From Siphonodentalium dalli (taxonomy: Eukaryota; Mollusca; Scaphopoda; Gadilida; Siphonodentaliidae), in contig CP136062.1 in NCBI GenBank assembly GCA_032622095.1, positions 140,200,351 to 140,264,350 on the forward strand: DNA of 64,000 nucleotides, written 5' to 3'. This document shows, piece after piece, positions 1-64,000 of this stretch. Every line of letters begins with the position of its first letter. The first letter of the stretch is position 1. The notes below the pieces were generated by a model. That model did not search any database. It was not told where the DNA came from and was given only the letters and a program-made list of their open reading frames with translations. Position numbers and translations under genes: made by a program.

Positions 1-174
1 GAAGAAGTCACAGGTTATTAGCAATATTCCTTAACATACCGTGGGCAATTATTAATGAAACTCTTGGACAAATTTAAGTCACATGACATCATGAAACCTC
101 AGTTGAAATAAGCTCAGGACTTTACTTTGCTGTTTTAGAATGTAAGACTAGATAATCACTTGTCATATACCTAC

Positions 175-278
175 CTTCTTTCATGAGGGTGATGAGAGAA
201 TGGAGAATTCTTGACGGGCCAGTGATGATCTCGGGATGAATGGTTGTAACAAAGGCTAATGCCGTCTTACTCTCAAGT
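175..278 (-). CDS. MMS19: MMS19 exon 15 (last one in the window)
   Basis: The exon encodes [17 protein letters not shown] and [16 protein letters not shown], aligned with the EASGTLAALYPVAFSSHLVPKLAEEL region near residue 520 of human MMS19. The acceptor is tttgcag and the donor gtaggt. It exits at phase 1, so the gene continues beyond the left edge. Confidence 0.88.
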
Positions 279-3200
279 CTGCAAATAAAGTATAACAAGG
301 GTTGTGCATCAAAGATGGCTCTCTTTGAGTTTTTTTGCCCATAAGAGTGAATCTGTCTGACGGAGAATCACAAAAAATTATCAAATGAGGAACCATTACT
401 CAGAACTTGGGGTCATAAAAATAAATCGGACAAACCTGGTTTTTTAACTCAATCAAGATATTATTGTGAAAGATCCATATACCCAATATGAAAGGAATCA
501 GTTGAAAATTGTTCCGAGTTTTCACGCTAACGGTCATAAAATTGCTAATAAATGACAAACTAAGGGCCGTAACTCAGGTAAAAACAAATCTGACAAACCT
601 GGTTTTCGAACTTGTTAGCTATATTGTTGTAAAAGATCCATATACCAAATATGAATGAAATTGGTTGATGTTTATTCAAGTTACTAGTATCGGCTTATTG
701 CGCTAACAAATATACACAAAATTACTAAAAATAGACAAACTGAGGGCCGTAACTCAGTTAAAAAGGATTGGACAAATCTGGTTTTCAAACTCAGTCGAGA
801 TATTGTATCAAAAGATCCATATACCAAATATGAATGAAATTAGTGGATGTTTGTTCAGGTTATCGTGCAAAAGGATATAAAATTGCTAATGGATTCTGCC
901 TTATCATAGGTCCACAAGTATGTCTATATTTCTGTTCAATGTAGTTCAAGGTATTGACATGCAGCTTAGCAGAAAATAGGTATTTAATAGTGAGTTTGTT
1001 TGCTGTGGAACCCAAGATCCTGATATTTTAAGCCTTTCTATACTAAATACTCGTTGACGAGTATTTCACATAGGAAATGTTCATATAATTAGTTCAATGA
1101 AGGACCATAGGTTGTTTGTTGAATTTATTATCTGAACATTTCCAACCAACAGATAAGAATCCTACTGCCCTTGTATTATCTGTTGTTCTGTCTGTTGTCT
1201 GCCTTTATTACCTGAACACCCCTTCAAATGAACAATAGACCATCCCCATGTATACTTTTATAACTGAATGGGAGAATCCATTCAGTATATGAAGGGTTAA
1301 CACACAATTTCAAAGCTGAACTGCTCAGTCCAGGCACTAAAGAGTTAAAGGTACTCAATCCGATCAGACGCTCCGAAATTACTATTTCTTTGGCTTCGGG
1401 GGTAAAAATATTTGATTCGAGTCGAGGAACCCACCCATCAAAGCTCAGGGTGATTAGATATCGATTTTTGAAGTTTGCAATTTCTATTGATTGTGGACCA
1501 GAACTTGTGCAGAAGCACGTGGTGAAACGGACGAAGATGAATGAAGATGGATAACTTTATTCACATCCGTTTCACCACGTATTTTTTACCCCCGAAGCCA
1601 AAGAAGTAGTAATTTAGGAGGGTTTGATCGGATTGAGTACATTTAAAGCTGTTGCTGTCCAAATCTATAATACAATTACCTAATGACGCTGTCTATATCG
1701 GTGGTCACCAGCTTAAATATATGATCTGTAATATAGACCTGTTCCTTTTCAGTCAGTACTTCTGGCAGGGACAGGAAGGCAACCAGGCTCGACAGACACA
1801 CACATCGGAGCTGCTGGTTGGTCTCAGATAGGTGAGATATATATGTTGATATAAGGCTATTGGCAAATTGCTTCAATGGGTTTGGACCTGAAAGAGGAAT
1901 GAACATGGTCAATTGTTTGGTTTTTGGGGTTTAATGTCACTTTCACCCTCTATGCCCATATCATGATCAAGTACGGATATAGTGTGTCTGACATTTGCAA
2001 AGGTTTTATGGTTTTGGAGAAAGAAGATGATTGTTGACAGATGGCCAGATGGACAAAGGATGAGGAGTGATGGCTATTGCTCTACCAGAGAGGTACCTCA
2101 GGTGAGCTAAAAATCAAGCGCTCACATGCTTTTCAAAATGTTTTGCCTGAGAAAAGGGAAATTGACTTTGCATGGCCTAATGCTAGGATTCAGCAAAAAC
2201 ATTTCTGCATCTCTTTTCAAGCCTTGAAATAGTGAGTCTGTCATTTTCAGAATGAGGTCCCCAGAGGGTGAATTTAGTGATGCTACCCCGTATAGAGGGC
2301 TAGCATCACCAAATTCACCCTCTGGGGACCTCATTCTGCTTACACCTCAGCAGAATGAGGTTCCCAGAGGGTGAATTTGGTGATGCTAGCCTGCTATGTG
2401 GGGTAGCATCACTAAATTCACCCTCTGGGGACCTCATTCTGCAAATGACAGACACACTATTTCAAGGCTTGTCTCTTTTGCTTTCATACAGGCACTCCTC
2501 ATAGGAAACTGGTACAAAATCCCAAATCTTAAATTTTGGGTTGCACTTAGTTTGAGCCGACGACACCACACATTTCAATTTAGACATTAGCAAAAACAGG
2601 ATCAGGCCAGATGTGTATATATGGACAAATATTTCCCAGGATATCTCAGAGTGAACAACAATAAACTTACTTTCTTCTGAATATGTGAATTTTTTAGTTG
2701 CTTGCACAAACCCAAGTAATGAGTTCAAGATGGTTATTCTGTGATCAGACTGGAAAGAGAAGGAAACAAGGTGTCATTCAAATTAATAAATTCTCATGGT
2801 AAACTTGTCTTGGTCAGTGTAATAATATAAGTTGTTTGGTACTACAAATCTGGATGGTAAAAAGTGATATAGCCAACAAAATATGCTTCAACTACTCTGT
2901 TTAACTTATTTGACTCAGTAGAGTACAAAAATACACAAATCAACTACATTTACTGAAGTTGCCAATGAACATCGCAGAGGTGGTGAATGGTGCCTGTATT
3001 GGAAAGAGTAATTAGAAATGAGAACTGTTTTGTGCAATTAGATGGTGTCTACATGAAGGAGAGATGTTGTCAAATGCAGTCAGTGAGTATAGCTACTAAT
3101 GTCTACACAATCTACATTTATATCCTAACATGTGCAGATGTTTTGGAAAATCCTTTATTAGCCGAATAACCTGGGGATTCGCACATTTCACATGACCAAT

Positions 3201-6200
3201 TGTGTGAGTGTGAACCGATTACCAAACAACAACAAAATTGTAAAGTGAAATGAGAATTAGCCAATCAAAAAGTGCATAAGTGATCTCTTAGGCTTAAGCT
3301 TATTGACATGGCAACACGTGATGCATGCGTGCCATGTGAAGGCATAAACCACATTTTACTTCCGTCAACATGCCGGGGTATCATTTATATTTGTGAAACT
3401 TGCTATAACTATTGTTCTGGATACCATTGATTGACAGTTTTAGGACATACATGAACATTTGGCTATATTTTAATGGATTGTCTCGACATCAAGTGGGAAT
3501 TACATAAACATTTTGAGTGCTTGGTAGATAAGCCAATTGTAAAGAATTGTAGAAGGGGCAAGTTCAACTCCAGTGGAATGATAGTGACTATGATTGAGTT
3601 GTCGTTACTACAACTATATTATTATTTAGAGCAGTTGGTAATAGACTGGTGCTTAGGGCGTGGTATATTTTATCACTTCATATTGCGTATGATTCGTCTT
3701 ATGTGATGTTATGCATTCAAGACTGTTCTTGTAGTGATGATGGTTTACTTCTGTATAATTTTATTTCGTCTTCTGAAGCTAGGCAATGGTGAGGGTGTGT
3801 CAGACAGGTAACTGTACCTATTCACCTTTAGAGAACTAATAGACACATTAATACGAAAACCTAGTCAAGTATCTAAAGGGAATGGGTACAAAAAAAGTTC
3901 AACTGTAAGCCAAATAAATCTTGTTCTTGTTTTACAATCCATTGACAAGTTATGAAATTAGAGCTTATCCACAAACATGTTTCTCTGGAAACCTAGATTA
4001 ACAGCTTGATTAACTTACTTGTGAATGCGAGGCATGCTGTTCGACTAATAATGGTACAATCTGGGAGATAACTCTATTACATGCTTGGTCCGACCCTGTA
4101 ACAACTGACTGTAATATCAATGAACAGGGAGGCAGCAGCCTTAAGTCAGGGTCACAGATGTTTCTCTTACATTCTGAAATAATATATGTGCATGCGTTAT
4201 AGAAGGAAGACAGTGTGAATAAGTGTTATAAATCAACAAAAAACTGGGGCTTGCTTACAATCAATCAACTCAATCAATACATTGTTGAGTAAGTATCATA
4301 TACCAAAATCAACAGAACATATTGATACTTGTTTAAATTATCATTTTAAGAATAAAGACAATTTAGTATTTGAGGCACCACTCTTTCATGTCTGCAGCTG
4401 GCTATTGTGGATGTCAAGTTCGGTAGTCAATAGCAACTAAAAAGTTTTCTGAATCAGTCCATAATTGTTCAATCTGTAGATATAAACACCTCAAAAAAGT
4501 AAGTTCCCACCTGATATCCCCCCATATCTTCAGATGTGGCGATTAGAATGCGGTGAAATTTTGGGACATAATCTGTTATATATGACCAACATATCTTATA
4601 ACTAATGATATTGTGAATGACTACATGCTTGAATGAACACCAATTGAATGAGACTACTTTCCAAATATCACAAAATAACAGTGTTCATGGGAACATGTTC
4701 ACGTATGTCATTTTCAAAGGTCAGAATTATCAATTAATGATAGTTAAAACTCTCCTTAACAATGTCACATTCCTCCTCTACTGCAAGAGGAACTGGCAAC
4801 CTCATAGCAGTATTGAATCCAGTGTATACTCATTACAATTAGGTCATGGTGCCTCCAACTCTTATCGTTGTATGGGGTTACATGCAGAACTAAGCGGGTC
4901 TTTACATGATTCTTTAAGTGAGTTTTCAACCAACATAATGGTTTTGTGACCTTTGAATTGATCACTATCTCAGCACAAACGGTCCTCACTCAAGAACACT
5001 CACTCAAGAACTCAGCAGGTCAACATTAGCTCACTTCATCGGTGCTAGGATACTGAATAACCGTGTAAAATTTCCTGACATTCGCCTCAGGATTCTTGAG
5101 ATACCTTGTAATATATCATGGGGGGAACGTACTTATTTTGAGATGTTTATAAAAATAGCCACAAATCTGTCCTCTAACATATGAAGTTTAATCTTGAGAG
5201 AGTTATTTTCTTCATTTTTTGTGTTATGGCATTTACTTATGAAAATATAGCTAAACTTCAATCGCAGCCTTGTGTGCTCATTTTGTTCAAAGATGGACAT
5301 AGTAATGTTGAGTCAAAAACAACATGAATATATAGTCTTTGAAGTATATGTAACTTTTTAAGAGAATTAAATTTTTAATTATATGAGAAATGTTTGACTT
5401 GCCAACAGAATCATTTTAAAAATGAGATAAGCCATTATTTGAACTTAGCTTGCTTGTATTTGCTTTACCATAAGATGGATACAAACCTTGAAATATTTCA
5501 TCCAAAAAGCTTTCAACAGGTGTCTTCCCTGCACTCTGAAGAAACATGAGAAATAAAAAGCTACATTTGAAATCTTGACGTACTAAAAATCAATATGTTT
5601 AATATTGGAAACAATTATGGCCAGTTGCATTTTAAGCCAGTCTATTTCTGCTAAATAAGATTGATGCCTCACATATCCGGGTTATAAAAGGCCATCCCTC
5701 ACAGCAAATGAGGACCTGATAAAAATTAAACCACTTGAAAGTGCTAAGCAGTTGCAGAATACCCAGACATAGAATTTGAGTTTATTCTTGATTTATTAAT
5801 GACTTCTATTAGATTTTAAATCCACAATACAACCAATAAAACTCAAAGTGCCAGTGCCAATAAGACAGTTGAAAACTTTTGGCATGCGATAAGTCACTTC
5901 TTCCAATTTGAATTCTTTACACTGGTCTCTGAATTATAGAGGTTATTTTAATATCGGAAGAGAAAACTGCCTGAAGGTTGAAGGCTGATATGAAGTTACC
6001 AAGGGCTGATAAAACATGATATCTAATTAACCCTTTCAATACTGAATGGATTCTCCCATTCTGCCATAAATGATACATTAGAATGGTTGATTCTTTTGGA
6101 GGGTTGTTCAGGTAATAAAAGCAAACGAAAGACATAAAAACAGATAATACAAGAGCAGAATGATTCATATTTATTGGTGGGAAATGTTCAGATAATAAGT

Positions 6201-9200
6201 TCAACAAATGTACTATGAGGAAACTACTCATCAATGAGCATTAGTATAGTAAAGGGTTAATAAGGATTTGTAATAGACATACCTGGATAACATCAGGTGA
6301 CAGGCGTGTAATGATAGCTGTGAGAGCGTTACATAGACATACCTGGATAACATCCGATGACAGGCGTGTAATGATAGCTGTGACAGCGTTACATAAAACA
6401 TACCTGGATAACATCTGATGACAGGCGTGTAATGATAGCTGTGAGAGTGTCACATAGACATACCTGGATAACATCTGATGACAGGCGAGAAATGATATCT
6501 GTGAGATCGTCACATTAATAGACATACCTGGATAACATCCGATGACAGGCGAGTAATGATAGCTGTGAGAGCATCACATGCACTTTTACTGAGCTCCTCA
6601 TCTTCTGAGCTGATCACCTGAAAAAATATAACGGAGTTAAAATGACAAGTTAACACATAGGATACAGAAATACAGGAAAAAATATATAGACATAACTCAA
6701 GGCGCAACTTAATCAAGAATCTTTTATCGAATGAAATCGAATGGCGCAAGGATATATTACATAAAAGCGGAACTTGGGTGAAATGTGACTGCACGTCTGC
6801 AACAAGTTTGATAAAAGATTCCAGATTATGATGCAACTTGTGTTCTGTATTTATTCAACACTCTTTTGATGGATAAGTTTAAGCCATGACAGTGACTACC
6901 ATTGATACTACAACTACCCTTATTGTGATTTAAGCCTGACAAAAAACTGGTAAGTGTCTGCGCATCACTCGAAGCAGATCGTTGACATTACGTACATTAT
7001 CACACTTTGGAAACAATGTCAACTCAAAGTAGTTCCAGTTGTATTCCACTTGTGGCATATAACAATGTGTACCCAATGGCTGGTATTCCATTGAATACTT
7101 GTGTCTCACGTCAACGGGTGAGGAATAAATAATAAGATGTAATTTTATTTAGACTTTAGAGGGAGGTTTAGGCATGTAGGTCAATCCTCCCGCCATGGGG
7201 GAGGGTAGTTTTACAGTGAAGTAACCCTCTGCACTTTCCTCTCCACCAACACCATTAAACCTGATATGACCAGTTGTTGAAAAGAGTCAAAACCAGAATT
7301 AACTAACAAACAACTATTATCTATCAATTTTGGTCCCCTTCACTGAAATATTCTGATTAATTAAACTAATTATCAACTGCTATTTCATTATATTACATTT
7401 GGCCATCTAATTTTAACACAAAAGTGATATGCGAGAAATATAGAAAATCATACCTCAATATTTTAAAAAGTCTTATTCATAATTCCTAGAATCTACAGAT
7501 TTGTTGCACTATGATAAGTCCTAGATACATTAATGCCCTAAATAATCGAGTGAGAGCTTTCTGATAAATGGCAACAAGCCATATTTCCGACTAAATCCTC
7601 AAAAATTACTCATAATTCTGCTGGGGTTAAGGAGTAGATTATTTAGGGCATTACTGTACAATGTAATATAGATAGTGAGTATACAGCATATCATAATTAC
7701 ATCACGTCTGATGCAGGAGAAAAGAGATCCTTGGAATTCTTTGAAGCAGTCAACTTCATACACCTTCGAACACTCAATCTAGAAGTATAAAAAACCTGGT
7801 ATTTATATTACAGATTGTGTAACTATTCCTGGCAGTACAGCCAAGAGCATCTACAAATTTCTATGAAACACCTATTCAAGGCACGTTTCAATTATTATTA
7901 CCAAAAACATGTACCGGTAAAATAAACATTAAGTGCTGCACATATTTCACTTATAAATGTTTTAACCTCTTCACTGCTAATGACGTTATGACATTGAGTG
8001 CTGTGCCGATGATGTTATGGCCATTTTCGGCTGGAAAAATATAATGGGAATATCACAAAGACTATAACATTTACTTAATTGAAAGGCTGTTATCATTCAC
8101 AATCGTGGAACATCATATACTGTTTGGAAACTCGAGATACAGTTGTTCTGATGCACCAATCTCTGAGTTCCAGTTATGAATCATGGCCGAGTGCTAGTGT
8201 GCTGAAGTAGGTGCATACTCAGTACAGACGTATAGCATACGGCGAGATATTTTAAGTCCCTACTCAGTACTGACGCATAGTAGCCAAGAGGTTAAAGATA
8301 GATTTACAAACAGAAATTTTGTAATCTTCTAAAAATAATCACATTTTCTGTCCCGGTTCATAGCAAATAATTGGAGAGCAATTATTTCTTGGTGACAGAA
8401 GATTGATGGGTCACTCCAGTCTCCTGAATACTAAACTCACCAGTGTTAAGTAAGAGTCTATCTTAGCACTCATGATGTTTGAGGTCATCTTCTCGAGTAA
8501 AAGTGGCAGACAATGCTGACCAAACTGGCGACTAGCAGCCAAGCAGCTTCGTAACCCTAATATCAGGTCTTCTTTCTTTATCCCATGTGGATCGTCTGGA
8601 GGCTTGAAAAATAAGGAATATCATGCATTAGCAGCCACTTAAATTGAATGGTAATAGGACTCAAGGGGCACCTGGTGGCTCAGTTGGTAAGGTGCATGGC
8701 ACATTAGGCCAACATAAGATGTTCTGAGATGACAAAGCTGGACCAGACCCGGATCAGCATGGATTTGTGATACACACCTCAGGGAAGGTAACCTAATACG
8801 TTTTTATGGTCAGTTCGTCAGTTGCTTCTGGGATCAGTGGTTTCTACACACACACACAGTGGAGTGAGTTCCCGGTGAAACTAACCTGTTGCTTGATCTT
8901 TCCTTCTCTAATAAAACTGACAATATATGACGATATATGACCTAGCAACTAACATAACGATAAACCCCAAATAAATTAACTAAACTGGTCTGAAAGAAAG
9001 TTTAAGTATCAAACCTGCAAAGAGTGTAGAGTAAATAAATGTATAGGAAAATCAATATAATATAAAACAGAATAGTGTCAGGGATTTTTCTGCCTATTTT
9101 GGGAATGGGTCCGGGTCCCTTCGAATTGGGAAAATGTGTCTTTACAGACCAAAATTGGGAATTTTCCATGTTTTAGAAAAATTCAATTAATCACTGTTAC

Positions 9201-12200
9201 ACACAAGTAAATAGTACTAATACCGTAATTTTCGGTTTCAATTCACTGCACTGTCACATGACAACAATGTAAACAACCTGATTAGCAATCACTGAGTGGC
9301 AGCCACTGCCCAGGGACCCTCGCTGCCACTCAGTGATTGCTAATCACGATGTTCAGGGAAAGTGTGAATAACGTCACGTGTTTTATATAAATCAGCAATT
9401 TATTTAGAGTTATCCTCCCTCTTTCATAAATGCGCTGACTGGTAGAGGGGAGGTAATCGCATGTTAACTTTGTTAAGCTAATAGTTAGGTCGCCGCGTGT
9501 ACATTATACGATGCGGGCTCCCGATGTCGCTGATTTACTATGGGTTTTCAGCCGTTTATCGATCGACTGAGTGTACAAAACATCGGAAAAAATTGATAAT
9601 TATTCAATAAACCCGATGGTATTATATACCTGCCTGCAATTGGGAATTTGGTGGTTGGGGAATAAAGGTGCCTTTTTCCCATTGGGAATGGGGCCGAATA
9701 CCGGACCCTGAGGACACATAAAAAAATCCCTGAGTGTCTTTAATAAAAGCCTGCAAATAGTATGTCTGTCATTTGCAGAATGAGGTCCCCCAGAGGGTGA
9801 TTTTATTGATGCTATCCTGCACAGCGGGCTAGCATATAAAATTCACCCACTGGGAACCTCATTCTGCTTAGGCCTCATCTTCTGGGAAGTATCCATAGTC
9901 TCAAGTTAACACTGTTTTTAGTTGAAGCAAGGACAATCAATGGCATGTATAGTATAGCTAGAACATTGAGCAGTCATAGAAACATGATGTCCCTGTTTAA
10001 TACTAAGAGTGACCCAGACTCCACCACTGTATTGTTAATTGTTGCAGCTTTGTTTGAGGACACAAAAAAAGACAACTTATAAATAAATAGTGGCATATTG
10101 AGTAATAGAACAAGGATGAGCTAGAAAATTTCAATGATGAATGATGCTTTAGTCCAAATCAACAAAGAGTCTCTGACACTTCAACTTCTTTGAAAACTTA
10201 AAAAACTGCCTAGTATAAATCTATCCAGAAAACAGAAACCACTTAAACCACACCCATGTCAACTATTCACATCCTTAAACTTCTGTGTTGATGGTTGTTA
10301 ACATTTGTGTAGCAGACAATGTAGCCTTTATGAAGCTGAATTAACTTGTCCGTTTGTTAATATGTCATTTGATTGTCTATATAGGAGATAAACATATTAT
10401 GTGATAGTGATATGGTTTATTCTCTGATCCAATGAACATAAATGTACTTCTGTTGAATTGGATATTCATGGATTCAAGTTCACAAACTGTATTAACCCTT
10501 TACCCAATAGAAGGGCCCTGTGCCAATGCATTCTCTTATATATGCGAGTCGACCATAGGTCGCCTCGCATATATAAGAGAATGCATTGGCTTAACACATT
10601 AAAAATTATAAAATTGTTAAAGGCTCTTATATATGCGAGGCGACCTATGGTCGTCTCGCATATATAAGAGAATGCATTGGCACAGGGCATAACTGTAACC
10701 ATCACAATGTGGTCAATGAGCCGGTTCCAATGATATCCATATTTGTATGGTTTTATTGAGACAGACCCAAGATAATTTAGGCTGTTGCAGCTTTATTTGG
10801 CCGTTTTTGGCCGGTTTGTTGGGTGAAGGGTTAATGCTCACATCCCTGAAAATCCAATGAAAAAAGGCACTTTTATCTTCAGTGTAATTCAATCCACCAA
10901 CAAATTTAAAATAAACTGCTCGAAAAAGCATTTTTACCAGCATTACATGCTGAGAAGTGAGATGTCCTTTTTCTGGGTACATTCCATGGAGTTACCTGGA
11001 ACAGCATCTGAACAAATTCCTATAGTAAACAGCTTACCGGTGGCACTAGATTATGCAACTTCTGGCTGCAAGGTGACATGTTTGATGCTCGCTGTCAATC
11101 ACAATGTGTTCCATTTCCATATCAACGACAAATATTTAACTTGAATTTCAATTGCTGATATCACACTTTATGCTTAGCACTTTATAGACCTGTTCTGTTA
11201 AGGTACTAGTCTAGATTTTACTAGTTTAGTTATTAGCTCAAAGTTCAATACTGGATGCAGTGTTTGCATGACAGTTCAGTCATTGTTTCAGAATCAGGGT
11301 CCGCGCTGGACCGAAATTTACTTTTGCCAAATAATTTGCCAAATGAAAATATTTTTTGCCAAATTATTTTACCAATTGCCAAATGCTATCCCTGATAGTA
11401 TCATTTTTTGCAACCTTATTATAAAGTCTTATGTTTCGACACTCGCGGTTTGAACCACTTTTGATATCGATAGAAATCAGTTAGTTAATATATATAATTA
11501 ATTATACTCGCATCTCTATTGTGGTTTATCATACAACAATAAGCCAATCACCGAACAATACAATGGTAGAAGGGTTTCTCCAACAGAATGGCCCATCACA
11601 GGAGGAATTAGCTATGTAAACACCACCACCACACTAAATACGGGTAATCCCTCCAACCACCGGATTAATTGCGTCTTAATAGAGGTGTTAAATTTCCCTA
11701 AACCTTATGAAAACACCATTTATATATAATTATGTTGTAAGAGTTTCCTGAAATTAATGGTATTGATTGACCAGTATTTTTCAAATTGATTGAGGAATTT
11801 AAAAGTGACTTGCCAAAACTTTTGCCAAATGAAAATATTTTTTGCCAAATGTGAATTATTTTTGCCATTGGCAAATTTGGCAAGTGGCAGCGCGAACCCT
11901 GTTCAGAATGAAGTGTTTCAGTGATAAATATATTAATGGGATTTACAAAATACTGGTGTTAAAGGCCCATTTAATTTTCGAGTCACCGATTATTTTTTTT
12001 ATAGTGCCTTAATATTCAGTTTTAATAATAATCTATGACATAAAATATGATTAAAATACTATAATTTATCACCATTTGGAATGTCTGCGTCTCAGAAGGT
12101 GCCCATAGAATAATAGAAACTAGTTGAAATCATAGAAACATTTCCCCCGTTTCGCTCCCAGAATGCAACAGAATTCAACCTAAGATATAGAGTTATACCC

Positions 12201-15200
12201 CATACATTAAAATTAGTAGACTTTGCAGTACAGTCAAGATGAAAGTTAAGCACAGAAAACACGTGGGTACCTCAAAAAAACATTATGTTCACAGTTTATT
12301 ACATGGTATAAGTTGATGTTTTGGAACTTTCTCTTTCAAATGGTTTATAGTATGGCATATATTTTATATAATGTGATCTGGGGGGTTTGAACATTAAGTG
12401 GGCCTTTAATTGTTACAGTGGCTGTGAACGTAAAGTTCAACTCAATGGTGTAAAACAGAACTTTACATTTCTGGCCTTATATCATATGGCATATTATATA
12501 TAGTTTTTTAAATTTTTGTGAATACATACAGGAGTGAAGTCGATTGGAAAATAACAGGAAACCACTTCAAACATATCTTCTACGAACACGCCTGAAAAGA
12601 GATATAAATTTTGTGTGCACAAACAGTGAAATAATATTTATGCTTCACTGCCTTCAGAGAAGCAAGTCAATAGTAATAACAATAACACACCTATGATTTT
12701 ATTGACTTCTGGAGATATCAAGTATCTATCGATATAAAAAAAAGTGTTTGTGTGTGTCTGTCTGTCTGTTACTGTCACGACTTTCTCGCATTTATAGCTT
12801 TTCACTCTACGTCCAATTTATCCCAAATTAGGAACATATAAAGAGATACATCTTAGAATACAACAAAATTTTCAGGCTAATCGGTTAAAGATGGCCTGAG
12901 ATATAGCACATTGCCCAAGGATTGCAATGGCGAAATATCTGTACGTTTAAGAACTGATTTAGCGTTCAAATGCACGGGCGCCATTGAGAGCACTATCTAT
13001 AAGATAACACTACAGCGATCTATGTGATGCTAGATATAACCGACAAAAAGATATATACCCAGGGTTTCCGCAAGGGGAAAATAAATGAGCCCGTATTTCA
13101 GCCGTATTGGGGAAACATATAGCCCGACGGGGCGACCATGGTTTGTTCCGTCGGGAGAAAATTTTGGTATTGGTCACTGAAAAGTAGTCATTTCCTTGCA
13201 CCTGAGATACTCATAAAGCAACCATATTACGCAAGTTGATCATTTCTGTGGGTGCATTAATTCTGTTGATGGTACCCAGAGCATTGATCATGAAATTACG
13301 CATGTGAGTCCGCCGTCTGATTGAATGAACAAGCTATATACGAGTTACAGTGTTTACAAATTTATAAAAAAAGGTATATTTAAACACTAAAAAGTGTCTA
13401 TGCATTGACCAATAATACGTAGCAAGGAGAATTGAATTAAGCATTTCAAAAGATTTCAACAGGTAGCTTCTGTAAAAATGAAACTGAAAGGATATATTCT
13501 GTCAATCGTAAAACTATTTGTGCACTGTGACATCATACTGCAGAAGAAATTTAAAGCGGCGTAATATGAATGGTAGCGAAATAGTTAATCTCGGAATGCG
13601 TTGCTTGTTCAATAGTCTGCATTAGTCCAACAACTATAGTTAGGACCACTGCTATGTACAGAGTTTTAGCCCCTCCTGTTACGAAATATAATAGAGTTTT
13701 GGCAGGAAATGTGAACACACGTAAATTACACTGTGTACAATTACAATTAACGTCCCTATTTGACCGCACACCAAACATTGCTTTGTAGTTTTGGTGCTTT
13801 TATTTCAAAGGGTTACACTGTACTCAGTCCTTCGATTATGAGGCGTGCGATCGCGCTCGTGAACCATAGCACGCCTGAAATTAAATATTGGCGAGTAATT
13901 AATCACACTCCTCGGCGATATTCGGCGCACGATTGAAAAAGGGTTAAACCCCGTCGCGCGTCGGATTGAGTTGAATTTTCTAGTCCAGGAGATCAGTTGA
14001 CCTCACCGCTATGGTGTACAGTAAGCAGTCGGCACCCGGCCTTTGATGTGCCGCCCACTGTTCCACATGTGACGTTGATCATTGGCACAGGGAGCACGTG
14101 ACGTGATTATCTGAGCTTGCAGAAAAACTGAATGAAATATTGCTACATGGTGTCGTGTCGGGCCTATCCAGTCGGCACCCTTTGATGCGTCCTTTGTCAC
14201 GTGATATCAATCACTCAGTTATCTGAGAATTGTAGCCACCACACAAGCTAACTTTCGGTAAACTGTATCAGATTCTAATCTTCCAACCAATAATGGCAGA
14301 GAAGGGAAATACTGTCCAGTTAAAAACCTTCATTAATTGGAACCTAGGACCCGTTATCGGTTATAAAACTACAAAAGATTCTCACGGAACCGAGATAGTG
14401 TATGAATTCTGGTGTAAGACGTGTGCTCTTAGTAGTTCCGGGTTACCGGGGTCCGACGAGAGTGCCGACAGTGACATGGAAGATGAACGTTCAGAGTGAA
14501 CAATTCAGTTGATTTAACCCTTTATCGTCCCTCACCATGGATACTTCCAAATTCATATAAAGATTTTTGTTAGTTTTAATTGTTCATTACTTCAATGTGA
14601 AGAATACATGTGTACAAGATGAATCACAATGGTGATAAAAATTGATTTAATTTTGAGTCTTCGTTCGTCATTTTATACCCCCGAAATATCCACCAAAATC
14701 ACACGCCTGGGTTTCAGGTTAGGCGAGTGACCAATCACACTCCTGCATTTTACAGAATCGAAGGACTGCTGTACTGGTAACATACTGTGCTCAATTGGCC
14801 CACCCTTTCACCAGTATTCTGTTTAACCCTCGAACTCACATTGCAGTCCGATTCTTTTTACGATAGACTGCTATTGACTTTAGGTACATGTATGTCTCAA
14901 ACATATCATCAGTGAGGGGAATGAGGCCATTACATGGACCTGAGCCATAGTAACGGAAACCCTGTAGACCTGTAAATTTTACGAGCAATCTCCTAGTATA
15001 CAAATAATTATCCCATTCACATCTCAGTGCAGAATTTTTATTTTTAGCAAACCTTTCAGCTTAGCCCTTTGATAAATGGATACTAAAATAAATGGTCAGA
15101 GTTCCCACAAACGTTTCAATTATATAATGGTTTATATGTGCATGCTCACCGAGTGGAAAATTCTGGATAATAATATTGCCACACCTAAAAGCAAGAACTA

Positions 15201-18200
15201 GATTACGTGGATCCTTCTCAGCATCCATAGCCTGTATGAAGCCATACACAAAATCTGTCTCCAACTTTTGTAACTCTAAAACAGATAAAAGATAAGTTAA
15301 TATTACATCTCACAATAAAAGTAAAAAATACCTGGAAAAAAAAATATAGATAAAAAAAAATTCTGAACATTTTATTATAGTCATATATATATAGGCTGTG
15401 TCAGCAAAAAAACTTTGATTTTGGTCTTTGATTTTCTGTTGTTCGGAAGTCACAATAAAATGTGTAGACTTGGCAGTTCAATATAGGCTCAGTCAGGATA
15501 AAGGAAACAAAGGTCTTTTTATTTTAGGCCATATACAACATCAGACTCTGTTACTATGTGGTTAATCATGGTTCAGTCAAGGATAATTAAAATAAATAAT
15601 TTCCTAACAGGCCAAATCAAAATAGTTATTTGAGTCTCAGACACTGCCGCATTGAAATAAATGGGCCGCATTGGACGTTTTAATTTGGATTTTTGATATT
15701 ATGAGAGATTAAAAAAAGTTTTTAAAAAAACATAAAAAATTTTAATTTAAAGGCCCACTTAATTTTCGAGTCTCCGATTATTTTTTTTATAGTGACTTGA
15801 TATACGGTTTTAATAACAATCTATGCCATAAAATATGATTAAAATACTATAATTCATCACTATTTGAAACATCTGTATCTGAAAACTGCTGAAGACTTCC
15901 CCCCTCTTGCAACAGAATTCAAACTTTTTCAATGAAAGGGGAAGAACTCTATCTTTAATATATAGAGTTATTCCCCCGCATTGAAAATAATACTGATTTT
16001 TACTTCAATCTTGATGACAAAACGCGCTAACAACTCAACAAAAACAACATGTCTACAGTTTATTACAATGGATAAGTTGATAATACAATATTTTGGAGCT
16101 TCCTCATTCAAATGGTATATAAAGTAATCTGGGGGTTCGAAAATTAAGTGGGCCTTTAAAGGATTTTGGTATGTTTTTACCAACATGTTCATACGTATTG
16201 AGCATTAATTGCAACATACATGAATGCACATAGTGACATAGAACATTAAGTAGATGACTAGAATGAAGAAAATGATTATAGCTGATCCTCATAGTCTGGT
16301 GTACTTTATGAAATTTAGGATCACATCTTATAATGGACACAATGTAATTTTTATATCAGATTAAATGAGTGTATATGCAAAACAAAGTTCCCTCTATGTT
16401 TTCTGACTATTGCTAGATAATATAAGCTATCATGGTCCATGCTTACGATGTGCACAAAAAAATAAAAAATAAAAATAAAGTCCTCCCTCATTGATTCAGA
16501 AGAAAAAATTGTATGAGACTCCAATAATTATTTTTTAGCCACAGTAGATTAACATACAGAACTTACCTTTTATCCTGACTTGCAGAAGATGGGATATAAT
16601 ACAATAGAGAATGTACCGATCACCCTGTGACAGTGACTGGTTGTGAACCTCCTTAAAAATTACTCTACAAACTTTCTCTGTGATTCCTTCATCTAAGTTA
16701 TCCATTCTGACCTGAAAAATATATTTAAAAAAAATTAAAATAAAGAGCGATATACCAGCCCTCATAATTGGCTATGGAAATCAGCAATGCTGAAGCCACT
16801 TGCTGACGCAAACTGGGCCATGGCAAATGGTTGCCATAGCGGATTGCAGAAGCCAAACAATCTGAATTAAGAGGGCTGGATATACTGAAAGAAGTGAAGA
16901 TTCGGATGTAACTACTCGCCAGTGGTTGGGGTTAGTTCGCTGTTGAAAATGTCCACTAGTTGTAGTGTTGATGAGAGAGATGTGCCAGATCTCAGTGACA
17001 GAGAGTATACAGGTAAGGTAAGGAATCTAGTATAAACTCCAGGTAATATCTCTATCACGAAGTTTACTGAAAGTATTGATCTGATCTGCTTTGTTTTTAG
17101 ATATGACAAGATATATGAGCAAAAGACATTAAGATATGGCATCAGTTTCAAGTTATGTTGGGATATAATAATCTATCAAATGAGTTTCATAAAATCTTAT
17201 CTCCCAACATAACGAATTGAAGAACTTGTATATCACATGAAACGAGAGGCCGATCACGATCGGCAGATGTTAACCCATCCCTTGGCGATAGTAAATTACT
17301 ATGATCGGAATCACAAATGAGAGTTTTGGTGTTGAATTATAGAGTATACTGTTATGTACTATTATAGACAAATGTACATAACACAAATTATTAGAATTTA
17401 TGGGTCACTCGCATTTATATAAGAGAATGCACTGGTACAGCTAAACCACCACAGCCTTGGGTTAAATGTGAAAGGTGGTCTGGACATGGAATACTTGGTT
17501 TAAGAGAGTCAAATTTAAGTTTACAATAATATTGTATCAAATTCTACCAACAATATAGTATAGAGATAAGCCACCTCACTGCTGACCCATTAATATCAAT
17601 TATATATCAGAGCTTTCAACAAATCACAAGAATTGTTTATGTTGAACACTGACTTCTCTATTAAACCAATACCAATTATAATGACCTCAGACCATCTGAA
17701 GATATCACTCTACAGCACAGATGTCCATGTCTACTGTTAATACCATGTGATGTTTATTGTTGAATCTTTATTTAAATTAGATACCATAGCTTTCTTTATC
17801 AGATTATTTGCACATCAATTGGCATAAGAGACATCAGAAAATAATATAGCCTTATCAATAGATAAGTAGTCCCAAGGCATGGGATGAAATTGGTGAATTG
17901 GGTTTAAAGTCGCTCCAAACAAATTTACCAGTACATAACACAAGATTATGGACCGATTTAAAGCAAATTTGGTGTGGTGACTCGGGGTACCCTTGGCAGA
18001 GTTATAATGGTGTTAGTTTTTCAAATTTTGTTACTTTAAATTTTTTTTTTCTTAATTATTTAAACAAAAAAATATTTTATTATATATTATTTTTATTTAT
18101 TTATTCATATTCATTTTTTGTTGGTTAAATTGAGCAAGGAAATCAATCTAAAAAATTTGTTTTTGTTTTTTGTTTTTAAGTGAATATATTTTTTCGAAAA

Positions 18201-21200
18201 AGGGCCATAACTCAGTTAAATATAATCGGATCAAACCCATATTCGAACTCGATCTGTATTTTGGGCTAAGAAACTCGCATACCAAATTTGGTTGCGATCG
18301 GATAGAAAATATTTGAGTTATTGCACCACAGACAGACAGACAGACGGACTAACGACGAGTGGTCAATCCGGACAACGACATTATGTTTACCATACTATGG
18401 TATGGGTAAACATAAAAAACTGAGAGCCTCGCATATATAAGAGAATGCACTGGCTTACAAGGCCAAGTAAATATTGTTAGGTCAATGTATTCTCTTATAT
18501 ATGTGAGGCTCCCTTTGGGAGACTCGCATATATAAGAGAATGCTTTGGCAAAGTGTTTTTTTGCAAAATTTCATCAAGCTCCAGTCATGAAAGGGTTAAT
18601 ACCTGAACATTCCCTAAGTTAACTACTTGTCAGCGAGTTAACTACTAGTACTTGTCAGCTGCCAAAAAGTTAAACAACTCCCCATTATCTCTGCCATATG
18701 TGGTGGAGATAAATGTGCCTTACATACTCATCTCAGATAACATACCAAAGCCAGAATTCCATGCAGGGCTGGAGGCTGTAAGGAGTGATGCTCCTGTAAC
18801 TTCTCAAGAAGAAATGTGCATAAAACATCACCTGTGAAAAGGAAGTTAAAAAAATTATGCAAATTCTATGGAAATTTTTGAATGACACAAGCTAAGCTAA
18901 ACTAGAGGTGAGACTGTCCTAATATGACTCATACCCTCCCCCACAGTGCAATTGGGGTACATTAATGGTAGCCATGTTTGCAAAAAAAAGTTGATAAAAT
19001 GGGATAACTCGGATTAACTCCCCTAAATAGCTGGTTCGCATAGTAGCAAATCTGTGTGTCAAGTTAAAAAATAAATTGACTACAAATTGTTGGAATACAA
19101 GCTTGGACAAAAATATGCAAGTTGTAAAAAAGAGAGGGATAACTCCACTAATAAAAATTGAATGGACCTCATAATCGCAGGTTCCCATGGTACTAAAAAA
19201 TATGTGCAAAGTTTTCAAAAAATTTACTGAAAAATGTAAGGAAACAAGTTTTGTCCACAGATGGTATGACAGGAGACAGATGGATGGACATGTTGATTCC
19301 TATATACGCCCATAACTTTGTTATGGGGGGTATAATGATCTTTAATGGTATTGAGATATATTATATATTCTACCAGATTTCCTTAATGATGTACATATCT
19401 CTAACAGTAAACTGGGCTTGGGACATTTAGTGAAATAAGTTCCCAAACCCATTTTTATAACAGAGAGATGAGTTGACATCTTTTGTTAACATCATTGATT
19501 GGTTCCTTTTCAGATAAATAAATATATCAAAAGATAATATACAGCTGTATGCATGGCAGAGTTTATCAATGAAGCTTATGTTATAAGGAACGTTATTACC
19601 GTGTTGAGACAACATTGAAACTGCATTGAATTAACACACAGCATGGTTGATGTATTGCTAGATCACCTTCAGGAATTTTGACTTATTCCATACCAGTTTT
19701 TTAAGTGAGAGCAGATAAATCAAGAAAATGAATTTAATTACTGGCTGTGAGTGCAGAATAAAGTGAATGCAGACAGTATCACATTAAAAGACAAGTGCAC
19801 CGCTGGGCGGAGGTAACGCCCCCGACTGTACAATCAGAGAGGAGTTTTCTTATTTTTATGCAAATACTTATTAAATGGCACTTTGTAAAGTTATGTTATT
19901 CATGAGTATTTAGTACGATAGATAATCAATTAAATGTTAAAAATGAATGTATTAAATATGAGTTATGTTATGAGTATTTAGTACGAATGAGAATGACTTG
20001 TTAAAATATGACGAGTAAAATATGATATAGAACATGAGGATTAAATTAAATGTTAAAAATGAACATATGATCCATGACCATTTAGCCAGATATTGCTATG
20101 ATTTTAAGTAACATGTTTCCTGAATATGATGAGTTAAATAAAAGAAGTACGCAAAACAACTGGCACCTGCCTTCAGGCTCATATTCCAACTCTCATTAGA
20201 CACAGGCACATTGAAAATGGACTAGCGCAGCGCCAACATAGCCTCAGTCTACAAAAAAGGAGACCGACATCAAGCGGAAAACTATCGTCCTGTGTCCCTA
20301 ACATCAGTACCGTGCAAGCTACTAGAACACCTTATATGCCGCCATATCCATGAACATCTGGAGAAGCACAACATACTAACAAAGCTAAACCATGGCTTTT
20401 GAAGGGGATATTCCTGCAAAACACAACTAGCAGTGACAACACAAGACATCTTACAATCATTTGACAACAAGAAACAGATCGACGTGGCCATCCTTGATTT
20501 CTCCAAAGCTTTCGACACTGTGCCACATGACAGCATATTGACCAAACTAAACAACTACGGTATCACAGGCCCGGTCAACAGATGGCTAGCATCCTTTCTG
20601 AAAGAAAGAAAGATGAGAGTTGCACTCGAGGGGTACTACTCATAAGAAGTTGACGTGCTATCAGGAGTACCACAGGGAACAGTATTGGGACCGCTGCTTT
20701 TTCTCTGTCACATAAATGACCTACCGGACACAGTAACATCACAAGTCCGCCTATTCGCTGATGACTGCCTCCTGTACAACCAGATAAACACCTACAAAGA
20801 CCACGAAATATTGCAACAAGATCTACGCAAACTGGAATCATGGGCCACCAAATGGGGGATGCGCTTTAATCCAACTAAGTGCTACATTATGAGCCTAAAG
20901 CAGAAGACACAAAGATTTTACCAACTAGCAGGGCAGATACTCCAAGAAGTCACAAACAACCCGTACCTTGGCGTCCAATTCTCCAATGACATGCAGTGGC
21001 AGCACCACATCGAGTCCACCACGAAGAAGGCAAACTCCACCCTCGGCTTCCTTCGGCGAAATCTCAGGTACTGCCAAATGGATCTTAGAAAAACGGCATA
21101 CATAGCATTAGTCCGCCCTCAGCTAGAGTATGCAGCAACAATCTGGGATCCACACTATGAAAAGGACAAGACAAAACTGGAGAAGGTGCAACGCAAAGCA

Positions 21201-24200
21201 GCAAGATTTATAAAACAGGACTACCGAACGAGAGAGAAAGGCTGTGTAACATCAATGAACTTCAACTACCATCCCTAGAAGCAAGAAGAAAGGAACAGAG
21301 ACTGACACTATTTTACAAAGTGGTTAAGGGATCAGCCCTGGGTATCAACTCCGAACACTACCTAAGAAACTACCGCCCAAAGAGGAAAAAGAAACCCACA
21401 AAATTCAAGGACTTTGTTAGTGACATCGTGGAGAAACTAACCACAAATAACGAAAGTGCCTACGAACCAATTCATACAAACACAGACCAATACGGATATT
21501 CCTTCATTCCGAGGACTGTACTTGACTGGAACAAACTGGACAACAGCACAGTCAATGCCGCCGACCTAGAAACATTCAAGGCGGATCTGGGAGAACAAAA
21601 ATAGCGCTCCTCACACCGTCCTGTAAAAGCCAGCTTTGGTCACTAGGACGTAACAACTACAGATACAGAATAAAAATGTTTACTATAGAAGTTTAAGCCA
21701 GGTATGTTATGAGTATTAAATATGAGTTATGTTATGAGTATTTAGTATGAATGAGAATATATAACATGAGGAGTTACAGTTACAACACTTACAGCCAGCA
21801 AACAATAGTAAAAGTAATCTACTATACTAAAGTAATCTACTATAAACTAGCAAGCATACTAGTAGCAATAACTGTTTCCGGCACCAACCGCGAGGAGGCT
21901 TCATATGCAGTGGAAATGCATAAGAAGTGGTCATGGCAAATGATACCTGGTAAGTGTTTGATATACAATGATGATTTAAACCAAGGTATTAATGAATATA
22001 GATTTGGATGAAAAATGAACTGCTTATTAAGGTAGGTTTAAACCAAGGTATTAATGAATATACAATGAATATAGATTTTGATGAAAATTGGAACAGCTTA
22101 AGGTCAGAGAACCTGGTAAGTGTTTATATACAATGATGGTTTAAACCAAGGTATTAATGAATATAGATTTGGATGAAAATTGAACAGCTTAGGTCAGAGA
22201 ATGTACCAAGAATGTAGCCTACCAGGTAACATTTTGACCAAACTTGAGGCCTGGTCAGAACTTTCTTTTCTGAGCACAGAAACTTTCTGGTTAAGCGCTA
22301 TAAAAATACCACATGTTGTTCTATATTAGCTTCAAATTTGGTCTGGTGCCACAAAAAATAGAAGGAAAACTGATTTTTCTAAAAAAAAAAACTGAATTTT
22401 TTAAGTCGAAAAAGGGTCATAACTCTCACAAAAATTATCCGATTGAACCGAAATTTTACCCTGACCTGTATTGCGATATTGGTAATACACAAAAAAAAGG
22501 GTTTTGCAAATAAACAATCCAAAATCAAGTTATCATCTGGAAACCAAAAAAAGTAGCAGAAAACCTTAAATTTCTAAGTCCAAAAAGGGGCGTAACTCTG
22601 GAAAAAATGGGCGGACGAAACCACGGCTATGGGGAAATCTTGTCCCCCCGGCTGGTCTATTGGCATACCAAAGATCAACTGAATTGAATTATCGAAACCA
22701 AAGTTATGAGTTGAAACGTTCGTACGGACGGAAGGACGGGACGACGGACGGAGGGCTCCACTATATACCCCCAAATCTCCATCGGAGATCGTGGGGCATA
22801 ACAACAAATCCACTACAGCAAACTTACATTCTTTAGAAGATAAATGTGCTGGTGGCAGTTTGTGTAGAACATTCCCAATAAGATGTGTTGCTCTGGCCCG
22901 GGAAGTCGTCTCTGTGTCTGTTAGATAGCATCTATATGAAAAGATAACAAGAGCAATGCTAGGGAAAAATCAAGCTACGCGATGTCTGAATGCTGCCGGC
23001 ACGTGTAGTTACTTAATTAAATCTAACAGTTTTTATTGAAGTTTTTGCCAGTTAAAATTCATTCTGGCTTGATCTAGACCATTTTCAAATGAATATGGAC
23101 AATTCAGTTTCTCAGAATAATGCAGAATGAATTGTACGGTAACCTACAAAAATCTCAAATAAATAAATGCGACATTTCTTCACATTACATGTAGGTGCGG
23201 GCAGCGGTAAGTCCTGCATAGGGGACTGAACTCTGCATGGAGATTGGGGAAAAATATGCCAGTGGTAATTCCAACAAAGGACAATAACTCTGGTGAAAAT
23301 TGGTGGGCGGAACTCAAATTCTAACTTGACCTGTATTTTGTACTAGTAAAAAAGAATTACCAAAACAATTAGTTTTTAGATGAATGTAAAATAGCACAGA
23401 AACAAAAGCTATATTTGCTGTAATAAGATAAGTCACAGATTTTACTAGTCACTGCACATGTGTGACACATAATATCATCATATTCTAGTCCCAAAATACA
23501 TTGTTTTTTTTTAATTTTAGAAGAGAAGACCAAAATATTTTAAGGCCAATATCCAAAGAAACTCATTTTACATTGTATATTTAATATTCAAGGGGCTCAA
23601 TTCTACAAAACTATATTTTCTTTTGCCAGCCAATGATATTGATCGTTTGTCACAGTAACATACATTTTCTGATGAGTGAGAATTAAATTTCACCAATAAA
23701 TAAAAGCACAGCCATCCAGGAAAGGAGACCAAATTCATATTTATTTGTGAATTACTCTCAAGGGTAATTAGTTACTGTTAAGAGTAATTATGTTATGCTT
23801 AAATGTAGAGTAATTATGTTATGCTTAAATGTAATTCCATTATGTAGTTAATATTTTGCATTAATGACTATGCTTAAGCATAGTTTTCTATTATGCTTAA
23901 GGTTAATTCAATTTTCAAGCTCTGACGAATAATGCTAACTGGTAAGTGTAATTCAATTAATCTAGTAAGTGTAATTCAATTAAACTAGTAAGTGTAATTC
24001 AATTAAGCTTATTGCAGATACAATCTCTCAAAACTCCCTCCAGGTTGAAATGGCTTCATAGGAAGCCTTTTTCACATTTATTTCTATTTGAGCTGAAGCG
24101 CAAATGATTTGCACTGAAGTGCAAATCATTTAGGCTAAATGAAGAGCAAATAATTTGCGCTGAGCACAAATACATAATGTTTATGTTGAAGTATTATTCA

Positions 24201-27200
24201 TTTGCGCTGAAACACAAACAAAAATCAATATGCATTAATTTCTCCCAAAACTCAAATTGAATCACGCCATGAATACATGTACATTACTCAAACAATGGCC
24301 TACTAATTTTGATGCCAAGCATGGATTGTTAGAAGCAGAGACTCCACCCATATTATGGTATGGATGGACTCAATTCTTCAGAGTCTGTGGGCAGTCTTAG
24401 GTATTAGGTATTTGCGCTTTTAGTGCAAATAAATTGACCATATTTGGGCTTCAGTGTAAATAAATTAGGCTTCAGTACAAATGTTGCACTTCAGCGTAAA
24501 TAAGGAATATATGTGGAAAAACCATTGACATATCTAAGTCATTGATCAAAATAATTTCATAATACTTCAGGTAGGTGGAGGCACTGCCCACACTGATACC
24601 ATTTTAGGTCATACCATTCTATCTAAGGTAAGAAACATAATTTACACTGCATAATTCAATTACATGTACTCCTAAGGCTAAGCATATTAAATATAAGATA
24701 GAATTATGCTTAAGAATAACGCAGCCAAGTATGCATAAGTGTCATTAATTTACACTTAAGCATAATTTCATAATGCTCAAACACAATTTTGAAATACGCC
24801 TAAACATAATTGATTTTCATGCATAATTGATTTATGCTTTAAATAGTGTAATTGATTTACTCTTCAATCTTGATCCGCTTACTTATATCTTTCTAACCAT
24901 CACAAAGTATCTACAGCAGGGAATTTGAGATACTTTGGACATTTCTGGCCACAGCATACATGTATATTACATGTATATGTAGATGATTGAGCAATCCACT
25001 AGTAGTTGAAGCCACTTACCGCAGTTCCTCTATCAGACTCAATAGACTTGAATTTCTAGATATAATTCCTGAAAGACAACACACATAAAAACAGTCAATG
25101 ATACTTTATATTTAAAATGACATGTCCTGTTGGGGACTCCCAACACCAATTCTCTATTAAAAGGTGCTAAAAATAAAATAAAAGGTCGCAGACCACATGT
25201 CCCCCGACTCGAGTGGTAAACTTCATGATTGGATTTGTTAGAAGGATACTATTTGCAACAATGTTATACAGTATATAGATGTTGCAAACCACCGAAAAAT
25301 TTCTTGGCAAAATTTCTTGGACAAAACAACCCGATGAACAAACGCATGCAAACGCGACAAAAATGGTATTTTTGTTTTAGCTATATAGATGTTGCAAATC
25401 ACCAGCATGTTAGGAACAATATCCCAGAGTTTCAAATCTCTACATTTAAAACTGTAGGAGGAGTTGATTACACCATGAAGGTACCCAATCTAATCCAAAA
25501 GGCAAAAATGTTCCAAATTTTCTAAGTCGAAAACCCCCCAAAAATATGGAAAAAATTATATTTTTCATTAGCTATATAGATGTTGCAAATCACCAACATG
25601 TTAGTAACAATATCCCAGAGTTTCAAATCTCTACATTTAAAACTGTAGGAGGAGTTGATTACACCATGAAGGTACCCAATCTCATCCAAAAGGCAAAAAT
25701 GTTCCAAATTTTCTAAGTCGAAAACCCCCCAAAAAATATGGAAAAAATTATATTTTTGATTAGCTATATAGATGTTGCAAATCACCAACATGTTAGGAAC
25801 AATATCCCAGAGTTTCAAATCTCTACGTTTAAAACTGTAGGAGGAGTTGATTACACCATGAAGGTACCCAATCTCGGACGCACGGACGCACGGACGGACG
25901 GAGGGACGCACGGACGGACGAGGGTCATTTCTATAGTCCTCCGACGGAAACGTCGGGGGACAATAATGTGTGCTCTACTGGTCCCGGTATAAATGCCATG
26001 TTGTGACATAGTTGTAATATCATGCACCTATTGTCCTATTATAACATCAAACTGAGGACAGTTGGTTCACAGGATCTAGAGACAAAGAATCAGCAGTTTC
26101 ATTATATATGTAGTCTTAGACATACTAGTAGTACATGTACATTGAATCATCTGACAAAGTATATTGTATGCCACTTTTAACTTGAGCCACAAATATTAAA
26201 CACCAAAACAGGGACAGGTGATGGAATATTTACATTTACATGACATACAACACTAGTACTTGTATATGATGAATCTGAAATTCAGAGTGATAGCACAAAT
26301 ATTAGTACATTTCATTTAGCCAAAGGAAATTGGGGATTTCTCCATTCTTAATATGACACAGGGGTGGTAAGTAGTTTTAAATTGTGCTAAAGGGCAATTA
26401 ATGGACCTTTCCACAGCTGTCAATCAAATATTTATTAGCAGATATTTTCGACCAATCAGCGACTGAGCTGGCCAATGGCTGCATTGAAAATTCTGTTGCC
26501 ATCTTTCTTCACCCTAATTTTGATATCCATGCGTACATTCAGTGTTAAATTGGCTATGTTCAAACAACTTTTTTGTTGTCAAATCATGATACACTGAGAT
26601 TTACATTTGCGCCATGATCTTCTAAATTTATCCGTGATTATAACTATGATTTTCATTTAGCATGACACTAGTCATAATTTTCACATTTAATTGCAAAACG
26701 AATGTGCGTTCTCTGGTTTAGATATATTAAACAGTTCAGGGATCTGTCTGTCTGTTCTGGTCTGTTTTTCTTCCAGAGCCCTTGACAGATTTCAACCAAA
26801 TTTGGTGTGCTGCCTCATGGGGGTACCCCAGCAGATGTTACAACGGCCGTATTTTTTAAATTAAAAATTTTAAACAAAATTAAATTTGAATTACTTTGTT
26901 TTTCAAAATTGTAAATTTTTTTTAGCAAGAAGTTTCAATCTAAATTCTAAAAAGAAAATTGAAAAATTAAATTAAAAAAGAAATTCAATTTAATTAAAAA
27001 AAATTTAAAGTTTCAATCTAAAAAGAAAATTAAAAACTTAGATTTTTTTTTAAAATTTAATTTAGAAAATAAAAATTTTAATTAAAAAAATGTTTTTTAA
27101 TCAAACTGCTTAAAAGATCAAAATTTGCACGAATCATATACATGAATCTGTTTCAGCTAGTGCAAGTGCTGATGTGTTCACTTCGGATGTCGATCTCGCG

Positions 27201-29303
27201 TAACAGACAATATTTATATGGGTAAAGTCTTATTACCAGTGGGCAGTACTACCGCTGTATGGGAGGCCAAATTCACATTTAATAGCTAATTACGCTTAAG
27301 CATAATGCCTTTATGCTTAAGCATAATGCCATTATGCTTAAGTGTAATGCCATTACACTTAAGCGTAATAGGTTTTCATAGCCTTACTACCTTACATATA
27401 ATGGTATCATCTAAGGTAGATATATATTAAAAGTTACCACGCTGGTCATCCGTGTAACGAGGACCCGGATAAGTAACGGCGGACCCGACTTCCGTGTGAT
27501 TAAATTGTCTCGGGTTATTCCAGAAAAACGGTGAGTAAATACCTTTAAAATTAATCGACCTATATTTTAGTGTGCATATTGTTTTGGTACGATATTAGTC
27601 TTAATCGGTGGATGCTAAATTTATGTCAACGTGTCCACATTTAATGTAAAAAGAGGAAAGTTGTGGCAACATCCTGAAAATGCACGCAAATTTACCCAAA
27701 AAATAATGTTATCACGGGCAAATCTGAACAAATCGTAATTTTGAGGTAGCGCCGGGATCCAGGTCGTTGAATTATCAGCAACACAACCACTGCCAAGCAA
27801 CCATTTACCAGCAATTCGAATATTTAGCATTATCATCGAGTAATGAGGACCCGTTAGTATGTAACGCTGGACGTGCTTCAGAAATCACCTTGATTAACCG
27901 CGGACGCGAATATTCAGACAAACAATTTATTTAGAAACATTACTGTTTTGAATGTATAAGGAATCACATTTGTATGTGTTTTACCAATATTTGTTGAAAT
28001 GTTAACCATCTGTTTCACAGCACATTTTAAACAGACGACTTGGGTGATTCCTCGATCTTGTCATTACTCTGTTTCTTTTTGTACAACTAAGAGTGCATAT
28101 TAATGTTTGCTATCAATAGGTACGTGCATGGTTGGGTGGATTTCGGACCGTAGCCGTCAGCGAGAGAATATCACTCAAGCTAATATGGGACCTTGATGCA
28201 AATTACACGTGTGTATGGAAATCACTAACACACGCCAGCACGTATGTTGTGATACTCAAACTGTAAATTTGTTGTTGAACATTTCAAGCCTTATAAAATC
28301 CACAAATGTGAATTCCAGACCAATAATAAGCTTGAGTTTCCCAGCAATAAAGGTAATTTTCAAACCCAGGACTGAAATTGCTGTCAGTTTAAATGTCCAA
28401 ACCTTGTTGAGTTAACCATATGTCATAACGAGTGTAAGATTTGAGATATTAGATGGAAAATACGAAGGGGTCGCAAATGAAATACAGTTTAACGCTTGAA
28501 TTCTCTTATTCTACAGGAATGGATGAGATAACACCTACCCCATTCCGATATTCCACCTGCAAACTGCCATTCACCATTCGTAATTTGCTCTAAGTTTCAA
28601 CATCAGTGTTTTCTCTATAGTTTCCAAAGATATATTGGATTAATGAGTTCTCCGAATAACTCATCGCTAATACATGTACTTCAAAAACAGGATATCGAAC
28701 AGATTCATTTAAGGAGATTTTGGGGTATGTTAAGGTATGGAAAATTCAGGCGGGGGGGGGGGGGGGGGGGGAGATAAACTGGGTGATTTTCAATAAAAAA
28801 AAATCTGAACAATAATGTCTCTGCCGAAGAAAAGACATGCTTCCTTGCCACCAATGATAGTTTTTCTAAGTCACATAGTCATAGTGAATGATAAAATGAG
28901 ACTATCTCGGCAATAGATGTTAAGGTATGGAAAATTCAGGCGGGGGGGGAAATAAACTGGGTGATTTTCAATAAAAAAAAATCTGAACAATAATGTCTCT
29001 GCCGAAGAAAAGACATGCTTCCTTGCCACCAATGATAGTTTTTCTAAGTCACATAGTCATAGTGAATGATAAAATGAGACTATCTCGCCAATAGATGTTA
29101 AGGTATGGAAAATCCAGGTGGGGGGGGGGGGAGATAAACTAGGTAAATTCCAATGAAAATTCTCCGAACTATAATTATTGTCTCTTTTACAGAAAAATCA
29201 TGCTTCCTTGTCACCTGTGATAGTTTTTCTTAGTCACATAGTGATAGTGAACGATAAAATGAGACTAACTCGCCAATAGATGTTAAGGTATGGAAAATTC
29301 AGG

Positions 29304-29347
<44 letters not shown>

Positions 29348-32300
29348 GATAAACTGGGTGATTTTCAATAAAAAAAAATCTGAACAATAATGTCTCTGCC
29401 GAAGAAAAGACATGCTTCCTTGCCACCAATGATAGTTTTTCTACGTCACATAGTCATAGTGAATGATAAAATGAGACTATCACGCCAATAGATGTTAAGG
29501 TATGTAAAATTCAGGCGGGGGGGAAGATGATCAGGGCGGGGGGGAAGATAACCTAGGTCAGTTGATCAGGGGGGGAGATAAACTGTTACACCGGTACACT
29601 TCTGTTAGACGAAACTATAGTGATCTTTGAACTTCCCATGATTCTCTTGGATATCCCATAATACTAATCTCAGGTATAAAAAACTTTTCGCGCCGAATAT
29701 CGTTCACTCGATTTTGAATTCTTCGACATGTCACTTCGATTCAATAGTGAAGGGCATAGTAATTATCTCAAGTTATGAAAATATAAAAAAATGGCCTGAC
29801 AAACATATCTCAAATAAAAGCATTAAACACAAAACACCAGGCATAATAAGTCACCTGTTTCCTATAAATAACATACTCAGCAGGGATAAAATCATTCCGG
29901 ACGCCAAATTAACGGAGTTTGAAACAATTTTCACCATTAGCGATGAGTGACTCATCGCCATCCATGTCGCCATTTTATTTTCTATACTTGTTCAATCGGC
30001 AATTGGAAAGACCGGTGTTCTGCAACTAATAGTATGTAGGAACACATGCACTTTTTTCAGAACACCAGCTACCTTCACATGATTCTTAGAAACAAAATGG
30101 TGACATGGATGGCAACGATGTCACTCATCGCTAATGGTGAAAATTGTTTCAAACTCCATTAATTTGGCGTCCGGAATGATTTTATCATTGCAGAGTTGTA
30201 GCTGAGTAGGCCTATGTTATTTATAGGAAACAGGTGACATATACCCGGTATTTTGTGTTTAGTGGTTTTATTTGAGATATGTGTTATATATCGGGATATC
30301 TCCATCTTCTACTATACTAACTCATTAATATTCATGAATCGTTTGCATGCTGCACTAACACGTGCTCCAGCTTCTCTGCTATAAAAACAGTCGCGCGCGC
30401 CTAGGGAACATTGTATAATAAATTATAGAAACGTATACACTCGTTAGTCCTCAGTTATAGAGAGTCAAAACATAACATGGTGTCAGAAGTTAATCGGTGA
30501 CTCCCGCATTAAGACGGAGTGGTAAATATATGATCATATATATATATATTAACAAAAGGATTATTATCTGAAGGCTGACCATGGCTACTGGCGGTGTTCC
30601 AGCGATTGAGCCATTGAACTTTGACTCGTCAAACTTACCACTAAATTGGAAGAGATGGCGACAAACAATGGAGCTTACTTTCACAGGACCGTTAAGCGGC
30701 AAAAGTGAACGACAAAAGTGCAGTTTTTTCTTGTTATATATCGGTCAGCAAGGCAGAGATCTATATAATACATGGCAACTGACCGTGGACGAATTGAATA
30801 AATTGAACGTTCTGTGGGTCAAATTCCAGGAATAATGCAACCCAAAATCGAATGTGACAGTTATAAGATACAAGTTCATGACTCGGACACAACAGAATGG
30901 GGAGAATGTAGACGAATTTGTCACAGACTTAAAACGTTTATCATTAGATTGCGAGTATGGAGATCATAAGGACTCACTCATACCAGATAAGATAGTATGT
31001 TCCACGAATAATGCTGAAATCCAACGGAAACTCCTACAAGAGCCGACCCTTTCTCTGGAGCAAGCTATAACACTTGCACGGGCACATGAACTGTCGACGG
31101 TGCAAATGAAAGACATAACTCCAACAACGGAAGTGCACGTAGTAAGACGAAGAGAAGAAAAACAGAAGCGAAATACATACGGGAAAAATGAGGATAAGCA
31201 TGGAAAGGAAGACACATATTTCAATTGCAGGAAATGTGCTAGATCCCATGGACCCCGGAATTGTTCAGCGTGCGAAAAAACCTGCCACGGATGTGTGTTA
31301 AAACACCACTTTAAATCATGTTGTCGTGCTTCCGGAAAGAGAAAGAAAGTTCACACGGTTGAGGACCTATTGGATTCACCAGAAGAGCTGTTCGTAGGAA
31401 ATGTTGATTCTAAAAGCGAGCTTCCAAATGAGATTTACGTTCCGATAAAAGTGAATGACCGGAATATAATTAAATGAAAGTGGATAGTGGTGCTCAGGTG
31501 AACGTTCTACCAAAACGTGAGTATGACCGACTATCCAAAGAAACAGTCACTATCAGCCCAACGAACGTTAAATTAACTGGCTATGGAGGTCACACGATCA
31601 ATGTAATTGGAAAGACAAAGCTGAATTGCCGATATAAAGAGACACAAAGATTTCTCGATTTCTACGTTGTGGATGCGAAGGCACCGCCAGCTTTAGGTTT
31701 AAGATCGTCGACTGATATGAACTTATTGAAAGTCATAATGACTGTTTCTGAAAATGAGTCCGAACTAGATGTAATGGAGGAATTTAGTGACGTATTCGAA
31801 GGGTTAGGATGCATGGACGAAGTTTATGCATTTAAATTGAAGCAAGACTGTATACCTGTGATCCATCCCCCGAGAAAAATTCCCATTGCATACAGAGAAA
31901 AGGTCAAAGCTAAATTAGCATCAATGAGGAAGCAAGATGTAATAACACCAATAAGTGAGCCAACAGAATGGGTGAATTCTATGGTAGTGGTTCCGAAACC
32001 CAACGGGGAAATTCGAATTTCAGTCAGTATTAGTGTACTTGCCGATAATCATTCTGCTGGTTACTATGATCTAATTAAATCCGATTTGTCTGTTGGGTGC
32101 AACTTAATACAGGTAGTTTACATTCCAAATAGCACTTAACACCACAATACAAGAGATGCAGGACCGCACCGAATGGGATCTTTTAAATGAAATTCCTGGT
32201 ATAAACGACCCTAATGACGAAATAATAGAAACGCCGTTATTCAAAAATTGTAAATACTTCATGCCAGACGAGGTCAGCCAAACATTTAACAGTGAATATA

Positions 32301-35300
32301 AAAAACAGTTATCAATGTTTCACTTAAATTGCCAAAGTCTCAATGCACATTGGGACAGCCTAAATACTTTGCTTTGTGACATGCAGGGTGAGACAGAGAA
32401 CTTCGATATCATTGGACTCTCTGAAATATTCAAAATTCGCGAAAACGTGACCTATTCATTACCAGGATATCAATCAATAGAAACAAACACAAGACCAGAT
32501 TCTGATGATGGTAGAGGAGGTGTGGCACTCTTTATAAAAGAAGGCATCAGTTTCACACGACGTTCAGACCTATCAGTGTTCATCCCACACGTCTTTGAAT
32601 CCCTATTCGTTGAAGTTTTTTCAGATATTACAAAATCTAAATTCATTGTTGGAGTCATATATCGACAAAACACGGAGCCTAGGGCAGATCTAGATCAATG
32701 CATAAAAACATTAGACGAATTAACAGACAAACTGAACAAATCTGGAAAACGGGCTTACTTATTAGGCGATTTCAATGTAGATCTTCTTAAAATTGGGCAT
32801 CATCGAAAGTCTGAAGAATTTTTTAACACAATCTTTTCCAACGGTTTTATGCCCCTCATTACAAAACTAGAGCTGGGACGGTTATGCGGTTAACCGGTTA
32901 ACCACCAACTATGGCCGTGACCGGTCACGGATTTGCCGTGGTCGGTTAACTGTAACATCACTATTATAGTGTATGATCACTGTGATGGTCAGCTATAACT
33001 GGCTATAAGAGGGTTAATCTGTCTCCGTCAATTAAAATGAATCCGAGATTGACGGAACAACATCAAACGCGGTGTGTCGGCTCTTTGAAGGCTACATTTA
33101 ACAGCCTGCCGACGTCAAAACGAAAAATCAAAGGGTCAGCACACGTGTGATCTTACAACATTGTCACATCGCATGACTCGTATTCAGTATTATTATCAGG
33201 AAGATAATTGTTTTTGTTATCAACGACTAGTTATTTCTTGAGATTCCCCCCCCCCGGACAACATCACATACCAACGTATATGTAAGTATTTCATTAAGAA
33301 TAAATAATAATTGTTCGCCCACCCAGCTACCGGAAATTGCGGAATAATCAATAAAATATTCCGGAATGTATATTAAACCTTTCTAGTCGTCACTTCCGTG
33401 TCGGTGTGTTCAGCTTCCCGCCCGATCACATATCCCGATGGCGATGGAGTAATTTTACAAGGACAATAAATGAACACAACACAGCCTCACAGGGGAATGA
33501 CATTGTATATTTATTTTATTCAGTAATAAATTGAAGATGTGTACTTAATTAGATATGTGATTATGTGTGTCATGGGTGACAACTTCTTTGTATAATGGGC
33601 AGGAGCCGTTCTCAAACTTACCATGTCAGTGAGCATCACAATCATCGCCGTTCTGCATACGGGGCTTACCCACCCATAATAGTACCTATAATATGTGGTT
33701 AACCGGTTAATCGCGGTTTTTTGCCGTTCATAACCGGTCACGAAAAACCCATAACCGTCCCAGCTCTATACAAAACCCACCAGGATAACTGAATTTTCAG
33801 CCACTCTTATTGATCACATATATTCTAATAACATAGGCACAGATGTGCAAGCCGGTTTTGTTATAACGGATGTGTCGGATCACCTTGGTACCTTTTTTCA
33901 TAGAACAGACTAACTTTATCAAAAAAAAGCGAAAATTAACTAGAAGAATTTACTCTCCTCACAATATGGACAATTTCAAGAGATACTTACTTACAACAGA
34001 CTTCAGTTCGGTTTATGAAACAATATGTCCAAATGAAGCTTATAATGAATTTATTTCTTTATTCAAATGTGCACATGACAAAGCATTTCCAATACAACAA
34101 ATCAAATCTAAAAATAAAATGATAAAAATTCAAGAATGGATGACCGACGGGGTACTTAAGTCCTCTGATACAAAGTTAAAATTATATAAGCACTATATGA
34201 AGCATCCAAATCCGGAATCCAAAACAAAATACAAAGAATTCTGCAAAGCTTTTAATAAAGCCAAAAGAGAAATAAAATCAAATTATTTTAAGCACGCCCT
34301 CAATGAAAACCGCTATAATATGAAAAAGTCTTGGGAAATACACAACAGAATTATCAATAGAGGAAAAGAAAAGAACACACTACCTCAAAGTTTTAAAAAA
34401 GGTGAACAGGAAATTACTAACAAAACGGATATATCAAATGAATTCAACAACTTTTTTATATCGGTTGGCGAAGAATCAATTAAAACTATACAAACCAATG
34501 CAAGCCATGACTACAAAGCATTCCTTACAGAACATTATAGTGATACAATGTTTTTACACCCTACGGTTCCAAGTGAAGTTATATCAATACTACAAAGCAT
34601 GCAATTCAAATCCAGTAAAGACTGTGACGGATTATCAACGGAACTCTTAAAAACAAGTTTCGAGTGAGGTAGCAGAACCATTTTCTTACATAATCAATCA
34701 GTCATTCAAAAATGGGATTGTCCCGGATAAAATGAAAACAGCTCGGGTCATACCAATACCAAAAAAGGGCAATCCACATGATTTTAATAATTACAGACCC
34801 ATTAGTATTCTCCCAGTATTGTCCTTTATAAGCACCAATATGGATTCAGGGAAAACCACAGCACCATGCATCCTGTCCTCCATCTTTTAGATACAATCAC
34901 TCAGACTTTTAATAAATCATCAAAACATTCGACATTAGCCGTTTTCCTCGACTTATCTAAGGCTTTCGACACTGTAGATCATAATATCATACTTGAAAAA
35001 CTGAATCATTATGGAATAAGGGGTATTGCAAATAAATGGTTCCATAGTTAACTACAAAACAGAACCCAGTATGTAGACTGTTTAGGCGTGAACTCTGAAC
35101 ATGGAAATATACGATTTGGTGTGCCCCAGGGGTCCGTGTTGGGTCCTCTGATTTTTCTTCTATATGTTAATGACATATCTAACTCAACAAATCTTGATCT
35201 ACTGTCCTTTGCAGATGATACTACCATTCACATTTCCGGTTCTGACCTGACACAACTCGAGAATGAAATGAATAAGGAACTAATTAAAATCAGTAACTGG

Positions 35301-38300
35301 TGCGCTGCAAATAAATTAGTAATAAATGCAGAAAAGACGAGAACTATTCTATTTAATAACTCAAAAGAATCACGAAATGTATCACTAAAATTAGGGTTGA
35401 AAGATATCCAACAGGTGACCAACTTCAAATTTTTAGGGATAACCATGGATGATAAACTCACATTTAAAAACCACATCTCTCAGATGTGCTCTCGTGTAGC
35501 CCATGCCAGCTTTGCGATAAATAAGTAAAAACACATACTCCCCAAAGATTCTAAGAAATGTCTCTATAATGCCTTGATACAGAGTCACTTATTATATGGT
35601 ATACATATATGGGGCCATAGCAGCCAGTTAAATCGGTTATTTCTTATGCAGAAAAAATCAATTCGCATTATAAATAACGCAAAATACAACTCCCATACCG
35701 ACTCTCTTTTCCGCGAATCCAAGATTCTCAAGATAGCTCAACTCTACATATTACAGATAACATTGTTCGTGCGCGACTGGAAATTTGCCTGTACCCCAAT
35801 ATCATTTAATACATTCTTCACAAAGCAGGAAGATAAAACAAAACGAGTAACCCGCCAGAAGGGAACACTGGTTTATGAAACGCCGCGCAACAAGACAATC
35901 GAGACCCTACCACATTTCAATTATCCGTGCATCTGGAATGACCTGGATAGTAATCTTAGGGAACAAGGAAATAAGGGTACCTTCAAGAAAATTATTAGTG
36001 AGAACTTCACAGAATCCTATCCCAATGAGGTGGCATGTGATAATCCCTACTGTCCAGATTGTACCTAACCAACTGACACGCCCTATGCGTATGTGTATAT
36101 ATCTCGAAGCCCAATAAACGTGTCTGGTGTCAAGCGGGATCCAACATGTCGCTTTAAGTTTAAGGGGTCGTGCCGGATTTCGACTGTCAAAATTGTGAGC
36201 CTCAAATATCCATCATGTACAACATTCAAACAATAATTCATGTCGACAACCACGTCCATAGAAAACTTTATATTATAACCACTGCATATTATAACCACTT
36301 CATTCTATAACCATCGTTCTTATAAAATTCAATTCGGTTAAGCGGGTGCCTGCATCTCTCAATATATATTATTAGGTATATATAATATAATTGTCGGTTC
36401 CAAACAACTTAACATGACACGTCTGATCCAAAAAGATAATTATCAGGAGTCGGCAGTTAAATATATCAATTTTCGCACACCATAAGACATACATTAATAA
36501 TCTATGCACAATACCAGCGACATGCTTATCGGCAAGACACACATACATACTATTCGTTGAAGGGTTGACAGGAAGACGGCCTTAAACAAAGGCCATGTCA
36601 ATCCTGGCAGGATGCCAATATCTATATATATATATCTATGTTTGTAACATTATTTAATCTGAATAGCATTCTGACCAATAAACTATCTATCCAAAAAAAA
36701 TTCTTGGACCCGAGAGATCTGAACACAGTGATAAAGAGGGAACATTATCAGATGCCAACCTTGGAAGATGTTACATGTAATCTCTCTGGCGAAACAATTT
36801 TCACCGTAGTCGACGTCAAAAGTGCTTTTTGGATGGTAAAACTCGACAAAGAATCTTAGAAACTCACTACATTCAACACACCTTTCGGGAGATACAGATT
36901 TCTTCGACTCCCGTTCGGGTTCAATAGTGCCCAAGAAGTGCTATGTAAACGGTTAACAACGGAACTCGGAGGCCTGGATGGTACACATGTGCTCGTTGAT
37001 GACATTGTGGTGACCGGGGCTACCCAGGAAATTCACGATGCACGGCTTATGGAAGTGTTAATGAGATGCAGAAAAATTGGCATAACACTGAACAAAGAAA
37101 AAATGCAGCTCCGGCAGAAAAGCGTCAAATTCTTCAGAGTTATCCTAAGCGATAAAGGTATATCGATGGATCCGAGCAAGGTCGCGGCAGTACGAAACAT
37201 GAAACCACCGACAAACAAGAAAGAACTTCAATGCCAATTGGATATGTTTACGTACTGAACTCAGTTCACAGAACATCTATCAGCGAAGACTGCAGTTCTT
37301 AGAGAATTATTGAAACAAGATGTAATCTGGGACTGGAGTCAGCCTCACCAACAAGCTTTTGATACAATCAAAGATGTAATTACCAAGACAACTGGTCCCG
37401 TATTGAGATACTTTAACCCAAATGAACCAGTGGTGTTACAGGTAGATTCGTCTAAAGAAGCAATGGGTTTATGCATTCTGCAATATGGCAGACCCATAGC
37501 CTACGCATCAAAAGAACTAACAACTGCGCAACAAAACTACAGTGTCATAGAAAAGGAATTTCTAGCGATACTAGCAGGATGTGAAAAATTCAGATATTTC
37601 CTATGTGGAAGACATTTCACTGTACAGAGTGATCACCGGGCGTTGGAAATTATCATGAAGAAACCTCTACAATGCATGCCGCTCAGGCTACAACGTATCC
37701 GAATGCGATTATATGAGTATGACATGGAAGTAAAGTATACGCCAGGACCGAAGCTACCACTGGCAGATACATTAAGCAGAAATTGCACGGACGATGAGTC
37801 ACAGATGGACACGAGTTTCATCGACCTATATGTACATGCGATAGTTCATGAACTGCCTGTATCAATGTCAAAAATGGACGAGATTCGTCGGGAAATGTTC
37901 AATGATGAACAGTTGCTCTCCCTCAGAATAATGATACAACAAGGATGGCCAAATACAAGGACCGAAGTACCAGCATTAGCGGCAGACTTTGGGAACTACC
38001 GAGAAGAAGTCGCCGAGATAGATGGAATTATATACAAAGGTTCGCGTATAATATTCCCGAAAACAATGCGGCCTGACTTGTTAAAGAAATTACATGAAGG
38101 ACATTTCGGAATGGAAAAGACGAAAGCACGTGCTCGAGACATTCTGTTTTGGCCCAATATCAACAGGGACATCGAACTAATGGTAGCAACGTCTGATGTG
38201 TGCCAAACACACCAAAAAGCCAATCAGAAGGAACCATTAATCAACAGTGAAGTTCCAGACCGACCCTGGCAACGAGTGGCCACTGATCTATTTCAATGGA

Positions 38301-40896
38301 AACAATCTGATTACATTGTTGTAGTAGACTTTTACAGTAAATTTTTTGAAATAGCGAAACTCGCCAGCCAAAAATCGTCAGCGGCAATAACGCAAATGAA
38401 ATCGATGTTTGCCGGCACGGAATTCCGGAATGTGTTATGAGTGATGGTGGACCATGCTATGCGCCGGCAGAGTTCAGTCAGTTCGCGACAGCATATGGCT
38501 TCGACCACGTGACATCATCACCGAATTTCCCATCTTCGAACGGATTTTGTGAAAGGACGGTTCAGACTGTCAAAAATACCCTGGAGCGATGCCACGTCAG
38601 TGGTGAAGATCCATATCTTGCTATGCTAAATTACCAGAACACACCCATATACAATACTGCCAGCCCAGCTCAATTACTGATGGGTGGCCGATTAGCATCG
38701 ACAATCACCGGAAACGTCTCATTACTCAACCCAGAAACTGTCGACCCAAAATGGGTCAGGGCAAGGTTCCACGAGAAACAACGACAATCAGCACAACAAT
38801 TTGACAAGTCAGCGAAACCTTTATCTAAATTGGAACCAGAACAGGTCGTCAAGTTCCGCAAAACTCCAACATCAAAATGGGAAGCTGCGAAGGTATGTTT
38901 CACTCAGACGAAGTACGCCTAGGCCTAATGCAAGCACTGCGAGCGGAAGTATCGGGTCATCCAGTGCAGATACCACTGATGCCACAACATTACCCAGACG
39001 CACTAGAAGTGGGCGATATTTGAAGTCAACACAGGACGACAGATTCGTGTATAGTTAGGCTTAGATTATAGTTTTATTGGGAAGTCACTCAACTACCATA
39101 GCATAGAGCGCGTATTTTCGTAACTGTAGAATGGGATGTCCTAAATCTGAAGGGGTCACTCTCACCAAAAAAAAGTGGTGAAGGGTACACAGGATTTTCA
39201 AAATGTGCTGAAGGGTACACAGGGTTTGAAATGTCGTTCTAAAGGACATTCAGTTTTCGTACCCTGTTTTCAAACCCTGTGTACCCTTTAGCACATTTTC
39301 AAACCCTGTGTACCCTTCAGCATGTTTTTTGGTGAGAGTGACCCCTTCAGTTGTACTAAACTGTAAATTGAATGAGGCAATATTTCGATGTATCACCTTC
39401 CATTTATGTATCTTTCCTCTTTAACATACTGTCGCTCTATCTTTCGTTAAAAACGGGGAGATGTTATATATCGGGACATCTCCATCTTCTACTACTAGTA
39501 CTATACTAACTCATTAATATTCATGAATCGTTTGCATGCTGCAGTAACACGTGCTCCAGCTTCTCTGCTATAAAAGCGGTCACACGCGCCTAGGAAACAT
39601 TGTATAATAAATCATAGAAACGTATACACTCATTAGTCCTCAGTTATAGAGAGACAAAACATAACAATATGTATGTCAATTAAACCCTTATTTTTGGGAC
39701 TTTATGTCCAGTAACTGTGCAGCGTGCTGTGGTTCAGTGTTTGCGAATACTCAGGACGCAATGCAAATTCAAATACACCAGTTACAGATTCTAACACATT
39801 CATTTAGTTGTTCTTGGTGGAATTTATAGACTTTGATCTTGACTGCCAAGCCGCCCAATGATGGTATTGTTTTAAACTATTTAAATTGTTTCGTCAATTA
39901 GTGTGCATCGAAAATAGAAAAGAAGAACAAACTTTTAATTTTGAGAGGAGTTATGAGCACCGTTCAGACAATAAACAGATTTAATCCAATTGTAGTTTCT
40001 TTTTTAAATACTCATTTTAGTTATAGTAACCTTCAGATATTTCCTGATCTGCATTTTCGCGAAAATTGGTAAAATAATCGTCGATCACGGCTTTCATGGG
40101 CGCAGCCATTTTTAACTTTTCACCGGCACAGAAGCTGCAAAAAAGGTTTTTTATGTGACCAAGAAAATAAAAGATTGATAAATTGGAACTAAAAATAAAT
40201 ACTAATAAGGAATGGGTATTTTGATAGCTATTATTTCCAGGAAATCTTTAAACCTCATGAACATAAAGATATTTTGACCAATCGTCAGCCGAATTAGACT
40301 TGAAAAAGCACCTGCTTTGTGACGTCACATGCTAAAGGCGACAAAGAATTTTGGAAAGGAATTCCTCTTTTTACCCTAATCACCCTTCCACGGCATAAAT
40401 GGGAGGGTGCTTGGGACTTCGCCGTGGTCACGGGGCATCGAATGGTGACTTGTCCGATTTAGCGGGTAACTTATCTAAAAACCTGACTTGATGTGCATAC
40501 AATATTGAGCAGGACCACATTGTTTACGTTTATTTCAACTGTCATTGTCAAACTGGATTGAATTGTCACGTCCAAATGGAGCTAAACAATTTCATTTAAG
40601 ATATATATGTGGATCAATATGTAGCATAAGTAGGGATTGGATAAATCAATTTGTGGTACAAATGATCTGAATTCAGAACTTATATTTATTTGTTTTACAT
40701 ATCAACAGTACACTTCCACAAATTTCTGCTTCCTGCTCCAACCCAAGTTTCAGTTCATTGAAACTTCCTGGTCTATTATTAACAAACTATTCTAAGAAAC
40801 AGTGTACTACCTAACGACTGAATTACCTTTGCTTACAAGGAGTGAACCCAAATCGAAGAGTTCCTTTAAAAACATGGCCACACAGTTGTTGACCAT
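175..40896 (-). CDS. MMS19: MMS19, N-terminal half (15 exons, gene continues past left edge)
   Basis: MMS19 is the HEAT-repeat scaffold that, with CIAO1 and CIAO2B, hands iron-sulfur clusters to DNA repair and replication proteins such as XPD in cytosol and nucleus. The call rests on 15 minus-strand exons found by splice sites and colinear similarity to vertebrate MMS19: 40827-40896, 25020-25068, 22828-22931, 18746-18831, 16567-16711, 15150-15275, 12530-12591, 8441-8602, 7701-7778, 6528-6617, 5487-5535, 4019-4173, 2671-2749, 1680-1887, 175-278. All introns are GT-AG and reading phase is kept at every junction. The joined exons are 1567 nt (about 522 residues), roughly the first half of the family's usual length near 1030, covering the MMS19 N-terminal domain. 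The C-terminal HEAT repeats must lie to the left of base 1. Exon 1 is the least certain. Introns are large and full of repeats; intron 1 (15.7 kb) holds a Gypsy element in the opposite orientation. Confidence 0.93.
370..895 (+). repeat. Three tandem units of about 165-180 bp
   Basis: Three diverged copies each carry GACAAAxCTGGTTTT, a GATCCATATACC phrase and GGGCCGTAACTCAG (anchors near 428, 591 and 770). They resemble the dispersed modules with a GGCCATAACTC phrase found throughout the window. Non-coding in MMS19 intron 14. Confidence 0.8.
1032..1296. mobile_element. TTAA-flanked MITE, copy 1
   Basis: Flanked by TTAA at 1028-1031 and 1297-1300, with ends GCCTTTCTATAC and GAAGGG. It is an inverted-orientation relative of 6031-6256 (shared TATCTGAACATTTCC and GGGAGAATCCATTCAGTAT). 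TTAA targets with CCC-like ends are typical of piggyBac-type elements. Confidence 0.7.
1354..1637. mobile_element. MITE with about 58-bp terminal inverted repeats and TA target
   Basis: The ends CTCAATCCGATCA and TGATCGGATTGAG extend into a long inverted repeat that includes TTTGGCTTCGGGGGTAAAAA and its complement. The immediately flanking TA dinucleotides (1352-1353, 1638-1639) fit a Tc1/mariner-type insertion. No transposase. Confidence 0.85.
1680..1887 (-). CDS. MMS19: MMS19 exon 14
   Basis: The longest exon in the window (208 bases) includes [17 protein letters not shown] and a YITDHIFKL helix, aligned with TQLQLVGIRTLTVL and the LAVGHLYRL helix of human. It is bounded by cctctttcag and gtaatt. 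Confidence 0.93.
2219..2471. mobile_element. Double-hairpin MITE (GAATGAGGTCCCCAGAGGG family), intact copy
   Basis: The outer ends AAGCCTTGAAATAGTG and CACTATTTCAAGGCTT are inverted repeats. Inside are two nearly perfect hairpins built from GAATGAGGTCCCCAGAGGG, GTGAATTTAGTGATGCTA and complements. Other copies lie at 9750-9895 and in the cluster 43895-45350. ORFs over it are products of the palindrome. Confidence 0.88.
2671..2749 (-). CDS. MMS19: MMS19 exon 13
   Basis: The exon encodes [18 protein letters not shown] followed by FTYSEE, aligned with QRRTILEMLLGFLKLQQKWSYED in human. The acceptor is tctttccag and the donor gtaagt, phase 0 in and 1 out. Confidence 0.95.
2750..4018. other. MMS19 intron 12, no further feature seen
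   Basis: AT-rich intronic sequence without a repeat or ORF that I could recognise. Short ORFs at 2987 and 3473 on the plus strand have no recognisable product. Confidence 0.5.
4019..4173 (-). CDS. MMS19: MMS19 exon 12
   Basis: The 155-base exon starts with a [12 protein letters not shown] segment and ends [17 protein letters not shown], matching CRHHLCEPDMKL and TSNVLPLLLEQFHKHSQ in human. It is bounded by atttcag and gtaagt, phase 1 in and 0 out. Confidence 0.96.
4174..5486. other. MMS19 intron 11, no further feature seen
   Basis: AT-rich intronic sequence. Overlapping open frames near 4617-4989 on both strands look like chance: no family recognised and no exon-like splice context on the gene strand. 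Confidence 0.5.
5487..5535 (-). CDS. MMS19: MMS19 exon 11
   Basis: The 49-base exon encodes [12 protein letters not shown], aligned with AEDLLDSFLSNILQ in human. The acceptor is tttcttcag and the donor gtttgt, which is weaker than the others. Phase is 0 in and 1 out, as required by exon 12. Confidence 0.85.
6031..6256. mobile_element. TTAA-flanked MITE, copy 2
   Basis: Flanked by TTAA at 6027-6030 and 6257-6260, ends CCCTTTCAATACT and AGTATAGTAAAGGG. It abuts the tandem splice-donor array. Opposite orientation to the copy at 1032-1296. Confidence 0.85.
6283..6527 (-). repeat. Tandem copies of the MMS19 exon 10 end, each with a splice donor
   Basis: Four further copies of the exon 10 end follow the exon in transcription order. 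Each ends ATGTTATCCAG|GTATGT, with donor boundaries at 6528 (exon itself), 6464, 6404, 6343 and 6283, so spacing is 64, 60, 61 and 60 bases. Copies differ at only a few bases and keep ALTAII-type text. Reading on from exon 10 in frame meets TGA after five codons (6510-6512), so use of any later donor should give a premature stop. Only the first donor keeps MMS19 intact. Confidence 0.9.
6528..6617 (-). CDS. MMS19: MMS19 exon 10
   Basis: The 30-codon exon ends [19 protein letters not shown], aligned with the EGLAALHSLTACLSRSVL region of human. The acceptor is ttttttcag. The donor (CAG|GTATGT) is the first of five nearly identical donors, because the last 60 bases of the exon are tandemly duplicated downstream; see the repeat at 6283-6527. 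Confidence 0.93.
7526..7660. mobile_element. Hairpin MITE (TAATGCCCTAAATAATCGA family)
   Basis: A near-perfect palindrome: TAATGCCCTAAATAATCGA on the left and its complement on the right, with GGCAACAAGCCATATTTCC between. Related copies are at 54015-54151 and 54423-54614. Confidence 0.85.
7701..7778 (-). CDS. MMS19: MMS19 exon 9
   Basis: The 26-codon exon encodes [15 protein letters not shown], matching LKDFLPSLWASIRRE in human. It is bounded by acttctag and gtaatt and is phase 0 at both ends. Confidence 0.9.
7966..8291. mobile_element. TTAA-flanked MITE, CCTCTT ends
   Basis: TTAA at 7962-7965 and 8292-8295 enclose ends CCTCTT and AAGAGG. The interior has paired CTACTCAGTAC motifs. piggyBac-like by target site and ends; no coding capacity. 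Confidence 0.75.
8441..8602 (-). CDS. MMS19: MMS19 exon 8
   Basis: The 54-codon exon encodes [17 protein letters not shown] and then [10 protein letters not shown], matching NDPHGIQREDLILSLRA and LPLLIEKVDS in human. The acceptor is tttttcaag and the donor gtgagt. Phase is 0 at both ends. Confidence 0.97.
8663..8930 (+). mobile_element. tRNA-derived SINE, copy 1
   Basis: Contains a polymerase III A-box-like TGGCTCAGTTGG at 8676-8687 followed by TAAGGTGCATGGCAC, shared with the copy at 59766-60020. A GTCAGT phrase and a CA run follow. The B box is poorly kept. Located in MMS19 intron 7, antisense to the gene. Confidence 0.65.
9079..9732. mobile_element. TIR element, hAT-like (CAGGGATTTTT ends)
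   Basis: Ends CAGGGATTTTT and AAAAATCCCTG are inverted; inside lie GGGAATGGGTCCGGGTCCC and a mirrored GGGAATGGGGCCGAATACC. The direct repeat abutting both ends is only AGTGT (5 bp), so the superfamily is uncertain. No transposase. Confidence 0.7.
9750..9895. mobile_element. Partial GAATGAGGTCCCC-family hairpin MITE
   Basis: Single-hairpin copy: GCAGAATGAGGTCCCCCAGAG on the left and CTGGGAACCTCATTCTGC on the right, followed by TTAGGCCTCATCTTCTGGGA, a tail shared with copies near 44000-45050. Confidence 0.8.
10496..10830. mobile_element. TTAA-flanked MITE with internal TATATAAGAGAATGCATTGG hairpins
   Basis: TTAA at 10492-10495 and 10831-10834; ends CCCTTTACCCAA and TTGGGTGAAGGG. Two internal hairpins carry CTCTTATATATGCGAG with complements, the loop differing by GACCATAGGTC or its inverse. 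Related pieces occur at 17400-17450, 18425-18595 and 59640-59705. Confidence 0.85.
11295..11901. mobile_element. Non-autonomous hAT, 8-bp target duplication TTCAGAAT
   Basis: Perfect 8-bp direct repeats TTCAGAAT (11287-11294, 11902-11909) flank ends CAGGGTCCGCGCTG and CAGCGCGAACCCTG. The sub-terminal regions repeat TTTTGCCAAAT. This is the hAT signature; 607 bp with no transposase. MMS19 intron 7. Confidence 0.95.
11963..12405. mobile_element. TTAA-flanked MITE, AGGCCCA ends, copy 1
   Basis: TTAA at 11959-11962 and 12406-12409. Ends AGGCCCATTTAATTTTCGA and TTAAGTGGGCCT. Shares interior (ATAAAATATGATTAAAATAC, CAGTTTATTACA) with 15751-16155. Begins only 50 bases after the hAT insertion at 11901. 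Confidence 0.88.
12530..12591 (-). CDS. MMS19: MMS19 exon 7
   Basis: This 62-base exon, too short to show up as an ORF, encodes [19 protein letters not shown], matching [19 protein letters not shown] in human. The phase 2 start completes the glycine codon split from exon 6. Confidence 0.96.
12592..13824. other. MMS19 intron 6, unassigned part
   Basis: From about 12735 there is a dispersed-repeat-like stretch beginning with a TGTCTGTCTGTCTGT run. Around 13040-13200 is a GC-richer segment with no protein I recognise. Nothing else is supported. Confidence 0.4.
13825..14768 (+). mobile_element. hAT-like element keeping a short transposase-like ORF
   Basis: Ends CAGTCCTTCGATT and AATCGAAGGACTG are inverted repeats, directly flanked by CTGTACT on both sides (13818-13824, 14769-14775), a 7-bp match where hAT should give 8. 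Sub-terminal copies of CACACTCCT and GCACGCCTG occur near both ends. It contains the ORF at 14293-14499 preceded by GC-richer sequence with several CACGTG boxes. Confidence 0.8.
14293..14499 (+). CDS. Short ORF resembling the BED-finger start of a hAT transposase
   Basis: A 68-codon ORF starting [13 protein letters not shown], then [10 protein letters not shown] and [15 protein letters not shown], ending in an acidic [12 protein letters not shown] tail before TGA. The aromatic-x-C-x-x-C knuckle after a short basic-aromatic segment recalls the first half of a BED or related zinc finger in hAT proteins, but the distal H/C ligands are absent. It sits centrally in the element 13825-14768 on the plus strand, antisense to MMS19. 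Codon use is not obviously decayed. It could be the truncated first exon of the parent transposase or a small stand-alone product. Function unknown. Confidence 0.45.
   Translation: MAEKGNTVQLKTFINWNLGPVIGYKTTKDSHGTEIVYEFWCKTCALSSSGLPGSDESADSDMEDERSE
15150..15275 (-). CDS. MMS19: MMS19 exon 6
   Basis: The exon encodes [19 protein letters not shown] followed by LAFR, nearly identical in pattern to DFTFGFIQVMDGEKDPRNL of human MMS19, the strongest single identifier of the gene in this window. Splice sites are ctgttttag and gtgagc. Confidence 0.97.
15627..16530. mobile_element. TIR element (TTATTTGAGTCTCAGACA ends), split by a TTAA MITE
   Basis: Ends TTATTTGAGTCTCAGAC and a diverged GTATGAGACTCCAATAA are inverted. 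The interior matches 56937-58043 (GCATTGAAATAAATG, GTAGATGACTA, TAGTCTGGTGTAC, CTCATTGATTCAGA). A TTAA element (15751-16155) sits inside it. Located between MMS19 exons 5 and 6. Confidence 0.8.
15751..16155. mobile_element. TTAA-flanked MITE, AGGCCCA ends, copy 2
   Basis: TTAA at 15747-15750 and 16156-16159; ends AGGCCCACTTAATTTTCGA and TTAAGTGGGCCT. Sister of 11963-12405; nested in the repeat 15627-16530. Confidence 0.9.
16567..16711 (-). CDS. MMS19: MMS19 exon 5
   Basis: The 145-base exon includes [19 protein letters not shown], a close match to the KAIFQEVHVQSLPQVDRHTV segment of human MMS19, one of the most conserved stretches of the N-terminal domain. It is bounded by tttttcag and gtaagt, entering at phase 0 and leaving at phase 1. 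Confidence 0.96.
16756..16878. mobile_element. Short MITE (CAGCCCTC ends), target duplication GATATAC
   Basis: Ends CAGCCCTCATAATTG and GAATTAAGAGGGCTG; direct repeats GATATAC at 16749-16755 and 16879-16885. The interior is a run of related GCxGAAGCxA phrases. Second copy at 47263-47385. The size of the duplication suggests a hAT origin. It lies 44 bases upstream of MMS19 exon 5. Confidence 0.85.
17140..17220. repeat. Short inverted repeat
   Basis: AAGTTATGTTGGGATA and TCTCCCAACATAACGAATT are inverted around about 45 bases. Possibly the remains of a MITE. Confidence 0.6.
17274..18595. mobile_element. Probable TTAA element interrupted by a dispersed repeat
   Basis: TTAA at 17270-17273 and 18596-18599 with CCCATCCCTTGGCGATAG and CATGAAAGGG at the ends. 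Inner ends (TATATAAGAGAATGCACTGG near 17415, hairpins at 18425-18560) match the family at 10496-10830, and the right end matches 59640-59705. Between them is a separate dispersed module, about 17890-18420, ending in a CAGACAGACAGACAGACGG run. The long interior makes the pairing less certain. Confidence 0.55.
18746..18831 (-). CDS. MMS19: MMS19 exon 4
   Basis: The exon encodes [19 protein letters not shown], matching the LILFYENRLKDHHLVIPSVL region of human MMS19. The acceptor is ttttcacag and the donor gtatgt. The plus-strand ORF over the same bases is a shadow. Confidence 0.92.
18832..20160. other. MMS19 intron 3, left part
   Basis: A module at about 18940-19330 has the GGATAACTC phrasing of the dispersed repeats. 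From about 19850 to 20130 there are several diverged copies of ATGTTATGAGTATTTAGTACG, which recur at 21700-21760 on the far side of the LINE. Confidence 0.5.
20165..21604 (+). pseudogene. Dead LINE fragment: reverse transcriptase and C-terminal region
   Basis: This 5'-truncated non-LTR retrotransposon keeps most of a reverse transcriptase. Motifs in order are YKKGDRH and NYRPVSLTS (near 20250-20300), [12 protein letters not shown] (about 20490-20530), [13 protein letters not shown] (about 20658-20705), LFADDCLLY (catalytic ADD, about 20750-20775) and [14 protein letters not shown] (about 21110), then a C-terminal [14 protein letters not shown] segment at about 21503 of the type typical in jockey/CR1-like elements. 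No endonuclease is left. Breaks: TGA near 20412, TAA at 20643-20645 and a one-base frameshift near 21235. It ends without a clear poly-A tail. It lies inside MMS19 intron 3, opposite strand. Clade placement is uncertain. Confidence 0.92.
21690..22210 (+). repeat. Diverged tandem units of about 100-180 bp
   Basis: Three copies of TTTAAACCAAGGTATTAATG and ATATAGATTTxGATGAAAA occur near 21975, 22035 and 22140, with ACCTGGTAAGTGTTT twice. Copies of ATGTTATGAGTATT precede them. No coding signal. Confidence 0.7.
22290..22800 (-). repeat. Dispersed module ending in GGACGG runs
   Basis: Contains GGGTCATAACTC, GGGGCGTAACTC and a (GGACGG)n-like stretch before GGAGATCGTGGGGCATAA, the same architecture as several other blocks in the window. 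It stops 28 bases from MMS19 exon 3. Confidence 0.6.
22828..22931 (-). CDS. MMS19: MMS19 exon 3
   Basis: The exon encodes a segment containing [18 protein letters not shown], matching the PRTRARAIQLLSQVLL stretch of the vertebrate protein, the first HEAT-like helix pair. The acceptor is catatag and the donor gtaagttt. It enters at phase 2 and leaves at phase 1. Confidence 0.93.
23720..24880. repeat. Arrays of short dyads (TTATGCTTAAGCATAA and TTTGCGCTGAAGCGCAAA types)
   Basis: The outer parts (23750-24010 and 24640-24860) repeat AATTATGCTTAAG-like words and complements; the inner part (24080-24500) repeats TTTGCGCTGAAGCGCAAAT-like words. The centre is unique. A further outer-type array is at 27280-27370. 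Possibly a foldback element; no ORF. MMS19 intron 2. Confidence 0.75.
25020..25068 (-). CDS. MMS19: MMS19 exon 2
   Basis: The 49-base exon encodes [16 protein letters not shown], matching the SGSYTVLQVVEAL region of human MMS19. The acceptor (ttgtctttcag) and donor (gtaagt) are strong. Phase is 1 at entry and 2 at exit. Confidence 0.85.
25199..25962. mobile_element. TGTCCCCCGA/TCGGGGGACA-ended element with tandem units
   Basis: Ends TGTCCCCCGACTC and GTCGGGGGACA are inverted. Inside, about 190-bp units start with CTATATAGATGTTGCAAATC at 25380, 25571 and 25763, with a partial one near 25270, followed by (GGACG)n. Long ORFs in the units come from repetition. The same family lies reversed at 57129-57689. 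Confidence 0.82.
26740..27130 (+). repeat. Dispersed module with AT-only tract
   Basis: Starts with CTGTCTGTCTGTTCTGG and CAACCAAATTTGGTGTG, then about 250 bases made almost only of A and T words such as TTTAAAATTTAA. Related to 17890-18420. Confidence 0.6.
27270..27375. repeat. TTATGCTTAAGCATAA dyad array
   Basis: Four to five alternating copies of CATTATGCTTAAG and complement in 100 bases; same words as 23720-24880. Confidence 0.85.
27376..28715. other. Unassigned part of MMS19 intron 1
   Basis: Two diverged direct copies of GAGGACCCG..GTAACG..GGAC occur near 27458 and 27842, each in GC-richer sequence. No ORF or known element recognised; short ORFs near 27621 (minus) and 28209 (plus) look incidental. 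Confidence 0.4.
28716..29590 (+). repeat. Minisatellite with giant G tracts (about 180-bp unit)
   Basis: Four units carrying GATGTTAAGGTATGGAAAA, TCAGGC then a G tract, GAGATAAACTGGGTGATTTTC and GACATGCTTCCTTGCCAC. G tracts are 20 at 28752-28771, 8 to 12 in middle units and 42 at 29305-29346, with shorter ones after 29515. The strand is G-rich on plus. Confidence 0.95.
29790..30281. mobile_element. Long inverted-repeat element, right arm split by the Gypsy insertion
   Basis: The left arm (about 29790-29945) runs inverted to 30120-30281: CCGGACGCCAAATTAA with TTAATTTGGCGTCCGG, CACCTGTTTCCTATAAATAA with its complement, and CATATCTCAAATAAAA with TTTTATTTGAGATATG. The right arm is cut at ATATG by the LTR element and resumes as TATGTCAATT at 39672. 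Tip sequences not resolved. Confidence 0.85.
30282..30477 (+). repeat. 5' LTR
   Basis: 196 bp starting TGTTATATATCGGG and ending AACATAACA. TATAAAAA at 30380-30387 and AATAAA at 30417-30422 are its likely promoter and polyadenylation signals. Confidence 0.95.
30478..30495 (+). promoter_or_regulatory. Primer-binding site
   Basis: TGGTGTCAGAAGTTAATC follows the 5' LTR without spacing, as expected for a site pairing with a tRNA 3' end. The tRNA species was not determined. Confidence 0.7.
30581..31477 (+). pseudogene. Gypsy gag remnant with zinc knuckle
   Basis: Starts with ATG at 30581. The first part (to 30835) carries a [16 protein letters not shown] segment, typical of gag in Mag/K02A2.6-like Gypsy elements. 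A TAA at 30833-30835 interrupts the frame, which continues to 31477. Near 31225-31320 is a cysteine-histidine cluster ([13 protein letters not shown], then CHGC) like a nucleic-acid-binding knuckle. A one-base shift separates it from the protease. Confidence 0.85.
31474..32020 (+). pseudogene. Gypsy protease and start of reverse transcriptase
   Basis: The aspartic protease motif [12 protein letters not shown] is right at the start (active-site D in DSG). After about 110 residues the RT approach begins with HPPRKIP and [10 protein letters not shown], followed by [18 protein letters not shown]. Gypsy coding then stops where the LINE is inserted, and the last part of the open frame (to 32139) reads into the LINE's 5' end. 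Confidence 0.88.
32156..33870 (+). pseudogene. LINE APE endonuclease, split by a hAT insertion
   Basis: First part 32156-32867: [15 protein letters not shown], then DIIGLSEIF (catalytic E), [13 protein letters not shown] and [12 protein letters not shown] (catalytic GDFN), all in the order of APE-type endonucleases. After the hAT at 32868-33768 the frame resumes with [11 protein letters not shown] and VSDHLGTF (the terminal catalytic SDH). The break is exactly at the 8-bp duplication. Confidence 0.92.
32868..33768. mobile_element. Non-autonomous hAT, 8-bp target duplication TACAAAAC
   Basis: Ends TAGAGCTGGGACGGTTATG and CATAACCGTCCCAGCTCTA are perfect inverted repeats; TACAAAAC flanks both sides (32860-32867, 33769-33776). 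Sub-terminal GGTTAACCGGTTAA occurs at each end. 901 bp, no transposase. Third level of nesting: Gypsy, LINE, hAT. Confidence 0.97.
33870..34860 (+). pseudogene. LINE connector and start of reverse transcriptase
   Basis: A lysine-rich connector ([28 protein letters not shown]) leads to the RT entry [10 protein letters not shown] one-base frameshift near 34655 precedes [14 protein letters not shown] and [14 protein letters not shown] deletion of roughly 25-30 codons at about 34830 removes the segment between the NYRPIS block and QYGFREN. Confidence 0.85.
34866..36068 (+). pseudogene. LINE reverse transcriptase core and C-terminal domain
   Basis: Contains [14 protein letters not shown] (35-residue zone at 34950), [13 protein letters not shown] (about 35118) and [11 protein letters not shown] (catalytic ADD, about 35200), then [25 protein letters not shown] and a C-terminal CDNPYCPDC knuckle before the stop at 36068. 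In-frame stops occur at 35049 and 35526. The remaining 630 bases to the A run are its 3' untranslated tail. Confidence 0.92.
36701..37258 (+). pseudogene. Gypsy reverse transcriptase, second part
   Basis: Resumes with [18 protein letters not shown], followed by [15 protein letters not shown] (first catalytic D), [10 protein letters not shown]-like text after a TAG at 36857-36859, and [11 protein letters not shown] holding the catalytic DD pair (about 36985-37015). The residue before the variable position is L rather than the common Y/F. The frame stops again at 37256-37258. Confidence 0.9.
37310..38922 (+). pseudogene. Gypsy RNase H and integrase
   Basis: RNase [18 protein letters not shown], then [20 protein letters not shown] and [10 protein letters not shown] chromatin-distal spacer follows, then the integrase zinc finger ([10 protein letters not shown] ... 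DVCQTH), where the first cysteine of the usual CxxC reads S. Core residues are seen in VATDLFQW (D), SDGGPCY (D) and GFCERTVQ (E). A one-base frameshift near 38410-38440 splits the core between the two frames (37310-38440 and 38437-38922). A further short frame runs to 39058. Confidence 0.92.
39147..39350. mobile_element. Hairpin MITE (CTGAAGGGGTCACTCTCACC ends) inside the Gypsy 3' region
   Basis: Perfect inverted ends CTGAAGGGGTCACTCTCACC, with two internal GAAGGGTACACAGG motifs mirrored on the other arm. Lies between the integrase end and the purine tract, so it inserted after the Gypsy. Target duplication not seen. Confidence 0.88.
39462..39666 (+). repeat. 3' LTR
   Basis: 205 bp, same as the 5' LTR except about 10 substitutions and a 9-bp CTAGTACTA-type insertion. 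Preceded by the purine tract AAAAACGGGGAGA and followed by ATATG. Confidence 0.95.
39672..40826. other. MMS19 intron 1 next to exon 1
   Basis: Low-copy-looking AT-rich sequence. The first about 15 bases are the end of the inverted-repeat arm from 29790-30281. No further feature supported. Confidence 0.5.
40827..40896 (-). CDS. MMS19: MMS19 exon 1 (candidate start exon)
   Basis: The exon encodes about 23 residues from ATG at 40896-40894, ending [16 protein letters not shown] after splicing. It ends in a GT donor (gtaatt) at phase 1, exactly what exon 2 needs, and the joined text resembles the start of vertebrate MMS19 (a short helix followed by an SG-x-x-x-LL-x-VE segment). A second in-frame ATG lies 7 codons downstream. 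A strong acceptor (pyrimidine tract then CTAG) sits 18 bases upstream of the ATG at 40915-40916, implying a spliced 5' leader. Homology is short, so the exon rests mostly on phase, splice signal and position. Confidence 0.55.
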
Positions 40897-41076
40897 TATA
40901 TATAAGTAGTAGCCCTAGAGTAAGAATAATAGGAAAGTTGGGAAACAACATGTTAAATTTTTTTTTTTAAACCCACCCACCTCCCCTGTTGCGCTCGAAA
41001 TCTCATCAAAACGAATACGCTTCGGACATGAATAACTACGTATGCAACACTATCGAATATCGATAATCACACTTAC

Positions 41077-41250
41077 CATACATTTCTTGAGAGGTATATC
41101 CAGAAAAACAACTTTTATCAGGTGAACATAATCAAAATCACGATAAAAGTTGGCTCGACACAACATCATTAGCACGGAAATGTTAGGATCGATAACTCTT
41201 TGAAAAGTCGGGTTGGCGATTACCGCAATACGATAGGGGAACACCGAGTG
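41077..41250 (-). other. Probable 5' leader exon and promoter region of MMS19
   Basis: A good minus-strand donor (ATG|gtaagtg) at 41077 pairs with the acceptor before the start codon at 40914, giving a 162-base leader intron. The frame stays open through this stretch for over 60 codons but resembles no family I know, and its duplicate at 46629-46997 carries a one-base insertion that breaks the frame, so untranslated leader is the simpler reading. The upstream limit near 41250 is a guess based on where similarity to that copy stops. Confidence 0.4.
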
Positions 41251-41936
41251 CGTAACGTAACTATCACAAGTATAACGTACTCTGATAACTTATGACACTT
41301 AGGCCTAACAAAAAAATACGTTTGTTTCCGCTAACGAGCTGAAAAAAATTAGGGTAGGTAGGTAGGCTTAACTTTTTTTTTTTGGTTAACTTTTTTTTTT
41401 TTCAGTATCTTTAAAAATAACTGTATAATACTTGTCAATAACCCAAACTATGCACTTCTAAGTCCCAATCATGTTAACCCAGATGACAGAGAAACTATAA
41501 ACTCCAATTCAATCTTACATAATTATGCTTTAATATTTACATATATACTACTAGTAGTCTATATACTAATATAGTCTTTGATAATCCTAATATTTCCCAT
41601 ATGGTCTGGCGACAACTGGAGTCAGTCCAGCACCACTGCACTGTTCACATATTGGAGTGACCGTCTTGTACCAATCTCTTAATGATGGCTTCAGAACACC
41701 ACCTTCTCCTCCACATTCAGTGAAGGATCTAGGTATTTTTTTAGGACACCTGTTTTTGGGCAATGATATGCCAAAGGCATAACCTGAAGGCCTGAGCGGA
41801 GGAAGGTTTGGGAGGGGTGACCCCCCCTCCCTGCTGATGGTGGGGGTTCTCACCCTGGAAAATTTGTGAAAATCCATTGCATTTAGAGCTAATCTAGGGC
41901 AGAGTCAGTATTTTGAATTTTACTGAGAGGTCAATT

Positions 41937-42845
41937 TGATCAAGTTTCTCAAACATAACTTTGGAAATTTTTTATACCCCTTTAAAAAAAAGGGGGGGGG
42001 GGTATACTGTTTTGCACCTGTCCGTCCGTGCGTCCATCCATACGTCCGTCCGATGTCTGTTCATGAGATAACTTGAACAGTAGTACTCGGATCTCAATGA
42101 AATTAGGTATGGATGTTCACTACTATGAGGACATTAAATAGAGGGTTCCATCGTTTTGTTCGGATTTTCCATTCTAGAGTGTTTCATCTTTGTTTATCTG
42201 GAAATGTTGGCATTTTGGTCTGTCTGGGGTCTGTTCATGTCGTAACTTCAACAGTTGTGCTGGGATCTCAATGAAAATTGCTATGGATGTACACTACTAT
42301 GAGAACATTAAAAAGAGGGTTCCATCGTTTTGTTCAAATTTTCCATTCTAGACTTATACATCTTTGTTTATCTGGAAATATTGGCTTTTTGGTCCGTCTG
42401 GTGTCTGTTCATGTCGTAACTTCAACAGTTGTGCTGGGATCTCAATGAAATTTGGTACGGATGTTCACTACTATGAGGACATTCAATAGAGGGTTCCATT
42501 GTTCTGTTCCGCTTTTCCATTCTAGAGTTATTCATCTTTGTTTTTTCTGGAAATGTTGGCTGTTTGGTCCATCCGACGTCTGTTCTGAGGTCATAACTTG
42601 AACAGTAATGCTCAGATCTCAATGAAATTTTGTAAGGATGTTCACCACTATGAGGACATTTAATGGCACATTCAACTGTTTTGTTTTGGTTTTTTGTTTT
42701 ATAGTTATTCATCTTTGTTTACATGAAAATACTGATTTTTTGGCTCCATCTGTCTGAGTATAGCAATCATAAGTTATAGATATGCCCACATCAGGCGGTA
42801 TGCGCTAAGAGGGTATGCACTGGACGACAGTCGATCTCTTGTTTT
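41937..42845 (+). repeat. Tandem repeat of about 170-180 bp, four to five units
   Basis: Units carry TGTCTGTTCATG, GGATCTCAATGAAATT, CACTACTATGAGGACATT and GGGTTCCATCGTTTTGTTC (anchors near 42055, 42230, 42408, 42583). Left boundary has a 9-G run with GTATACTG and CCGTCCGTGCGTCC. Confidence 0.9.
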
Positions 42846-43700
42846 TAGCTCACCTGAGACAAAGTCTCCGGTGGAGCTATAGTCATCACTCCTCGTCCGT
42901 CGTCTGTCTGGCCGTCTGTCCGTCTGTCCGTCCGTCAACTTTTTAAAAAACATCTTCTCTTAAACCATCATACCGAATTGGTTCATATTTGGTGTGTATG
43001 TTCCCTAGGTGACTCTCATTCAGATTTGTTCAAATGAGGTCACTGGGTCAAATAGTTGCGAAACAAGGGCCATAACTCTATTCCTCCATAGTAATTCTTA
43101 CAACAACTTCTTGTCCATAACCATTGGGCCAATTTAGCTAATATTTGGTATGGAGAGTCCTTGGGTGACTGGTGTTCAGATTTGTTCAAATGAGGTCACC
43201 CGGTCAATTAGTTGAGAAACCAGGGCCATAACTCATAGTGATTCTTACAATGACTTCTTCTAAAAAAATATTTGGCCGATTTAGCTTATATTTGGTACAG
43301 AGATACCTTGGGTGACTGGGGTTCAGATTTGTTCAAATGGGGTCACTGGGTCAAATAGGGGCAGAGCCAGGGACATAACTTTAAAAACAAAAAATTAAAT
43401 TTTTGCATTTTGACCTTTAATTTTTGTTTAGGACACATCACAGCCTCATATTTCTTACCTAGATTTTTCTTAGCATGTTCTTCATCTGTATGGATTTTGG
43501 TATTGTTTATTTAACCCCTTCCACTCTTGTTTTGATATAGAATTCATCCAAGACAGGATTACTCAAACATTTTTCATCTGATCAACACCAAATTTGGTAT
43601 ATGAATTTTTGACACTTATATACAGATCAAGTTAAAATATGGGTTTGATCCGATATATTTTAACAGAGTTATGGCCCTTTATAATTCACACCCCTTTGCT
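42846..43700 (+). repeat. Dispersed element opening AGCTCACCTGAGAC, with GTCTGTCCGTC run
   Basis: Begins TTTAGCTCACCTGAGAC and TCCGGTGGAGCTATAGTCATC, then (GTCTGTCC)n, then about 150-bp units with CAGATTTGTTCAAATGxGGTC and GGGCCATAACTC. A second copy is at about 45915-46470. Elements opening AGCTCACCTGAG are common in bivalve genomes (general knowledge). No real protein. Confidence 0.8.
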
Positions 43701-43894
43701 ATGCACTATTAATTTTTAAGAGGACACTCTAGCCTGTATTATTGAAAAAGCCAATTTATCATAGTGTGGTCACCCGATCCTCTTGCTGAATACTGCTTGC
43801 TTCAGACCAGTTTATCATCTGTCATTACAAGACATGACATTAGCTAAACAACTACCAGAGTCTACAAGGAATAGTCCATTGTTCATTTCTCCAA

Positions 43895-45350
43895 GCCTGG
43901 ACATAGTGTGTCTGACATTTGCAGAATGAAGTCCCCAGATGGTGAATTTAGTGTTGCTACCCCATACAACAGGCTAGCATCACCAAATACACCTCAATTA
44001 CCTTATTCTGCTTAGGCCTCATCTTCTGGGACAATATTTTTTAAAACTTTTTTTATAATTTGAAAAAAAGTGACACCATTATATATAACATCTGCAGAGT
44101 TATGAAACTTTACTCTTTAATGAAATTATGGAAACATTCCACCCTCCCCCACCCACCCCTTCCCATATGGCCCAGGCCCAACCCTGCCATCAACCAACAT
44201 CCCTTCCAAGCCATATCACCTCTCAATTTAATACCTCTTCTCACCACAGAGGCATATATATCTGTAAAGGTACAGGTCATTAATTATATAAACTGGCCAG
44301 ATGACATGTATTATTCTAATCTAAACATATCTGTAGCAATTTAATGACTGACATTCAATGATACTGTGAATGGCTTTGATTTCTTCAAGTCTGGAAATAG
44401 TGTGTCTGACATTTACATAGTGAGGTCCCCAGATGGTGAATTTAGTGTTGCTATTCCATACAGCATGCTAGCATCACCAAATACACCTGCCAGGGACCTA
44501 ATTCTGCTTAGTCCTCATCTTCTTGGAAGTATCCTAAGTATCAAATTGACAGTTTGATTTAGTCACTTTTTCCACCTGTTCAGTTTCAATGTCCCCCTAA
44601 TTTGCAGAAGATAAAATGCATAATTGAGGTGCTCAATGGGTGTGTATCACCAACTTCAACTGTAGGACTTCAATCTGTTCCTTGGTTTTATTGGCCATTG
44701 AGGCCTAATCAGATTGAGGATGAATTTGGTGATGCTAGCCTGCCTTACAGAATATTGTCATTAAATCCACATTTTTGGGACCTAATTCTGCAAATGTCAG
44801 ACATACTAAATTCAGGTTTGGCCATTTCATATTATTGTTTTAATCACCACTTATCCAGATGAAATCATACGACTAATATTCAAAGAAAAATGGGGGGGGG
44901 GTATATATTGGATTAAATTTGTCTTCTATCTGGCATTTGCAGAATGAGGTCCCCAGAGGGTGAATTTTGTTATGCTACCCTGCACAGCAGTCTAGCATCA
45001 CCAAATACACTAGCCAGGGTCCTCATTCTGCTTAGGCCTCATCTTCTGGGAAGTATATAGGCACTTAAATTGACATTTTTACTTACTTTAGCCCTTCTGT
45101 TTAGTTTCTATATACCCTAATTTGTGAATATAAATTAAATGCATAATTGAGGTGCCCAATGGGTGCACATCACCAACTTTAACTGGAGAACTTCAATCTA
45201 ATGCTATGTCTCCCATAGCAGTTGAGGCATACACAGAATGAGGTCCCCAGAGGGTGAATTTGGTGATGCTAGCCCGCAGTGCAGGATTGTGTCATTAAAT
45301 TCACCCTTTGGGGACCTCATTCTGCAAATGTCAGACACTATGTTCACGCT
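43895..45350 (+). repeat. Cluster of five GAATGAGGTCCCC-family hairpin MITE copies
   Basis: Copies lie at about 43905-44030, 44395-44530, 44700-44815, 44930-45060 and 45235-45345. Each has GxCAxATxxxGAGGTCCCCAGA, GGTGAATTTxGT and the mirrored arm, with shared TTAGGCCTCATCTTCT spacers, so the cluster is a diverged tandem amplification of element plus spacer. Confidence 0.82.
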
Positions 45351-45419
45351 TGTCTGTTCGAATATTATGTTCTTAACCACCAGTATCCAGTTGAACTCAT
45401 TATACCCTGATTTTGCAAA

Positions 45420-46470
45420 GAAAACTTTGGGGGTATATTGGATTGAATTTGTCAGTCTCTATGTCAGACTGTTCTCCCATCCATCCATCTGTCATTATGT
45501 CTCTATCCGTCCATCAATTGTTTTCTTCTCCAGATACATATTAAAGACCAAATGGGTTTATATATTTAGGTGTGGATGTTCTCCAGGTGACTCACATTCA
45601 GATTTGTTCAAATGAGTTCATCAGGTCAAATATGTGAGAAGTCAGGGCCATAACTCTTTCCTTCCATAGTAATTCTTAAAACAATTTCTTCTCAAGAACC
45701 ATCTGGACTATTTAGATTATGTTTGGTATGGATGGTCCTTCGGTGACTGGGTTTAGATTTTTTCAGATTTGGGGTCATTTTAGGAAAATCAGTTCAGTTC
45801 AACTCTTAAAATCTAATGTCTGAAATTACCAAATGAATGGATCTCATAGATGGGGATTCACGTTTGTTCAAATAGGGGCGGAGATAAGAGATTTAATTAT
45901 CAAACAGCCACCCTACCTGTGCTCCGGCGGAGCTATAGTCATCACTCCTCGTCCGTCTATCGTCTGTCCGTCCATCCGTCCGACAACAATTATTTGAACA
46001 TCTTCTCCTCTGGAACCATTAGACCAAATGGGTTCATATTTGGTGTGGATGTTCCCTAGGTGATTCTCATTCAGATTTGTTCAAATGCGGTCACTGGGTC
46101 AAATAGTTGCGAAGCCAGGGCCATAACTCTTTCCCACCATAGTAATTCTTTTAAACATCTTCAGAACAATAAGACCGAATGGTTTCATATTTGGTGTGAA
46201 TGTTCCCTAGGTGACTCACATTCAGATTTGTTCAAATGAGTTTACTTGAAATAGTTGCGAAGCCAGGGCCATAACTCTTTCCCTCCATAGTATTCTTAAA
46301 GTGACTTCTTCTCAAATACCATCAGGCTATATGGGTTCATATTTGGTATGAAGGATCCTTGGGTGACTGGGGTTCAGATTTGTTCAAATCAGGTCACTGG
46401 GTCAAATGTGGGCGGGGCCAGGGCCGTATCGCCAAATTTATGCTTCAAACATTTTAAACATGTCATCTTC
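45420..46470 (+). repeat. Dispersed modules, second block
   Basis: Contains the AGCTATAGTCATCACTCCTCG start with (CCGTCC)n near 45930-45990 and repeated ATTCAGATTTGTTCAAATG and GGGCCATAACTCTTTCCC. Related to 42846-43700; long ORFs here are repeat products. Confidence 0.75.
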
Positions 46471-46628
46471 AGCTTCTTTTATTTTATTTTTATGAAAATG
46501 AATAATAAATGGGGTGATAAATATGTATAAAATGACAAATAGAATCAAATTAGCCATTTTCCCGTGAGACTTAGGACAGGTAAGCCAGGTACAAAAATTG
46601 GTGAAATATGAGTACGAACGTCAAAGTG

Positions 46629-46997
46629 TTCCCCTATCGTATTGCGGTAATCGCCAACCCGACTTTTCGAAAGAGTTATCGATCCTAACATTTCCGTGCT
46701 AATGATGTTGTGTCGAGCCAAATTTTATCGTGATTTTGATTATGTTCACCTGATAAAAGTAGTTTTTCTGGATATACCTCTCAATAAATGTATGGTAAGT
46801 GTGATTATCGATATTCGATAGTTTTGCATATGTAGTTATTCATGTCCGAAGCGTATTCGTTTTGATGAGATTTCGAGTGCAACAGGGGAGGTGGGTGGGT
46901 TTTAAATTTTTTTTTTAACATGTTGTTTCCCAACTTTCCTATTATTCTTACTCTAGGGCTACTACTTATATATAATGGCCAACAACTGTGCATGGCC
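46629..46997 (+). repeat. Inverted DNA copy of the MMS19 first-exon and leader region
   Basis: About 370 bases match the complement of 40885-41240 at high identity: GTGTTCCCCTATCGTATTGC, the donor AAATGTATGGTAAGTGTG, the intron, the acceptor TTCTTACTCTAGGGCTAC and a version of the start (AATGGCCAACAACTGTG). The leader intron is kept, so this is a DNA-level duplication, not a processed copy. Similarity stops a few codons into exon 1. A one-base insertion (CTTTTCGAAAGAG for CTTTTCAAAGAG) breaks the long open frame. Confidence 0.93.
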
Positions 46998-47035
46998 ACT
47001 GGAACCCACCCAGGAAGGTAATGCAAGTTAATAAT

Positions 47036-47475
47036 AGTAGCCGAGAGGTAGCATACTGATCTCTCGTGCTAGCGGGCCAGGGATAGAAACCTGGTCAGGG
47101 TATTCTGACAAAATCAGAACTCGGTCAGTTACCAAGTTTGTCAGGCTGAAAAGTCTCATTCAAGATCATTGGATAAAGTTCCGAATGCAATGCCGACTCC
47201 CCCCCCCCCCCCCCCCCCCATTAGAAATTTTTTCCAGGTATGTTGTCGTGGGTGCTGTTTGCCAGCCCTCATAATTGGCTATGGCAATCAGCAATACCGA
47301 AGCAATTTGCTGAAGCAAACTTGTCCACAGCAAAGAGTTGCCGCAGCATATTGCCGAAGCTAAACAATCTGAATTAAGAGGGCTGAGTGCGTATGCTGTT
47401 CGATTGGGCATGGACATTAATGCTGACCCGTGTATGCGCCTTGGTATGTGCACGTTAAAGAACGCTATTGGAGTC
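47036..47475 (+). mobile_element. Possible SINE with inserted poly-C and MITE
   Basis: Has an A-box-like TAGCCGAGAGGTAGCATAC and a B-box-like GGGATAGAAACCTGG, and at the far end GTGCACGTTAAAGAAC, an ending I associate with mollusc SINE tails. In between are a 21-C run (47199-47219) and the MITE 47263-47385. Pairing is inferred. Confidence 0.4.
47263..47385. mobile_element. Short MITE (CAGCCCTC ends), copy 2
   Basis: Ends CAGCCCTCATAATTG and GAATTAAGAGGGCTG, interior as at 16756-16878. No target duplication seen. Confidence 0.85.
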
Positions 47476-48344
47476 AACACATGGTTATAAAGTTACATGA
47501 CTGTGGTAGCTAACTGGACCTCTGCATAATTTTCATTAAATTGAAGGCGTTGATGTATATGTACATGTTATCACTGCAGTGAATTGATCTGGGCAAAGTA
47601 TCACATTGAGTTGAAGAGGTCAGATCGCTGGAATAAACAAGTAGCCATAGGCGTCGAGTTGATCCAGTGATCTGACCTCTTTGATTTGACGTAATACGAA
47701 GCTGGGATCAATTCACTGAATTTATTATTATATATGATATGCTTTTTATTTAAAAAGCACAATTTGTGTCATGAATTATGAAATGAAACCCCATGTACAT
47801 TTAGCCACTAGTAACAAGAATAAACAAGGAACTATTTTTGTATAATAAATAGTCCGGCTTTTTACGGACATGCGCAATATGCAAGATACATGTAGAGAAG
47901 GGTGGTATGTCATCGGATCAAACAATAGTGGTATTGGTGGGAGAAAAACGATAGTCATACAATAAAATAAATGCAGGGTTTCCACTATATACTACAGTAG
48001 TAGCCTTTTATAGGGGCAGTGGGTCCCTTTTAGGCCATTAGGGTCATTTTCCCCTCATCATAATTTCCTGTTTGACCGTATTCTCCTATAGTGATGAGCT
48101 GATTATCAAAAAGAGCCTTGCGCTGATTGCCGATTATTCGAGATCACAATCGATGCCGATTCTGATTATTGTAATAATTATGTCAGAATATGTTATATGT
48201 GTTATATAATACTTTGATTTGGAAGTACCAACAGCATTAATATACCAGTATACATAAGTATATGTTTGGGTAAGTATAATGGTAGGTATGGGTGGACTTG
48301 TGAACAAATACAGGCACTGTAGTGAGGGGCCTGTCGGCAGCCAT
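47476..48344. other. Intergenic stretch with a GATCAGGTCAGATC-type inverted pair
   Basis: TTGATCTGGGCAAAG and GAGGTCAGATCGCTGG near 47585-47635 recur inverted as CAGTGATCTGACCTCTTTG and GGGATCAATTCACTG near 47665-47720, a small foldback. Otherwise nothing recognised. Confidence 0.5.
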
Positions 48345-51300
48345 TATTATGCCCCCGACTTGAAGTCGGCGGGTATATAGTCGACTTCTCCGTCTGTACG
48401 TACGTCCGTCCGTACAAACATTTTGCATTATTGTTCAGCAACCGCTGGGCAGATTTAGCTGATATTTGGTATGGTGATAGAGCAGCATGGGGGAACAGCT
48501 ACATGCATAGCGCGGGTTTCGTCCACCCATCTTCACCAGAGTTATGGTCCTTTTTAGCTCAACTTACTTTTGTAAGTTTGAGCTGTTGCCATGGTTTGGC
48601 GTCCGTGTGTTCGTGTGTCCGTGTGTCCGTCAACAATTTCCTTTGGCGCGGGCTACAGGTCGTACCTTTGGTCTGATCTTTATGAAATTATTCATGAATG
48701 TTGACATTGACATGTAGATGGGAACGAGTCATTTTGGGGTCATTCGGCCAAAAAACATGGCCGCTGGCAGCCATCTTGGATTTCAAGATTCAATCCATTG
48801 GCGCGGGCTACAGGTCGTACTGTTCGTCTGATCATCATGAAATTTGTCATTGATGTTAATAATGACATGTAGATGGGAACGAGTGATTTTGGAGACGTTC
48901 GGCCAAAAAACATGGCCGCCAGCAGCCATCTTGGATTTTACTCTTTGCATGACTAAATCCTTTGGCGCGGGCTACAGGTCGTTGCGTTGGTCGGAAGTTT
49001 ATGAAATTTGTCATGGATGTTAACACTGACATGTAGATGGGAACGAGTGATTTTGGAGTCGTTCGGCCAAAAAACATGGCCGCCATCAGCCATCTTGGAT
49101 TTTACTCTTTGCATGACTAAATCCTTTGGCGCGGGCTACAGGTTGTACCTTTGGTCTAATCTTTATGAAATTTGTCATGAATGTTGACATTGACATGTAG
49201 ATGGGAACGAATCATTGTGGGGTCATTCGGCCAAAAAACATGGCTGCTGGTGGCCATCTTAGATTTCAAAATTCAATCCATTGGCGCGGGCTACAGGTCG
49301 TACTGTTCGTCTGATCATCATGAAATTTGTCATGGATGTTAATATTGACATGTAGATGGGAATGAGTCATTTTGGGGTCGTTCGGCCAAAAAACATGGCC
49401 GCCAGCAGCCATCTTCTATTTTACTCTTTGCATGACTAAATCCTTTGGCGCGGGCTACAGGTCATAGCTTTGATCGAAAGATCATGAAATTTGTCATGGA
49501 TGTTAACAATGACATGTAGATGGGAACGAGTCATTTTGGGGTCGTTCGGCTGAAAAACATGGCCGCCAGCAGCCATCTTGGATTTTACTCTTTGCATGAC
49601 TAAATCCTTTGGCGCGGGCTACAGGTCGTACCTTGGTCTAATCTTTATGAAATTTGTCATGAATGTTGACATGTAGATGGGAGTGAGTCATTTTGGGGTC
49701 ATTCGGCCAAAAAACATGGCCGCTGGCAGCCATCTTGGATTTCAAGTTTCAATCCATTGGCGCGGGCTACAGGTCGTACTGTTTGTCTGATCATCATGAA
49801 ATTTTTCATGGATGTTAATAATGATATGTAGATGGGAACGAGTGATTTTGGGGTCGTTCGGCCAAAAAACATTGCCGCCAGCAGCCATCTTGGATTTTAC
49901 TCTTTGCATGACTAAATCCTTTTGCGCGGGCTACAGGTTATACCTTGGTCTAATCTTTATGAAATTTGTCATGAATGTTGGCATTGACATGTAGATGGGA
50001 ATGAGTCATTTTGGGGTCATTCGGCCAAAAAACATGGGCGCTGGCAGCCATCTTGGATTTCAAGATTCAATCCATTGGCGCGGGCTACAGGTCGTACTGT
50101 TTGTCTGATCATCATGAAATTTGTCATGGATGTTAATAATGACATGTAGATGGGAACGAGTGATTTTGGGGTCGTTAGGCCAAAAAACATGGCCGCCAGC
50201 AGCTATCTTGGATTTTACTCTTTGCATGACTAAATCCTTTGGTGTGGTCTACAGGTCGTAGCTTTGGTCAGATGGTCATTAAATTTGTCATGGATGATAA
50301 CAATGACATGTAGATGGGAACGAGTCGTTTTGGGGTCATTCTGTCCAAAAACATGGCCGCCAGCAGCCATCTTGGATTTTACTCTTTGCATGACTAAATC
50401 CTTTCGCGCGCGCCATTTTGGATTTCAAAATTCAATCCATTGGCGCGGTCTACAGGTCGTACTGTTCGTCTGATCATCATGAAGTTTGTAGGTCGTAGCT
50501 TTGGTCAGATCTTCATAAAATTTGTCATGGATGTTAACAATGACACGTAGATGGGAACGAGTCCTTTTGGGGTCAATTGGCCAAAAAACATGGCCGCCAG
50601 CAGCCATCTTGTATTTTACTCTTTGCATCACTAAATCCTTTGGCGCAGGTTAGACATTTCAATTAGCACCTTTCCTATTCCTCCATTTACTGTCAACCAT
50701 TAAATTATTCCCCTACCTAAGTTGAGCTACAGTGTCATTGACACTTTAATTTTACTTATAAAATTCAATTTTGTCCGTCTGTACAAACATTTTGCATTAT
50801 TGTTCAGCAACCGCTGGGCAGATTTAGCTGATATTGGTATGGTGATAGAGCATCTTGGGGGAACAGCTACATGCATAGCGCGGGTTTCGTCCACCCATTT
50901 TTACCAGAGTTATGGCCCTTTTTTTACTTAGAAAATTCAATTTGCTTTTTTTTTGGTTTCCAGATGATAGCGTGAGCTTTGGTGGTACGATTGCAAATCC
51001 CGTATTTTTGTGGATCAGTTATATGAAAATACATGTCAAGTGCGAATTTGGGTATGATCTGATGATTTTTGCCAGAGTAATGGCCCTTTTTTCAACTTAG
51101 AAAATTTGAATTTTGTCCATCCGTACAAACATTTTGCATTATTGTTCAGCAACCGCTGGGCAGATTTAGCTGATATCTGGTATGGTGATAGAGCAGCATG
51201 GGGGAACAGCTACATGCATAGCGCGGGTTTCGTCCACCCATTTTCACCAGAGTTCTGGCCCTTTTTTTATTTAGAAAATTAAATTTTTCTCTTGTTTTTT

Positions 51301-51610
51301 GGGGTTTCCAGATGATAGCGTGAGCTTTGGTGGTACGATTGCAAATCCCGTATTTTTGTGGATCAGTTATATGAAAATACATGTCAAGTGCGAATTTGGG
51401 TATGATCTGATGATTTTTGCTAGAGTTATGGTCCTTTTTTCAACTTAGAAAATTTGAATTTTCCCTTGTTTTTGGGTTTCCGGATCGCTTGTTTTGTGGT
51501 TTTTAGTCAACATTTCTGTAGGAACTTCTTTTGGAATGGTCATATAGACCTCCTCGGATATCCGCAGTTTCGTCCATGCTTAATCCAAATTGCTACGGTC
51601 GGGGGCAAAT
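48345..51610 (+). repeat. Composite repeat block with about 12 tandem units of 150-165 bp
   Basis: From 48640 to 50650 about twelve units run head to tail, each with TGGCGCGGGCTACAGGTCGT, GAAATTTGTCATGxATGTTA, GACATGTAGATGGGAACGAG and AACATGGCCGCCAGCAGCCA. Two subtypes alternate in places: one with CATGACTAAATCC before the next unit, one with TTCAAxATTCAATCC. On both sides lie 300-bp modules with CAACCGCTGGGCAGATTTAG (48435, 50805, 51150). Outer ends GCCCCCGACTTGAAGTCGG and GGTCGGGGGCAAATG are inverted-repeat-like. Non-coding. Confidence 0.92.
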
Positions 51611-54014
51611 GCCAAGCGACAGCGTACCTCTTGTTATATTTCTCTTGATTCTTCCATCTGGAGCTACCTTTCTTAGATGCCTTATAATATGTAAAGTAAA
51701 CAGACATGGTCTTGGTGGTTGTTGATGTATTATATCGATGTAAAAGATCAATTACAGATAGTAAATAAATTTCTTTTTAATATCTGACTATTAATGCTAG
51801 TACAGTTTTTATTCCTGCGTCCTGACAACTAATGCACATGTTATATTATGCTCAATTTAATAGAACAAATATTGCAGTCAACTGAGTAATTAAGTGTCAC
51901 GTGACATGTACTTTCGGTTTCTACCTGTGTTACGCTGTCGCTGTATATTCTATAGATAGCTTTGTTGTACTGCTGCTGCGTATGTATACATTTTGATAGT
52001 CTGACATACATAAATCAAAATGTCTACATGTTGACGAACTATAAAGTCACTATAGATCGGCATACATGAGATATCCTTTGTGTACATCACCATGCTAATG
52101 AAATAAATCTACAGAAATGACTGTTCTCATATGCCAAAATAATTTATCAATTATCAAGTTAGGCCAAAAAAAAAAAATTTATTTGTTTCCTATTACGGTG
52201 CCAAAAAAATCCAGGTAGGTAGGTAGGGAATTTTTTTTTTTTGGTAATATTTTTTTATTTTTTCCCCGAACAGTTAAGAAGTACATTAATGCTTACTCTT
52301 TATACTTGTGTTAAGGCTGTCCATGTATATTGCAAGTAAACAGTTAATGTAGCACAATAATATGATAAGTATTGTCAATGTGAACAAACAAATGCCACCC
52401 AGGCACTCAATTATGCAGCTCTCTTGTAATTATTCTCTCAGTTTAGATTGTGGTGGCACATCTTTCTCAGAGCACAATATTGACATATCAACAGGCCCAA
52501 GACATACACTATTACTTTATAATAACATAACTTGTATGATATTAATTCAAACCTCACTTAAATATTTGGTCATACACCTCAATACCTAAGACACATATCT
52601 CACATGCACCTCAGACACATTGCACAGGGTGTAAATGTTCCTCAGACATCCCTCAACTGCACTGAAATATAAAGTCCCACACCACACTGAAAATGGTACC
52701 ACAGGCCACACCTTGACTGAGGTACCACACCTCAGCATTCAAATTGGCATATGCATGCTTGTAAGTTTTATATACCCAAACAAACCCGTAGATAATTTCA
52801 TGTGCTTTTTAGTGCCCATCCCAGAAGGGTGTTTGATATGGTAGACATGCAGTCATCTTTATACTGTCTGTATACATACTAGTAACTATGCCTGAACACT
52901 ATGAATCCTTGATTGACTGGGGAGAGGAACTTTAAATTCTGATATAGAAAGTCTTCTACATGTATATTGCTCTCTAGCAGATAAGACTTTTTCCCATAAG
53001 ACATGGGAGTTGAACAAACAAGATTACCACAGGCAGGTTTTAAAGACTGCAGATTTATTGGTGAGATTGGGATTCATCTGCAACCACAAATGGACATGTA
53101 TTTTAATAGAAGTAAATTGTTTTTGAAAATTCCATCTAAAATTATTGCTGCTTAATGTAAACATAGTATATAGTATATATTTAACGATTTTGATGTGTTT
53201 ACATGCCAATGACATGCATTAAAAAAAAATTAAAAAGATTTTTTTTTTTTTTTTTTTTTTTTTTGGGTTGAAATTTGAAAAAAAAAGTCCAGGTCGGCCC
53301 AATTTCGGCAGGTCGGTCGGGTAACCGGAAACACAGATGTTTTTTTTTTTGGCCTTATGCACAATCATGTTAACGTGGCGTCATCCTCGCTCGAACCCAA
53401 AGTATCACATGTTTCCCCGGTGATCCCCGCTGTAATATATTGTTCAACCATTGACCCGGGGTAATGGTATTTTAAAGAGAACATGACTGTATATCAAGTT
53501 TGTGTTTGGTACACTTTCCCCATTCAACAAAACATCGTCATATTTAACACAGTTTATTGAAGAAAAACAAGCAAATGATTATTATTTAGATTATCGGTAA
53601 AGCCGATGTTGAAACCCAAGTGCCGATTGTTATCCAATGGGCCATAATCGGCCAATTCTGATTGTCGTTTCCAATCATCGGCTCATCATTATTCTCCTAC
53701 ATGATCAATAGATTTAGGATTCAAGATATTTGGTTCCTTGGATGTTTGGTACATACTAGTCATTTGGTACCCAAATATTTTGGTCGTTGATTACGTAACT
53801 ATGCGGATGTTTAGGACATGGATATAATTCATTATATTGGGAATTTGAGTAAAACATGACCAAGTTTTATCCAGGTCTGTTCTACACAGAAGAATACTTG
53901 GGCAGCGGGGCTGCTGACAGCTGGATGTTGTCAAATGCTGGCTCAATATGGTCCACCAGAATTAATGGTGGTGCTAATAGTAGGGACCAGCCTAGACCCT
54001 ATTGTCAGGGCGAT
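51611..54014. other. Intergenic sequence with T-rich repeat fragments
   Basis: A GGTAGGTAGGTAGG plus poly-T motif near 52210 is shared with 41350-41400; another T run with GGTCGGTCGGGTAACCGG is at 53240-53350. The rest is AT-rich with no gene recognised. Confidence 0.5.
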
Positions 54015-54151
54015 GTACAGTAATGCTCTAAGTAATCGACTCCATAACAACAGCAGAATTATGGGTAACTTTTCAGGATTTAGTCGGAAATATGGCTTGT
54101 TGCCATTCATCGGAAAGCTCTCCCCGTCGATTACTTAGAGCATTACTGTAA
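54015..54151. mobile_element. Hairpin MITE (TAATGCxCTAA family), copy with matched variant arms
   Basis: Palindrome with TACAGTAATGCTCTAAGTAA and its complement. The departures from the usual CCCTAAATAATCGA occur identically in both arms. Related to 7526-7660 and 54423-54614. Confidence 0.85.
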
Positions 54152-54422
54152 CTTCTCCCTGCCACAAAAATAGTGCAAAGTGTTTGTTCTCTAGGATGAA
54201 ATGGGTGTTACAAAAATTAAATCGATCAGTAGACACTATATAATGAAAATAGGAGAGACATAATATGTCAATTAAAATGATGAAACTATGGTTGAAATAT
54301 GGAGTCTTTATATTCACATCATGTCCCCAATAACATAATATGAGTGGAAACCATGACTGACTCAAAGTTGTGCATTCACAGGTATTGGACATTCAGTTGT
54401 CATTTTTTTGCTGATAGAAGTA

Positions 54423-54614
54423 TACAGTAATACCCTAAATAATCGACTCCTTAACCACAGCAGAATTATGGGTAACTTTTCAGGATTTAGTAGGAAATAT
54501 GGCTTGTGAGAGCTTTCCGATGAATGGCAACAAGCCATATTTCCGACTAAATCCTGAAAAATTACCCATAATTCTGCTGTGGTTAAGGAGTCGATTATTT
54601 AGGGCATTACTGTA
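54423..54614. mobile_element. Hairpin MITE (TAATGCCCTAAATAATCGA family), long copy
   Basis: TACAGTAATACCCTAAATAA to TTATTTAGGGCATTACTGTA, arms of about 90 bases almost perfectly complementary, with TTCAGGATTTAGTxGGAAAT in each. The minus-strand ORF reading through it is an artefact. Confidence 0.88.
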
Positions 54615-55959
54615 TATTGTGAGAGAATGGCAGCATGTTATTTCATAATGTTGAGACAATGGAAGCTTATAAGTTCTTTTTTTTTCTACCAGCGATTGTT
54701 TAAAAATCTTTAAAAAAAAAAACGAAAGCCTGAATGCAAGCACACTTTCAACCAGTCTGAGTAAACTCATACCTAAATATTCATTACAACATTGAATATT
54801 AGGTCTGACGGATAACATCGCTATCTCATTTCCAAGTCCTCGGGATTCCGTAATCTGATTGATTGCGTAAATTATTTTCCGTCCAATTAAACCGCATGGG
54901 TTAATAAACAAGTGTTAGTGGGCGGAGACTCCCATAATGTCACCTCTAAATATAGTAACAGAGTCGGTATTTCTCCGATCGAAAGCGATGCTTGCAAATA
55001 CAACAGAGACAGAAAAAATGGCTTCGAAATTATATATTCGGTACGATTCGGATTAATTTGAAGGATGTGGTAGACCTGATAGATATGCCTGCGCATGGTA
55101 CCAACTTGGCCTCCCATAAATATAAATAGAACTCACTCGTGTCCGTGTATTTGATTTACTTTATTGTAACATGGTTTGCAAATCAAATTATTTGTCGTAA
55201 AAAGTCATCTGAAAGTTAAACACCGAGGAAATGACTTAATTTTATGCTTTTAAATAGTTCTAAAGCATCATTTTTGATGACGACCTTATTTTTTGCTCTC
55301 GGATGCAGCTTTCAGGTTGATGCAGCGAGTTCATCTCCCGAAAAAGAATAGTCGCACACACGACAAATATTATCTTCTGTAAGTTTATGTCGCGACACGG
55401 GCCATTGCTATTGCGAAGCACAACAGATAACACGTGGGGACACCTGTCAATCATCGATGTATTTTTAAAAATCCGTGACGTCATTTTGGGGAAGCTCTTC
55501 GCTGAATAGAAATGGTTTTGGCGACATTAGCTCCAGACTCTAGATTTCAAATATAGAGTCGACGTTCACCCAGACTGACTTTCAACTTGCTATAACATGA
55601 TATTGGAATTAATAATATGCGATATAAAATGAATTTGTTTTCAAAGTTTTTTTGCCAAACTTCTATAGAGGGAGTGATGAACTTACACATTGGTGCGCTC
55701 GAAATTTGTCACAGAAAAAGGCATTGCCGTAGAAAAAGCCGCATTAGCCAAATAGAATTTCATGCAGTTCTAAAAAAATCCTGTAGAAGAAAAATGATAA
55801 TTTGAAAGGTTGCACATTGTGACACGTATGAGTTGTAATCTTCATTGTAATGTGTAATCATCAAAATCCCAACCAGAATCAGATTAACATTTGAGGACAA
55901 CTGACGATGTTATCATACATGTAGCTGTCAGCGATCAGACTTTAATAGGTGTGATCATG
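54615..55959. other. Intergenic sequence, no gene recognised
   Basis: Slightly GC-richer around 54880-55120 and 55370-55450. Minus-strand ORFs at 54887-55117 and 55260-55484 resemble no family I know. Confidence 0.4.
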
Positions 55960-56275
55960 CTTCAAGTTTGGTTCTGCCATTAAATAAGACCAACAGGGAA
56001 TGATAAACGAAGATAATTTTATTTGCCCACTAACATTGATCACATGTGAACCATTTTGCATGAAAAGAATGCTTATCAGGGCTACACACAATGTCACACT
56101 TCAACAATTATTGCCTTATTCTGAAGGATATTGAACCAAACATCGCTAAAAGCCACGTGGTTTATTCAGCCTGGTTATGTTACGATTACATTGTCAAAGA
56201 ACACGTTATTCTGACTAATTCTTATTTATGTTTATTTAGATGAGGTCCAGACGTTACCCACTGAAGGGTGATCCG
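55960..56275 (+). repeat. Direct-duplicate segment, copy 1
   Basis: Shares phrases in the same order and strand with 58275-58561: ACATTGATCACATGTGAACC versus GCGGTGATCACAAGTGAATC, ACAATTATTGCCTTATTCTG in both, and CATCGCTAAAAG in both. About 2.3 kb apart. Function unknown; copy 2 is cut by the N gap. Confidence 0.85.
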
Positions 56276-56936
56276 GAATATTTTGTGGTATACAGTGGTA
56301 TAACATGTTTTTTTCATTAATGTAATAAGTCGGACATAGAAATAAATAGCAAATTTTAACAATTTCCTCAACCGTTGTTGGTGGCAGTACGAAAAATCGT
56401 TAGGGCATTTATTTTACTTGGCAATTTGTGAGTTTATTCAGTCCAATGCCCATGATAGCACAGTAAAGGCTCATGGAAGTCCCTTATTTCCTTTGTGGTC
56501 CTGACAAATTTGATGACTCAAATTTTTATCAGTAAATAATTTTTTTTTATTTATTTGATGACTCAAAATTTTTTATGACTCAAATTTTTATCAGGTAATT
56601 TTGCCATTTTACCCGTGAATTCGTCACCATGGTAGCGTTCTTTAACCTGCACACATTGTTGGACACAGAACAGCCATTAATTTCGGCTCCTGATCCGACA
56701 GTGTGCCGAGCACAGTGTTATCCCTTGACATGACATCATAGCGGAGAGGAGGTATGAAATTTAACTTGATGTTTATTTGTAAAATTTATGGTATCAATGG
56801 TTATCTGTTTATATGCTGTGACAAATGACAACACATTACTTACATCTAACCCTTCAAATTGTTAAAAAATAAAACACAATTACGATTCATTAACTTTCTA
56901 CTTATATTATTATATACTTGGGACAAACAACAAAAG

Positions 56937-58043
56937 TAATTTGAGTCTCAGACACCATCGCATTGAAATAAATGACCCGCATTGGATGTTTTATTTTTTA
57001 TTTTTGGTACATGTATGTCCAAAAAAAAAGGTGAGAAAAAAAAATTGGAACAAAACATATATATTTCTTTTTCCAAATTATTTCGGTATATTAATACCAA
57101 CATGTCCACATGCATATGAGTATTAATTGTCCCCCGAAAAATGAATTTTTGGGGGGACTATAGAAACAGGCTCTGTTCGTTCGTTCGTCCGTCACACTTT
57201 TGAGTACCTTCATGGTGTAATCATCTCCTCCTACAGATTTCATCCCAGAGATTTGAAACTTCAGAATATTGTTGCCCATATATTGAAGATGTGCAACATG
57301 TATATAGATGACGGAAAAAATATTTTTTGACAAAGTTATTAACCCTTTTCGACTTCAGAATATTGTTGCCCATATATTGAAGATGTGCAACATGTATATA
57401 GATGATGGAAAAGTATTTTTTTTTCGACTTAGAAAATTTCAACATTTTTTAGAATTTTCTGTATGAGGGTACCTTCATGGTGTAATCAACTTCTCCTACA
57501 GTTTTGATTGTAGATATCTGAAACTTCATAGTTTTGTTACCCTCATATTGGAGATGTGCAACATGTATATAGATGACGAAAAAAATATTATTTTATAGAG
57601 TTATTAACCCTTTTCAACTTAGAAAATTTCAACATTTTTTTAAATTTCTTTAACAAAGCGGCATCAACTTGCCACGTTTTCGGGGGACACTGGTCGGCTG
57701 ACCTTTTATTGCAAAATATATGAACACTTATCATATCTGTTAATGTGTGAAGAGTGACAATCATGCATATGCATAATGACAGAACATGAAGTAGATGACT
57801 ACATTAAATAAAATGATTAGCTGATCATCATACAATGTAGTCTGGTGTACATGTACTAATTTAACTCCAGAATAATTGAAAGGCACTGGAGTTAATTTCG
57901 GATCACATGTTGTAATAGAGAGGTGTCCATTTATAGACAAGGGAAGCTATCATAATATCATGCTTACAATGCGCACAAAAAAAAAAATTATGTGCTCCCA
58001 TCCTCATTGATTCAGAAAACAAACTGTCTGAGACTCAAATAAT
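56937..58043. mobile_element. TIR element (ATTTGAGTCTCAGACA ends), split by a TGTCCCCCGA element
   Basis: Ends TTTGAGTCTCAGACA and TGTCTGAGACTCAAA are inverted. Interior parallels 15627-16530. The insertion at 57129-57689 is at a different place from the TTAA insertion in the other copy. Confidence 0.85.
57129..57689. mobile_element. TGTCCCCCGA-ended element, second copy
   Basis: Ends TGTCCCCCGAAAA and TTTTCGGGGGACA. Contains (GTTCGTTC)n and two to three units with GTTGCCCATATATTGAAGATG and CTTCATGGTGTAATCA, the complement of the 25199-25962 units. Confidence 0.85.
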
Positions 58044-58274
58044 TTTTTTTGGCCTATATCACCGTAGACGTGCAGAACTTGGATTCAATTTTTTGACTGA
58101 TTTTCTATCAGTAAACATTATTAGATTATACGCAGTTTGTTGATGGACTAAGAAGATGGACCTGCGGAAATCCTGCTTTTAGGCCATTAGGGTCCTTTCC
58201 CCGTCACTCAAATTTCCCCTCCAACATATTCTTCTACCTGATCCATTCATTGATGGCATTATGCCTACAACACA

Positions 58275-58561
58275 TGTGTATCTGCCACTAAATAAAACCA
58301 ACATGGAGTAGTAAACAAAGATAATGTTATTTGCCCTCTAGCGGTGATCACAAGTGAATCATTTGGCATGAAAGGATGCTTTTCAGGGTTACACACATTG
58401 ACAATTATTGCCTTATTCTGAAAGATATCAAAGCGTACATCGCTAAAAGGTTAATTCTGCCTGGTTACATCACGATTACGTTCTCAACTAATTTAACATA
58501 TTTTTCTGAGACTTGTTCTGATTGATGATTATGTAGACGAGGTTCAAATGTAAGCCACTGA
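58275..58561 (+). repeat. Direct-duplicate segment, copy 2, truncated by the gap
   Basis: Counterpart of 55960-56275, ending at the point (GTAAGCCACTGA) where the N run begins. Confidence 0.85.
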
Positions 58562-58661
58562 NNNNNNNNNNNNNNNNNNNNNNNNNNNNNNNNNNNNNNN
58601 NNNNNNNNNNNNNNNNNNNNNNNNNNNNNNNNNNNNNNNNNNNNNNNNNNNNNNNNNNNNN
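58562..58661. other. Assembly gap (100 N)
   Basis: Exactly 100 N, a conventional placeholder for a gap of unknown size. The left flank is the end of a copy of the segment at 55960-56275, so the gap probably arose from repeat collapse. UBTD exon 1 could be hidden here. Confidence 0.98.
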
Positions 58662-58818
58662 AATTTTGTCATTCAGCTAATCTCGTAAAATACCATAACC
58701 TTGGTATTCTATTTAAACAAATTTGGGGCTAATCTCGTTGGATAGTTAAATGAGTTTAGATATTCATTAATAAGCTTAGGTTTATCCTGAATGTTATTGA
58801 ATTTTTTGTCCATTGTAG

Positions 58819-59055
58819 TTTCTATTGGGAGGAACCAACCACTGAAGCCAGAAAAACCGAAATGGAAGAGTGATGTCCCATTAACAGAGGGCCAACTTCG
58901 GAGCAAAAGAGATGAATTCTGGGATACAGCTCCAGCTTTTGAGGGCCGAAAGGAGATATGGGATGCTTTAAAGGCTGCAGCGTATGCTCTTGAAACTAGC
59001 GACCATGCTTTAGCTCAGGCCATCATCAATGGGGCTAGCATTTCCCTCCCACATG
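58819..59055 (+). CDS. UBTD: UBTD exon 2
   Basis: The exon starts after ccattgtag and ends CCACATG|gtacgt. It encodes [17 protein letters not shown], then the UBTD domain core ending in ASISLPHG. The acceptor is 157 bases downstream of the assembly gap. Entry phase is 1, so exon 1 must leave one base of a codon. Confidence 0.96.
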
Positions 59056-62000
59056 GTACGTTTTATTTTGAGCTTTAGTGGCAGCTCTTTACTATCATCT
59101 TTCACCTGATACATGTATATCAATGGTCATCTTAATATGTAAAGATATCTCCTTGCCTACAATGAACTGTACTGAACTTAGGTAATGATGATTATCATTT
59201 TCTCTGCTCATTAAGCTTAATTTTTCAAGTTTATAGCGTAATTGGACAAATTAATATTTAGTGCTGAAATGATATCCGATTATAAACAAACACGGTACCA
59301 GTAGATCCTTCATCAATGTAGTTTGTTTTAAATATCAATTTTGTCATAAACTTCGTCACTCATCACAATAAAGTGTACCAAAAGTCAGAATCACACGAGG
59401 TCAGAAGTGTTTCATGGAATTGAAAGTTACGAAGTCGTGCTTTGATGGTCCAACATCAAAGATGGACGACATTGTATTTGATCTTCCGACGTCTGGGAAA
59501 CAAATGCACTGTTCATCAGTAAAGATCAACGTAATCTATTTCAATGCAATAATCAGCGTCTTCTCATTTGCAAATGATAAACTAACGTTGCCATTGCCCA
59601 GCAGGTAGGTAAGGTAGCATGGAAAGCCAGAGCAGAAAGGAAGAGAATGCACAGGCACAAGGTTTTTCGCAAAAATTTCAGGAAGCTCCAGTCATGGAAG
59701 GATTAATACTTTTCCATTTATAGGGGCACCTAGAATCTGGAAACAATGATTTTGTTCCCCTGATCTTCAGTGGGTCCCCGTTTGAGGGGTTGGCTCAGTT
59801 GGTAAGGTGCATGGCACGTAATAGGCCAGTATAAGCTGTCCAACTATGCCTAACATGGTTTGAATTCCAATGAGCAGGGATTTCTGATTAATGCAAAGGG
59901 GAGGTACATGTAACCTGATCTGTGTACCTGGGCAAGTTTGTCAGTCGCATTACAATTTACAACGTGATATGGACTAGCATCTGAAACGAAGGTTAATCCC
60001 AATAAAATAAAACAAAGCCATGAACTTGAAGTGAGCATTGAGAAGCTACACAAGCTATCTGGTAAAATTAGAGAATAACTTGTTTCTGTTCACATTTATT
60101 ATCCAATAACCCTAAAGACATATTATGGACTTGTTCGGGTGTGTGAAATTGGTAAGATTGTACTCAGGTGCTATGCCAACCTGGGGAATGTAGCATTCAA
60201 CTAACATCAGCGAAAATTTCAAAGAAATCGACCATACCACTCCATAAAAAACATCGTCTGAACTAAGCTCAATTGTAAATATTTACATCTCGATTCGCGA
60301 TGCAAATATCAGCGATAAACTAACACAAATGATTTCGCCATTGAGAGTCATTGCATTTAATTAATATATAATTATGGCGATGTGTGTTGTCAATATTAAT
60401 TAATATTCATAAAAAATAACTACTTTGAGCAAGATTATTCTCAATTTCTATTTGATCACCCTACCGGAGTGTTTCACATCACTTTAATCAGGGATTCCGC
60501 TATACCGGCAGGGGGTCCCTTTGACGGCCCCGTTCCCCTAGCCAAGTTTTCCCCTAGCAAAGTTTTTCTCTGATTTTCCCCTGACGCATTCCCCTCCCAG
60601 GGCCCTTGAACCCTTTGTTTTAATGCAAACTCCTTGAAAACCCTGGAATTTCGTGTAACCGTAAAACCTTCAGTATATCGATTCGTAATATATAGCCGGA
60701 AACGATATATTTTGTGTACGATGCGAATGCGATATTTGTGACGTAACTCTACCAATGAAGCGTCATAGCTTCGTTGGTTACCAAGTACAAATCTTTATAT
60801 AGCAATTATCTTGAGTCAATATCAATTGTGTGACCCCCCTCTCCCGCCCAATGAAGCATCATAGCCAACACTTTCCCGCCGATAGCAATTCTCTCGAGGT
60901 AATTTCAATTGTGTGACCCCAAATGATTGAATGCAACAACAAAATAGTTCCGAGCTTTTTAAACCAGTGTTCGTAGATCGAATGAATTTTTAAAAGACGA
61001 GTGAATGTTACTGTTGGTCATGAACTTCCCTTGATGACTTGGCGAGGCACCTCCTCAAGAGTATAGTTGACTTTTAACTGGTACGAAATATCATAGTACA
61101 TTTAATTATTCTACCCACCGGAAATAAAAAATAAATCTAAATTTAGTCTCAGTTAAAAGTTTGTTTTTATTTCACTCAGTTCAACCACAATAATGTGGTT
61201 AATCAACTTAATTGACTGACTGTTGTATCACATAAATTGTTACATTTCTTGTTTTAATTTTGAGAATGTATACATACCAGAATTATAATCGTAATTCGCG
61301 TTCTGCTGGACAATGCATTTCTAGTGTTGCACTTTTCTAAATTTTCGAAGCAGGTGTTCGTGTTTTCCCCTATCTACAAACCGGCCCCATTCCCCTACCC
61401 CCTAGCGGAAACACTGCTTTAATCCTATACTGGTATGCATATAGGCCCTATGGGGTTATGCTGTACATATCATTGAAAACATTCAACAACTACAAATGTA
61501 CTGGAAGGACTTCTCACTAGGGTCCTGCGAATTGGAGATATTGATCGAATCGAATATCGAATCGAGTCTACGTAATCGAATCGAATATCGAATCGAATCA
61601 TACCTGTGTGTTGCATTCTCAATTAGGCTTTTAGTGTCAATGCTTAGACGATTTGAGAAACGTTCTATGAATTTCCATGAAATTCCATAATAACTTGTGT
61701 GGCGATCAACCGTCGTTCCCGATACTATTAACTTCAATTGAGAATTGTTGAGAGAAAAAAAAACAGATTAAAACGCCCATGCGGTCGTAACGACGATTAG
61801 ATATATAACCACTAAACGGATTATCGGAATTAAAATCACGCGTAATTTGTAGAGTTTGCATGTACATGCACAATTGCAAATCGGCACTCGGAAACACCCG
61901 TTTTTATAAACTTGAAGATGCAACAACAGTCGCAGGGTAGCCTGTTTATGTACTATATGGAATGTTGGATGATTAGATGTCTTGTTGTCCCAGATGCTTG

Positions 62001-63391
62001 CGATTTATATACCAAGTTGCATTCATCACACGTGTAAGTTTCTGCACTACATGTAGCTTTTATCATGTTTAAAATAAACATGAATAACGGACGACAAATT
62101 GTCAAGTTTCAAGGAACGCTCCGAAACTGAAAGTCAACTTCAAAAGAAAACACCACCATACGCACCCTTCGACGCCAGGAGCACGTGTTGTTTACATTCT
62201 CGGCGATATTACAGAACGAATGTCGACCACGACGAATGCGGAGGATGGGAAAGTTACATTTATTTTATTGTTAAATACACTTATTATTAAAGTAACTTCA
62301 TTTGGTCGTAACATATATCAACATACCATGCATAAAATCATCTGGCCAATATCCATTTGCATTCATACTTCGTTCGAAAGACGAATCACTAGAAAAGGGG
62401 TTAGCGGTGTACTCCATTGGTACCTCGTGTGCACGGTTTTAGACAAAACGGGAAAAGTCGTGTGCGGCGATCTGAATAAACTCTTTTTGTTGTACAATTT
62501 GAAAAAGTAGAATTACACCACAAAACTGGATCGAGATATCCATGGTAACTCGAGTAATGACCAATCTGGACAATGCTTTTAAGCATCTCATCGCTATTAT
62601 AATTTACGCGTGTCGTCGGTCCATCGACGATCTCTGAGCTTTTGGCTACCATGTTCAAAGCTAGAATTCAGATGTATTTAGTTGTCATATAGTGGCTAAT
62701 TACTGACTATACTTATATTTAATAGCATGCGAACATTCGCGATGTACAATAAGAATTATAAGGTGCATATATTCATAATTTTCGGGAATTATATGGCACA
62801 GAAACAGCGAAGATCGACGTGTGAACTTGTCCGTAAACAGCTTACTTTTTTGTCAGTGTATATTCGAAATTTCGAGTTGGAAAGTTCGAATCGAATTCAA
62901 ATCGAATTTGACTTTCGAATCGAATCGAATATCGAATATTCGCAGGACCCTACTTCTCACTTACCATATTAACATCACCGTTCAAATTTTCTTCTTCAGG
63001 TACATTGGTTGACTGCTATGATGAACTTGGGAACAGGTACCAGTTACCTGTGTATGTGCTCAGTGTTCCAACGAACCTTATTGAGGACCCCAGTGACAGT
63101 GATATAGGGCAAGATGCTGATTCAAATTCGTCAGGGACTGAGGTGTTCATAAAATTCCGATTATCGACCAAAATGAACGATGTTAAACTTGGTGTGCGGA
63201 CGACAGACACTATTCTAAAAATAAAAAAGCGGCTGTTTGAACTCGAAGAGGTTGAACCATCGAGACAGAGGCTGTATTTCTCTGGTAAACTGCTCAATGA
63301 CAAAACAAGAATTGAGGATATGAAAATTCATAAAAACTTTGTCATACAGGTTATAGTCAATCTGGAAGAGATGACTGTTCAGGAGAGTTAA
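58819..63391 (+). CDS. UBTD: UBTD1/UBTD2-like ubiquitin-domain protein (first exon missing)
   Basis: UBTD proteins have an N-terminal UBTD-specific domain and a C-terminal ubiquitin-like fold; vertebrate UBTD1 is known to bind UBE2D-type E2 enzymes. Two exons are visible, 58819-59055 and 63000-63391, joined at phase 1. Exon 2 holds [20 protein letters not shown] and [13 protein letters not shown], nearly invariant in the family. Exon 3 holds [17 protein letters not shown], an acidic linker, then a ubiquitin-like domain with [17 protein letters not shown] and FVIQVIVN, ending in TAA at 63389-63391. About 208 residues are covered. The first exon (vertebrates: a short MGNC-type start, possibly myristoylated) was not found; it may lie in the N gap at 58562-58661 or farther upstream. 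The sequence does not say whether this is UBTD1 or UBTD2. Confidence 0.95.
59640..59705 (+). mobile_element. Fragment of the TTAA hairpin MITE family
   Basis: AAGAGAATGCACAGGCA and GGAAGCTCCAGTCATGGAAG match the right end at 18530-18595. Its left part is missing. UBTD intron 2. Confidence 0.7.
59766..60020 (+). mobile_element. tRNA-derived SINE, copy 2
   Basis: A box TGGCTCAGTTGG at 59791-59802 followed by TAAGGTGCATGGCAC, and a B box GGTTTGAATTCC at 59858-59869. The tail reaches AATCCCAATAAAATAAAAC. Same family as 8663-8930; this copy keeps the better B box. Confidence 0.78.
60490..61416. mobile_element. hAT-like element, 8-bp target duplication CTTTAATC
   Basis: Direct repeats CTTTAATC at 60482-60489 and 61417-61424. 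Ends AGGGATTCCGCTA and TAGCGGAAACACTG pair as inverted repeats, the left one short of a C that overlaps the duplication. Sub-terminal GTTCCCCTAG and CATTCCCCTACC mirror each other. 927 bp, no transposase. Confidence 0.88.
61518..62952. mobile_element. hAT element, 8-bp target duplication CTTCTCAC, beside UBTD exon 3
   Basis: Perfect inverted ends TAGGGTCCTGCGAAT and ATTCGCAGGACCCTA, perfect 8-bp direct repeats CTTCTCAC (61510-61517, 62953-62960). Sub-terminal arrays of TCGAATCGAATATCGAAT occur at both ends. At 1435 bp it has no intact transposase; short minus-strand frames near 62401-62658 are unrecognised. Only 39 bases separate the right duplication from UBTD exon 3. Confidence 0.97.
63000..63391 (+). 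CDS. UBTD: UBTD exon 3 (terminal coding exon)
   Basis: The exon starts after ttcttcttcag and encodes the rest of the protein: [12 protein letters not shown], a serine- and aspartate-rich linker of about 25 residues, then a ubiquitin-like domain from about FIKFRLSTK to VIQVIVN. The stop is TAA. A hAT insertion ends 39 bases before the exon (target duplication included), next to the acceptor. No clear AATAAA was seen in the 600 bases after the stop. Confidence 0.97.
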
Positions 63392-64000
63392 CTGTTTTGG
63401 AAATATTGTGGCTGAGAGCGATGCAATTTATTAAATTATCAAGTATCAATTTTCAGCAGATTAGTTAGAGGTTTGGAAAAAGGAAATATAGATGGTGGCT
63501 GTGTCTGCCATCTCTGTGTTATCTAATGATGCAATAATATAGTGACTTCTGGTGGTTACACTGAAGTAAGTTCACAAGATGATTGAAAATTACATTCCCA
63601 TCTCTGGTTAAGTAGTCATGTTAATGTGCTATGATGTTGGTGGGTCCTGCTAAATTGCTATGATGCTGTTAGGGCAAACTGATGCTGTTAAGAAAAGTAC
63701 TGTTTTTTTTCTTCTAAAGTTGTCATTTCCGTGGTGTTCGGTCAGTTTCGATAATCCGAATAATCCAGAAAAAGCCATTATGTGTATCAAACATTGAAAA
63801 ACAGATACCGGTATGTTTGCAAAATAATTTGAATACTGGTTGTATTAGCAGTTTAAAATTGACAATAATCAAGATGGCTATTCACATGTTTTGCAAACAC
63901 CAATGCAGTTCTTGAATGTTTCATACAGGTGCTGGCTTTTTTCAAAATCACTCGGATTAGCCAAACGCCACGAAATCAACAACTTCAGAAAAAATAATGG
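63392..64000 (+). other. UBTD 3' untranslated region or downstream sequence
   Basis: AT-rich sequence after the stop codon. No canonical AATAAA noticed, so the end of the transcript is not placed. Confidence 0.5.

Follow-up and report, generated by a model that had tools for sequence, protein, structure and literature searches.

A tandem array of five identical 5′ splice sites at the end of an MMS19 exon

Reports on the choice among equal 5′ splice sites, cited here from excerpts of the papers, conflict with one another. In a designed human tandem-donor library the first donor was predominantly used when both donors were consensus (p 3.3e-5), and a preference for the first site at equal strength was seen library-wide, which the authors termed 'first come, first served' (PMC6783452). 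Two other excerpts point to later sites. SRSF1 was reported to promote intron-proximal sites and hnRNP A1 distal ones (PMC5585400), and in carriers of the human MSH6 duplication c.3936_4001+8dup, which repeats 66 exonic and 8 intronic bases, the normal transcript was not detected (PMC9818763). The downstream donor and exon skipping were found at 7:1 in one MSH6 carrier and some carriers had the skipped form only; the proportions vary from sample to sample, and the authors concede that a small share of normal transcript may be missed (PMC9818763). The 8-bp donor duplication rs35854239 of OCT1 (SLC22A1) was spliced correctly in 47-62% of minigene transcripts by three methods, while the aberrant form made up 0.3-0.6% in liver, where the duplication was associated with lower expression and accounted for 9% of the variability (PMC8137991). 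Duplication of a donor GT in SUN5 was reported as a loss of function (PMC7927044). No natural array of five donors was found among the open-licence literature matches listed, as judged by title and abstract start.

The window analysed here is a stretch of 64,000 nt, and thirteen consecutive MMS19 exons (a-m) were placed on its minus strand (Table 1). Joined together, they gave a single open frame with GT-AG borders and without a broken exon among the 13 placed; exon m was placed on frame and borders, without a homology match of its own. Hand-joined predictions with small joining faults, of 262 and 241 residues, served as queries. The first gave a Pfam MMS19_N match (1.3e-63) over residues 1-209, which ends short of exon h, the exon at which the array lies. 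The second includes exon h and matched 6tc0_C, which we take to be the mouse MMS19 chain, over residues 2-241 (E 2.1e-67), and more weakly a second solved chain, 8usp_A (E 2.5e-23); that 6tc0_C is the closer of the two suggests an animal source. The 30 residues of exon h by themselves matched no Pfam family. The MMS19_N and 6tc0_C matches confirmed the gene named in a preceding sequence-only reading of this DNA, which had also called the exon number 10. That numbering is unproven: exon h is the 8th of 13 placed exons, and since exon a starts within a codon, it must be preceded by one exon or more, which makes exon h at least the 9th. The gene runs on past both ends of the exon set.

Table 1. 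Positions of the MMS19 exons and repeat copies in the window (a slash marks a splice boundary)
Feature	Position	Strand	Description
13 consecutive MMS19 exons, a-m	175..22931	-	hand-placed from frame, GT-AG borders and homology
Exon g, before exon h	7701..7778	-	homology match weak
Exon h, with repeat copy 1	6528..6617	-	90 nt, phase 0-0, 30 residues; donor 1 CAG/GTATGT at 6528
Repeat copy 1, final 52 nt of exon h	6528-6579	-	
Copy 2	6464..6527	-	64 nt = 12 intron-derived + 52 exon-derived; TTAA kept; in-frame TGA; donor 2 at 6464
Copy 3	6404..6463	-	60 nt, without TTAA; donor 3 at 6404
Copy 4	6343..6403	-	61 nt; donor 4 at 6343
Copy 5	6283..6342	-	60 nt; donor 5 at 6283
Intron start GTATGTCTATTA past last donor	6271..6282	-	same as opening 12 bases of copy 2
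Exon i, after exon h	5487..5535	-	16 residues; acceptor TTTCTTCAG/AG

Several other features were seen in the window. An interspersed repeat at 7500-7700, in the intron beside exon g, also occurs at 54014-54620 in four pieces with 87-96% identity, and 6027-6208, in the intron past the array, aligns with 1115-1300 of another MMS19 intron in opposite orientation (82% over 186 aligned positions). A 34-bp motif (2250-2439, 44942-44975, 45236-45269) occurs six times at no more than 3 mismatches, against 0 in 100 shuffles; four of the six form two tandem palindromes within an MMS19 intron, and the motif is probably a small interspersed palindromic element. On the plus strand, an LTR-type retrotransposon is represented by RNase H and integrase zinc-binding domains (37310-38440), and ahead of these lies a LINE-like element at 32156-35528 (endonuclease 32156-32893, reverse transcriptase 35088-35528). 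By eye, the frames at 30854-32139 resemble the gag/protease part of this LTR-type element, split by the LINE-like one; 31474-32139, the one frame tested of these, had no Pfam match. A further plus-strand frame at 63005-63391 contains a ubiquitin domain and a partial ubiquitin-binding domain and resembles UBTD1/2. In human, UBTD1 adjoins MMS19, and the UBTD-like frame and MMS19 may be an old neighbourhood. Rfam (4227 families, gathering threshold) and ARAGORN gave 0 matches.

At the end of exon h, five CAG/GTATGT donors follow each other on the minus strand, all of them exactly at the boundaries of Table 1 and as the sequence-only reading had placed them. The spacings from donor to donor are 64, 60, 61 and 60. 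All five donors are identical at positions -3 to +6, and their flanks are nearly so. These are the only CAG/GTATGT 9-mers on the minus strand of the 64-kb window; two more are found on the plus strand, away from the array. In sixty first-order Markov simulations of the minus strand, such 9-mers averaged 0.42 per 64 kb and never exceeded 2, compared with the observed 5 within 254 bases. Tandem Repeats Finder scored the array 464 at period 60 and 499 at period 121. With a period of 60, 5.0 copies and 88% matches, that is, imperfect tandem units of tens of base pairs, the array has the form of a minisatellite. Of 26 queries taken from the edges of the MMS19 exons, 25 matched themselves alone, and the donor edge of exon h was the sole repeated one. 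Satellite-like arrays with units of 164, 174, 178 and 191 bp also lie in the window, at 48639-50410, 42044-42721, 28764-29312 and 25359-25875, respectively.

The duplicated unit had been taken for the last 60 bases of the exon, which has to be corrected: it is best read as 52 exonic and 12 intronic bases (64), with later units of 60-61. Copy 2 consists of GTATGTCTATTA followed by ATGTGA...CCAG, and the end of exon h holds ATGTGATG...CCAG. Since GTATGTCTATTA also stands at the intron start past the last donor, the founding event was most plausibly a duplication of 64 bp. This reading was made by eye, as was the comparison of the duplication junction, at which no microhomology was seen. Copies 3-5 share the loss of TTAA and a T>A, and copies 4-5 have a G>A in addition. 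The nested order is broken at column 40 of 52, where copies 2 and 3 agree and copy 4 equals the exon. With that exception, the nested shared changes fit stepwise growth on the intron side. The description of the repeat as expanding is inferred from the changes common to copies 3-5 and is not an observation. The copies differ pairwise by 5.9-13.7%, and 10 of 51 exon-derived columns are variable, 5, 2 and 3 of them at codon positions 1, 2 and 3, without the third-position bias of coding repeats.

The structure of the copies also bears on whether the array could have arisen in assembly. A run of 100 N at 58562-58661, presumably a scaffold gap, suggests that the window is a draft scaffold, but this gap is 52 kb from the array, and an array of about 310 bp would fit one read. 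Substitutions, one indel of 4 bases and one of 1 base set the copies apart in a largely nested pattern, and their divergence argues against a duplicated-read artefact. Hence we regard an assembly artefact as very improbable.

Joining the donor at 6528 in silico to the acceptor of exon i, across an intron of 992 nt measured from donor 1, gave the junction VIQ/SAG without a gap relative to mouse MMS19 (6tc0_C; mouse segment LSCSVLRADAEDLLGS). Identity to mouse MMS19 inside exon h is low, and 8usp_A aligns with gaps around the h/i junction region. With donors 2-5 in its place, each longer predicted exon (4 of 4) reads V C L L M and then TGA, so that the premature stop predicted five codons past the first donor was found for every alternative donor. 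The TGA lies 46, 106, 167 and 227 nt ahead of the h/i junction in the four longer forms, and more junctions follow downstream. By the general decay rule for premature stops, these distances and the later junctions lead us to expect decay of the longer forms. Because 64 is not divisible by three, the first duplication would already carry the stop. Judged from the reading frame, donor 1 is the only one of the five fit for a normal product in one splicing step.

We propose that the array was born as a minisatellite across the exon-intron border, and that the added donors are tolerated decoys, neutral or slightly costly, while donor 1 makes the normal mRNA; we consider this account probable. A single 64-bp tandem duplication (52 exonic + 12 intronic) would have copied the exon tail and its donor into the intron, after which one copy would have lost TTAA and been amplified to five copies. 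The normal mRNA would come from the donor at 6528, which may be favoured for two reasons: among donors that do not differ from -3 to +6 it is the one transcribed first, and it alone directly adjoins the purine-rich portion of the exon that lies outside the duplication. Three overlapping purine-rich motifs were found in the 38 unique bases of exon h and none in copy 1 with its 52 bases, these two parts alone being scanned, and the purine-rich stretch could help donor 1. Splicing at donors 2-5 would lead to the premature stop and probably to decay. Tolerance would be explained if, among several equal donors, the first tends to be chosen and misspliced transcripts are degraded. An old, diverged array in a gene whose 13 placed exons are all unbroken argues that donor 1 works, though it is not proof. 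A neutral array was one of the two options in the sequence-only reading and agrees with this account.

RNA folding gave no robust reason for donor 1 to win. Donor 1 was the most accessible of the five when folded in windows of 150 or 200; at 100 it was not, and at 70 it was tied. Isolated hairpin stems reached -6.0 kcal/mol in each of copies 3-5 (copy 5 differently shaped), compared with -4.6 in copy 1 and -4.4 in copy 2. A hairpin of ACACGCCTG and CAGGTATGT as a mask for donors 3-5 was dropped, its effect in context being inconsistent across folding windows.

Further points speak against the decoy account. The 12 exonic bases ahead of the donor are invariant across copies (P 0.05), which hints at a constraint not called for by neutrality, and the MSH6 precedent would, by analogy, make the array allele null. 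In the latter case the allele would be damaged or hypomorphic, with the downstream donors dominating as in the human MSH6 duplication, and the animal would be heterozygous or have another MMS19 source. However, the 13 placed exons form one open frame with GT-AG borders, and copies diverged by 5.9-13.7% are unlike a fresh null allele; a damaged allele is therefore doubtful, with little probability in our view.

The other option of the sequence-only reading is a regulated dosage valve, in which the share of decoy-donor transcripts lost to nonsense-mediated decay sets the MMS19 level and copy number tunes it. All four longer forms end at the same TGA, 46/106/167/227 nt ahead of the h/i junction, and the four decoy donors are intact despite variation in 10 of the 51 exon-derived columns. 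Variable columns are absent from an 18-nt block around the donor (P 0.008-0.013), but this block was picked after being seen. In excerpt, the OCT1 report likewise associates the 8-bp donor duplication with lower liver OCT1 expression (PMC8137991). On the other hand, conservation of the 9-nt donor, which has no variable column, did not significantly exceed that of the remaining unit (P 0.11-0.14), and an invariant run of 12 anywhere in the unit is expected by chance (permutation P 0.51). The folding energy of the array RNA equalled that of shuffles (z 0.06). No relative showing conservation was found in the prokaryote/virus collections, where a search for relatives of the MMS19 protein gave 29 pattern matches, 0 confirmed, in genome contigs and 0 in viral contigs, and the repeat unit had 0 matches in viral contigs; since these are prokaryote and virus collections, empty results are expected for an animal gene. 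Literature matches on MMS19 alternative splicing with nonsense-mediated decay were, by title and abstract start, not on the topic. The valve is thus without firm support, and we consider it quite unlikely.

If kept units were removed afterwards as mini-introns of 60-64 nt (merged, up to 245 nt), normal mRNA would result whichever donor was used first. The sequence has some features of such a recursive rescue: each unit opens with GT and closes with AG/GT, and every boundary reads CAG/GTATGT. Fission-yeast genes with tandem 24-bp AGGT units, in which introns span several units, offer a parallel, as quoted in a passage of PMC4974935. By its general definition, a recursive splice site consists of a strong polypyrimidine acceptor abutting a donor (AG/GT). 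Acceptor strength was scored with a matrix from the other 12 MMS19 acceptors, the real ones being scored leave-one-out. AG/GT was present at 5 of 5 unit ends, but these AGs were pyrimidine-poor (6-7 in 11, compared with 7-11 in the 13 real acceptors) and ranked between the 77th and 89th percentiles among 3173 minus-strand AGs, whereas 12 of 13 real acceptors were at the 92nd percentile or above. Exon d was the exception, at only the 83rd; its acceptor scored 1.1, and three of the five unit-end AGs exceeded it with 2.4-2.5. Moreover, animal introns are seldom as short as 60 nt. The weak unit-end acceptors disfavour stepwise removal of units, and a rescue of this kind is, in our estimate, quite improbable. 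Internal CACAG acceptor-like sites, which would create 35-nt pseudo-exons, were also rejected; they lay between the 56th and 81st percentiles, and including one of these exons would cause a frameshift. More broadly, it is unlikely, though worth keeping in mind, that all five donors are engaged and that MMS19 output depends on copy number, be it through a length-tunable decay valve or a stepwise self-correcting splice array.

With the human library pointing to the first site and SRSF1 action and the MSH6 duplication to later ones, the splicing outcome in MMS19 cannot be read from sequence alone. A native gene that carries five equal donors, with a wrong choice predicted to truncate the product, makes a natural experiment on donor choice, and copy-number variants of the array, should there be any, would supply a dose series. 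We see the value of the array in this experiment, and no new mechanism is established.

Comparison with the known systems, again from excerpts of the reports, places the array as follows. Intron gain by tandem duplication of AGGT is alike in that units are bounded by AG/GT and the sequence between units can turn into an intron (Drosophila PMC2891723; review PMC3443670). In the MMS19 array AGGT sites are present, the unit-end acceptors are weak and the intron is already in place; unlike AGGT intron gain, the array multiplies the donor of an existing intron, lengthens that intron and requires no new one. The stwintrons of Lipomyces share a donor duplicated at the 5′ end of an existing intron, and removal of the L. 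starkeyi stwintron in one or two steps was reported (PMC7138796). They differ in that their duplications are 4-7 nt and their nested introns experimentally confirmed, whereas the 60-64-nt units of MMS19 are known from sequence. OCT1 rs35854239 is likewise a common natural donor duplication whose second donor truncates the protein (PMC8137991), but it comprises only 8 bp and two donors. MSH6 c.3936_4001+8dup is similar in that an exon end and intron start are duplicated, the donors are identical and the longer form meets an early stop (PMC9818763). In MMS19, correspondingly, 52 + 12 bases span the donor and the frame is disrupted for 4 of 4 alternative donors. The MSH6 duplication is a rare disease allele with one extra copy, whereas the MMS19 array has four extra, diverged copies in a genome assembly.
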